Assembly (NCBI RefSeq): GCF_000189635.1
Contig: NW_002476559.1
Location: 744,001 to 808,000, forward strand
Source: Tetrahymena thermophila SB210
Lineage: Eukaryota; Ciliophora; Oligohymenophorea; Hymenostomatida; Tetrahymenidae
Direction of reading: 5' to 3'
DNA: 64,000 bases
The position numbers and the translations under genes were made by a program. The notes under the pieces were generated by a model. The model made no database searches. It saw only the letters and a list, made by a program, of their open reading frames with translations, and was not told where the DNA came from. Shown here in pieces: positions 1 through 64,000 of the stretch (positions are counted from its first letter, which is position 1; each line of letters opens with the position of its first letter).

Positions 1-1793
1 TTAATAGTACTTATGTTCCATACCTTTAGAGAACTTATGATATTAAAATCCCTGCCATATTTACTGATTAACCATATGTTGTCTCTTCTTCTCGTAGAAG
101 AAGATTCTTGCAAACAGCTCCACCTTCCTCTTTACGTCCTAATTTCATTATGAATTTTGGATAAGTCTCCCCTGATGAAAAGCTCTAGTGCATATAGCGC
201 TAAACTACTGGTAATTGGGTTCACAATAGTTGCCAAACTAAAGTATTATATTAAAATAATGTAAGATCAATATCTTGTATATGTTAAACTCCAGATGTCA
301 CATCAATAATTGCTGATATCACTGGTTTAATAGAAAATAAAAATTTGTAAAAAATCTTTAGTGAAGATGGAATTTTAGGTCTCAGTAATCTAACAAACTG
401 GTATGAATACGCAGCTATTTGGACTATGATAGGCCTTAATGTAGTCTTTATAATGTTAATAGTACATTTTATTGCCCTTGATAAGCAAGACTTTAAGGCT
501 TTGCAAAGTAGCTCATCATAGAATGTTGATTCTAAAGATAAGCCTACCAAAAAGTAAAAAATGCTTTTGATCATTAAATAAAAAAAACTTGAAAGTAAAC
601 TCTCAGAAAATCTTATAGAAATTTAAAACAAAACGCCTTCTCAAAATAAATAGAATTACGATGAAATAAGGTAGACAGAAACGCAAAATGATCAAGAACT
701 TTAATTATTGTCAAAGAAATAGCAAAGCAATTCAGACAAAAAAGAAAATATTTTTGAAAAATAATAACAAAACGAATTAAATAATAATCTCTAAACAGAA
801 AATAAAATTTTAAGCAATTTAGACACTAAAAAAGAATCATCAATAAAATTGAAGAGCTAAAATTCAGTTAATGAAGAGGACTAAAATAAACTTGAAGCTG
901 GAAAATCAAAATAATTAATTTAAATGAATGATAACAAGCAAAGCTTCCATAATGTAGTGACTACATAAAAAAATCTTACTAATGAGCAACTTAATGAAAA
1001 TGAGTCAATTAATAATGAGCATTTATCCCCTAAAAATAAAGAATTACATAATATTAACTCAAAGAATTCTTCAGTTTAATATGATTCAGTGAAATCTAAA
1101 AAAATAATTACTGAGGAATAAATAGAAAAATAAACAAGTGTTTTAAATGAAAAATAGTTAAAATTGCAAATAAAATAAGAGAAGTAGCTTAAAGAAAAAT
1201 AAGAAAAAGCAGAAAAAGAAGAGTAATAAAAAATAAAAGATGAGCAGGCAAAACAGAAACTTTAGCAATTCTTAGATAAAGAAAAACCTATTCTGGGAAT
1301 ATTTGCATTCCATTAATTCCTGTCTTTATTCTATGTATATTATGAAAAACAATCGAGACTTCTCAGATTGGCCATATATTACAATAAGTTAATATGGTTA
1401 TTAACTTTGAATTCTATTTTTGGAAAAAATATAAGTGTTGTGTAGGTTATTGTTTTGAGTATAGTCACAACAATTGTACTCACTATTGTGACAACAATTA
1501 TTTAAATGCTTTTATCAAAATAGAAGCTAGTCAAAATAGGTTTAGTTATTATATTCTTATTTTGCTTATTCTGTTATTATAGCATACTCGTTGTAATAGC
1601 AGGACAATCGGCTGAAGATGCTAACATGTGGATTTTATCCTATCTAGCAACATTTATCCTTAATGAATTCATAATAGGGCTTTTAATAAGTATTGGTATG
1701 TATTATGGTTGCAAAAAATTGATAACAAAAGTTAGCAACACAGTTCTAGAATTGTTAGGGGCTGCTTTGCTTTTACAAACCTTTAAATCTTGA
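1..1793 (+). CDS. GPS-domain multi-pass membrane protein, 3' part
   Basis: The 5' end lies outside the window; the frame is open from base 3 to a TGA at 1791-1793, with many in-frame TAA/TAG codons read as Gln. Near the visible start, a Cys/Trp pattern (CIQRQTTGNWVHNSC followed by SISCICQ) resembles a GPS (GPCR proteolysis site) motif, as in REJ/polycystin-1-like proteins. A hydrophobic segment (IWTMIGLNVVFIMLIVHFIA) follows directly, as expected after a GPS. Then comes a long charged Gln/Asn/Lys-rich stretch (about bases 560-1290), and at least four hydrophobic segments close the protein (FLSLFYVYY, VVQVIVLSIVTTIVLTIV, LVIIFLFCLFCYYSILV, FIIGLLISIGMYY). This order is that of ciliate GPS/REJ membrane proteins, which are thought to sit in the cell surface or ciliary membrane. 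The GPS call is by pattern only. Separated from the next gene by about 850 bp. Confidence 0.75.
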
Positions 1794-2644
1794 TAATACA
1801 ATCATTACACTTTTAGTTACAAAATAAATATTTATAAAAATTACATTATAATTTATTTTTTTTACTATATTATATATTTTAAAAAATATATAATAAATAT
1901 TCGTATATTATGTTAACCTATATATCAATTTAAATAATTAATTTAAAGACCTAAATTTGTTTAAGAAAATTTCATGTTTTTATATAATTTTTATCACTGG
2001 TTCAAAATTAACAAACACCCAGTTAATTTACATTTTATAAAATAATATATTTTAAATATAAATAATGCTTTATTAAAAAGAATATTTAAAAATATTTTTA
2101 ATTTTAATTTTTATTGCTTACTTATTTACTTGACTGACTTAAAAAAAAATTCATTTAATGTTTTTACTATTCAAAATAAATTCCTCAGTTTTTAATTTAA
2201 CTTTATTTTCTCCTATAAAAAAGTAAATTAAATATAAAATAAATTATTTGAAATTAATTTTTATTAAATTAGATAGTTAAAATAAAAATAAAATAAAATG
2301 AGTCTGAGTATTTATTTTGAAGTAATAATAAAATTTTAAAATAATATTAATCTCTCCTAATTATCTCAACAATTATTAGAATATAAAAATTTGCATTTTT
2401 GAATAGGAAATAAACATATTTGATATTAACCACAAATCTAAAAAAATAATGCTTGTTTTATTTGACAATGCTCTAGATGTTTTTTATTTATTTAATTGAA
2501 GATTAATTATTATAATCATTTATTTAATGAATTAGGACTTTTATTTAAAGCCACAAGCAAAAGAAACAGAGAAAGGTATAATTAATTACTTTAATCAAAG
2601 CAAAAGCTCAAATAAAACTTAATTAAGAATATAGTTTTTGAGAA
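1794..2644. other. Intergenic, very AT-rich
   Basis: No frame longer than chance and no RNA gene recognised. It contains the 3' flank of the GPS gene and the presumed promoter of the first otubain gene. An in-frame TGA at 2639-2641 lies just before the ATG at 2645 and supports that start. Confidence 0.6.
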
Positions 2645-5600
2645 ATGGAGAGTTAGCAATCAAAGAATTCAATAGAGGATAGAAGCGATTAAATAAATAG
2701 AATTATCTAGGATTTGAAGAAAGATGATTATGATATTAAATTTTATGCTGGTTTACTCAGGAGATAACTCTGTATAGATATATAAAGCATTTATTCTGTT
2801 GGATCTATTTAAGACTATTCCCAAGGTTATAAAGTGCAATAGATGATTCAAGCAGTCAACTCTTTGGAGTCAACTTATAGCATTTGGTTAGGAATTAGAG
2901 GTGATGGAAATTGTTTTTACAGGTCAATTATTGTTCTATATTTATTACAGCTTTCTCAATAATAGGGAGTAGAAAGTTTAGAAAATTTTATTATAAGGAT
3001 AGATAATATTAAAGAGATTGAATCATAAAATGATGTCCTTATAACAAATAAAAGCAAGCTATTTAAGCAAATATTTTTAATTTACCTTCTAGAATTAAGA
3101 GCAATTAAAATCAAACATTAGGAGATTAATCTGATGAAGATAGTTAATCAATACAACACTCTTCCTGAATTAGACTTTTCTGCAGTTGTTATAACTAGAT
3201 ATTTGATATACTAAACATTTTAAAAGAATAAAAGTCATCCCTCATTTTAAATGTTCATTGAAGAAGAAATGAGTAAATAAATTCCTCGTATCTTGCTTAA
3301 ATATTCAGAATATGCAGAAGATATCATTATTCCTCTAGCCGCTTAAGTAATAAAAAAAATAAAATATTTAAAATGGTTATTTATTGACTTTTTAATACTT
3401 AATTTATAATAAAAATAGGCTTTTAAAATTCAACTAGTAGTATAAAACCTTTATAGATAAAACTCTGATGGTCCTATAAATACTGAAAAATTATTCTACA
3501 AACCTTTTTCTTCAAAATAAGAAAAGGAATATACTGAAATTCATGTTTTATTCACACAAGGTCACTATGAAGCACTCATTACTAATGAAACATATATTGA
3601 TGATCCGAAATTCTATGACTACTTTGTTTCAAGTACCCCTCATTTTTTTTAATAAGAATAATACTACTCACAAATAATTAGAGATCTAAATTTAGAGCTA
3701 TTTTAATAAAATAAATCTACATTCAGCAGGAATACAGAAATTAAAAATTAAGTTTCAAACTCTATCAACAGCTCTGAATCTACTAATTATACTGAGATTA
3801 GCTAGAAGACAAGTTAATCAAATAAAAATTCAGAAAATGCGACACCATAAACAACACTAAGTCAAGATTAAAGTATTTTAAGTAAAAAAGAATAGAATAT
3901 TGAAGAGCACAGTGTTTAAGCAAGTTCTACCTAAAAAAATACTGAGATATAGAGTGACTAAAAAAGTTAGATTAGAGAAATTTTATAGACAAAAACAAGT
4001 GAGTAGAATTAGCTGGAACATAAGAATTTATTGAATGAAAAAAAAGATGGTTTAGACAACACGCACAACAATGGAATAAAAGGTAAGTTAATAATAAATA
4101 AATAATTCAAACAAATAAAATTAATATTTATTTTAAATAAATAAGAATAAGTTTAAGATAAGAATGACTAAAAGAGTAATGAAAAGGTTGAATAAATTAG
4201 TGAAGATATTTAATAAGAGAATAAAAAAGAGACCTAAAATGAAAATAGCAAGCAAGTCGAAGTTTAATAAGCATAAATAGAAGAGAGAAAAAATGAAATT
4301 GATCAAAGTTAAATCAACATTGAAAACATTACAAAAAATGATTAAATACAAAAGTAATCTTCAGATTTTATAGAAAAAAATAAGGGAGAGGCTTAAGCTT
4401 GTGAAAACGAAGAGTAGAATTAAGATTAATAATGTTTTATATGCAAAGAAAATTCAAATTAATATATCTAAGTCTTTCAAACACTGAGGAAAAAAAATCT
4501 TGTCCCTATTTGTGTTGCTTGCTTGCTTAAAAAATTATAGAGACTTTATTACTTAGATGTTGATAGTTATCTTGTATTTGGTATTAGTTCTATCTTTTAT
4601 TTAGACAACTAAAACTCAGAAAAGTTAAAATAAATTATAAGCGAATAATTCAAGTTTAAATTATAAAATAGAAGATACGATATATTGAGAGACCCAATCA
4701 CTTAATAAGATTTAAAAATCCATAAAGATAATTAATAATGCTTTGAATGCAAATAGAAAGCAGAGCAAAATATATTAATTTTTGAACCTAATTATAAAAA
4801 TTCAAAATATGTTTGCATTTCATGCTTAAATAATAATTTAAAGATACTCTATACCGATAGCAAATATTTAGTGTATGGCCAAGGCCCTACCTATTATTTA
4901 GATGAACCAAACATGAACAAGCTTAAGCAAATTGTAGAAAAATAATTTAATTATGAGTTAAAAAATGGTAGATACACAATAGTAAGGCAGAACAAAACTT
5001 CAGCTGAATAACAATAAAATCAATAATTAAACTAATAAATTACTTAAAAATGTTTTGATTGTTAATAAATTTCTGAGCAATAACACATTTTAATTTCAGA
5101 ATCAAAAATTAAAATAAATGCATAATATGTCTGTATTCCATGCTTACAAAAGAATTTAAAGATATTTTAAAGTAATGCTAAATACATTGTTTATGGCCAA
5201 AACACATTCTATTACTTGGATGAGATAAACTCTTAAAATCTAAAATAAATTATTGAATAGTAATTTACTTATGATAATTACAATGGAATTTATGAAATAA
5301 AAAGATAGAATAATTCATACATTTAATAAAACAATCAAATTTCATAAGAGTCAATAACTTAGAACTGCTCTAAATGCAATTAAAATTCAAAAGATTTTAT
5401 TTAATACTCACAAAGTTATTATAAGAAAGATTCTTCAGTTATTTGCATCGAATGCTTGGAAAATAATCTAGAATAGTTTAACTTAAACATAAGTTTAATT
5501 TCTTTAAGGAGTCATTCTTTTCTTTATCTTGATGAATAAAACTGCTAAAAACTTTTAGCAATAATAAAAAGTAAATTTAGATACGAAGAAAACAAAGGAA

Positions 5601-7453
5601 CATATTAAATATTAAGAAACGATTATTCTTTTAAGTAAGATTAAGAATCTTAGTGCTTTAAATGTAAAGAATTAAGTCAAGAATACATTTATGTTTCGAA
5701 AGAAAAAATAGCCAAAGAATAATTAACTTTATGTATTCCATGCTTATAAAAGAATATAATTGAGTATTATACCATTCTAAATTAATTCATGTGCAAATAA
5801 GATCTAAAACTTTTTGTCAACGATGAACAAACATCCTTAAAAATCCAAAAATTTATTAAATTAAATTTTAAGTATGAAAATAAAGGCTTTAGGTTAATAG
5901 TTTAAAGAGATAGCACTAGTAGCGACAAGCTAAATATAGAAAACTAGGACTCTAAATAACTTCAAAGTACAAATCAAGTAAAAATTAATAACTATACAAA
6001 TACCCCTTAAAAAGAAAGATTTGAAGAAAGTAAAAATATTTGTGAAGGTAAAATTTAATTATCAGATTAAAAATTTACAACTCCAAAATAGGATAATAAA
6101 GACTCCTAAAAGTAGCCTTACAGCGAACCAATACTAAATTACCAAAATCAATAGAAAAAAATTTAACCACAATGTCAATAATTTGAACAAAAAAATTCAA
6201 CAGAAAGTCATTAATTCCATGTTTAAGAGGAATGCATATATTGTCATCAAGATATCAAATAATTAAATAAAGAACTCATAATTTCAAGATATGGACATGG
6301 ATATCTTTGTTAATAATGTGTTGATGATATTATTGATAGCTATAAAGAAGGAGAAAAATTTGTTTTGATAAATCATAAATTGTATGAATATTCAGATAAC
6401 ATGAAAAACAAGCTTTAAACTATTTTAGATAAAAAAAAAGAATAATAAAGCTTTATTTCTATTAGCAATGAAAAAAAATCTCATTTATCTTTAAATTCTG
6501 AAACAAAAGAGCTTTAGATAAGAAATAATTAAATAAATTAAATAGATTCAGAAGAAAGTAAAAAATAAAATCATAATTTGATATAATTAAAAAATTAATA
6601 CTCAGATTTAACAATTTATAGTCAAAAATGCTATTCAGATTAATGCAATAATAGAGGGTTATATAATGTCTATTAATATATAGCAGATGATAAAGAAGAA
6701 GTAATGGAAATATACTGCAGAGATTGTTTAATTGATAAATTTTTAGTTGGATTTGAAAAAGGACAAATAATGGTGTATTTTGATGGTATGCTCTATAAGC
6801 TTGATAAATAATCTAAATATGAATTAGAAACAGAAAAAGATAACCAAAAATTTATTTAATAGAATTTTGATAGGTTAGATGATTTTATAGCTCAAAAAAA
6901 ATGCACTTTTTGTTAGAAAAACATTACATTTTATGGTAGTCCTCTTTGCTATGGTTGTGAATACTCTTAAAGATCTTAAATTTCTAACAGACCAGCTTTG
7001 GCTACAGGACAAATGTCATTTAATGATAATAATTAAAATAATTTTTATCAAAAGAAATAGATAAATGATAAGGAAATTTCAAGCTCAGAAAAAAACACTT
7101 TTGGAAATTTAAATAACCAAGATAGATTCATCAATTCTAGCAATTAGTCTCCTTTAGAGTAGGATCTTATAAGAAACTCTATTGAGCATAAAAACAATTA
7201 AAGTTACAATTTATATGGTCAACATTATTATACAAGTCAAGATAGACAAATCTATGAAAGTAAACAAAATAGTGCTTAATAAAAGTACAAAATTACTAAC
7301 GAACCTTTAGTATCATAACAGGAAAAGTAAAATTAAATGAACTGCAAAGAATGTAATAAAGCATTATATCGTAAGAGAGAAAATGGTTTATGCGATATTT
7401 GCAATTACTATAAAACAAAGTAATAAGAAAAATATTACATAAATTCTCATTGA
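2645..7453 (+). CDS. Otubain-like deubiquitinase with a long CxxC-repeat array
   Basis: Start ATG 2645 is fixed by a TGA two codons upstream. An intron (3347-3418, 72 bp, GTAATA..AATAG) contains a TGA in frame, so it must be spliced. A second GT..AG segment (4083-4145, 63 bp) is in frame without TGA and may be spliced or retained. The product is about 1557-1578 residues. Residues about 60-300 match peptidase family C65 (otubain): GIRGDGNCFYRS with Asp87 and Cys90, and LFTQGHYEALI with His283. Known otubains cleave ubiquitin from substrates with a Cys/His/Asp triad. A Gln/Asn/Ser-rich linker follows. From about residue 573 to the C-terminus come some nine units with two CxxC pairs separated by about 15-25 residues; five of them also share a trailing YLDE..L..II-type segment. 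These are presumably zinc-binding. No animal otubain I know has such an array. The same intron position recurs in the three paralogues downstream. Confidence 0.87.
4083..4145 (+). other. 63-bp in-frame GTAAG..AAG segment, optional intron
   Basis: The segment starts GTAAGTTAAT and ends TTAAATAAATAAG, with composition typical of introns here. Its length is a multiple of three and it lacks TGA in the coding frame, so splicing or retention both keep the frame. If removed, the junction codon becomes GAA. Confidence 0.45.
4433..7420 (+). repeat. Cys-pair repeat array within the otubain gene
   Basis: Direct reading gives successive pairs: CFIC..CVAC, CFEC..CISC, CFDC..CIPC, CSKC..CIEC, CFKC..CIPC, CIYC..CQQC, CYSDQC..CRDC, CTFC..CYGC, CKEC..CDIC. 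The first five units are 80-95 residues long and align well with each other, including motifs like LVYGQ..YYLDE and a QF.Y....G.Y.I.R end; the last four are shorter and looser. Tandem duplication followed by decay toward the C-terminus is the simplest history. The fold is not recognised. Confidence 0.75.
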
Positions 7454-8309
7454 AATCTGAGCAATTTATTTATTAATTAAGAATTTATAAAATTAAGTAA
7501 GTTTGCCTTTATTTATGTTAAGTCAATTACTATTTCTTAAAATTAAAAAAAAAAAAAAATTGAAGATTTAAATTAAAAAAAAGCATAGAAAATAATTAAA
7601 ATATATTTGTGTGATATTTCTATTATTATTGCTACTTCTACAACTTAAAAAATATTTTGATAATAAGAAATAGATAGATAGATATAAATAGATTTTCCAC
7701 TCTAATTTTTTATTATCTATTTTATTTTAATTGTTTAGTTTTTACCTAATAAATCTTAAAAAAATAATTTTCATTTAAATAATTCTATTTTGCAAAAAAT
7801 AGTTTAATTTTTACTCTAAATAAATAATTTATACATTAAAAAATTTTAATATTCTTAAATTAATTTATGTAAAATTTTATTTTAACTTAATACTATCAAT
7901 TAATTTAGTATTTTACAAATTTTTATATTCCATAATAGATAACAAAACTTTTACCTTATTTCGAATTAATTTAAGTAAAATATATATTATATTTTTATTT
8001 GTTACTTAAAAAATAAAAAAATCATATTTTGATTTTCAGCTCACATACAATAAATGGTTTAATTTTATAAAATAATCTCTTAATTAACTGATAACGTATG
8101 AATTTAAATCAAAAAAACTAAAATTAAAATAAATTAAAATTAAAAATAATTAAGATATATTTATAAATATTTTTTTTGCTTTTATATATTTAAATAATTT
8201 AATTATTTATTTGTTTGTTTGTCTGTTTGCTTTTTCGGAAGTTATAAAAGTAAATTGCTATAAAAATTAAATATTAAATCTCCATAAATATTAAATCGAA
8301 TAAAGCTCT
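7454..8309. other. Intergenic, AT-rich
   Basis: Contains poly-A/T runs and short tetranucleotide tracts (GATA at about 7671, TTTG at about 8209-8225). No gene or RNA recognised. Confidence 0.6.
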
Positions 8310-9827
8310 ATGGAATCAAGTAAATATCAATATTCTTTAACTATATTTTAGTTTAAGCCTAGAGAGTTAAAAAAAATAAATTTTTTCTTGATGGTGTCAA
8401 GGATTGTTTATTTATCTTATTAGCTGTATTTAATTTATGCCCTAAAAGATCTAAGAAGAAGTAAAGAAATTTACTAGTAAATACCTTACTATGCTAATTT
8501 GTTAAGTATAGTTATTATTCTAATGAGAATGCTAGATTTCTAGTAATTTTTAAGCAAATTAAAAAGCTAATTATTGTATTAAATTCCTTTGAAGAGTAAA
8601 GATAACTATGAAAGAAAGTTATACTAATTAAGAGTAAGTGAATACCTAATTGATTAAGATTTAAATTATTTAATAAACTATAGTATGCAATTGCTATTCT
8701 GCTATTACTTGGTTTATGAGACAGAAAATTAACATTTATATCTCTTAACTCATCTTTTTAATTCTTTCTTTCAATTTTTGCTTTAAAATTTAAGAAGAAA
8801 AAAACCTGAGACATCTATATCTGTTATGAAAAAATCTGTAAAATCTGTTTTGTTTAGATTAATGATGTAGACTCTTATGTTTTTAGTTTTATTTAAACTT
8901 TAAGCTAAGATATTTTACCTGCTTTTGATAGGATTAAATATCTTGATTTGTTTCTCTCTTTAAAAGTTTATTTATGTTTACACTGAGTTCGAAATAAGTG
9001 TTCTTGAGTATTTTTATGCTGTTTTTTAAATGATGTTAGGCTTGCATTACAAACAAGATCTAGATTTACCCTTCAGTCATCTTGCTAAAAGAAAAAGTAT
9101 TTTTTAAATTCTATAAATAATATTTTTGACATTTTTGGGATTTTATGAAGTTTTTGTTGGTCTATCAGATAAAAAATTTATAAAAGTTTATCTAAGAATT
9201 TTATTATTATTTCATTTACCATATTTTTGGATTTTCTATAAGTAGATAAAAAACTATTTTTGTTTAGGTCCTTACAACATCTACTGTTAGTTTAATAGTG
9301 ATATTGAAGTATTTTAATTCATTTAAAATTATCAACAAAGTAAGTTAAAAATAACCAAACAGTAAGTTTCGATAAATTTAATTTCGTACCTTCAACTATA
9401 GGAGGATGCTTAGTAAAAGTTATTTGAAATAGCTATGAAGTTTTAGCATAAATATATATTTATTTAAGTTATGGGATAATTATTTATTAAAGTAAATCCA
9501 AAGCTAAAGAAAGTGTATTTAAATTGTTTTGATAAGCAATCAACTGATTTACTCTTTTAATTGTTGGAACAAAGTAGCTATTAAGATTATTTAATTCAAA
9601 TTGGTTATGTAGAAAAAAATATTTCTGCGTTTACAGCAAGCTTAATCATTTAGTAATAAGAGCTAATACCATAATTGACCTTTACAGAAAATAAATAAAA
9701 TATAGTATTAACTACTTATTTAAAGTCTTTCAAAAATGAAATATACAAATTAATAGTGTTTAATAAAAATATAAATTAAAAGCTATGTTTCTCTCCTTTA
9801 TAAATTTACTATGATCTTTATGATTGA
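8310..9827 (+). CDS. Multi-pass membrane protein, QIYYDL-tail family
   Basis: A single exon of 506 codons (505 aa) in the ciliate code ends at TGA 9825-9827. The N-terminal half has six or more hydrophobic segments (for example IFYLLLIGLNILICFSL and ILLLFHLPYFWIFY); the C-terminal half is more polar. It ends PLQIYYDLYD just before the stop, the tail found in six other genes of this window, and has a LGPYN motif at the place where the others have YGP..R. This is the most diverged of the seven members and lies apart from them, between two otubain genes. The family has no function I recognise; location in a membrane is inferred from hydrophobicity only. Confidence 0.8.
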
Positions 9828-11250
9828 TAAACTGTCTGTCATAAATAATTATGGATGAATGAACTGAATATGTTTGATAGTATCTCAAATAATAAAAATA
9901 AATTGTTTAAAAATATAAATTCACCAGATTTATTAGTATAAAATTTATATTTATTATCGCATATTAATTGAATACCCAATATTTTATTTAGAAAATTGAA
10001 TATTTTTTTGACACTTATTTAATATTTTGGATAACTAAAAATATTAATAAATCGAAAATGGATAAATATATATATATATGTAATTTATTTTGAAAATTTA
10101 AATATTATTAGAATTAACTTTTATTTAACTACAAAAATACAAGTTGATTTACTGTAATTTATTTTTAAGGTTACAAGATTACCTACCTTATCTCACAATA
10201 AACTCATAGTAGGCATATGCAATAACTAAATAAAAAACAAAGTATCATTTTATTTGGTAAATTAATAATAAGAAAAAATGAATGAAGTAAAAAATTTATT
10301 GTCTAATTTAAAAACTTAAAAATTAAATAGTTTCTTTTAAATAAAAAAAATTTAAATTAAATTCAATTATAAATAAAAGATTTATAATATTTTATTAGTT
10401 AAATATATTCTATTTATTTTTTAACCCCATGGATTTATCTATCCACCATAAATCTTTAGATAGTCTGGATGCAGAAACATATCAGTTAAAATCAATACAT
10501 ATAGTTAAATTTAAATTAATAGGAAAATTTATAAAAGATTAGGGTGTTAATTATTAGAACTTGAAGTAAAATAATTTTAATTTAAACATTCTTTTATTTA
10601 ATATATTTATAAATAATAAATACATAAATAAAAATAATCTTTTCATCTGATTTTTAATTTGCATAAAAAGAGCTATTTAATAAAATATACAAATTAGTAC
10701 TTTAATAGTTTCTGTTTATGTTTACGTCAAATTATTAAATTTTTTATGAATTTATACATATTAATAAACTCAAAGGGAATTTTATAGGTATAAAAATCAA
10801 AATAATTATTTTATTTATCTATTTGTTAATTCTTTTTAGATTCTAAAAGTGTATCGCAGAAAAATAAGAAACTTATGTTTTAAATAAATTGCAAGAAAAT
10901 ATGTTTGTTTTTTGTCCCTTTCAATTATTTATTTTATGCAGTATAAAATTAAAATAAACTATTATAAAATATTTATAAAAAAATTTCTTATTAAATAAAA
11001 TTTATTTAAAATTAAAAAAATTACCTTACAAGAAGTTAAGCTAAAAAAATTCAAACCATTAAAAATAAAATACTTTTCTTTTGAAATAAAGATCAATAAT
11101 TTAATAAAAGGGTTTTATATTATAAAACTATTTGGAAAAAATTAATTGGAACTCTATAAAATACTAAATGTATTAAATTTCCAATTTGGTAATATAAATA
11201 AACTAAAAAAATTAAAAAAAGAAATTAAGCTATTAATAAAACAATAAAAT
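9828..11250. other. Intergenic, AT-rich
   Basis: About 1.4 kb with no convincing frame on either strand. It contains a TA run near 10068 and many homopolymer tracts. No RNA gene recognised. Confidence 0.6.
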
Positions 11251-14232
11251 ATGGAAACAGATTAAATCATAGATAATTTATTAAATCAAGTTAAAGCGCT
11301 AGATTTATCTTCATTAAGAGAATATTCTTCCAACAGGAATACGGCAAATATTTGCTATATTGACTCCTTATTTAATATTCAATCTTAATAAAAAGCGGAT
11401 GAAATTAAATAAGTATATAGCATATTGAGCTAGCAATATTCTTACTAATTAGCAGTTAGAGGAGATGGAAACTGCTTTTACAGAGCTATGATGTTAATGA
11501 AAATATTTTATTTAGCTTCAAATAATGACTCCCTACTTTTAGAAAATTTCATTTAGTTTATTTCAGATCTTAAAGACATTTAAATAGATGTATGTGCAGC
11601 TTAAGTAGTTTAAGGCTCTGGTCTATAACTTATTTTTAGAATTTTTCTAATGAAAATACTTTCTTGGAAACAGTAGCAAATAAATATTAACAGCTTGATG
11701 ATAATAAATGAGTACAATTCCTTACCTGAAGTAGACTTTGCTGCATGTTCTATTGCAAGATTTATGATTTATCTTAGCTTTTAAAAATACAAAAGCCATC
11801 CACAAATCAAAGCTTTTGTTGACGAGGAGGTTTAATAGGATATCTATAAAAGTATCTTAAAATAGAATGAATACGCTGAAGGAATCATTATTCCTTTAGC
11901 AGCACAAGTAATATTTTATTTACATTCAATTTTTATTTTCATATTTGAAGACTTTATTTTATTCTTTTTGAATTCAAAGTAAAATATTCATTTATTCTAA
12001 TCAAATTAGAGTTTTTAGTGTTAGCTTGTCATTTAAAATATTAACTGTGAGCAAGGATCTGCTTTAAAAATTAAAAAAGATAATATTGTTTATAAACCAA
12101 TGGTGTTGCAACAACCTGACATTTGCTAAATTCACTTACTCTTTAGTAAAGATCATTATGATTTGTTATTTTTGAATAACTAGTGCGAGTAATTCCCTTT
12201 ATTTTATAAAATATCATCTACTAAATTTAGTTTAGCTTTACAAAATATAAATTACTTCCAAAATTTCTTACTACATAGAATATTCTATTTGAAAAATCAA
12301 AGTAAATCTCAAATTTAAAATAATAATTTCTAAGCATAATAAGTAGAAATTTAGCAAAATTAAAACCAAAATAGTCTTGCAAGTTTTCGATCTTTCTAAA
12401 GCTGTAGAGAAACTCCTACAGCGCAATCAAGTAGTTAGCTTTAAAAAGCATAACAAGTGAACCCAAGTTATCCAAATAAGATACAATTAGATTAATCAAT
12501 CAATATGAAATTGTAGGAAAACAGTAAAACTTAAAATAAAGAAATAAATCTTTAAAATAATTTATAGATAAATTAATAAAATAGTAAAAATCTTTATTTA
12601 TCAAATTAATCCTCACCTAAAAATAGTGTTGAGTCAAATTAAGAAAATAAAGAATTAGAAATTCAAAAGTGTGTTTTATGCAAAAGGAAAATTTATGGCT
12701 TTTCTGAATGTTACTAGATTAAATAAATACAAAGCAACGTAATAGAAAAGATATGCAAAATTTGCAATTCAAAAGCTTCTCAAAAAGAGTAAGAGGACAA
12801 AAATATATTAATTATAAATTAAAAGTAATACATTTATTTAAACGTAAATTAAAATTAAGAAGATTAATAAAAAAAACAAAATAATCAGTAATTAAAGCAG
12901 CTTACCAAGCCTGAAAATAAATAATTCTTCAGAAATAAATCTGTTTAGCTTGATAGCTAAAGTTTTCCAAATTCAATTCCTTTAAAATAAACTCAAAGTG
13001 AGATCTAAAATAAATGGGATAGTTAACTAAATTTTGACTTTAAGAACTTTGATATGGATTTTAAGATTTAAAAGGAAGAAGTCTGCTTATAAAATAGTGC
13101 GTTTATGATAAATTAATCAATATAATAGAATACTACTAAAAATTCTATTTAAAATAAAATTAAATTGACTTCAATTTAATTACCTTTAAACATTAAGAAA
13201 AATTAAGTTGCTCCCTTATTATTTGAAGAAGAGGAGGAAGGAGAAAAAATAAAATAATCTTCAAATAATAATAACAAGTAATACTTTACAGCTACTCTTA
13301 AATCTCCTAATAATGCTGAATTTGGAAATTTATCCTAAAAAGATAATAATTAGAATGCATAAGTTGCCAATTAATTGCAAGAAAATTAAAAAAATGAGAT
13401 ATTTAAGTGTATTTAATGCAAAGGACCCTTCAAATCTCAAAAGTATATATTAAAAGGAAAAAAGATTGCTTTACTCTGTGCAGAATGCCTTGAAGAAATA
13501 TTAAAAGATTTAAAAAAAGATCAAAATTCTATTACAATAGACGGTTAGAATTATAAGTTTGGAGATTCAATTATATCTAAAATTAAAGAACAAAAACTAA
13601 TAGAAAAATAAATTTAAAAAAATAACATAGTCAATCCAAATCAATAATTATAAAATGACTAAAAATAATAAGGCTCTAAAAAAATTTAAAATTAAATGTA
13701 AGCATTTTGTTCTAAATTGCAGTGCAATTTATGTAACAAAAATGAATATTCAACATATGAAATTAGTGAAGTTTAAAAAGGAGGAAAAGAAATAATACAA
13801 AGAGTATGCACAAACTGTGTTTCCTTGTTTGTATCATATTATAAACACCCATCTTAAATAGTTAGCTTTGATAACAAAACATATAAAATAAATGAATTGT
13901 TTGGTAAATACATCTATAATCTATAGTTGTACTAAGTAAAAGCTGAAGCATATACTTACTAATAGTTTTTTAATAGAGAAGGACATGAGAAGCAAAAGTG
14001 CATTATTTGTAATTCTTTTTGCAAACAGCGATATCCTGTCTTTAATATAAACAATCCTTAAACATAGTAATTGTTAGGACATTTTTGCTTTTACTGTAAT
14101 TTACATTGCATAAAAGATGGTAAATATTTTATTTTCTAAGAAAATACCTATATACTTGGCGAATAGCTCTAAAAGTATGCTTTTGAACATATGCTCGTTT
14201 AAATAGATCTATACAATAAAATTTCTAAATGA
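11251..14232 (+). CDS. Otubain-like deubiquitinase with four Cys-pair units
   Basis: Exons 11251-11907 and 12010-14232 flank a 102-bp intron, giving 959 residues and ending at TGA 14230-14232. The intron splits the gene directly after IIPLAAQ, the same place as in the other otubain genes here. Peptidase C65 signatures are VRGDGNCFYRA (Asp72, Cys75) and LFSKDHYDLLF (His268). A Gln/Asn-rich linker leads to four Cys-pair units between residues about 440 and 915: CVLC..CKIC, CIQC..CAEC, CNLC..CTNC, CIIC..CFYC. Catalytic residues are intact, so activity on ubiquitin or a related modifier is likely but untested. Likely a paralogue of the 2645-7453 gene, with fewer repeats. Confidence 0.86.
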
Positions 14233-15532
14233 TTTTAAAAAGTAAAACTTTTAATTCAAAAAAATTAATTTGGATTATTTTTTATTAAATAAAATATTAA
14301 TAAGAATATAAATAATTTAGTTATTTACTGTAAAAATTTACCATTAAAGGTTATATATCAGTAGTTATTAAGAATTTAAATTATATTGCAATCAGAGATT
14401 AAAATAGAAATTTAAAAATTGCCTGTTTAATTTCAGCAAAGCTTAAAAATGAATAGATTAAAATAACTTTTTATTTTCTATTTGCAAAATAAATCAATAT
14501 ATTCTTATAAATGTATCAGATTTTATTTTTTTACTGATTTAAGGAAAAGTTTCCTCTATTTTATGACTTTAATATAATAAATCATGTAAAAAGTTGGCTT
14601 AAACACTGTTATTTAGCTCTATCAGAATAGTAGAATTTTATTTCATGGAAGTGTTAATATATTATTTTTGATTAAAATTTTTTAAATATTTTTTAAATTG
14701 AGTCATAAATATTATTTGTGTGAAAATTACTATCTTCATTTCAAACATATTCCTATATTTTTAAAACATTTTTAGCAACAATAAACAATAAATCGATTTT
14801 TAGTTTGGTTAATCTATTTTGATTCTTAAAAGTTAACTTTGATTAATAAATATATATTGCATTTTCTCATTAATCAAGACTTTATTACAATTAAAAATAT
14901 TTTTTTTATATTAAGATTAAGTCAACTCAATTTATTGATAATAGAATTTTTTGTAGGCTTAAATAAGAGTATTTACTTAATGTATATTTTATTTACGAAT
15001 ATGAATTATAAATTAAATTTTATTTAATTATTTTTCATAAAAAGTTAGAATTATATATGTAGAGAGTTGGTTAGTTAATTAAATCTATAAAATATTTAGT
15101 TTTTTATTAATTTATCATATTTAATTTGGAAATTAATTTGTTTAAAATTGATTAATTGATTGATTAAAAAAATTTTGTTATATTCACTGTTGGTCATAAT
15201 TTTAAATTATTTCTGATCATATTAGTTGGCAATACAATACCTCTATCTTTTGATGTTTTGGTATTTTAAAGAGTCTATCTATCTATTTGGATGGATTCTT
15301 TCTTTTTTTCTATCAATCAATATTTTTAGATAAGAATTAATTAGATTTTATCTAAGCAGATTTTGTTGTAATTGTTATAGAATGAATTCTTTTTGATTGA
15401 GAGTGGGAGTTTATCTTTATTTTATTGAAGAAAAGTATCTCAGCCTTAGCTTTAATTATCAGATTTAGTATTATTTAAAACAATTAAAAGATTAAAATTC
15501 AATAGACTGACTCTTAGAAATATAGTAGAAGA
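14233..15532. other. Intergenic, AT-rich
   Basis: About 1.3 kb with only short chance frames (one of 62 codons near 14839 has no family features). No RNA gene recognised. The frame of the next gene is open back to 15401 but has no ATG before 15533. Confidence 0.55.
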
Positions 15533-17379
15533 ATGGATATTTAAGAAAATTAGTCGCAATAAGTTGAAAAACAAGAAAGCTTATAGAAATAAGATGAAAA
15601 TGTAGACAAGTTGAAGCAGATTAGGGCTTCAATTAAGAGTATGGAAGTGAAATAGATCAAAGAATTGAGAAGACTTCTTAGAATTGAAAACTTGCAAAAT
15701 GTTGAGGAGATAACTACTTTAGAGTATTTAATGATGATTATGAATAACAATGCATTGAGAAGTGCTTTAGTATAATTGTAGAACTAGTATAAGATGATGT
15801 ATAGGACTCTAGGAGATGGAAACTGCTTCTATAGATCTATAATGTTAAATAAAGTCTTCTGGCTTGTTGAGTAAAAGAGCTGCGAGCCACTTGAATAATT
15901 TATAATATAAATAAATAACATTCCTTAATTGCAAACTATATTTTAAACAGTTCCAATAAACGCTAATAGCTTAAAATCTATTTATCTATTGTTCCTATTC
16001 AAAATTCTCGAAGATAAAAAGAGCAACAAGTAATTGAGAATGCTTGATATTATTAGGATGTACAATAGCTTGCCTGAAGTCGACTTCGCGAGTGTTATTA
16101 TATGCAGATAGATGATCTTCAACACTTATGAGTCTTTTAAAGTTCATGACTCTTTTAAAGATTTTCTAGATGATGATATGAAAGAAAAGATAGAATTCGT
16201 ACTGTTAAGATATTTCTATGAAGCTCAATATGTAATTATTCCCTTGGCTGCTCAGGTAAAATTTTGTGTTTATTAACTTTTATTTATAAAACTTTTTATA
16301 TTTAATAGACGTTTTAATGCGAGCTTAATATTTAGAATTTTTATTAGCCTGATTAGTATTCAAGCAAAGTAAATATCGAAAAGCTGAATTACTCACCAAT
16401 CGAAGTAGAAAATAAAGATGCTTAAATGCCCAGTTTCAACCTTATTTATAATGGTGGACATTATGAGCTAGCTATTTTGGATTCTTAAGCTAAAACAGAC
16501 TTTTACAAAATAAATAAACAAATGATATCATTCAACACTCAATATTCAGACTAGCAATATTATTATTTCATATAAAACTTTATATAAAGATATCAAACAG
16601 AAATTATAAGAATGAATAACATAGAAGAAAGTGCTTTCTACAATTAATAAAATGGCTCTAACGAAGAAGAAGAATATTAAACTCTAGATTGGTAAAAATT
16701 GCAAAGAAGTGAAGAATACAGAAGATAGAATTATGAAAATTAAAAGTTGAAAGTATTAATTGAAAATTTGTAAAATGAAAACAATTAGGTGAAACAATAA
16801 GACGACAAGCTACAACAAAAGCAATAGTCGAACTCTCAAATAGATTCTTAATAAGAAAAAAACTCTAAAAACTAATAAAATGAAATACCTATTGAACTAG
16901 ATGAAAAAAATTAAGTAAATAAAACTAATTAATATTAACCAAAAATTTAACAAAAGTCATAATCTTCTTAATTTGATTAAAACAATTAAAATTTATAGTT
17001 TCAAAATCTTCCTTCAAAAAATTCTATGACCAATTAATAGAATAACTCAGGAGAAAATGACGTTAATAATATGAAATATGACTAATAAGATCAGCGCGTA
17101 TTAGACTTTTAAAACATGAAAAGAATATGTGTGTAGTGTAATAAAAAACTTCCATCCGATTTTAAATATCCTTTTTTTGTTCTCCCTATGGATGAAGACA
17201 TACCAGATAATGTGGTCCTAAGAATTTGCACTGACTGTTTTATTGATCTTGCTAGTAAATATCAAAATGACTAAGAATTCATTGAGGTAAATGGCAAACT
17301 ATATCAATTAAGTCCAAGATTAATTGGCGAATTAATTTCATTCATTTAATAATCAAGTAAAAAGAATTAAAAAAACTGA
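15533..17379 (+). CDS. Otubain-like deubiquitinase with one Cys-pair unit
   Basis: Exons 15533-16255 and 16309-17379 flank a 53-bp intron, giving 597 residues and a TGA at 17377. LGDGNCFYRS holds Asp95 and Cys98, and YNGGHYELAIL holds His292; the intron again follows PLAAQ. After a long Gln/Asn/Lys-rich linker there is a single unit, CVQC..CTDC (residues about 515-552), followed by a short FIEVNGKLYQL segment that resembles the segment trailing the units of the larger paralogues. This suggests a unit of two Cys pairs plus a small strand-rich tail. Catalytic triad residues are present. N-terminal codon use is somewhat richer in G/C than the linker, which is common in ciliate domains versus linkers. 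Confidence 0.86.
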
Positions 17380-17972
17380 CCTAAATCCTAAATTGAATAA
17401 ACTTAATAAAAAATAAACAAATAAATAAATAAATAAAATTTAAATTATTTTTATATTCGATTAATTGTTTTTATTTTAATTTCTTCTTAATTAACTTTAC
17501 TCAAAAAAAATCAATTGAAATGTATATAATATACCACATTTTATACTTAGTCCATATTAATTTAAAATATATGCTTTTTTAATTGGACATCAAAAATACA
17601 CTGAACATAAATATTAAAATATTGTCAAATGTTTTAAACTCAGAAAAATGAAAATAATAGGTATTAAATCAAATTAATACAAAAGTTTTTTTAATAAAAG
17701 AAATTAATTGTGATTATTTAAAAAAAATAGCAACTTTATTTACATCCTTTGAATAGTTAATTCTAATAAAAGTTATATGAAAAACATTATAAAAATATAT
17801 TTGTGTTTGCTATTTTAATATTACGTAAAGTTTTGGGTTTTTGTATGTAAATTATGCTTTATCTACTGTTATATTTGACTGGAATCATATGTTTATTTAA
17901 ATTAATTAAGTTAACTGATCGTTTTTATTTTTTTTTGAGAATTTCAAGATTTAAAAAAACAAACAATAAGAA
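17380..17972. other. Intergenic, AT-rich
   Basis: No feature recognised. A short plus-strand frame at 17854-18042 overlaps the start of the next gene in another frame and is not supported. Confidence 0.55.
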
Positions 17973-20900
17973 ATGGAAAAAGAAATGTTCGGACTTCACT
18001 AGTAGTAAAGATTCTTTTTGGAAGAGTATAGTAGCAATTTAGGAATGGAATTAAAGGAGATGAACCATAGAAGAGGTCAATCATTAAATAGCGAAATAGA
18101 TCTTTCGAAAGTTCACAATACCAGCGTTTAAAAAGATATTACCTATAGTAGCAACAACATTGCGAAATTATTACCAGAATATTATAAAAGTAATAGTAAC
18201 AATATTAGAAATGATAATGAATAACTTATGTAAAATAACTTGGAGAATACTAATATTTAAATTACTGTCAATGAAAGGGCATTTACAGCTTAGTCTTTCC
18301 AAAATATTAAAACTGAAAACATAAATAATTAGGAAGATAATAAAAAATATGATTAGATATAAAAAAAGGCTTCGAATTAACAATCCTAAATATAAAAAGG
18401 AAAGGCAGCAAATGATGATCTTAGAAAATAATAAACTAAATCTAGGAAACAAGCCTAAAATATATTAAATATAACAAACCAAAAGTTTTAAAATATGAGT
18501 TTGATCTCTAAAGTAATGAAAAAAATTACTTACTTCTACTAAATGTATACTTCGAAAGGACGACTGAAGTTTTTAGAGAACTCAAAAGTTAGAGATATAA
18601 TTAACGATAGCAGTGAGTCAAATTAAGTAAATTCCTCTCTTTTCTTTTAAATATTTGATATAGCAAACAAACTTTTAAGTCTCTACGAAGAACTTTCAAA
18701 CAAATACATTCCACTAATAGATGCTTATGGAAATGTTAACTTGTTCTTGCTAACATTTTACTTACTATACAATTTCTCATTCTTCTATTTACTTTCTTTG
18801 GTATTAGTTTTTGATATGCCCTCAGATTTTTTTGAGTATATTTACTTTCTGACTGGAACTCTTTGGATAATTTAATCGCTTCTCTAGATCAATACAAAAA
18901 TCTACAAACCATTTGAGCCTGAATACAAAAGGAAATAAATTTTTATTAATTACATAAAAAAAAGATCATTTTTTGATCTTTTACCAATTGTAATTGTATT
19001 TTATCTTCAATTTGAGCTGGATGCAAATCTATTTTTGAAGTGTTTACTATTTATTAAATTAAAAAACATAGTCACTAACGTTTATGAAATACAAAAGCAA
19101 CTATGCATGATGTTTAAAAATTATTTCTTCATCAAATTGGTTAATTTGATCTTGTAACTCTTCTTAATAGCTCATATTCTATCTGTTTCATGGTACTTGT
19201 TAGGTTTATTTGAAGTTAAATATATGAATGAACCAAAAACATGGTATGACGATGGAATTTCTAGTGATTTAGTATGGTGGAAAGTGTATTTATCTTCAAT
19301 TTATTGGTGTTTAACTTTGATGACTACAGGTTCAAACATAGCCACTACAGTATCACAAACAATGTTTACTTGCATATCAATGATATTTACAGCTATAGTG
19401 TATGGTTACTTAATTAATGTTATAGGAATCATACTTTCAGAACTTGATAAGGTGAATGAGACTAAAAATAGAGATATCAATATTGTTAATGAATATATGA
19501 GAACAAAGAACATTTCAAGGTTAAATATTTTTTAATTAACTTTTAATAATTTAATAAAATCACATACATAATTTTGGCAATATTTTAATTAAATCAAATT
19601 ATTTTTCCAGCTTTTTCAGTCTAAAATATCATTAAAATATACATTTACTCCTCATTAATTCTTATATATTTTTTCAGCATAAAGTAGTGAAAATTTTCTA
19701 TTTCTAAGAGTTTTCATAAAAGTGAATAAATATTTTTTTTTGTAGCTTAAATAATTAAATAAAAGGTATTTAAACAAACAAACAAACAAAAAAATAAATA
19801 AAAATAATTTTTGAATAATTTTTAAATCTATTAAAATCAATATTAATTTTAAAATTTGATTGTTTTTTTTCAAATAAAGGACTTTAAGAACAAAAGTAAA
19901 TATGGATATCGAATATTACTACACAAATAACAAATCTGATGAAACAGAAGATGAAGCTGAAGTTTTAAATAAGCTACCTTAAGAACTAGTTGATGAACTA
20001 CAGATGGAGTATAGCTAACAAATTATTTCTAAAATAAATTTTATTGCAGAAAATTTCAGCAAGTAATTATAGGATGACCTTGGATACGTATTTCAAGAAG
20101 AATCTTATTTCCCAAGCTAAACAATTTACTCAGAAAAAGATACTATGAATTTATCTATTTTTTACATTTTATAAGGAGAAGGTAATTTGTTAGTTACTTT
20201 GTTAATTAATTTCTTCCTTTTTACAAATTTTATTTAAATTATTTATTTTTTAATTCAAATTTAAAGTTACTTTACAATAAAAAATTGCTGATGACCCAAG
20301 TACTTTAAAAACTTATAAGAATCTCAAGAAGGGATAGATATTTGGTGAGATTTCTTTCATCACAGATTAGGCTAGGGAAAGCACAGCTATCGCTTCAAAA
20401 TATACAAGAGTAGTTAAAATCTTAAGAAATGACTTTCTACGTATCATATAAAATGATACTAAAGATTTTGAAATTTTTAAGTAATTGAAAGATAGTATTA
20501 TGCTTTATGAATCTTTTAAAGAAATAGATGTGAATTGTAATATATGTGGTAGCTTCTATCATCAAGAAATTAATTGTAATCTAGTTCATCTTTCTAAATA
20601 AAATATGTACTTTTCAAGTATGTTTAATCAAAGATAGGTTCAAAGTCGCTAAAAGCAAACAAGGAATAAAGCAAAATTTAATTCAATTTTAAAGTCTCAT
20701 TTAGTTAGAGAAGGAGTAAATAATTTTGTGGAGACATATTAGGAAAATAGCGTCAATAGTGAATAAAGTAATTAAGAAGATGATTATGAGGAAGAAAAAT
20801 AGAATTAAGCTTTACTTAAATAATAATCTACTCGCCAATCATAAGATATTACAAGCGTCAAAAAGTAAATTTTAATAGAAAACTTGTAAAGAAGACCCTC

Positions 20901-21300
20901 ACAATTGAATAAAATGATGTAGTCTCCTTAAAGTAGCTAATTGATGAATAATCAAGAATAATCACCCTAAAATTCTAACCTCAGCATCGGTGAGAAGGTT
21001 GGTCATAGTAATTTCACTAAACAAAGTTCAATATTTGAAAAATAATAGAGTGAAAATAGATTACAATCTGAATAAGAAAGGAAAAATTCAAATCAAAGTA
21101 TTTAATACTCTGTCTAAAACTTATAAATAGAATAACCTCAGATAATTTAGCATAAAGGAATTAGTCCTTGGCTTTTTGAGCAGATCAAAGAATATGATTA
21201 TTATTTTCCCAAGGGTAATTCAAAGTATTTTTTCGCCAAAGCAAACAGGTTCATAAGAAAATAGATAGCAAAATTAAATAAGTAAAAAAAAAATAAGTGA
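17973..21300 (+). CDS. Cyclic-nucleotide-gated (CNG/HCN-like) cation channel
   Basis: Exons are 17973-19519, 19880-20181 and 20267-21300 (introns 360 and 85 bp), giving 960 residues and a TGA at 21298. The frame is open upstream to 17919; ATG 17973 is the first ATG, and 18045 is an alternative. After a polar N-terminus come six hydrophobic segments, a pore helix (IYWCLTLMTTGSN, about residue 443), S6 (MIFTAIVYGYLINVIGIIL) and a C-linker (MRTKNISRTLRTKV across the first intron). The cNMP-binding fold has FGEISFITDQARESTAIA (about residue 641), whose E and R match the phosphate-binding cassette. Next is CNICGSFYHQEINC (about residue 706), a CCHC zinc-knuckle spacing, and then a Gln/Ser-rich tail. 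The filter is TTGSN, not the K+-selective TVGYG, and the S4 region is poor in Arg/Lys. Probably a poorly selective plasma or ciliary membrane channel. Confidence 0.85.
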
Positions 21301-21529
21301 AGCAAATTAGTAAGTAAGCTAAACAAGTATTTAATTATAAAATGTATGTTAGCTTTCTTTTTATATTCCTCCTTTAAACTATTTATTCAATTTGTTAATA
21401 AAAAAAAAATATCTACCTTAATCACATGTTTATAAATTTTAAGAAAAATTAAACTTAAAATTTAAAAAATAAATCAAAAAGAGTTATTTAGATAAAAAAT
21501 AAATATCTAATTTGAATGGGATCTAAGGA
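21301..21529. other. Spacer before the repeat region
   Basis: AT-rich 3' flank of the channel gene; nothing recognised. Confidence 0.5.
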
Positions 21530-24500
21530 TTTACAGTAATTTGTTTTTTTTCTCAAAAATAAAAAAATATTGTTGCTATTTAATAAAAGTATAAAAAGAT
21601 TAGTTAAGTATTTGTTTATTTTTTTTACAAGTTTTAAATATAAATAACACATTTCTTTTAGTTTTTACATTTAATGTATTAATTCTTTATTTTTTTTTGT
21701 TATCATGCTACTATTTTTGGTATATTTATAAGTCTAACTAGTTTTTTACAAATTAATTTTTAAAGATATTTATTACTTTTTAGATATTCATCTCTATTAA
21801 AATAAAATAATTTAATATATTAATTTTATTGAGAATTTGAAAAATTTTTATTTAAAAAAAAATGTGATGGATGGATGAATATAAAATCTCCACAAAAACT
21901 TTTTGGTTAAATGTTTTCATTTTATGTTTTTAATTTTCCTAATATTTTTGTTTGATACTGTAAGTGTAAAAATTTGGAATGCTTACTTCATAAAAAAGTC
22001 AAGACTGTTTAACTATGTAAGGGTCTATAACAGATTTTATATTTAAAAAATTAATTAACCATCATTATACTGATTGCTTTATGTTTAAAAAAATTTAGTT
22101 AAATATTATGATTACATACAGAAATATTCTTACTCAGCATATACCTCTAAAACTTTTATATTATTGCAAATTTTTATTTACTAAATTAGCTTCAATAAAC
22201 TTAATTCACTTATTTGTGTTTCACTAATTGAATATGAAGAAAAATCATTAACTTAGTTGACAATAAAACTTTTAAAATTCTACTTAATGCGTATATGTAA
22301 TGACTTTAACTCCTTAAAATTAGGAATGTATGAATTGAATTTATTTAAACCGTCATCTTTAATCTAATTATTCCTAGTTTTATTTTAATAATAAAAAAAA
22401 TAAAATAATTTATTTATTTATTTTTTACGAAAAACTGATATTAAGATGGTTGAGTTTTAAAAATTAGATAGATTCCATGAGAGAGTTTATTCCATTTTCG
22501 TCTATTTCATTTTAACTTTATAAAAATATTTGATATATTTTAGAAATAAATTGACAAATATATGTAAAGCTAGTAATTACTAAAGTAGTAAAGAAAGGTT
22601 TTGCAAATTTGTTAGATAAAAAAGGCTTTTTCCTAATACACCAATTGAATCATGTGAAATATTATTATTTCTAATTATATTTAGAATAAAATTAAGAAAA
22701 TAGTGAGTGAGTATCTGAAATTTTTTTACTCTAGCCTTAGTTCTAATTATTCTAATTAAATCAGCTTAGATATGTGTTTTCCTAACATTGAAACTCCTTA
22801 GTATCCTAGTGAATTTGATCTTGTAAATAATATTAAATATAATGAAATTAATATTATTGATTGATTAATCTTACGATAAACCAAGTACTAATTTCTTTAA
22901 TTTTTTGGACAATTATAAGTTACTACCAAGTTAATCAATTGATGTATCAATTAAACCTATTCCGCTTTTTATTTAAATTTATTAAATTTTTTTATAAAAA
23001 ATGATAGTTTTATTTACTATTAATAGAACATCAGTTCTTCAAGATTCTAAAATTTAGAAATCTCTACATAAGTATTATTCAAGCTCTACAAATGATGATC
23101 ATTTATTTTTAGCTTTTAAAAATATCCACTACTTTAAAAGTTGATCATTAATTGAGTAATACTGTAGCATTTTAATAATTTATAAGCATTTTTATATGTA
23201 TTTTTCTAAATATTAATTCTTAATTTCTTTAAATTATGACATTTGTTTAATTGATTTCCAAGGTCAGTCATTTCAACTTCTTCAAAATCACTGTTGGATT
23301 ACAAAAATAAATTAAATTATTTTCTAATTTAAATTAAACTTTTTTTAAATCCAAATATAATATAAAACTATATATTTTAGTAAAATTAATCTATTGAGGA
23401 AGTTTTACAGTTAAACTAAATGCATTATTAAAATAAATAAATAGTTTACTCTAAAAAATTAAGCTGTAGTTTCGTCAAGCTCTTATTTTTATTTATTTCT
23501 TCTGCCAAATTGTTTTGACTAAGCAATTCAATACTATCAATTCTTAATGTTCAATAATAAATGAAAGTATGTTTAATAAATATATTTAAAGCTAAGAATT
23601 TACTTAATTAAGACCGATTAATAGTCTTAATTTGGATAATTTGATATCGACTCTTTGAGTAAATTAAAATTAAATAATTCTTCACCATTTCCCTTTCTAA
23701 TATTTGTAATAAGTCTAACAATCAATTTCGCAAAATATAAATATGATACTTGAATTATATGCAAAAAAAGGGATAATTATGGGTAGACTAATTTAAAATA
23801 AAATATTTCTATTTATAATTGAATTCACTGATAAATAAATTACTTTTTAATTTGTTTCTTATATAATTTAATCTTATTTTTGCATCTTATTTGAAGAAAT
23901 TGTTTTATTTTAAATAATATTTGTAAATATTAAATTGAAATAATAATTAACACTAAATTAATAATACTGATAAGTGCTATTAGAAACTTAATTCATTATC
24001 ATAAATTATTTAATTTTTGAAATTCTATGTAAAAAAGGATATTTTATTTGCTTGGTTATTAAACCATAGATATATATATTCTATGAACATTTTTTTGTAT
24101 TTTTTTTGGTTTATTATTATTTTCTAATATGAGTATGTTAGTTAATAAGGAATTTCAAATAACTCTTGAATTTAAAATAATTTATTTAAATTTCTGAAGC
24201 ATAAAGTTTTTAAATAAAACCATGTACTCTCATTTATAAAAACTTTCATCAGCTCATAATATAACCTATTCAAAAATCTAATTAAAAAATTATATATAAA
24301 AATATTTTCTCAGATATCTTTTGAATTTATATAATACATAAATAAATAATTGGCTGTTTCATATAATAAATAATTTAAAACTCCTCAGCTGAATGGTTAA
24401 AATAATAAAATTTTAAACTTTACCTTTTTATGTTTTGTAAAAATATTGCTCCTAAATGCTTTTTTGTAGTATTCAAAATTTATTGAAGCAATTATTATTT

Positions 24501-24840
24501 AGCAATCAATAGAAATGCCACTTTCAAAATAAAAATTTAAAAATAGTAAGAACTTAATTTTTTAAAATTAATTTTACAATTTACTTACTTATTTTTTTAT
24601 TAAAGATCAATTTGATATATTTAAAATAAAATAATCAAATAAAAAAATTTATTTTTTATGATAATCAGTAGAGAGAGTATGAAAAAATACATGATTTTTA
24701 CAAAAATAACTCAACATTTAAACTTGAATAACTGCTGAATTCCAGCATCATTTCTTACTCTACACTTAGCAAAATTATTTGAGAAATTACCTTATTTATT
24801 GTCTATTTTTTTAGTTAAATGTAACTTATTTTAATGGAGA
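21530..24840 (+). repeat. Copy 1 of a diverged tandem unit of about 3.3 kb
   Basis: Long stretches recur in order in copies 2 and 3. Anchors are TATTTTTGGTATATTTA at about 21713, CTTAGATATGTGTTTTCCTA at about 22764, and the ACTGATAAGTG region at about 23967. Corresponding anchors lie about 3.3 kb downstream in copy 2. No intact gene is present. Short frames conserved between copies (see findings) hint at a decayed coding sequence. Boundaries are approximate. Confidence 0.75.
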
Positions 24841-27800
24841 ATTTATTTACAGTAGTTTGTTTTTTTACTCAAAAATAAAAAATAATTTCTAAAATATATC
24901 TAGTTTTTAATTAATAAAAGTATACAATAATAAAATAATTGTTTATTTTTTTACAAGTTTTAAAATATAAATAACACATTTCTTTTAATTTTTACATTTA
25001 ATGTATGAAATATTTATTTTTTTGTTATCATGTTACTATTTTTGGTATATTTACAAGTCTAACTAGTTTTTTCTAAATTAATTTTTGGAGATAATTATTA
25101 CTTTTTTGATATGTTTCTCTATTAAAATAAAATATAATAATTTAATTTATTAATTTTGTTGAGAATTTGAAGATTTTTCATTTTAAAAAGAAATATTGAT
25201 GGATGAGTAAAATCTGCACAAAAAATAAATGTTTGGTTAAATATTTACATATGATACTATAAGAGTAAAAATTTGAAATGTTTACTTCATAAAAAAAGCA
25301 AGACTGTTTAACTATTTAAGTGTCTACAACAGATTTTATATTTAAAAAATTAATTTATGATCATTATACTGATTACTTTATGTTTAAAAAATTAAATTAA
25401 ATATTATAATTGAAACAGAAATATTCTTACTTAGCTTATACATCAAAAATTTTTATATTTTTGCAAATTTATATTTACTAAATTAAATTCAATAGGCTCA
25501 ATTCACTTATTTGAGTATAACTAATTGATTAAGAAGAAAAATCATTAAATTATTTAACAACAAAACATTTAAAATTCTACTTAATAAGCATACGTAATGA
25601 TTTTAGCTCCTTAAAATTAGGAATATATGAAATGAATATATTTAAACCATCATCTTTAATCTAATTCTTCCTAGATTTATTTTTTAAAAATATAAAAAAT
25701 ATAAAAAATAAAATATTTAAATTTTTACGAAAAGCTGACACTAAGATGATTGAGTTTTAAAAATTAGATAGATTCCATAAGGGAGTTTATTCCATTTTTA
25801 CTGATTTCATTTTTACTTTTTAAAAATATTTGATTTATTTTAGAAATAAATGGGTAATTTATGTAAGTATGTATGTATGTTTAAAGTCAGTCAGTATTTA
25901 CAAAAATAATAAAGAAAGGCTTTGCATATTAGTTAGATTAAAAAGACTTTGTCCTATTACACCAATTGAATCATTTGAAATATTATTATCTCTAATTTAT
26001 TTATTAATATTAGTTATATTTAAAATAAAATTAAGAAAATACTGAGTGAGTATTTGAAAATGTATTACTCTAATATTAGGTCTAATTATTCTAATTAAAC
26101 CAGCTTAGATATGTGTTTTCCTAACATAGAAACTCCTTAGTATCCTAGTGAATTTGATCTTGTAAATAATATTAAATATAATGAAATTAATTATATTGAT
26201 TGATTGATCTTACGATAAACCAAGTACTAATTTCTTTAATTTTTTGGAAAATTATAAGTTAATACCAAGTTAATCAACTGATCTATCAATTAAACCTAGA
26301 TTACTTTTTATTTAAATTTATTAAATTTTTTAATAAAAAAATGATGGCTTTGTTTACTATTAATATAACATCAGTTCTTCAAGATTCTAAAATTTAGAAA
26401 TTTCTAAATAAGTATTATTCAAGCTCTAAAAAAGAGGATCTTCTATGTTTAGTTTTTAATAATCTTCTCTGCATATAAAGTTGATCATTAAATGAGTAAT
26501 ACTGTAGCATTTTAATAAATTATATGCAATTTTATATGTATCTTTATCATTAGTAATTTTTAATTTCTTTAAATTATGACATTTGTTTAATTAATTTCCA
26601 AAGTCAGTCATTTAAACTACTTCAAATGATATAGGACTATTTATTTTAGTAAAATTAATCATTTAATTGAGGATGTTTTACAGTTAAACAGAAAGAGCTA
26701 TCTATTAAAATAAATAATTTACTCTTTAAATATAAGTTCTAAATTTGCTAAACTTTTATTTTTATTTATTTCTTCAGCAAAATTGTTTTGGCTAAACCAT
26801 TAACTACTATCAATTCTTTATTTAAAATAGTAAAAAGAGTCAGAAAATATGTTTAGTTAATACATTTAAAACCAACAATTTACTTGATTAACACAGATTT
26901 ATAGCTTACATTGGGGTAATTTGATATCGCTTCTTTAAGGGAGAAAAAATTAAATAATTCTTGACCATTTGCCTTTCTAATATTATATTTGAAATAAGTA
27001 TAACAATCAATTGTGCTAATGTATAAACTATGATACTTGAATTCTAAGCAAAAAAACTGATCATTTTGAGTAGACTAATTTAAAATAAAATATTTCTATT
27101 TATAATTGGGTCCATTGAAAAATAAATTACCTATTAACTTGTTTGTATGATAATTTAATCTTATTTTTACATCCTATTTGTAGAAATTGTTTTATTTTAA
27201 ATAATATTTGTAAATATTAAAATAGTAATTAGCATAAAATCAATAATACTGATAAGTGTTATTAGAATAATAATTTGGTAAATCTAAATTCATTATCACA
27301 GCTTATTTAATTTTTGAAATTCTATATAAAAAAGGGTATTTTATCTATCTGTTTGGTTATTAAACCAATTTTTTATTCTATGAACATTTTTTTTGGTATT
27401 ATTATTTTCTAATACAATTAAGTTAATAAGGGATTTCAAAACTTTTAAAAGTAAAATAATTTATTTAAATTTTGAAGCATAAAGTAAGTTTTTAATTAAA
27501 TAAAACAATATTCTTTCATTTATAAAAACTAGTATCAGCTCATAATATAATCTAATCAATTAAATCAATTATGTATAAATAATTATATTATCCCTGATGT
27601 CTTTGGAAAAAATATATAATAAATAAATAAACAATTGACTGTTTCATATAATGAATCATGCAAAACTCCAGCAACTGAATGGGTTAAAATAAAATTATTC
27701 TTTTATAAAAAAATGAGTAAATTGTAAAATTTTTAAAATAAGTTCTTACTATTCAATTTTTATATTAATAGTAGAATTTGTATTATTCAATAATAATTGC

Positions 27801-27936
27801 TTCATAGATAGATAGATACTACAAAAAACATTGAGCAACAATATTTTAAGAAAAATGGAAATAGATAGTTTTAAAATTTACATAAATAATTTATTTTTTA
27901 TATAAATAAGTAGGTAGAGAATAAAAAATACATACC
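24841..27936 (+). repeat. Copy 2 of the tandem unit
   Basis: Begins with TTTACAGTAGTTTG (about 24848), matching copy 1 at about 21531, and runs in the same order as copy 1. A segment of about 150 bp (27720-27860) is the reverse complement of the matching place in copy 1 (24420-24570). It ends abruptly at 27936, where the inverted-repeat sequence begins; copy 1 has GAATAAAA-like sequence continuing at the same point. Confidence 0.75.
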
Positions 27937-27996
27937 GTATTCCCTCGATAAGACCCACCGATCGGTCAACCGAGGTAGGGCAAAAATGGGAGATTT
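27937..27996 (+). repeat. Left 60-bp inverted repeat (possible transposon end)
   Basis: Starts GTATTCCCTCGATAAGACCC, the most GC-rich sequence in the surrounding kilobases. Its reverse complement is found at 38442-38501, with the first 23 bases identical and about 51 of 60 matching overall. No clear target-site duplication is visible. It interrupts the junction of repeat copies 2 and 3. Confidence 0.75.
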
Positions 27997-30385
27997 CTTT
28001 TAATTTTTAAATTAAATTATGGAAATATTTATTTTTTTATTTTCATGTTACTATTTATGGTATATTTACAAGTCTAACTAATTTCTTTTAAATTACTTTT
28101 TGGAGATATTTATTACTTTTTTTATAGACTCCACTATTAAAATAAAATAAAATAATTTAATATATTAATTTTGTTGAGAATTTGAAGAAATTTCATAAAA
28201 AAAAAGAAATATGAAGGATGAATAAAATATAGACAAAAAGTTTTTGGTTAAATATTTACATTTTATGTTTTAATTTTCCTAATGTTTTTGTGTAAGTTTA
28301 AAAATTTGAAATGTTTACTTCATAAAAAAATCAAGATTGATTAACTATGTAAGGGTCTATAACAAATTTTATATTTAAAAAATTAGTTAATCATCATTAT
28401 ACTGATTGCTTTATGTTTAAAAAAATTTAGTTAAATATTATGATTACATACAGAAATATTCTTACTCAGCTTATACCTCTAAAACTTTTATATTTTTGCA
28501 AATTTATATTTACTAAATTAAATTCAATAGACTCAATTCACTTATTTGTGTTTAACTGATTGTTTAAGAAAAAAAATCATTAACTTATTTGACAACAAAA
28601 CCTTTAAAATTCTACTTAATGCGCATATGTAATGACTTTAACTCCTTAAAATTACGAATATATAAAATGAATTTATTTAAACCATCATCTTTAATATAAT
28701 TCTTCCTATTTTTATTTTTTAAAAGTGAAAAAAGAAAATAATTTATTTATTTATGTTTTACGAAAAGCTAACACTAAGATGACTGAGTTTTAAAAATTAT
28801 ATAGATTCCATGAGGGAGTTTATTCCATGTTGATTGATTTCATTTGTACTTTTTAAAAATATTTGATTTATTTAGAAATAAATTGACATGTATGTATGTA
28901 TAAAATCAGTATTTATTTACTAAAGTAATAAAGAAAGGCTTTGTAAATTAGTTAGATTAAAAAGGCTTTGTCCTATTGCACTAATTGAATCATTTGATAT
29001 ATTATTACCTCTAATTTATTAATTAATTATATTTAAAATAGAATTAAGAAAATACTGAGAGAGTATTTTAAAATATTTTTACTCTAACCTTAGTTCTAAT
29101 TATTCTAATTAAATCATCTTAGATATGTGTTTTCCTAACAAAGAAATTCCTTAATATCCAAATTTATTAAAACTTTTAAATAATTTTAAATATTATTAAA
29201 TTAATTATATTTATTTATTTATAGATTGATCTTACGATAAACCAAGGATTAATTTCTTTAAATTTTTGGACGATTATAAGTTAATACCAAGTTAATCAAT
29301 TGATGTATCAATTAAACCTAGATTGCTTTTTATTTAAATTTATTAAATTTTTTAAAAAAAAATGATAGTTTTTTTTACTTTTAATAGAACATCAGTTCTT
29401 AAAGATTCTAAAATTTAGAAATTTCTATATAAGTATTATTCAAGCTCTAAAAAAAAGGTTCTTCTATGTCTAGTGCTTAATAACCTCCAGATTAAAAGTT
29501 GATAAGTAAATGAGTAATACTGTAGCATTTTAATAATTAATATGTGTGTTTATATGTATTTTTCTCATTATTAATTCTTAATTTTTTTAAATTATGACAT
29601 TTGTTTAATTAATTTCCAAGTTCATTCATTTCAACTTCTCCAAATTATTTGTGTCTTAATAAAATTTAATTAAATTAAATTATGTTCTGAAAAACATTCA
29701 GCTTTTTTAAATGTAAATATTTATGATATAAAACTATTTATTTTAATAAAATGAATCATTTAATTGATAATGTTTTATAGTTTAACTGAATGCATTAAAA
29801 AATAAAATAAATAGTTTACTCTTTAAATAAAAGTTCTAGATTTGCTAAGCTATTATTTTTATTTATTTCTTCTGCGAAATTGTTTTGACTAAACCATTAA
29901 CTACTATCAATTCTTTATGTTAAAAAATAAAAAATGTTTGAAAATATGATTAGCAAATATATTTAAAGCTACTTAATTAAGACCGATTGATATCTTTAAT
30001 TTGGATAATTTGATATCGCTTCTTTGAGTGAGTTAAAATTAGATAATTCTTAACCATTTGCCTTACTAATATTTGAAATAGAATATCAATCAATTTCGCT
30101 ATAGTACAAATAATGATACCCGATTTCTATGCAAAAAAATGGATAATTATGAGTAGACTAATTTATAATAAAATATTTCTATTAATAATTGAATCCACTG
30201 AATTATAAATTACTTTTTAACATTTTTCTAAGATAATTTAATCATATTTTTACATCTTATTTGAAGAAATTGTTATATTTTAAATAATATTTGTAAATAT
30301 TAAAATTAAATCAGTAATTAATACTAAATCAATAATACTGATTGATAAGTGATATAAGAATATTAATTTGATACAAATCTTTAAC
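27997..30385 (+). repeat. Copy 3 of the tandem unit, truncated
   Basis: Starts directly inside the left inverted repeat with ATTTCTTTTAATTTTTA-like sequence (matching copy 2 at about 24978) and keeps the same order: TATTTATGGTATATTTA at about 28052, CTTAGATATGTG at about 29118, ACTGATTGATAAGTG at about 30336. It lacks the first 130 bases or so and the last 600 bases of the full unit. Confidence 0.7.
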
Positions 30386-31733
30386 GCCAAGTAATCCTTG
30401 TATTTAATTTTGCGTATTTATTATATAATATATTCATTAAATTGTTTTATATTCTTTAAATTATTAATATATTAAATCATATCAATTACATACCGTGGGT
30501 ACGCATGAATAAGGATTATCAAAAAAAAAAAAATCTTTACAAAAATTTTTTATTAATTTTTAAAATGATAAAAATTAAAAATAAAAATTAAGTTTTAAAG
30601 CAGGATAAAATATGGTAATAAATTAAATTTAATTTAAAATGAAAATTATTGTAGAAATAATAGAAATATTTAAAAGTGTTAAGCCGTTTAATTTATTTGA
30701 TGATAATGTAAATAAAAATATTATTAAAGTTTGTTTTTAATTATTGTATAATAAATAGATAATTATCAAAAATTTTGTAGTTCTTATAAAAATGAAATAT
30801 TATTTATCTTTCTTAATTACTCAGTTGGCATTAATTTATCTTCTTTTTCTCATATAAGTTATTTTAGTTGAGATATTTTAACAACTTTTTAAAATAATAA
30901 ATTAATTAATTAATGATTATTATTAATATTTAAAATTTAATTATTTTTTTAAAAGGACAAATTGGAAAAATAAATAAGGGAGTTAAAATTTATATATCTC
31001 ATGCAAGATAATTAATTATTTAAAACTGAATAAGTAATATATATATATTCTTAGTTTATCTTTTTTCTTAAAAATTGCTAGTCAGTGATGGTGGTATATA
31101 TATCAATGGCAAAAAATGATGATTAGATAATTCAAGTTATTTATGTATTTCTTAAAATAATAAAATATAAGATATTTTTAATTATTCGACAATTAATATT
31201 TATTAAAATGTTGCAATTTAAAAAAATAATGTATTATTAATTAACTAATTAACTAACTAATTAATTATTTTTGTTTTTTTTAAGTATAATAAATCATTTT
31301 TATTTACTTTTATGATTGATATTATAAAATCATTACATTTTTAAAAATATCACTCTGAAAATTTAATTAATTTAAATCTTTTATGGTTTTTATTGTTATT
31401 TAAAAATTCTAATTGTTTGATCAAATTCTTATAAGTTTAAAAAAAAAGTGAATGAAAATTTAAATAGTTCAATTTGATATTGATTCAAAACTGTATGAGT
31501 GATGTGATGTGTAAATTCCTAGTTTATCTTTTTTTCATAAAATTCTAAGTAAGTGAATGGCTTATTGGATAATATATAGACTCGATATTAAGCAATATTC
31601 TGTAAATAAAGAATAAATTCAATTTGATTTATATTCTAGAAGTTATCTTTGGGAGTAAAACAATCATCTGATTTTGATTATAATTTTGTAAGTTTAAATA
31701 GTAAATAATTAACCAAAAAGATATTAGAGTCAA
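30386..31733. other. Intergenic, AT-rich
   Basis: No gene recognised. Near 30491 is a small near-palindrome, TACCGTGGGTA. It also contains (TTAA)n-like tracts at 30898-30912 and 31235-31265. Confidence 0.5.
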
Positions 31734-33251
31734 ATGCAGTAGGGAGATTAGATAATAATTGAGTGGAAGCACTACGAATTAAAAACATTTAGGATTTTAT
31801 TAACCTCAGTATTTTTAGTGTATAGGATTTTTACCCTTTTTGCTCTCTGCAAATTGTTTTTAGATGAGTATTACAAGACATTTGCCTTATTAGTTATTAG
31901 CTAGATATTGCAATTATCTGTCACTTCAAATATTGTTTATTCTAGTTTTCTAAATAAAATAAATGCTCAAGCTATATTTTGGGAAATATTTTATTGGATA
32001 CCTAGAGACAGAGAGCACTAACTGGATCTTTTAAAAAGTTAGCCGTTTGGTTAAATTATTAAAGTTTTGATACCTTTAGTAGAAAATTTAGCATTTCTCT
32101 CCATAATAGTGTTCAACTATAAAAATCAAAGCATAGTTTACTTAATCGCATAAATGATGAGCTCTTTCCTCTTTTGCTTTCTTATTGAAATAGATAATTA
32201 CAAGCAAAAGAGCTTTTTTTAAACTGTTTTAAGTTGTGGATTTAAATTTGTCATGATGAATGTTTATTTTGGTTACTTTTTGATTTGCCATCGTTCTAAT
32301 TGGATCTACTTTTACGATATTACTATATTAGTAGTCTCATTTGGTATTATCTGCTCTAATCATTTTTCTCACATTCTCTTAAAGTTTGGATATAAGCATG
32401 ATCGACTGGATAGTCGTTTAGTCCAGCTTGTGCAAACAGGATTGATAGTACATAACTTTGGTTTTTACTCTGAATTCAAAGTAGGTAGCAAAGATGAAAA
32501 GGAGCAGCAAATGTCAGATTAGACAAATATTTTATGCGGTATGTAGGTATTTTAGCTTTGCATATTCATTTTATTTGACAATCTTGTAAATGAGAGAGTA
32601 GAAAATGACATCTTTAGGACGATTCTACATATTTACTTGATATTAATTATCTATTACTTGGCAAAAGTATTTAGCTGGTTTATTAATTATATTTATTATG
32701 GTCCATTCAGGAGAGCCATTTAAATAGATTGCTTAGATATTATAAACATGTCTCTTAAGCAAATCGAAAGAAACTACTTCCGATTCAACTCGCTCCAAGT
32801 GAGTGCCACAATTTATATTAAGAACTTTTTACCTTAACAATTCGAAAGACTATTCAGTTATCTACTAAAACAAGATATTAATTTAAATATTTTTCTAGAA
32901 GGGAATCTGAAGTTGAATTACTTTCTAACAAAAAAAATTGAAGGAGTTATTAAGCTTAGATTGATGAACAATGAGTTTACAATACAAGTTGTGAACTAAA
33001 TCATTCAAAACAAGCATTACAAGTTTATGTATTCTCTCCAAGTCAATAGTCACAACTAAGATCTCATTCTCTAAAATTTTGTAAAAAACTACTAAATTAT
33101 ACCAAACATATTGCTGAAAGAAAGCTAATTAAATAACTCAATCTTATTTATAGCAACAGAAGTAGCAAAAATTATTGTATACAACAAGCTAATCTAAGAA
33201 GAAATGAGTTTAAACCCAAGACAAATTTACTACGACCTATTTGATTTCTGA
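31734..33251 (+). CDS. Multi-pass membrane protein, QIYYDL-tail family
   Basis: A single exon of 506 codons (505 aa) ends at TGA 33249. About seven hydrophobic segments fill the first 300 residues. Then comes the family motif YGPFRRAIQIDC..LSxxQIE..YFRF (here IINMSLKQIERNYFRFNS), a polar C-terminal half with NYQIIPNIL, and the terminal tail NPRQIYYDLFDF. The start is the first ATG of a frame that is open further upstream without a better start. A single GC-richer block compared with its AT-rich flanks supports coding. First of three adjacent family members that lie between the two inverted repeats. Function unknown. Confidence 0.82.
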
Positions 33252-34128
33252 ACTAAAAAAATAGTATTTTATTTATATGATTCTAGTGTATTATATTTTT
33301 AATTTCATTTGTCCTCCCAAAAAAAAATTGATTTCAATTTAAAATAAATATATTTTTATATTTATTTTTTCATGCAAAATTAAATTTTATAAAATTTATT
33401 TACTTTTAAAAAGTTAAAATCTCTTATTTCTTGTAATTTAATGCACAAACATAATACAAAATTTATAAACACAAAAATAAAAAAGCATAAATAAAATCAT
33501 TTATAAATTTATTTTTTTATATGTTCATTTAAAAATAAAAATTAGAAAAAATGTCTTTAATATTTTTTTTAATAATTAAATTTATTAAAAATTATTTAAA
33601 AAGTATAAAAAAAATTGTAAAATTTAAATTTTTTAATAATTGTAACAAATTTATTATATATTCATCAATTTTGTATTAGATTTTTTTTCTCATAAATTAA
33701 AATAAATCATATTTAATAATAACAAAAAAATAAATAAATAACTTATTTTTATTAATTAAAAAAATGAATTTTTATTAAATATTTTTAAAAATAAATTTAA
33801 ACTTTTTATATTATTTTCACTGATTGCTTGTTTTCCTATTCATTTTATTTAGATTATTCTCTTTTAAAATTTATCGACAATTAATTTTATACATAACATC
33901 GATAATTAATTTAAAATAATTTATTAATTTTATTTATTATAGACTAAAATTTTTTATTTATTTAAAAAAATGTTTATTTTGATTTTGCTTTATCAGATAT
34001 TTAAAGATTTTTATTACTTTTTATTTATTTGTATTCTTCGAAAATCTTATAATTATAATTTCATACAAAATAAATTTAATTAAAATCTGCTTACTAAGGA
34101 TTAAGGAATTAAATTTTTAAGAAAAAAA
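33252..34128. other. Intergenic, extremely AT-rich
   Basis: Nearly pure A/T runs; no feature recognised. Confidence 0.6.
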
Positions 34129-35750
34129 ATGTAAGAAGCAAAAATTTAGAATTTAATTATAACAGTAGTAAGCCTTTTGAGTAGAGGGTTTACTTTTGCT
34201 TTAATAAAACATTATCTTAATACAAATATGCATAACTAGGCTTATTTAATAATGATTTCTTAAATTTACTTCATATTGGCTAATTTATAAAGGATGTTTA
34301 ATCTGAAATAAAAAGGCAGTTTTCAGCTTGAAGTTATTAATTTCATCCCTAACGAAGTTTATTAAAATATAATAGATGTGGTAAAATAAACATTAGATTA
34401 TCAAATATAGACATTGATTAAAGTTTACGAAAATCTTATATTGCTCTTTATACTTATCCATCAAAATTATTAATATATCACATAAATAACGCTCGTTTTG
34501 AATAGTTTAGCTCTATTTGTGTTAATACATCTTTAATACAGCTCTTCCATGCCTCTCAGAGTTTTTATAATAAATATCTTCATAAATGCATGCATCTTTA
34601 TTATAATAGTGGGATATCTCTTTATACTTTAAAGCTTTACTTTGATTTGCGTAACCAACTCTTAAAGAATTTATTTTCTATTTTTTTCTATTCCAAATTT
34701 AATAATAAAATTTTAAATATTTAATTTCGAATTTAAAAATAATATTTTATTATTCATATTTAAATTAATTAGCTTATCTTTTCAATATTCTTAATTGGAC
34801 ACTCAAAGTTTCTATCATGCTATTTTTTGTCTGTTGGGAATACTAATGATGTGATTGATAAAAAAATATACAGCATTCTTCCTTACAAAATGGTTTTATA
34901 TTTTGTTGGTGTAAGATTGAGAAAATTTTATTCTTCGAATGATCTAAATGATCCAAACCACTTTTACAACATGATATCAGGCATTTAAGTTATTTATCTA
35001 GTTTGTCTATCGATTGCTGATTTGGTGCTTTAATATGAAATCAAAGACTAGAGATTTAGAATCTTTCTTTTTGGTTGCTAATTATTATTGCTCTACTATT
35101 TCTCAGTTGTACTCAGTTAATTTGTTAATATCCTTAGATATGGCCCTTATAAGAGAAGGATTAAGCTTAATTGTGATAAATTAGTTGATTTAAGTCAAAA
35201 CTAAATAGAAAAAAGGTATTTTAAGTTTAAAAAAATGTAAAACTTAATAGTGTTAGAAATATAAAATTACAAACCTAAAGAGTTTTTGAAGGTAATGCCA
35301 TAAGTGATTGATTTGATTAAGCAAAATAAGACCTTAAAGTTATTTGTAGAAGAAAATTAATAAATGCATAGCTCTATTCAGACTTTCGATAATATTATAG
35401 TTAGCTTATTGCTAAATAAGTCATCATTAGTTAAATTATTAATAAAAGAATTGGCTACTTACGATTTCAATCATAAGTATTTTGATATTTCTTAAAATGT
35501 TTCATAATTTAATCTTATAATTTAGCAATGTATTGAAAATTACAAAATAATTCCCAATATAATGAGTGAAAGTCTCTTGATAAATAATCAAATGTACTAT
35601 TAATTACCAGCTGGGCATTTTCAGTAATGCGAATAACTACGATAATTTAAAATTGAAGTTATGAAAATAATAGTCTTTGATTAACTTATCAAAATGCAAA
35701 TGGATTTTCAGCCTCAATAAATTTACTATGACCTATTAGATATTTAATGA
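34129..35750 (+). CDS. Multi-pass membrane protein, QIYYDL-tail family (one intron)
   Basis: The first frame runs from ATG 34129 to a TGA at 34852, but family similarity continues in another frame. A 122-bp intron (34651-34772, GTAACC..ATTAG) restores one frame of 500 codons (499 aa), matching the length of its relatives. Exon 2 carries hydrophobic segments, RYGPYKRRIKLNC, VDLSQNQIEKRYFKF, NYKIIPNIM and the tail QPQQIYYDLLDIQ before TGA 35748. It is the only family member here with an apparent intron, and one GT..AG choice fits frame, length and similarity. If the intron were not real, this would be a frameshifted pseudogene. Confidence 0.75.
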
Positions 35751-36572
35751 TTTTATATTTTATTCATAAATCTTATTTAATGAGCAATAGAAAATCTAAT
35801 TAAGTTTAAAAAAAGCTATATTAATCGAAATTAGTAAATACATCATACAGACTAAAATTAAGTTTTATATTTATTTATTTTTCATAAACAAATAGGTTTT
35901 CTAACTATTTTAATAATATTAAAATGTTTAAATTCATGTTTATGAGTATAAAAAATATTATTTATCCAATTTTTTCTATTTGTTTAATTGTAGATAATAC
36001 TCCTTGATTAAAATGCAAAGCGGGGACAATAATCTGCATTTTTATTAACCAATAAATAATACATATATTAGGAATTATTTTCAATAATTTTACTGTTTTT
36101 AAAAAATAATTAATTATTGGTTTATTAGGCTTTTATTTTATAGCAAGATGCCATTCAAAAATTCCGTCGTTTGAATGTCACTTGTTATGGGATAGATTTT
36201 TTAGTTTTTTATTAAAAAATCTATTTTTTAAATTTTATAATAGAATTATTATTAATAATTTAACTTATTATAATTTCAAAAATAAATAATTTTTTTACAT
36301 CAAAATTTTTAAATTTAGCTAAATCAAAATAAAATTTTTTTATATTAACTTAAAAAATAACACTAATTAAAATGCTTAAAAATCAAATTTTTGGTGAAAT
36401 AAATAAATAAAATTAGGTTTAAAAAATATTATTTTATATTTTTGATTGATTGAATGAAAAATATGTTTTTTATATTTTGTTTTTTGATGATTAATTATTT
36501 TTAAAATTAATATAAAAATAAATAAATCAAAAATTTTGAAATTGTTAATTAAAGGAAAAAGATAAATTAAAG
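35751..36572. other. Intergenic, AT-rich
   Basis: No gene. A GC-richer patch at about 35998-36050 and 36150-36190 shows no recognisable feature. Confidence 0.5.
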
Positions 36573-38087
36573 ATGAGAAAAAAATATTGTGAAAAATAAA
36601 ATTAAAGTATTGTAATAGCTTGCTACTTAGCTGGTTTTATAGGAGTAATATACAGATATTTTTATTTTATCACAATAATACAATTAATTGAATAAAAATT
36701 TACTAAGACCTATATCTTAATGATACTTCATTTCATATTAGGAACACTTTATCCACTTCTTGCTAGTTTAATTTAAAAGGATCGAAAATAATTTTAGCTT
36801 CTTCTTTAGGATTTTTTTTATTTAAAGATCAATGATTTTAGATGCAATATATAATATTACAAAAGATTTAGGCTAGGTGATGTTTTCTTAAAATTACAAT
36901 CTAAAATATTCTTGTATTAATTAATATTCTATGAGAGCAGATAAAATTGGATTTTCATAATTACTTAAGTACTTACTTCTCTCTTGGTTAATATTATAAA
37001 TTATATTGAATACAAGGAATCCTCCTATGTTTTTAATATTTATCAATAAAATTTTTTGATTAATTTTGCAAGAAATAATTTGATATTTGGTCTATACTTA
37101 TTATGCCATAAATATTCATATTTTTACATCTACTACGTGATTTTATTTTCAATTATTTATGCATAGAATTATTCTCAATTGTTTTAAAATCATGTCCTCA
37201 AACTAGGCTACAAGAATGATTCTTTGGACTTGTAAGGATTTTTTAAATAATTTGCTCTTTACTTATAGTTATTGGGATTTTAGGTTTCTCACAATAAACA
37301 CTTATAAGCTGTAAACACTTAGCAAAATTTTATGAACGAGCTTTTCTACTAAAAATGCATTGAAAGTATTTCAATTATATAGATTATTTTACTTTTTGTT
37401 TTTGCTATTGTAGTAAACTAATAGTATCATATAATGAAAAGCATATTTACTGCTCTATTTGTTTGTTTAATCTTTCATATATTTGAGTGCTTGAGATTTT
37501 TGTATAGGTACATAAGATACGGTCCAAACAACCGTGTAATTCATATAAACGGATTATAAGTAAGAAATCTAAGCTAAGAAGAAATTTACCATTAATATTT
37601 TAGATTTAAATCTGAATAATAATTCATATTTGTAGATATATCTAATTTTGATACAATTATGCTCTATCAGCTAATAGTTTAACTTCTAAACTCAAACAAA
37701 TTCTTTTTGATTACATAAAAATTTGATTTTTAGTTGAACTAATTTAGCCGTATTCTGTTCAAATAAGATAACTAGTCTTTGGACCTAAATATGAACAGCT
37801 AGTGGGTAACTGAAGCAGCTCTGTAAGCTTTAGATAAATTTAAGGATAAATTTTAATCAATTCATATTAATTGTTCTTTTGAAATTGAGAGCCTAATTGA
37901 AAACTATGTTATTTAGAATTATAAAATTATTCCTATATTGAATATTTAATTCCAAAATGAAAGGTTTTAAAAGATAATTTTACAAATGAAAAACGAAATA
38001 ATAAAGTTTATTATCTATTAAAAGCATTTAAAGTAGTATTTAGTTGTTAACCCTTAAATGGTATATTATGATTTATATGACATGTGA
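36573..38087 (+). CDS. Multi-pass membrane protein, QIYYDL-tail family
   Basis: A single exon of 505 codons (504 aa) ends at TGA 38085. The many N-terminal hydrophobic segments include VIACYLAGFIGVIYRYFYFI and IIQIILLFVFAIVVN. The family motif is RYGPNNRVIHINGLQVRNLS with IYHQYFRF; the C-terminal half has NYKIIPIL, and the tail is NPQMVYYDLYDM. This gene, or a close relative, is the source of the decayed tail fragments at 38565-38830, 42205-42280 and 42650-42960. Function unknown. Confidence 0.82.
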
Positions 38088-38441
38088 ATAAATAAATTCT
38101 AATAAATACAAATATTCTTTTTTTCATATTATTATCAAATATATATATCAATTTAAAGTTTTCTTCTTTTCTTATCATTTTTTCAATACTAATTTGATTA
38201 CTTAAATTATATTTAACTATTTTAATTTTCTATGGAGTTCAATATATGACGAGAAATGAAACCAATTTATCTATTTATTCTAAAGAAAGTTTGTTTCTTT
38301 TTTTACCATAAAATCTGTCATTTATGAATACAACAGGTCCTCACTCAACTTAGTTTATTGAAATTACGAAAAATAGCTGAGAAAAATGTGAAATGTCTTT
38401 CAAAAATTCACTTTCTGTTATCATCTATGAATATTTATCAA
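38088..38441. other. Intergenic spacer before the right inverted repeat
   Basis: AT-rich 3' flank of the membrane-protein gene; nothing recognised. Confidence 0.5.
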
Positions 38442-38501
38442 AAATCTCTCATTTTCACCCTACCTCTGTTGACAAGTAGGTGGGTCTTATCGAGGGAATA
38501 C
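38442..38501 (-). repeat. Right 60-bp inverted repeat
   Basis: Reverse complement of 27937-27996 (23 identical bases at the outer end, about 51 of 60 overall). Outer flank is CATATGG; left flank is ACATACC. The two could be the ends of one 10.6-kb element or two separate short elements in opposite orientation. Confidence 0.75.
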
Positions 38502-38564
38502 ATATGGATTTAATTATTAGTTGAATTATTCTAGTCTGATTCTCATCCATTAAGATTAATACTT

Positions 38565-38830
38565 GTAACCTAAAAACGAATAGTTTGTGGTTGACTAAAG
38601 CTGCTCAGTAAGCTTAAATTTAATTTAATAATAGATTTTACTAAAAGCATAAATTGACAGCCAATTTAAAACTGCATTGTTTAGAATTTTAAAATGATTT
38701 TTTATAAAAAATAAAATTCCAAAATTAAGGTTTAAAATAATAATTAATTTTCAAAATATATAACTAAATAAAGAAATTTATAATATACTAAAATCATTTA
38801 GATTTGTATTTAATAGTTAATTAAATGGAA
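38565..38830 (+). pseudogene. Decayed tail of a QIYYDL-family gene (relic 1)
   Basis: Matches the last 300 bases of the gene at 36573-38087 with many gaps and substitutions: GACTAAAGCTGCTCAGTAAGCTT corresponds in part to CTGAAGCAGCTCTGTAAGCTT, and AAAATTCCAAAATTAAGG to AATTCCAAAATGAAAGG. The frame is broken and the terminal tail is lost. It lies directly before the first UBR-box gene. Confidence 0.65.
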
Positions 38831-39079
38831 ATCAAAATCTTCTTTCAATTATCTTAAGTTTATTAATTTTATATTAATTTCTGATGATTGAGAAAAGAAA
38901 ATAAATATCTTTCTTTAAATCCTCTTTTTTAAGAAATATTTATCTAAATCTTATAAAAAAGCTTTTTTGTCAAATTAGTTAAATATATAAAAAATTAATT
39001 AATTATTTGATAAGATTCTCAATAAATAAATCATAGAATTATTAAAGTTAGATAAATAATTTATCTTAATTTTAACAGA

Positions 39080-42000
39080 ATGAAGAGAAATCAAAAGCTT
39101 GCATTAGTGACAATTGGTGGATCTGCAATAGCTGCAGCAGCGTTTTACTATTTTTACAAAAGAAGATAAAATATTTAATATAGATATTAATCAATATTGA
39201 AATCATTTAGTTAGTAGGTTTTTACATGTGATCAATTTTAACTCAATAACATGAGCCTTAAGTTCGATTAACTAATTCATCTTGCAACATACGATGAAAG
39301 TGATAACCAGCGTACGTTAGCTGAAAAATTAGAATTTTAGTAAAAAGATTAATTAGAGAATGAAGGAAATTGTAAGAAGGGTTTCAGATAAGGCTCATAA
39401 TTTTATGAATGTCTTGATTGCTCACTTATTAGAAGAGAAATCTAGAAAACTAAAAAATCTATAGAGGAAGATTAGTTTTACTTAGCTTTATGCGAAGAAT
39501 GTTTTTTGACTCCCTAGCACAAAGGTCATAGATATAAAAAGATTGAAGGAGGAGATACAATATAATTTAAGTGCCACTGTGGTGAGTCTAACATTATGGA
39601 TAAAAATTGCTTTTGCAATAATCACAGAGGATTCGAAAAATCGAAAGGTTTTTTTGAAAAAGAATACTTAACTAATACAAAGTTGTGGAAAGGAATCGAA
39701 GTTTTCTTTTTAGATATGTTTCACTTATTATTTGATAATATGGTTGATTTAATAAAGATGAACGAAAATGGGAGAGTTATTGATGAAAATCAAAAATAAT
39801 CAAACAATATGTAAAAGAAAAATAAAAAAGATTGTATCACATTAGAATAATACAAGCATAGAACTGAAAGAATCAACTTTATTTTGAGACTGATCTTAAA
39901 CAAATTTAATGAGTTATTAGAAATTAATCCTAATATAATTCATTTTATCCCTATTATATTCTCAAAGACCCTTAAAAAGCCCATCGCTTTGCAATTCAAA
40001 AGATTAGATAAGATCATTCCTGATAAATGCAAGTGGGCAAGAATTTTCAAAGAATAAAAGGAGATAAATAATGATTTAACTATTTATGAATATCTCCTTC
40101 TTTCATATGAATTGGTAGATGACTAAAATGATGAAATAGTGGCTGAAATTTTAAGGGCTGCGTTAAAAGTAAACAATACATTTTATTTAACACTTTGCGA
40201 AAAGTTTATGAAAATGTTTGCTTTTTCATGTAGAATTTAGAATGCTATTGTAAAAAATGGTAATTATAATGTAGGCTTCTTTCCATCTCTTTCTTATCTT
40301 GTAATTGACTACATTTCATTTTAGAGTACTTTTGATCATTTAATTGAAACTTTAGGTGATGATATTTTAGGTCCTTTGAGCTACTTAAACGCCTATCTCT
40401 CAGCTAAATCAAGTGTAATTTCAGATTTTGATGAATAGTTATATATTTTATTAAATATTTGCTTTGAAATGCTTAGGTTCGTAAATCAACTTAAGGTACT
40501 GTTTTTAAAGTACCCTGAAGGAATAATATCAAATTTGTATAAAATTTGTTTTGCTTTGTTTACAAATAATAGCATTTAGATTAATTAAGAAATTTCAAAA
40601 AATTTACCAGAAAATATTAAGCAAAAGCTCTAAAAAATGTATGTATATAGCCAGTATAGATAAATAGAGAAAATTATGATTTTTGCATTTGTGAACATCT
40701 GCGAAGGCTTGCTACTGATTAATAATGAGGAATTGATACAAAAAGTTCTGCCTTTATTTGTTCATTATTTCTATTTAGGAGTGCATAATTCTCAATTATT
40801 TTTAAATAATTTAGCAAAACAAAAAATAGAATTTTGCAGTTTTTCTGCTACAATTATTAGTCATTTACCTTTACTTGTAGCTCTTTCAGAAAGAAAAATG
40901 TTCTCTGAATCGGTTGTTAAAAATTTTTTTGCAAAAAACTTTAAGTTTAAAACCGAGCAAGATAGAAAAAATTTCTTTAGAAGCTTACATTTAATAGCAT
41001 CTAAATTCATAATTATTAATAGTGAACCTGGAATAATGAGCTAAACAGAAGTATGGCTTTTGATGGTAAATAATAATTAATTTAACTAAGGTTTAAAATC
41101 ATTTATGTAAGCTCTGAAAGACTTTTTATTTTTACCATATTATAGAATATATGACTTTTTTACTCTTACTCACTCGTTAATTTTGTTGGCAGATGATTAA
41201 CCTTTCATTTCTACTCCAGAAAGTTTAATTTCTAGATACTTATAAGGCTGCGATAATTTAAAGCAAAATAATGATCTAACGTAATTAATAAAAAATTATT
41301 AGTTTTTTTATATCCTATGTTAGAATTTAATAGATTCTACTCCTTTCTATAATGTTTTTTCAAAATGTCATGATTTATACTTCCCAGAGCTAAGTTAAAA
41401 TGATGAAAATTAAAAAATATTTTAGCAAAACATTAATGAGATAATCATTACCTGCATAAATTAATAAGGAGACAAGAAAATATATATAAAAGATGTTGAA
41501 TAGTTTTCTAAAATTATTCTTGATTAAACTAATTTAATAGAAAGCAATATCTAACAAGTTTGTACTTTTGAGGATTAGAGCTAAAACATTTAATCTTAGT
41601 ATCTGAAAATTTAAAATGGATATAAGCAAAAACTATACTATAGACACTTACTAAGGGTGAAAGAAGGTTTGGAAGACCTCTGCATAGTGGCTTCAGATGT
41701 AAACAATCAAAATTATTCAATTTTAGGAAGTGATTTTAAACTCTAAAATTTATTCCCTTATCAAAGAGAAATTTACAAGAAATTGATTTTAAATGAAGAA
41801 TTTATTGGTTAAATTGTATCAATAAATTTAAATGCAGAAACTAAACCAGCATTTTTCTCAGCAATTAATCACATAATTCTTCTAGCAATTTAGTTAATCT
41901 AATCGAAAAGTGAATTAGAATTATTTTCTGAAGAAGAAATTACAAAAATTGAAAAAATTGAATCAATCTTAAAAAATGAATAACTAAAAGAAAAATACAT

Positions 42001-42100
42001 GAATGTTAATAATAACTTAAGCGCAGCACAAAAATAGGATTTATAATATACGATGAAAATAAACTAAATGATTTCAGAATACTTAAATCAAAAAGAATGA
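39080..42100 (+). CDS. UBR-box zinc-finger protein, copy 1
   Basis: A single exon of 1007 codons (1006 aa) ends at TGA 42098. An N-terminal hydrophobic segment (LALVTIGGSAIAAAAFYYFY, residues about 7-26) suggests a membrane anchor. Residues 98-182 form a UBR box: CKKGFRQG..YECLDC, LCEECF..H..HRYKKI, FKCHCGES, CFCNNHRG. In N-recognins (UBR1/2) this zinc fold binds N-terminal degradation signals; the usual CDCG is CHCG here. The remaining 800 residues are helical and conserved with copy 2 but not recognised; I see no RING. It may be an N-degron receptor or a divergent E3 lacking a visible ligase domain. Lies in a tandem duplicated segment of about 4.1 kb. Confidence 0.85.
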
Positions 42101-42649
42101 ATGAATAAATGAATTTATTGTAGCTTAGATCAATATTTATTTTTATATTCATATTTTAAAAAAATAATAATTTTTTATGTATTGAAATTATGCATTTTAT
42201 TTTAGATGACATATTATGATTAATATAACATATCAATACATAAATTAAAATAAATAAAAAATTATATTATTCTCATATTTATTAATGCAGGATTGCTCTA
42301 AATATTTCAGACAAGTAAGAAATAAATCTTAAAAATATCTTTTTTTATTTTCCATAACTAAAAAATTAAAAATTAATTTCATTCGTTATTGACTAAATTT
42401 TTCTTTTTATATAGGAAATAATTCCAAATTATATATATTTTTTTTGAACATATTTTTTGTAATTTTTATATTTTATTTAAAATCTAAATAAAAAAATTAA
42501 TTATAATTATTAGTTTAATAATCATATTATAAATTTAAAAGAAAATGTATTTTTCATAATAAAAAAATTATATATGTACATACTTGATGATTCATAATCA
42601 GTGATCAAGTATTTTTATAATAGCAAATTGCTGTATATAATATATTTCA
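42101..42649. other. Junction between the duplicated segments
   Basis: Bases 42101-42204 match the 3' flank of copy 2 (46220-46361). Sequence then switches to a fragment like the end of the 36573-38087 gene (GACATATTATGATTAATATAAC at about 42206), marking the duplication breakpoint. The rest is AT-rich with nothing recognised. Confidence 0.55.
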
Positions 42650-42960
42650 TTGAGATGGATAGTCTTATAGCATAAATATGAACTAGCATCTAGTCTATGA
42701 CTAAAGCAGCTATGTAGCCTTAAAATAAATTAAATTATATATTTTAATAAATGCATAAATTGAAACCCAATTTAAAATTTTATTGCTTAGAAAAATTATT
42801 TCCTATTGAAAATTTAACTCCAAAATGAAAGGTTTAAGAAATGATTTTAAAAATAAATAAATAATGAATTTTATAATATATTGAAACATTTAGATTTTTA
42901 TTTAATTCTTTATTAAATGGTATATTATGATTTATGTGGTATATTAATAAACAATTTCTT
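42650..42960 (+). pseudogene. Decayed tail of a QIYYDL-family gene (relic 2)
   Basis: Matches the end of the 36573-38087 gene: GACTAAAGCAGCTATGTAGCC, AACTCCAAAATGAAAGGTTT, and AAATGGTATATTATGATTTA at the family tail (VYYDL), but frames are broken. It is better preserved at the tail than relic 1 and sits at the same place relative to the second UBR gene, so the duplicated unit already contained it. Confidence 0.7.
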
Positions 42961-43204
42961 AAGTCTTCTTTAAGCTATTCTTAAATTTATTAATGTTTTT
43001 ATTAGTTTCTGATGGAACAAAAAAAAGATAAAAAATATCTTTCTTTTAATCTTCCATAATCAAAAATATTTATTTGATTAGATAAAAGTTTTTTTAATAT
43101 TTTTTTCTCAAATAAATAAAATAATAATTAATAAAATACTCAAATAGAAAAATTTGAATTATTAAAGCTACATAAATAGTTTGTTTCCTGCTATTTTTAT
43201 CTAA

Positions 43205-46200
43205 ATGAAGAGAAATTAACAGCTTGCATTATTGACATTTGGTGGATCTGCAATAGCTGCAGCAACGTTTTACTATTTTTATAAAAGAGGATAAAATATT
43301 TAAGATAGATATTTATCAACATTGAAGTCATTTAGTTGGTATGTTTTTACTTGTGATCAGTTTTAGCTCATTAACATGAGTCAAAATTTCGACTAACTAA
43401 TTGAACTTGCAACATATGATGAAAGTGATAGCCAGTGTACGTTAGCTGAAAAATTATAATTTAAAAAAGAGGAGTTTGAATATGAAGGAACTTGCAAGAA
43501 GGGTTTCAGATAAGGCTTATCATTTTATGAATGTCTTGATTGCTCTCTTATCAGAAGAGAAATCTAAAAAACTAAAAAATCTATAGAAGAGGATAAGTTT
43601 TACTTAGCTTTATGCGAGGAATGTTTTTAGACTCCCTAGCATAAAGGTCATAGATATAAAAAGATTGAAGGAAGGTATAGAATCTAATTTTAGTGCCACT
43701 GTGGCTAGTCTAACATTATGGATTAAAATTGCTTTTGCAATAAGCACAGAGGATTTGAAAAATCGAAAGGTTTTTTTGAAAAAGAATACTTAACTAACAC
43801 AAAACTGTGGAAAGGAATCGAAGTTTTCTTTTTAGATATGTTTCATTTGTTATTTGATAATATGGTTGATTTAATTAAGATGAAGGAAGAAAGGAGAGTT
43901 CTTTTTGAATATCAATTATAATCAAACAACCTTTTAAAGGAAAATAAAAAAAAGTGCATCACAATAGAGTAATAAAAACATGGAGCTGAAAGAATCAACT
44001 TTATTTTGAGACTGATCTTAAACAAATTTAATGAGTTAATAAAAATTAATCCTGTTTTAATTCACTTTATTCCTATTATCTTCTAAAAGACTTTAACAAA
44101 GCCCATTGCTTTGCAATTTAAAAAGTTAGAAAAGACCATTCCTGATACATGTAAGTGGGCAAGAATTTTCAAAGAATAAAAGGAGATAAATAATGAATTA
44201 ACCATTTATGAATATCTCCTTCTTTCATATGAACTAGTAGATGATTAAAATGACAAAATAGTAGCTGAGATTTTAAGGGCTGCGCTAAAAGTAAACAACA
44301 CATTTTATTTAATTCTTTGTGAAAAGTTTATGAAAATGTTTGCTTTTTCCTGTAGAATTTAGAATGCTATTGTAAAAAATGGAAATTTTAATGTAGGTTT
44401 TTTACCTTCTCTTTCTTATCTTGTAATTGATTACATTCCATTTTAGAGTACTTTTGATCACTTAATTGAAACGTTAGGAGATGACATTTTAGGTCCCTTG
44501 AGCTACTTAAACGCCTATCTTTCAAAAGGGTCAAGTTCAAATATAGATTTTGACGAACTGTCCTTCATTTTGCTTAATATTAGCTTTGAAATGCTAAGGT
44601 TTGTAAATCAACTTAAGGTACTGTTATTAAAGTACCCAGAATAAATAATATCAAATTTGTATAAAATTTGTTTTGCTTTGTTTACAAATAATAGCATTTC
44701 GATTAAATAAGAGCTTTCATAAAACTTACGATAAAACATTGAGTAAAAGCTAGTAAAAATATTTGTTTTAAATTAGTATAAAGATATAGAGAAAATTATG
44801 ATTTTTACATTTGTGAATATTTGTGAAGGCTTGCTACTGATAAATAATGAAGAGTTAATACAAAAAGTTCTGCCTTTATTTGTTCATTATTTCTATTTAG
44901 GAGTGAATAATTCTCAATTATTTTTAAATAATTTGGCAAAACAAGAAATAGAATTTTGCAGTTTTTCTGCTACAATTATAAGTCATTTACCTTTACTTGT
45001 AGCTCTTTCAGAAAGAAAAATGTTCTCTGAATCTGTTGTTAAAAATTTTTTTGCAAAAAATTTTAAGTTTAAAAGTGAGCAAGATAGAAAAAATTTCTTT
45101 AAAAGCTTACATTTAATAGCATCTAAATTCATAATTATGAATAGCGAACCTGGAATATTGAGCTAAGCCGAAGAATGGCTTTTGATACTTAATGATAATA
45201 TAAAAAACTAAGCTGTATAACAACTCGTATCAAATCAGAAATACTTTTTATATTTTCCATATTATAGAATATATGACTTTTTTACTCTTACTCACTCATT
45301 AATTTTGTTGGCAGATGATTAACCTTACATTTCTACTCCAGAAAGTTTAATTTCCAGATATTTATAAGGGTGGGATAAATAATTGAAGCAAAATAAAGAT
45401 CTAACATAATACATAAAAAATTATGACCTTTTAATTAATCTATGTTAGAATTTAATAGATTCAACTACTTTCTTTAATGTTTTTTCAAAGTGTCATGATT
45501 TATACTTCCCAGAGCTAAGTTAAAATGGCGAAAATTAAAAAATATTTTAGCAAAATATAAATGAGATAATCATTACCTGCATAAATTAATAAATAGACAA
45601 GAAAATCTATATAAAAGATGTTGAAGAAATTTCTAAAACTATTCTTAATTAAACTAATTTAATTGAAAGCAGTATCTAACAAGTTTGTACTTTTGAGGAT
45701 TAGAGCTAAAATATTTAATCTTAGTATCTGAAAATTTAAAATGGATATAAGTAAAAATTTTACTTTAGACACTTACTAAGGGGGAAATAATGGTTGGAAG
45801 ACCTCTGCATTATGGCTTCAGAATTAAACAGTTAAAATTATTCAATTTTAGGAAGTGATTTTAAACTCTAAAATTTATTCCCTTATCAAAGAGAAATTTA
45901 TAAGAAATTGATTTTAAACGAAGAATTTATTAGTTAAATTGTAACAATAAACTTAAATCCAAAAATTTAACCATAATTTTTCTCAGCAATTAATCACATA
46001 ATTCTTCTTGCAATTTAGTTAATCTAATCCAAAAGTGAATTTGAAATATTTTCTGAAGAAGAAATTACAAAAATTGAAAAAATTGAATCAATCTTAAAAA
46101 ATGAATAGCTAAAAGAAAAATACATAAATATCAACAATATGTTAATTCCATAATAAAAAATGAACTATTTAATGATAGTAAACAAAATGATTTCAGAATA

Positions 46201-46219
46201 CTTAAACCAGAAAGAATGA
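43205..46219 (+). CDS. UBR-box zinc-finger protein, copy 2
   Basis: A single exon of 1005 codons (1004 aa) ends at TGA 46217. It is collinear with copy 1, with the same N-terminal hydrophobic segment (GGSAIAAATFYYFY) and UBR box (CKKGFRQG..YECLDC, CEECF, HKGHRYKKI, CHCGQS, CFCNKHRG). All putative zinc ligands of copy 1 are kept. Differences are mostly single codons, small in-frame changes after the UBR box, and a more diverged patch around bases 44550-44770. Both copies have intact frames over about 1000 codons, which argues that both are under selection or that the duplication is recent. Confidence 0.85.
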
Positions 46220-46536
46220 ATGGATGAATGAATGAATTTATTACAGCTTATTTGAGTGAAACTTTTTGATTGATATTTATTTTATGTTCATTTTTAAATT
46301 TTAATAAAATGGTTAACTTAATAAAAATTTTTTATGTTTTAAAATTATATATTTTATTTTAGTTTTCTATTATTTCCAAAAGCAACAAATATATTTGAAA
46401 TAAACAATCTCAAGATATATATTATTTTAACCTAATATGAGCATTCTTTGCAATATAAAATTAAACTAAAAAGAAAATATACTTAGTGTATTAAAAAAAA
46501 AATATTTTAAAAATTATTCTTTACTGTTTAATTAAA
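46220..46536. other. Intergenic spacer
   Basis: Bases to about 46361 belong to the duplicated flank; the rest is AT-rich with no feature seen. Confidence 0.5.
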
Positions 46537-48243
46537 ATGACACTTTTAAACAATAAGTTATTTATTGACCAAATTAATTAAGATTCTGATATCGATGCTA
46601 TAAACAACATAAATTTAATTTTAAAAAGAGTTTTTACTAAATAAAGCAGAAATTAATTCATTAAAGAATAAATACTCAACATTAAACAAATTAGGCAATT
46701 AATTAAAAAAAAAACTTTAATTAAAATACTTTTGCTTTTAAAGATGAATTTGAGAAAAAAAGGATAAGATCCAGCTTAAAAAGGAGAAAAAATAGAAAAT
46801 GTTGTTAAATTAATTTACTTGATAAGAGCTTTTTGGTTAGTATACAGAATTTCAATGGTTTATATGCTGATAATATTATATTAAACAATGTTTTCTCTAT
46901 TTTATGGTTTAATATTGCTTTGTTAGATCATTGAAATACTATAAATCATCAAGTAAAATGAATAAAATCCATAAAAAGTAAATATAATTTGTTAGTATTT
47001 ATTACTAACAAACTATTATTAAAGTAGCTAAATAACTTTTTAAGCTGCTTAAATTGTTATAATTAGCTTTTAGGCTCTTATTTTATAGATTTAATCTATA
47101 TTTAACAGCGATTAGCATCTATACTTAATTTCTACAATTTAGTTTATTAGTTCTTGTTTATCTGTTTTAATGTCTTTAGCAAATAAAACTCAGTTAATAC
47201 AAATAAGATAGATATACAAGATTTATTTAATTAGATTAGCTCATAAAATATTAGTTCCTGGTCTTTTCTTTCAATGCGTCTATCAAGCTCCTTATATAAC
47301 AATTGGATACTTGTTAGTATAAATATATTTGCTCAGTTTTTTTCATTCAATGAGATTCGAAGAAAAGATATTATCAATTAAGTTTAAACATGATGAAATT
47401 GATAAAAAAATGAAGCTTTATCTTATTTTTAACATAATTTTTACTTTCCTAGGATTCTCAATAAATTTGTTAGCACTAAACAACGAAAGCTCTATTAATT
47501 TTGACAAAGTTAATTTATTTTATGAAAAAGTCTTTTAAGGAATACTTTCAATATAAATAATTGTGCTTTTTATAATTTCTGAAATTGTGATTTCCAAAAT
47601 AAGCTTATCCATGTTGATAATCTATACGTTTTTTGGGTTATTATTGATTAACTTTAAGGATAATATATCTTACTTAATAAAATGCATAAAGCACGGTCCT
47701 TTACTAAGAACAATCAATATGGATGGTGACAAAATAAAACACCTAACTGAAGATCAAATCTTCTCTGAGTATTATAACTTTACTAAAGAATAAAAATACA
47801 TAGGAGTTAAAACATAAAACTTTAATAGCGAATTACTTTGTAAAGTTGCTTTACAACTAATTTAATATGGAAAAACAATAAAGATATCTACTTTAATGGA
47901 AGATTATTTTGTACTATTTCAAGATTAAAAGTGTTTAAAATTAATCATTAAGTCAAATTGGTTTGCATAGGGATGCTTTAACATTTTAAATAATTTAAGA
48001 CCTTTATCTTTAAATATTGAGATAAAATACACATTATTAATAGAAAATCAAATTTCCTGTTTTATCTTTTAGAATTTTGATTTGATTCCTTTCTTACAAA
48101 TTTATTTCAGAGATAATTTTTCTATGGAATTAATTAACAAAATAAAGTCTGAAACCCTAAGATTCATTGCTTACAGTAAAATCTAATCAACTAATATGAC
48201 AGTAAATCCTGAATAAGTTTATTTTGATCTTTTAGATTTCTGA
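46537..48243 (+). CDS. Multi-pass membrane protein, QIYYDL-tail family (long member)
   Basis: A single exon of 569 codons (568 aa) ends at TGA 48241. The N-terminus is about 80 residues longer and charged (many Lys/Arg, KKKTLIKILLLLKMNLRKK). Hydrophobic segments follow, then KHGPLLRTINMDG, KHLTEDQIFSEYYNF, FDLIPFLQIYF and the tail MTVNPEQVYFDLLDF. The last 30 residues align with the end of the LRR protein at 54082-55742 (MTYNPNYVFWDLYID). The start could be internal, but no TGA interrupts the upstream part. Confidence 0.8.
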
Positions 48244-48855
48244 ATGAACAATAATCGATAATATATACTCTTTTATTTAGTATTACATTAAGAAAAAATT
48301 TATTATTCCATAAATTTATATTTTTTTATTGTGATTAAATTGAAATGAAATTTATTTAAAAATAGAATAATTTTTTCAAAAATTTTAAAACATTTTTTTA
48401 ATTTTTAAATTATGTTTAAAATTTAATTTAAAAATATAAATTCATTTTTTGATATTTTTAAGAAATTTAAAAAGAAAGGAATTGACTACAAAAATTTTAA
48501 TGAAACTAAAAATTAAAGAAACTTCAAGTCCTTTTTTATTTAAAATGGTGCGTAAATTACTAGAAATTTAGTTAGTATTAAAATATCATCAAGCTTTTTG
48601 AATAGTATGTAAATATTCATGATGGTATATTACTGAACTTAAATAGAATTTTGGTAGATTTAAGAATTCCATAAACAAATAATTTATTAACCAAAAGAAA
48701 ATGTGTTTGTTTGTTTATTAAATTTAGATGGATGTTATAAATTAAATCTTTTACCAAACATTTTGTTTAAGAAATTTTGATTAAAAAAAAAGATTTCTTA
48801 AATTTGTTTGAATTAAAAAAAAAGGTTAGAGTTTAGATATTAGTTTCAAGAGAGA
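48244..48855. other. Intergenic, AT-rich
   Basis: No gene or RNA recognised. Confidence 0.55.
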
Positions 48856-50370
48856 ATGCCAACAAATTTAAAATTAGAAGGCAAAAGCCTGTAGTTTTTA
48901 AGACTGATTCTAGCAATTACTGCTTCGATTTATAGGATATCTGTTATTGTTTCGATAGTCAATTTTATTTAGCAAGATCTTTTGAAGTTAGCGATTCCTT
49001 TAATAATAACTTAATTATTTATGATAGGATCTTCAGTTTTTGGGATAGTTAGCAGCTAAAATTAGCAAAGTTTTAAGGATAACATTCTCAGAGAGTTAGT
49101 TTATTTAATACCAAACATAAAAAAGAATGAGCAAGGACCTCATTGGCCAAGCTCGTTTAGTTTATTGTCTAAAGTTTATGGTCATTTCCTTGAGATGATA
49201 TACTTAATGGCCATAATAATATTCACAGAAAAAACTAGCTTAAATGATCAAATAGTTTAGATACTCAATTTTTTTCTGCTTGTATTTATTTTGGAATCAT
49301 AATATGCAAAAAACAACGTAAGCTTATTTTAGTTGCTTTCAAATGTCATTTTGAGATTTGCAGCGAGAAGTTTGTTTCTTGGATAGTTTTTGCTTTGTCA
49401 TAGATCGATATATTTCTTTGTCTTTGATTTGATAGTCGTAGTCTTGTTTATAAGTTTTTCTGGAATTGAGGAATTACAGTAAAATGCTTTCACATTTGGA
49501 TACAAGTATGATGAACCCAAAGAAAAACTGTCATCTTCGTTTCCAGAAAATCTTATTTTGCCTCCTCTTAGCTTTGGTATTCATTTTATAAAAAGTTCAA
49601 AAAGTGAAAATGAAGAGCTAGATGTAGAGAAAGAAAATATTTTTTCAGGAATACAAGTCATACATATAGCAGCAATGATTCTCTTTGATCTTGTATTCAA
49701 TAATTGGGAATAAAATAAAACTTTCAGAAGAATCCTTCATATTTATTTGATCATTCTTTTTTATTAATTCATTAAATCTCTCATTTGGCTTTTTAAATTC
49801 TTGATGTATGGACCCATTGTTAGGACTTTACTTGTAGATTGTTAAGACCTGGCTTTTGTGAGTGATGCAAATTTATAAAAACAATACTTCCGCTTTAAGC
49901 CTTTATAAAAGATAATTAATTTGAAGTTCTAGAACTTCTAAGCGTACTAGTTTAAAAGAATAGTAAAGATCCTAATGTAAACATAAAAGCAGTTTAATAT
50001 TTTCATGAAATGTGGATAATTCGATGACGAGTTTGTAACAGCTAAAAGCGAAAATGCTATTTACTTATATATCTCGAATATAGAGTTTACTTCAACAATA
50101 GTTTCTTTGATTGCAGAGGAGTAATATTATTAATTACCTTTTCAAATAAAAGTGTCAGAGCAAGTCACTTAATTCAAAGAAAAGTTTCTACTCAACGAGT
50201 TTGTGTAAAATTACTAAATTATTCCAAACATAGCAGAAGATAGTGATATGAATAATTGTATCATCCATTTTAAGCTCATAGTTCTACAATCAGTCGTTTT
50301 CCAAAAATTCATTTAAAGCGAATTGCATTTCATGCCAAAGCAAATCTTTTACGATATTTTTGATGAATGA
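48856..50370 (+). CDS. Multi-pass membrane protein, QIYYDL-tail family
   Basis: A single exon of 505 codons (504 aa) ends at TGA 50368. Six or seven hydrophobic segments (FLRLILAITASIYRISVIVSI, SIYFFVFDLIVVVLFI, RILHIYLIILFY) precede MYGPIVRTLLVDCQDL and LQKQYFRFKPLQ. The C-terminal half contains NYQIIPNIA, and the tail is MPKQIFYDIFDE. Somewhat richer in G/C and CTT/AAG codons than the upstream neighbours. Function unknown. Confidence 0.82.
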
Positions 50371-51251
50371 AAATGATGCGAAGGCAATAACTAGTTCATT
50401 TTTCAATTTAATTTAACATAACAAAAAATGTTAAACTTTAAAATCTTTCAAAAGGATAAAAATCTAAAAATGTGTAATCATCTCAACTAAATAAACTAAA
50501 TAGAACTAATCAAGAAATTTAGTAAATGAAATGAAATTAAATTAACAAAGATTTAATTCTAAATAAAAATAATAATACAAACTAAAAATAGGTAAAAATA
50601 AATAATTAAATAAAGTCTAAAAATAAAAAATAATTTAAATATTCAAAAGATAATTTTAGTGCTATTTAATCTGAAATATATCTCAATATATTGTTTGCTG
50701 CTAATAAAAATTATTGCTTTGTATTTATTAGAATTCTTATAAATTTCATATTGTAAATATCAATAATTTAATTTATTACCTCATCAAAAATAATTAAATG
50801 CTTGGTTAGGTAATTTTTTATCACTGAGCCAAATTATTTTCAAATTTTTAAAATATCTAATTGAAATTCTGTCTATCTTTATTTTGATATCTTTGCTCCT
50901 ATTTCTCAATAAATTCAACTTTGAATTATTTTGTTAAATTATTTCAAATCTCTTTTTGTAGAATCTTAGATTAATAGTTTTTTATTATTAAAATAATAAC
51001 TTACATCAATAATTATTAGCGGCATTTTAATGAAATTTTTGCTAAAAATATAAAATTTATTTGAAAAAATATGGCGTTTTTAGATGAATATTTATTTTTT
51101 TAAAAATTATTCAAGCTTTTACTCCAAAATAATAACAAAATCAATAAGTTTTATGTTAGTAAAAATACCAAATTTAAAATTTTAGATTACTTGAAAATTA
51201 TTACTAAGATTAAATTTTATAAATTTATAAATGTTTGATTGATTGATTGAG

Positions 51252-51298
<47 letters not shown>

Positions 51299-51548
51299 TA
51301 ATCAATCAATCTGAAATATTTATTTGTAAATTAATTGAAAACGTAATTTCGATATGTATTTTAAATTATAGTTAGCATCATTGATTAATGATCTAAATGA
51401 CATAATTGGTATTAAACAAGCAAAAGTTTATAATTAATAAATTAATTAATAATCAAATTAAGATATAAGAATATAGACATTATATAAATTAATTTGTTTT
51501 TACTTATTGTTTTAACTGCACTCATTCATACATAAATACATACATTCT
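50371..51548. other. Intergenic with tetranucleotide tract
   Basis: No gene recognised. The only distinct feature is the CTAT tract at 51253-51298, flanked by TGATTGATTGA and TCAATCAATC, which are complementary to each other. Confidence 0.55.
51253..51298. repeat. (ATCT)n microsatellite
   Basis: About eleven uninterrupted ATCT/CTAT units. Confidence 0.95.
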
Positions 51549-53087
51549 ATGGAAAACTACAATCCATACCCAAATACTAAACTTTCCAGATTAGACTTAT
51601 GGCTTATAAGATTATTTATTTCCTCTGTGTGCTTAGCTCAGCGTATTCTCTTTATAATAACTCTTGTCCATTTATTCTAAGAGGCATAGCTTTTCACCTT
51701 TACTTTTATGCTGCTATTTCATATTTTTTTAGTCATCTTTTCATTCATTAATATCCTCCTAAACTTTCATCACTAAATTAAGATTTCAAGACTGCAGCGT
51801 CTCTTTTGGGAGTTTTTATATTTTCTTCCAGACTCTGATGCTCAAGACAAAATGATAGTTGACAATAGTGCGAATATGATTATCAAGCTGGTGTTTGATG
51901 TCATTTGCAATTTTATACTGCTTATTAACATAATCATATTAAAGTAGGAAAAATGGAGCTGGATAGCAACTTAAATAGTCAACACACTCATGATATTAAT
52001 TGAGTTTTACATTATTGAAAGCAAGCATGAAACTTTTAAAAAGAAAATATCTTACATAGTAACAGCTTTTCCTCTCCTTGTGCTGCTGCAAGGCTACATT
52101 ATAATTAATCTAAGGTCTCTAGTAATTTTCTTCTACATAGCCTTTTTATTTATTTTCTCTCTTTTACTGCATCTCTGTAAAACATTTTAATCTCTACGCT
52201 TTAAACTTCAGTATGAGCACGAAGTAATTAATCCTTATAAGTCATTCTTTAAGACATTCTTTTGGTTTATATCTCAGCTATCAGTTTATTTTAAATTCAG
52301 AAAAAACTGTCATGCAGAGACTTTTTAGAGAAAATATGAAGTATACAACTTGTACTCTGCTTCACAAATTACATAAATTTTCCTTTTAGGATATTTAGAT
52401 ATAAAATTCAATCCTTAAAATTCAAATGAAAGTTATAGGAGAATCCTGCATGTTTGTTTGATATCATTAACATTTTACATTACTAAAGTATTTAAATGGT
52501 TTAAGAAATACATGAAGGAAGGTCCTTACTGCAGAAACATAGAATTAGATTGCAGTAAGACTCAAGCTTTGAGCATGGAAGAAGTTAAAAAATAATATTT
52601 CAACTTCAACTAAAAACAAAAATTTATGAAAGTCAGGTTTATCCGATTTGATTAGCAATAATTTGAAAGAATATTCGATTATTTAATTAAGCAAGAAAAA
52701 TCCTTAACAATGTATGTTAAAGAGGAAAACATCAACAGACGTAATTTAGAAAACTTCGAAACTTATAACTTCAACAAATTAGTTTCAGTTTAATTAAAGT
52801 CTGCTGAATACACTTAAGCTGTATTAAAAATAATAAACCAGAACCTGTTAAAAGACTATCGATATATAATTAAAATATGTGATAACAATATTAAATATCA
52901 TGTTTTGTACAACATTCTCCTCAATCATTAGCTAATTCCTAATTTAGTCATCCACTCCTAGCTCTTTAATCCAAACATTTTCCTCTATGTAAATGAAATA
53001 CGAAAAATAATTGTTTACAATAAATACATATCTGAATTTATGATACACTCTCCTGTGCAAATCTACTATGATCTCTTCGATTATTGA
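51549..53087 (+). CDS. Multi-pass membrane protein, QIYYDL-tail family
   Basis: A single exon of 513 codons (512 aa) ends at TGA 53085. Hydrophobic segments include LFISSVCLAQRILFIITLVH, FHIFLVIFSFINILL and YIVTAFPLLVLLQGYIIINL. The family motif is KEGPYCRNIELDCSKTQALSMEEV..YFNFNQ, then HQLIPNLV and the tail SPVQIYYDLFDY. Last of the three members that follow the UBR pair. Confidence 0.82.
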
Positions 53088-54081
53088 CTGAATGAGATAT
53101 ATCTAAATACAAATATATTTTTTTATTACTTACATTCAATAAAGAATAAATATTATAAATTTCAATCTACTATTTACTAAAAGCTTACTTAGTTAAAGAA
53201 ATCAAAAAAATAGTTTAAAAATTTTCTTAGTTATACTTTATAAAACACTTGCTCTATTAAAAATGCTGACTAATCTTAAATTTTCTCCCTCAAAAGCGAT
53301 TCAATCACTTAATAATGTGTATAAATGAAAAAAATATATTTTATATGAAAAAAATAATTTATTTTCTAAATTAATTTTATCACTTTTTCTTTTGATTTGT
53401 AAATTTTATAATATTTAACAGCTTAAAATCTGAGATTTGTACAATAAAAATACTTTTTTCTCAATAAATTTACAAAATTTAATGGTGAATTTATTTGCTC
53501 TCTTAGTAAATATCTCTTTTCTGATTCTATTAGCCAATATCTTCAAAACTATTTTAATTAAAAATAGACAGACAGACAAATCAATCTTATCTTCTAAAAT
53601 TATAGCAATAAAAAAAGAGGCTTTTGATTAATTTTTTTGACTATTTTAATTTGTTTCGTATTTGATCAAATAATTCATTCAATACCATATCTGATTGAAT
53701 ATAAATACTATATAACTCAAACAAAATATTAAATTATAAAATATAGTTACTAAATATTTATCTTGTTAATAATTTTTAATTAAGAAAAAAATGTTAATAA
53801 TGAAATTTACTAATAAAATCAAATTAAATTATTTAAAGTAAAACGCTTAAATTATTCTAATGAAAAATATTATTTATTATTTTGAAGTATCTAAAATATT
53901 TTGAAATTTTAATTTTTAATTGAAATTAAATTTATTGGATAAAGATATTTAACTTAAATTAATGATTGTAATTTAAATTTGTAAAAAAGAATAATCTGTT
54001 GGTTGATTCTACTTTAATTAAATTTCCCTCGTTCCCGCAAAATATTTAATTTTTGTTATTTTTTAACGCAATTATTTCAGA
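53088..54081. other. Intergenic, AT-rich
   Basis: A frame of about 65 codons ending at TGA 53638 encodes one hydrophobic stretch but lacks an early ATG; not called. Nothing else seen. Confidence 0.5.
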
Positions 54082-55742
54082 ATGTCAAGAAAATCTAAAT
54101 AGTAGAATAAGGAATAAAAAAACTTGCCTTCTTAGGAAGTAACACTCAAAGAATACTTTAAGTCACTTCCTAGTAAAAAAAAGCAGACCATTTCAGAGAG
54201 AACATAAGACATTGTAGAATATATATAAGACTAAAACTTAAATCCTAAATATTTTGAGTATAATATTGAATGATGAGTATATTAGTATATTATGAAACTT
54301 TTATAAATTTTGAATAGGATACAGAAATGTGAATAAGGTTTCGATGTAAGAATGGAAATTAAAGAGTAAATTGAAATTTTAAGCTGAAATTGAGTTGAAT
54401 TACTTTATTTTAGAATAGGAAAATAGAGAATGGCTTGTACCTTTTCAGAATTGCTTGTACAAATCAACTCAAAACTTGACTAAAATGTCATCATTTTGAA
54501 CCTTAATGCAAAGTACATAAAATAAAATTATTTATTCTATTATTTATTTCTTTATATATCAAAATAGTGATTTAGTTGCAAAACTTGATATAAATTTGCT
54601 TTAGGATTTAAAGGTTTTCTAAAAAACACTTAAGCAATTCACTTTTTCCATGAGCAAACACAGCTCTCTATAAAGTAAAAGTAATGGAAAAAAAATAGGA
54701 TCTTTTATGGATATTATTTGTAAACTAGATCTTTTGGAAAAACTACATCTCAATCTTTCGCATAAGTAAATTAAATAAAGAGAATAACAATCACTCTAAA
54801 ATTTTTTTTAGCTTTATAGGGTCGTACTTATCTGATATTTTAAAAAAGATTTCAAAGTTAAAAAAGCTAAATAATTTGTCCTTAAACTTCAACAACTGCG
54901 AAGTTTCAGAATCAGATTTAGAAGATTTTTCTAAGAATTTATAATAATTTACCAATTTAAATAAACTTTCTTTGATGTTCATGAAAAATAATTTACCAAA
55001 TCCAAGTCAATTATTTTTCTGTATAGCATAGATGAATAACATAAAAGAATTAGAATTAGATTTAAGGTAATTTCTATTTATTTTATTTTGTATAAAATTC
55101 TAATTTGTTAATTATATTTTAGGCATAATGAAATAGAGAGCTAAAGTGTTTAATAACTTTGCTTTAGCATAGAACAATTTAGCTTCCTTTACAAATTGCA
55201 TCTGAATCTCTCAAATAACAAAGTTTACAAAGAAGGTGCTAAGTATTTGGGAATGTCAATAAAAAAATTGGATAAATTAGTCGATCTGCTTCTCTCCCTT
55301 CAGTAAAATACAAACATAATTTTTTAATTTTTATTCTCACTTAATAATAAATAGATGGGATAATATTTAAGACTTAGGAAGTGATTGGCTTGGCTAAGAA
55401 ATCAGCTAAATGGATAATTTAATTAAATTAAGATTAGAATTATGGTAAATAATCTAATAATTCTTCAAAACAAAAGTTATTTTAATAATTTTAATAAAAA
55501 GGTTTGATAAAATAAAAACTCCTGAAATAATTTGTAACCATTTGATGCAAATGAATAATCTTATATAAGTAAATACTTTTTTGACATCTTACGAAAATAT
55601 GCCTTTGAATTATACAATATTTGAAGAACTTATAAATTAAAAAGCAAGTCTATTTCACAGTATAATAGGATATTACAAGCTTATATCAAATAAAATGACA
55701 TACAATCCAAACTATGTTTTTTGGGATTTATATATTGATTGA
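54082..55742 (+). CDS. Leucine-rich-repeat protein with family C-terminal tail
   Basis: Eight exons (54082-54257, 54318-54365, 54414-54512, 54568-54765, 54812-55066, 55123-55302, 55355-55444, 55502-55742) are joined by seven introns of 46-60 bp, all GT..AG. They give 429 codons (428 aa) with a TGA at 55740. The junctions restore regular ciliate-type LRRs: KLHLNLSHN, NLSLNFNN, ELELDLRHNEI, KLHLNLSNNKVYKEGAKYLG. LRRs bind proteins, but no partner is indicated. The last 30 residues (ISNKMTYNPNYVFWDLYID) match the C-terminal tail of the neighbouring membrane proteins. Introns contain TGA codons, so splicing is required. The first three exons are less certain than the rest. Confidence 0.8.
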
Positions 55743-56398
55743 GTTTTTATTAAAAATATTATTTATTTTTTTATTTACTCATTTATTAATTCATTATCTT
55801 AATTAATTTAAAAACATTTTTCAATTTTATTTTATTTTGATAATATTTTGAAGTATATTTTAATTATTTACATGAAATTTTTAATACTTTTTTTAATTCA
55901 ATTTTAAACTTTGTTATATTTTAACAAATTTTTTACCTAAAATTTTAAAGAATTATAAAAATAAATAAGGAATATTCAAAAAAATAATTTAAATAAAAAT
56001 TGTATGAATTAATTTAATTTTTTAAGATATTTTTTATAATGTAATTTTTAAATTTTAAAATGATTTATTTTTAAAAGATATTTATTAATATTAAAATTTA
56101 CATTCTAAATAAAACAAATGTTAGTTACTAAGTGTTTATGATCTAATTAACAATTAAATGATCTTATTATAATTTTAAAATATTTTAGTAAAAGAGGAAA
56201 AATAATTAGTTTTATGTTATGATATTAAATTAAATATTTTACCACTTTGAACATTCTTGTTTTTAAATTTAAAACTACCAATCAAATAATATTTAATATT
56301 TATTTATTTCTTTATTTTTTTGAATTTTTAATAATCAATCAGCTATAATTTTGATTATCTTTAAATTAAGTAACAAATCTATTTATTAAATAATTATT
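55743..56398. other. Intergenic, AT-rich
   Basis: No feature recognised. Confidence 0.6.
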
Positions 56399-57539
56399 AT
56401 GACTGAAAAAAGCAGATATTTTAAAAAAGATATTTTTGATGATAACGATTATGAAGATCAAGATAAAATTGAATAGAAACAGTTTTTTGGAATAGATCTG
56501 AAACAAGCATTTTTAGATTAACATTTTAATGAGGATTAAATCCAGAAAATGAAGCTGTTAGATTAAGAATATAGACTTTAGACTGAAGATATAAATAGTG
56601 TTCGAAGAAAATTAGGTTAATAAAATAGAAGGATTTAATTAGCTTGCACAATGAAGCTTTACTCTTAGGCTACTGAAACAGATTAAGATATATAAGATGA
56701 AATAGTTGAAATAGGAGAAAAATGTCCAATTATTTTATAAAGTTATAAAGACAATAATACTTTTTATAGATCTTTTATGATCTAATTTCTATTTAAATTA
56801 GTGTTTAATGAAAAAGATGATAAGGCATGTAATAAAAGCATCTTTAAGTTCATCAAAAAAATATAGTCAATAGAAAAATTCGATTGCGTTTATCCTTTAT
56901 AATTTCATTAGTTTAAAGATAATGAGTTAAAATGTTTCTTAATATCTTTTATTTTGAAAATGTATATTCTAAAGCTGGCTGATAATTTAGCCAGCTTAGA
57001 AAAGATAATAAAGATGTATAATGAAATGCCTGAAGTAGATACAGCTTCTATAATTATATGCAAAAATTTGTTATCTATAACTTTCACTCAGCTAGTTACT
57101 CATGATACCTATAGGTTTCTATTGGAGAATAATTAAATTATAACCGTGCCATAAATTTTAGCACAATTTGATGAGTCAGAAAATCAAACTATCATAGGAG
57201 TCTTTGTTGAAGTAAGTAACTAAAAAATAATATTAAATATTTAATATGAAATTTAATAAAAATAATTTATAGGTTTTCTAATGCAATTTAATTATTCTAA
57301 ATGACGAGAGAGCAGAGTAGCCAGAATATTATGTTCCTTAAACATCTAAAACTATAAACGATGATATTTACATTTACAAGGCTAGTGATAAAAGCTACCA
57401 TTCTATTTTTGAGACGAAGTATGCTTAATAATATTTAACCTTCTGTTCCAAAGAGGGTTATTTATATCAACAGGACTTAAAAGATTTAGTACAAAAATTA
57501 CATTAAGCTAATATAAAACTCTCTGAACATAGTAATTGA
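56399..57539 (+). CDS. Otubain-like pseudo-deubiquitinase (catalytic Cys replaced)
   Basis: Exons 56399-57211 and 57273-57539 flank a 61-bp intron, giving 359 residues and a TGA at 57537. The intron sits close to where the three active paralogues have theirs (after the IIG-VFVE segment). The active-site motif reads DNNTFYRS: Thr121 stands where Cys is expected, while Asp118 and the FYRS context are kept. The equivalent of the catalytic His region is SYHSIFE (His314). MYNEMPEVDTAS matches YNSLPEVDFAS and YNTLPELDFSA of the paralogues. No Cys-pair unit is present. A thiol protease without Cys should be inactive; it may bind ubiquitin or regulate the paralogues (inference). The open frame and conserved fold argue against a dead gene. 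Confidence 0.82.
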
Positions 57540-57694
57540 TTTTAATTTTGCATAAATAAATTATTTTTAAATAAGATTCAACCAACAATCTCATTTCACA
57601 TTAAACATTTTTAAAATGCAATCAAATAAATAAATATGTATTTATAATGGATTTATTAAGAATCAAGTATTAAATAAATTATTAGGATTAAATT

Positions 57695-60600
57695 ATGGAA
57701 GGTATTGCTATTAAAATTTTTTTAAATCTTGATAAACCTAAACATGAATATCCCTCAAATACATACATACATTCATTCATTTGTTAATATTTTGGAATCC
57801 CTCTTTATTTGAATTTAATTTTTTGTTGGTAATATGAAAATATTAAATAATTTACTGGTTTTAAGATTTGTTAATAATTTTTTAAATTAATTAAATGAAT
57901 GTTTTTTAAAATTGCAGATGATGAAGAGAATTTCAAAGGCTAAAAAGAGTAAAAGAAATGGGATGAGAGGGTTTTTGAAATGGAGAAAAAGAATAAATAA
58001 ATGAAAGATAAGTCAGAAGACTTTTTTCCTGTGATTTAGTGTTGTGAATGTGATAGAGAATTGAGTGATTTTGTTCCTTTACTGAAATTCGATAATTATT
58101 ACTTTTGTGAGGGGTGCATTTTGGATATGATAGCTTAACTTAATAGGGAAGATAAATAATTTATAAATATTGGCAGTACATAAGTCAAAAGGTACTAATT
58201 AAGAGATGCAATAACTGAACTTAACAATGAAAGAGAAAAAACAAGCTAGTTATAGAGCATGCAAAAAGAAAAAAAGAAAAATAAAGGTATTGGAGATAAA
58301 TCTGAACTAGTCTCTATGCATCTAACAAATAATTCTTCTCAACAGACTGAAAAAAAGTGGTAAAATTTATAAAAGATATGCGTTCGATGTAACGATGATA
58401 AATGCTATTAGCAAGAGCTCTACCTAGTGAAAGAAGTGAAGACATAAAGATAAATAGCATTATGCATGAGCTGTTTAGTTTTTCTTTATGATTAAGTTAA
58501 ATACACTTTCAGAAATATTTCTCTTCATAAATCTTTTGAACTGTCAAACGAAGAGATCAAGAATACTTACAAAGATTTTTCTATGTACCACTTAGAGAAA
58601 ACAAAGTATACCTGTACTATGTGCTTAAAAATCAGACTAAATAATTACATCATTCAACCTTTAACAAAGGTAAAGGAGCTCAAAATCATTTGCAAACAGT
58701 GCTTTATTACAATTTTCTAGTACGATGAAAAATTACAAGCTTTGGGAATATCAGATATTCTGAAAGAGTAAATTTTGGATTAACTCTTTTAGCAAGACTT
58801 TGAGCTAAACATTTGCGTTTCTTGTGATAAACCTGATTTGAAGACTTTTAATATTGAGAATATTACTCAGTATCCTTCAAGCTTAAAATAAAATAATATC
58901 AACTTTGACTCAAATAACGTTTATCATACTATGACTAGTATAAAAAAGGAATCATAAAATTAATCAAAGAAGGAGTTAAAAGATATTCTAATTGAAGGAT
59001 ATTCTAAGAAACCTTCAAGTAATAGTCTAAATTAAGATGAGGAGAGTTTGGCTGATGAAAATTCAAATAGAAGATTATCAAAAATATGTATTGATTGCAT
59101 ATTTTTGAATATTGGAAAATGTAAGAATCCATACATGGACTACCTTATCACATACTCTAAACTTCACACAAATATTGTTTATAAATATAATAATTAAATT
59201 AAAACTTTATTGGAGAACGATGCTCGCCTTAAAATGCAATAAATTCTGAATACTTGCACTATGTGTTTTAGAAAATTGAAAGACTTGCATGAGATGAATG
59301 ATAAGGGCTAAAGGATATGCACTTCATGTTTCGTCTAATACAAAAAAGAATTTAAACTAAATTAAGGAGAATTTGAAGGCTATCATTGTGATTAAAAGCA
59401 CTAAGATATCATTCTAGGATCCATTTTAGCATATTTGGTAGATATTACTTAATGCATAGGCTGTTCTGAAAAGATAAAAACATTTGATTATGAAGCTCTA
59501 AAAATATAAAATAGCTTTTCGAATGTTATTGTTTGTGACAACTGTATAAGAGAATAGTTGGTTTAAGCAAATTAAGATTTAAGGAATCCTTACGAAATAA
59601 AGAGCTAGTATTTAAATGAAGTTTTAATACTTTAAAATAAAAAAGAAGTCAATGAAAAAATTAAATAATTTTCCTTTCAGATGTAGATAAATAATGAAGC
59701 TAATTAAACAGAAGCAGAAAAACAAGAAGGTGCAGCTGATCAAAGCTAGGAGAAAAAGCTATTTTAAAGAAAATAGAATAAAGAAATGCCAAATAAAAAC
59801 AAATAGCACTTAACAAGTAGAAATTATAATTTAAGGTGCTTCAACAGATCTTGTAAAGAAGTTGAGTTGTGTAAAAAATAAAAGATTGAGCTTTAGTTTG
59901 TCAAAATGCCAAAATGCTAATGTCTGTTTTGCATACATTGTTTGACAGCATTTTACATGAAACTATCAGATGCTAATTCTTAAAAATAGCAGATATAGTA
60001 AAAATAATCTTAGATTAAAAGCAAGATAGAAGTAGCAAGAACTGGAGATAATTATGGTTCAATAAAAAAAGAAGAAAACTAAAACGTTGAAGATGGAGAT
60101 CAGGTTGAGAGATATTGTCCCAGCATGCTGTGCAATGAAAAATATTCAGAATATTAGATAAGAGACTTAGTTAATGGGTATGAAATCTAAGTTAATGGCT
60201 AAGAAAATGAAGATGAAGAATTTCAAAAAAAATTAAATGAAGCCCTATTAGAAGAAAACAAGAAAAAATATGTAAATGAGAGAGTTTTCTGTTCGGTGTG
60301 TAAAAAAGAAAACCTATTGGTTGTGCAAATAAATGATGATTTTTTGGTAAATTATAGGAAAGAAAAAGAAAAAGAATAAAATAAAAACTAAAAAGGGTTT
60401 AAAATGTTAGAAAACAATATCTTCGGTTCAAATGAGAAAGATGAATTATCAAAGATAGAAGGTGAGTGTGAGTGTTTTTATAGTTGCAAACCTTGTTTGT
60501 TTTAAACTTATTATAAAGACAGATGCTCAAGATGTCTTAAAAAAGCTCCTTATACAGTTTATAAATTGCTCTTTAATTTCAAAGATAATATGAAATGCTC

Positions 60601-60709
60601 TTAGTGTTAACATAATAAATTTATCACATTAGAAGATGGACCTCTTATGTATAGGACTGATACTAAATTCTAATGCACAAATTGTAAAACAAAATTTAAA
60701 ATAAACTGA
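57695..60709 (+). CDS. Large CxxC-rich protein with possible RBR-like C-terminus
   Basis: A seven-base first exon (57695-57701, ATGGAAG) joins across a 216-bp intron (57702-57917) to a long exon ending at TGA 60707, giving 932 residues starting MEDDEENFK. If that exon is wrong, the start lies at an internal ATG of exon 2. Cys pairs recur from residue about 43: CCEC..CEGC, CVRC..CMSC, CTMC..CKQC, CVSC..CIDC, CTMC..CTSC, CIGC..CDNC. They are spaced like the units fused to the otubains. The last 300 residues are different: CFNRSC, CQCLFCIHCL (about 668-690), YCPSMLC (about 735), FCSVC (about 793) and several terminal CxxC pairs. This order is reminiscent of RING1 of RBR ubiquitin ligases followed by further zinc sites. 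The RBR idea is tentative. Confidence 0.75.
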
Positions 60710-61114
60710 AAAAATAAATTAGATTTTTTTCAAAGAAAATCATATTTATTAAAATAAAAAAAAAGTGTTTTAATATTATTTGTTTATCTTTTATTTTGTC
60801 ATCAAAATTTACTGTTCATTAAAAAATTAATTAATAATTTGCCAAAAAATAATTTAAAATAATTAAATTATATAATTATCATTTGTTTATTGTAAATCAT
60901 CACTACAATCAATTTAATTTTAATATAAAAATTATTAATAATTATAACTTTGCAATTTTTATCCTTAATCATCCAATTACAATGAAATTAATAAATGAAA
61001 AAGAATAATAATTAAAATATTTGCATTGATTGGATTTATTTATTATTAAAATTAATTATAATATAATAAAATAATTAAATTATTTATATTTCCTTTGTTT
61101 ATTGTAAATTATCA
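60710..61114. repeat. Imperfect direct repeats, first part
   Basis: AT-rich repeat units: CTACAATCAATTTAA (60903), TTACAATGAAATTAATAAA (60977) and TTTGCATTGATTGGATTTAT (61020) all recur at 61198, 61276 and 61322. Noncoding 3' flank of the Cys-rich gene. Confidence 0.65.
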
Positions 61115-61197
61115 AGTTCAAGCACAAACAAACATATTTCATGGCTTTAAAGTGCCGTAACAGCAATCAAACGTGTAAGACACGTAGCTCTATCAAA
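61115..61197. other. 83-bp GC-richer insertion with perfect hairpin
   Basis: Present in the second repeat copy only; the first copy passes from ATCA directly to CTACAATC. Contains ACGTGT-AAG-ACACGT (61171-61185). The minus strand shows GATAGAGC before this hairpin, faintly like a tRNA D-stem and anticodon arm, but no acceptor or T arm is visible. Confidence 0.5.
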
Positions 61198-61914
61198 CTA
61201 CAATCAATTTAATTATAATATAAAAAAATAATTAATAATTAATATTGCATTTTTTTATCTTTCTTTAATAATCAAATTACAATGAAATTAATAAAAGAAG
61301 AAAGAAAAAAAAAATTAAAACATTTGCATTGATTGGATTTATTTATTATTAAAATTAATTATGAATTAATAAAATAATTAAATTATTTATATTTAATTTG
61401 TTTATTTATAAGTAATCAAATTATTATCAATAAATTTTATAATTAAGATTATTTTTACTTATGATTATATATTTTATTTTTAGTTTACAATTTAAACTGG
61501 AGGTATTTCTTACTTAAGAAATTAATTAATTAATTATTTTATTTTTTTAAAATTATAATTTTAAATAATTAACGCTATTATTAAAAATAAATTTTAACTA
61601 TTTTTATATTATGAATTATAAAATAGATCAAATACTCAATATTCTTCATTATTTATATGATTAAATTAAATAGTTTGTTTGCAACAATTATTTTTGATGA
61701 ATTATTATCATTTAAAGTAGAGGATATTATTATTTTAAAATTAATAAAAGCTTTTTATAAAATATATAATAGGCTAGCAACAATATAAGTAAGCAAAATC
61801 TTTAAATATTTGAATATATTTAATAGAAATCAAATATATTAATTTTGTAAAAAGTTAATTATATTAAATGTGTCAACATACATACTTCTACTTACATTTA
61901 AAATATTAAAAGAA
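61198..61914. other. Second repeat copy and AT-rich spacer
   Basis: The second direct-repeat copy extends to about 61440; the rest is AT-rich spacer with no gene seen. Confidence 0.55.
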
Positions 61915-62571
61915 TCAAAAAAGTAAATCAAATTCAGCATTATTACTATTAATAGGTTATCCAATATCATCTTATTCAATTTCTTAATTATTATAATTCA
62001 AAAATTATTAATTTGGTACCTAATAGATTGGTTTTTATGGCTATTATTAGTAAAATATATCATCTAAAGCAGTTAAATTAGCATTGAGAGCTTATGATAT
62101 AGCTTAGGAATTTATTTATTGAATTGGATAACTTTAAGGTCTATCCATTTAACAGAAATCATCAAAAGGATTATAAGCTTAATTATATGCTAGTTGTGGT
62201 TTTGCTTACTATTATTATGGGTAATTGTTGTACTAATTCTAAGCAAATAGAGAAATAGAATTAAAAGCTGGTGCTTGATTAAAATATTGATTATTAGCAG
62301 CTAAGTAATCTTAATTATATCCAAATAAACTATTTTATTGATGATTTTGCTCTGTTTATTCTAATATATTTACATTTTTATATAAAAATGATGAATTATT
62401 TATTTATGCTTTTTGATAATTAAATTAGATAAATTTACAAATCTGATTATGACCCTACTGTTAATTCTTTATAACATTTAATAAAGGTTGTATGTCTAAT
62501 GGAGGCAAATCTTAATACTTTTAGTAACTATTATAGCCGCCAAATAAACCTTCTGAATTATCGTTGTACAT
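61915..62571 (-). CDS. Gln/Asn/Tyr-rich hypothetical protein
   Basis: On the minus strand, 219 codons (218 aa) run from ATG (62571-62569) to TGA (61917-61915) with many TAA/TAG Gln codons. The protein begins MYNDNSEGLFGGYNSY, contains NYPQQQQAKPQLAYNQAYNP and ends EFDLLF. Low complexity, rich in Q, N and Y, with no membrane segment. Such prion-like composition is seen in RNA-granule and trafficking adaptors, but no domain is recognised. An upstream exon is possible, because the frame is open before the ATG and an AG lies close by. It is convergent with the plus-strand cluster. Confidence 0.6.
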
Positions 62572-63377
62572 TACTTCTGATTGTGCTTTTATTTAGTATT
62601 TTTTTTATTTTAAAAATTATTAAATTAATTGGATTATAAAAAAATTTTGGTTTATAATTTAATAATTTTTACAACTTGTAACTTATTCTATAAAATAATC
62701 AAATAATTGAGCGTCTCCTTCAATAACAAAGCGTCTCTAATAAAAATTTAGAATCTAGTTTAAATTATAATAATTTAGGTTTTATCAATAGTATAGAAAA
62801 AATTTTTTAAAATAGATTGAATAAATAAATATTATTGAAATCTGATAGAATCTAAATTATTGCAAAACATCAATAGTTTCATAAATATTTAAATATTTAT
62901 GGTGAAACTTACTATTTGTTAAACCAAATATAAGATGTTAAGCAAAATACTAAAAACATTTTTATTATTCAAAATTTAAACTTTCTCTTTGCCTTTTTTA
63001 TGTTTAAAATTCAAAGTTAAAACGGTATTTTTTAGTTCATTTTTATTTATATTATTAAAGTATAGCATTAAGTTAATTTTAATATTGATAGATTCTAAAA
63101 ATTAAAATATTAATATCAGATTCTACTTCAAAATAAATTTTTGATTCTTTAAATTATTAATTTGAAAAAAAAATATTAAAACCTTTTAAAATAAAATAAA
63201 CTTTATTTGAAATTTAATTGTTAAACTAGCAAAATAAAAAATAAAAAATTGATATTTTTTTAGTTTTGAACCTATTAATGAAACATAATTTAACTTACTG
63301 ATTGATATAAAATGTTTATTAATTTTTTATATTAATAGAATACTTCAAAATGTAAATTAATTATTTTTATTTGGTTA
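62572..63377. other. Intergenic, AT-rich
   Basis: Lies between two minus-strand genes; nothing recognised. It may hold a further 5' exon of the Gln/Asn-rich gene. Confidence 0.5.
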
Positions 63378-64000
63378 TCATTTCTTGCCTTGTTCTTAGT
63401 CTATTTGCTTTTAATATTTTTTATATATCAACAAAGCTGCTCTTGCATCAGAAATAGAGTCGTGAGAGCCTTCTTGGAAGGTAATTCCTAATTCTTATTT
63501 AACCATCTTTTTAAGAGAAACCTTTTTTCCTGATTACTTAAGTTCTTTATAATTTGAGATATCTCTGATCATTTTATCTTTGGGAGGCTCAAATTTGATG
63601 GAACTCAAATCATGCTATACTGAATGACCTACTATAATTTTGTCTTTAAGTATCTCAAATATTTTGTTTTTAACCTCTGGATAAGTAGGAGCATTTTTTA
63701 TGTGAGTAAATGTGATACCACTAACTTTAGTCAAATAATTTTTAATTTTCTTTTGAGGTCTTACATAGGTATCTAAAAGAACATGTCCATTATAATTTAC
63801 TATAGATACTCTAGCCAGTTCTTAAGTAGGAAAGCCGTCTTTTTGGCTAGCTTCGCACTGAACCATTTCACAATCTATTGCAACTATGGGAGTTACTCCT
63901 TTATATCCATCTTTTTAAGGTTCTAAGGACTTAAATACATTTTATTAATTACCCGAGCTTTCACTTGACTAACTTTTTTTATTGGTTATTTATTTTTTAG
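63378..64000 (-). CDS. REXO4-like DEDDh 3'-5' RNA exonuclease, 5' end cut by the window
   Basis: The minus-strand frame is open from the window end to TGA at 63380-63378 (about 207 residues visible). All exonuclease motifs are in order: ExoI PIVAIDCEMVQ (Asp and Glu), then LARVSIVNYNGHVLLDTYV and TKVSGITFTHI, ExoII IIVGHSVQHDL (Asp), IRDISNY, and ExoIII GSHDSISDARAALLIYKKY (His and Asp). ARVSIVN, VSGIT and VGH-x4-DL are typical of the REXO4/Rex4 and ISG20 group, which trims rRNA precursors in the nucleolus. The N-terminus seen is Ser/Lys-rich, as in Rex4. All catalytic residues are present. Confidence 0.88.

Follow-up and report, generated by a model that had tools for sequence, protein, structure and literature searches.

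An otubain head joined in one gene to nine Cys-pair units in Tetrahymena, and its possible parallel with A20

TRABID (ZRANB1) is an OTU-family protease with three tandem NZF fingers, which are N-terminal and small and have ten residues between their Cys pairs. In A20 seven zinc fingers accompany an OTU protease. Two of the fingers, ZnF4 and ZnF7, bind ubiquitin chains; the protease seems to be of minor importance in the animal, where one of the fingers matters more (PMC10919355). Amongst the alveolates, Toxoplasma has an expanded set of OTU enzymes and a cryptic ubiquitin-binding domain (PMC10038098). One of these enzymes is an OTUB1, the others belong to the OTUD subfamily and accessory domains are relatively lacking (PMC10038098).

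The window considered here is the whole 64 kb stretch of Tetrahymena DNA that was analysed, positions 744001-808000 of contig C17, with a GC content of 17.5-27.6% per 2 kb. It includes a RIB72B gene, one domain of which aligns over 97 residues, all of them identical, with chain 1R of the Tetrahymena thermophila PDB entry 8g2z; this makes that species the very probable source. Coordinates below are window positions unless given in kb, and the features described lie on the + strand. In genetic code table 6, where TAA and TAG encode Gln and TGA alone is a stop, positions 2645-7453 form an open frame of 1602 codons. Exon 1 (2645-3346) encodes an extension at the N-terminus and the larger part of the otubain (C65) domain, as placed by the predicted gene model and Pfam. 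Exon 2 (3419-7453), a single open frame with coding signal, encodes the end of that domain, a linker, nine Cys-pair units and the TGA stop. An in-frame, phase-0 intron (3347-3418; 72 nt, 9.7% GC) separates the two and, once it is spliced out, the predicted protein has 1578 amino acids. In the structure model of the unspliced protein the pLDDT is below 50 at residues 236-244, part of the residues derived from this intron. A phase-0 intron follows PLAAQ or its equivalent in the head of 11 of the 25 family models described below, this gene counted; the plain otubain of the family, C278, has introns at other places and the remaining models have none at this one. Between units 6 and 7 another GT-AG stretch lies in frame (6558-6605; 48 nt, 12.5% GC) and could be an intron. 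It was kept as coding in the model; splicing it out would leave every unit intact.

An earlier note on this DNA had proposed that an otubain is fused to the array, and at the gene level we take the fusion to be real. We do so because the 1602-codon frame exceeds chance frames (a maximum of 680 TGA-free codons in 60 simulated 64 kb windows with the dinucleotide frequencies of the window), because the coding signal runs across the linker and because the linker, from head to unit 1, holds no GT-AG intron candidate (below 14% GC, 40-250 nt). The coding model, trained on six other stretches with this gene excluded, placed the reading frame best of three in 16 of 16 windows of at most 100 codons, the linker included. 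The composition of the linker is 28% Q+N.

The head belongs to Peptidase_C65 (PF10275; E = 1.5e-14, 54.5 bits against a cut-off of 24.3, in the piece 2645-3700), the best-matching stretch being residues 63-210. Pfam matches were obtained by scanning the protein in pieces; a scan of all 1602 residues as one protein gave no match, with composition filters as the probable cause. The region 2774-3589 (unspliced residues 44-315) is predicted to adopt the otubain version of the OTU fold. Otubains lead the best 50 rows of matches for the OTU domain and A20 is not among these rows, an absence that excludes nothing. The motif DGNC (2903-2914) supplies two of the putative catalytic residues, Asp87 and Cys90, assigned from the sequence and from its alignment with 24 other heads and a PDB otubain, and GHYE supplies the putative catalytic His (3563-3565; residue 307 unspliced, 283 spliced). 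Judged by the alignment with the 24 other heads, the plain otubain C278 included, all three residues are present in the aligned places. Profile, fold and DGNC and GHYE residues together bear out the original assignment to the otubains.

The tail from residue 561 contains 17 CxxC motifs, compared with a mean of 1.5 and a maximum of 8 in 2000 shuffles. Nine units had been noticed, five of them long with a YLDE-type segment and a QF.Y..G.Y.I.R-type end, and all are present. The long units 1-5 lie at 4424-4720, 4730-5029, 5042-5335, 5357-5623 and 5645-5932. Unit 6 (6224-6439) is shorter with the same Cys frame, unit 7 (6620-6844) is a variant in which the first pair is C-x4-C, and units 8 (6893-7024) and 9 (7334-7450, at the C-terminus) are the short forms CxxC-x11-CxxC and CxxC-x12-CxxC. 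The spacing CxxC-x(15-25)-CxxC first ascribed to the array describes units 1-7, with 21-23 residues between the pairs, but neither units 8 and 9, with 11 and 12, nor the first pair of unit 7. Pairwise identity amongst units 1-5 is 26-53%; unit 6 shares just 17% with unit 2 and is grouped with the long units by its Cys frame. The structure predicted for unit 2 (4730-5008) suggests that the long units have a further alpha/beta part, and both this model and that of the head rest on shallow alignments. The four Cys residues are invariant in 20 of 20 units from six gene models, units which had been picked by that pattern.

A match of the units to a known Pfam zinc finger, which the earlier note had named as evidence against its proposal, did not emerge: the nine units match no Pfam family above cut-off. 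This holds for each of the three finger types that it had suggested for comparison. The A20 finger and the UBP-type finger are both represented in Pfam. For the A20 type no family exceeded its cut-off in pieces spanning all nine units, and the UBP type was absent from the matches of the pieces of the gene at E <= 10 and from a second Pfam scan at E <= 0.1. For the NZF/RanBP2 type only Vps36-NZF-N appeared, at E = 0.12 and 12.3 bits (cut-off 27) in the piece that covers unit 1. In the PDB the best match of the unit profile was McsA (8wtb_B; E = 0.0031, profile positions 3-54). McsA was not recovered when the profile was built from the five long units only, and the best match was then another protein at E = 0.3. 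The part of McsA that was matched binds zinc.

The gene is one of many. In the genome searched (101 Mb in 445 contigs) PF10275 matches 19 places and the head of the gene, used as a query, 21, with several places per gene in some cases; PF02338 OTU matches three. From these otubain-like places and the adjoining sequence 25 gene models with otubain-like heads were predicted: eleven in a cluster at 694-805 kb of contig C17, five at 66-97 kb of contig C171 and nine elsewhere, C278 (282 amino acids) amongst the last. Two tandem paralogues lie downstream in the window, each with Cys and His in the head, one with four units (11251-14232) and the other with one unit (15533-17379; exons 15533-16255 and 16309-17379). 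A divergent paralogue (56399-60709) has a head with Cys replaced by Thr, a Cys-pair array and a RING-like end; it was predicted as two genes at default settings and as one three-exon gene of 1287 amino acids when starts and stops were made to cost more. Two or more CxxC motifs occur in 16 of the 25 models, a count that leaves out the head at 56399, its array having been modelled apart, and C40 has them only in a terminal Cys run. The number of CxxC motifs varies from gene to gene. The catalytic Cys is kept in 15 heads, all of which also keep the His. It is replaced by Ser, Thr or Ala in the other ten, of which eight have lost the His as well; amongst these ten, C171_69 retains the His and C171_91, an incomplete model, is uncertain. 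From these aligned residues the enzyme part looks dead in many members of the family. The fusion reported in the earlier note is present; that account could not have shown that it belongs to one of 25 such models, that ten of the 25 heads lack the catalytic Cys and that there is a parallel with A20.

A tree was built from 24 rows, with the incomplete C171_91 omitted. Good support is confined to five of its 21 inner branches, and several of the end branches are long. We therefore use firmly only the grouping of the gene with that at 730 kb (support 96/88; heads 40% identical, E = 1.5e-60), and with reserve the larger group, in which the 755 kb (87/76) and 759 kb (94/93) genes stand next to these two. 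At least four changes are required on the tree for the losses of the catalytic Cys (3-5 in bootstrap trees), and the well supported branches by themselves allow one.

The units repeat inside the gene and tandem neighbours carry diverged versions, but from one gene to another the units are only weakly related. A profile made from units 1-6 recovered those six and no unit of any other gene. Its best outside match, a stretch of L013 (E = 0.0023), was rejected as chance; the profile positions concerned, 49-78, fall outside the Cys pairs. Profile comparison of the long units with five units of the 730 kb paralogue gave a probability of 38% (E = 3.3e-4), the aligned part being 39 columns of the Cys core. 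A search of the genome with units 1-5, which scored two candidates, gave no second match at E <= 1. A downstream motif, written after the alignment had been inspected, occurs in six of 44 units from ten genes (mean 0.34 and maximum 4 in 2000 shuffles). Within these ten genes it is confined to those at 730, 755 and 759 kb; none of the six occurrences is in the present gene, whose long units have an altered form. The case for a common origin of the units in different genes is therefore made from their Cys frame, their alignment and the clustered position of the genes.

We put at about an even chance the proposal that the gene encodes an otubain-subfamily deubiquitinase with a C-terminal, multivalent array of zinc-binding fingers, an A20-like plan reached independently. 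Its computed basis is the otubain profile and fold, the catalytic residues, the shared frame and the repeated units. The two Cys pairs of each unit would together hold one zinc. The head would cleave ubiquitin chains, and the non-catalytic array would act as a recruiter that binds ubiquitin chains, ubiquitylated targets or partner proteins and keeps such cargo close to the head across a long flexible linker. The head is conserved amongst the tandem copies, whereas a genome search with units 1-5 gave no second match. The simplest reading is that the copies share a catalytic head and differ in a multivalent binding tail carried on the flexible linker; relaxed constraint would equally give fast divergence of the array. 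It also speaks against a ubiquitin-binding array, as far as profile matching can tell, that no unit scored above cut-off for a known ubiquitin-binding zinc finger of Pfam. The paralogues with dead heads could form a non-catalytic arm that binds or blocks ubiquitin or charged E2, two of them with RING-like ends. Such a task is plausible because OTUB1 inhibits E2 enzymes non-catalytically (PMC10919355).

A broader proposal, which we advance tentatively and consider rather unlikely as a whole, is that ciliates have a ubiquitin-editing system of their own, in which otubains have been expanded in tandem and a new zinc-stabilized repeat fold serves as a variable reader. Active heads would cleave chains, dead heads, some with RING-like ends, would bind E2-ubiquitin or chains, and the repeat would represent a domain for binding ubiquitin or targets that is absent from the databases searched.

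The array may instead be no reader of ubiquitin but a substrate-recognition device diversified under conflict with bacterial, viral or selfish-element proteins, the cluster then being an adaptive birth-and-death family. Clustering of the genes on two contigs, an array that has no second copy despite a paralogous head at 40% identity and the changing CxxC count are all consistent with this explanation. No link to defence was seen, however, and tandem duplication with fast evolution is not special to conflict because the LRR genes of Tetrahymena show both (PMC6564038). We hold it to be rather unlikely.

Fainter still is the prospect that the array, or part of it, is a RING-like E3 ligase module and that the protein edits chains by protease and ligase, as described for A20. 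Unit 6 resembles zf-C3HC4_3, although its 19.5 bits fall short of the cut-off of 27, and RING profiles run against the 20 units gave a best E of 0.0013, a bare value taken without comparison to a cut-off, in one unit. Two dead-head genes, C138 (1379 amino acids) and 56399-60709 if that is one gene, have terminal Cys clusters of RING-like spacing, which show weak similarity to each other (E = 8e-4 over the Cys-rich stretch in a single-pair BLASTP). We call these ends RING-like by eye only because the match of C138 to zf-C3HC4 (E = 0.054, 13.8 bits) is below the cut-off of 21, the end of the window gene has no Pfam RING match at all and that of C138 has no PDB match at E <= 10. Within the gene at 2645-7453 itself no Pfam RING exceeds its cut-off and, by eye, the full set of eight metal ligands that marks a RING is absent from every unit. 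Slightly less probable again is a nucleic acid-binding array with a protease that acts on chromatin or RNP proteins, since the resemblance lies below significance and units 6 and 7 are acidic (net charge -1 and -5). A false gene model, in which one frame happens to run from a protease gene into a distinct array gene, is very improbable, for although a sole TGA stop makes long open frames cheap, exon 2 is open for 1344 codons, starting ahead of the His motif and reaching the last unit, coding signal and want of an intron candidate extend through the linker, and the order of head then array recurs amongst the paralogues.

The earlier note had thought the fusion undescribed, and amongst the matches listed from the open-access literature we found no description of an otubain-array fusion or of an otubain family expansion. 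The words 'ubiquitin' and 'peptidase' do not occur in the main text of a paper on rapidly evolving Tetrahymena genes (PMC6564038), nor do 'ubiquitin' and 'otubain' in one on the germline genome (PMC5182062). Tetrahymena annotation databases may list these genes as otubain-like proteins. In a laboratory cell that is easy to manipulate, the family offers a natural set of otubain heads, some that keep the catalytic residues and some that lack them; the units are candidates for a new zinc-binding fold.

Compared with OTUB1 and OTUB2 (peptidase family C65), the head has a like catalytic domain in sequence profile, predicted fold and triad residues; the otubain chains that a sequence search of the PDB gave are 225-288 residues long, whereas here a linker and then about 1000 residues that carry nine Cys-pair units come after the head. 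McsA, a bacterial protein-arginine kinase activator, resembles the unit profile of the tail in its matched part and has no otubain. In TRABID the interval between Cys pairs is shorter than the 21-23 residues of units 1-7, and the long units have their extra, predicted alpha/beta part. In Toxoplasma the expansion took another course: here it is C65 that has expanded, with PF02338 OTU in just three places. The known parallel in plan is A20 (TNFAIP3), an N-terminal OTU-family protease and then a zinc-finger array (PMC10919355), with which the present order of protease and then a putatively zinc-binding Cys-pair array agrees. The differences are an otubain (C65) head, units without a Pfam zinc finger above cut-off and a long linker rich in Q and N. 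By this analogy a ciliate may have made its own version of the A20 design. The plan of OTU protease and zinc-finger array is known from A20; if the proposal is true, an independent case with another protease subfamily and an unrecognized type of finger, in about 25 genes, many with dead heads, would reveal which part of the plan is selected.

The otubain cluster on contig C17 also contains a tandem pair of genes, each encoding about 1005 residues, at window positions 39080-42100 and 43205-46219. The two share 83% identity and each carries one UBR-box, the N-recognin zinc finger, that of the first gene being matched with an E value of 1.3e-10 in a Pfam scan. This pair (39080-46219) therefore places ubiquitin-pathway genes within the otubain cluster. 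UBR-boxes occur at 24 places genome-wide, six of them on contig C116. Elsewhere in the genome, 20 kb of contig C169 (503-523 kb) hold 42 of the 82 ubiquitin-domain matches; this is a polyubiquitin-like cluster of unusual size.

Other genes in the window resemble membrane proteins. By eye, a multi-pass membrane-like family occupies 7515-9827, 31557-33251, 33277-35750, 36573-38087, 46537-48243, 48856-50370 and 51354-53087, with a shared P-x-QIYYDLxD-like ending, also noted by eye. Two members are 30% identical over 494 residues, and the two that were scanned had no Pfam match. A further multi-pass protein (17973-19814) resembles, by eye, the core of a potassium channel or of a cyclic-nucleotide-gated channel; the whole-protein scan returned no Pfam match. 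At 25361-29528, on the minus strand, the frames look broken and similar leucine-rich-like stretches can be seen by eye; these are perhaps decayed LRR gene copies.

Four genes lie in tandem at C17 694-715 kb (loci L038, L009 and L010), their otubain-like heads preceded by Gln-rich parts. The head motif is of the GDNSFFR/GDHSFFR type, with Cys replaced by Ser and His by Asn, and Cys-pair stretches follow the heads.

The divergent locus at window 56399-60709 encodes an otubain-like head (Cys to Thr), then a Cys-pair array and a RING-like end, and was recovered as a single 1287-residue model in two of the three gene-model settings tried. It is paralleled by a 1379-residue gene on contig C138. Two further genes with dead otubain-like heads, both on the minus strand, lie on C40 (L036, 2935-7197) and C171 (L016/L017, 69698-72288). 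The former ends in a Cys-rich tail and the latter has a hydrophobic segment close to its end, both noted by eye. In these two genes the head is joined, in place of Cys arrays, to long charged repeats, identified by eye, which look like coiled coil on visual inspection.
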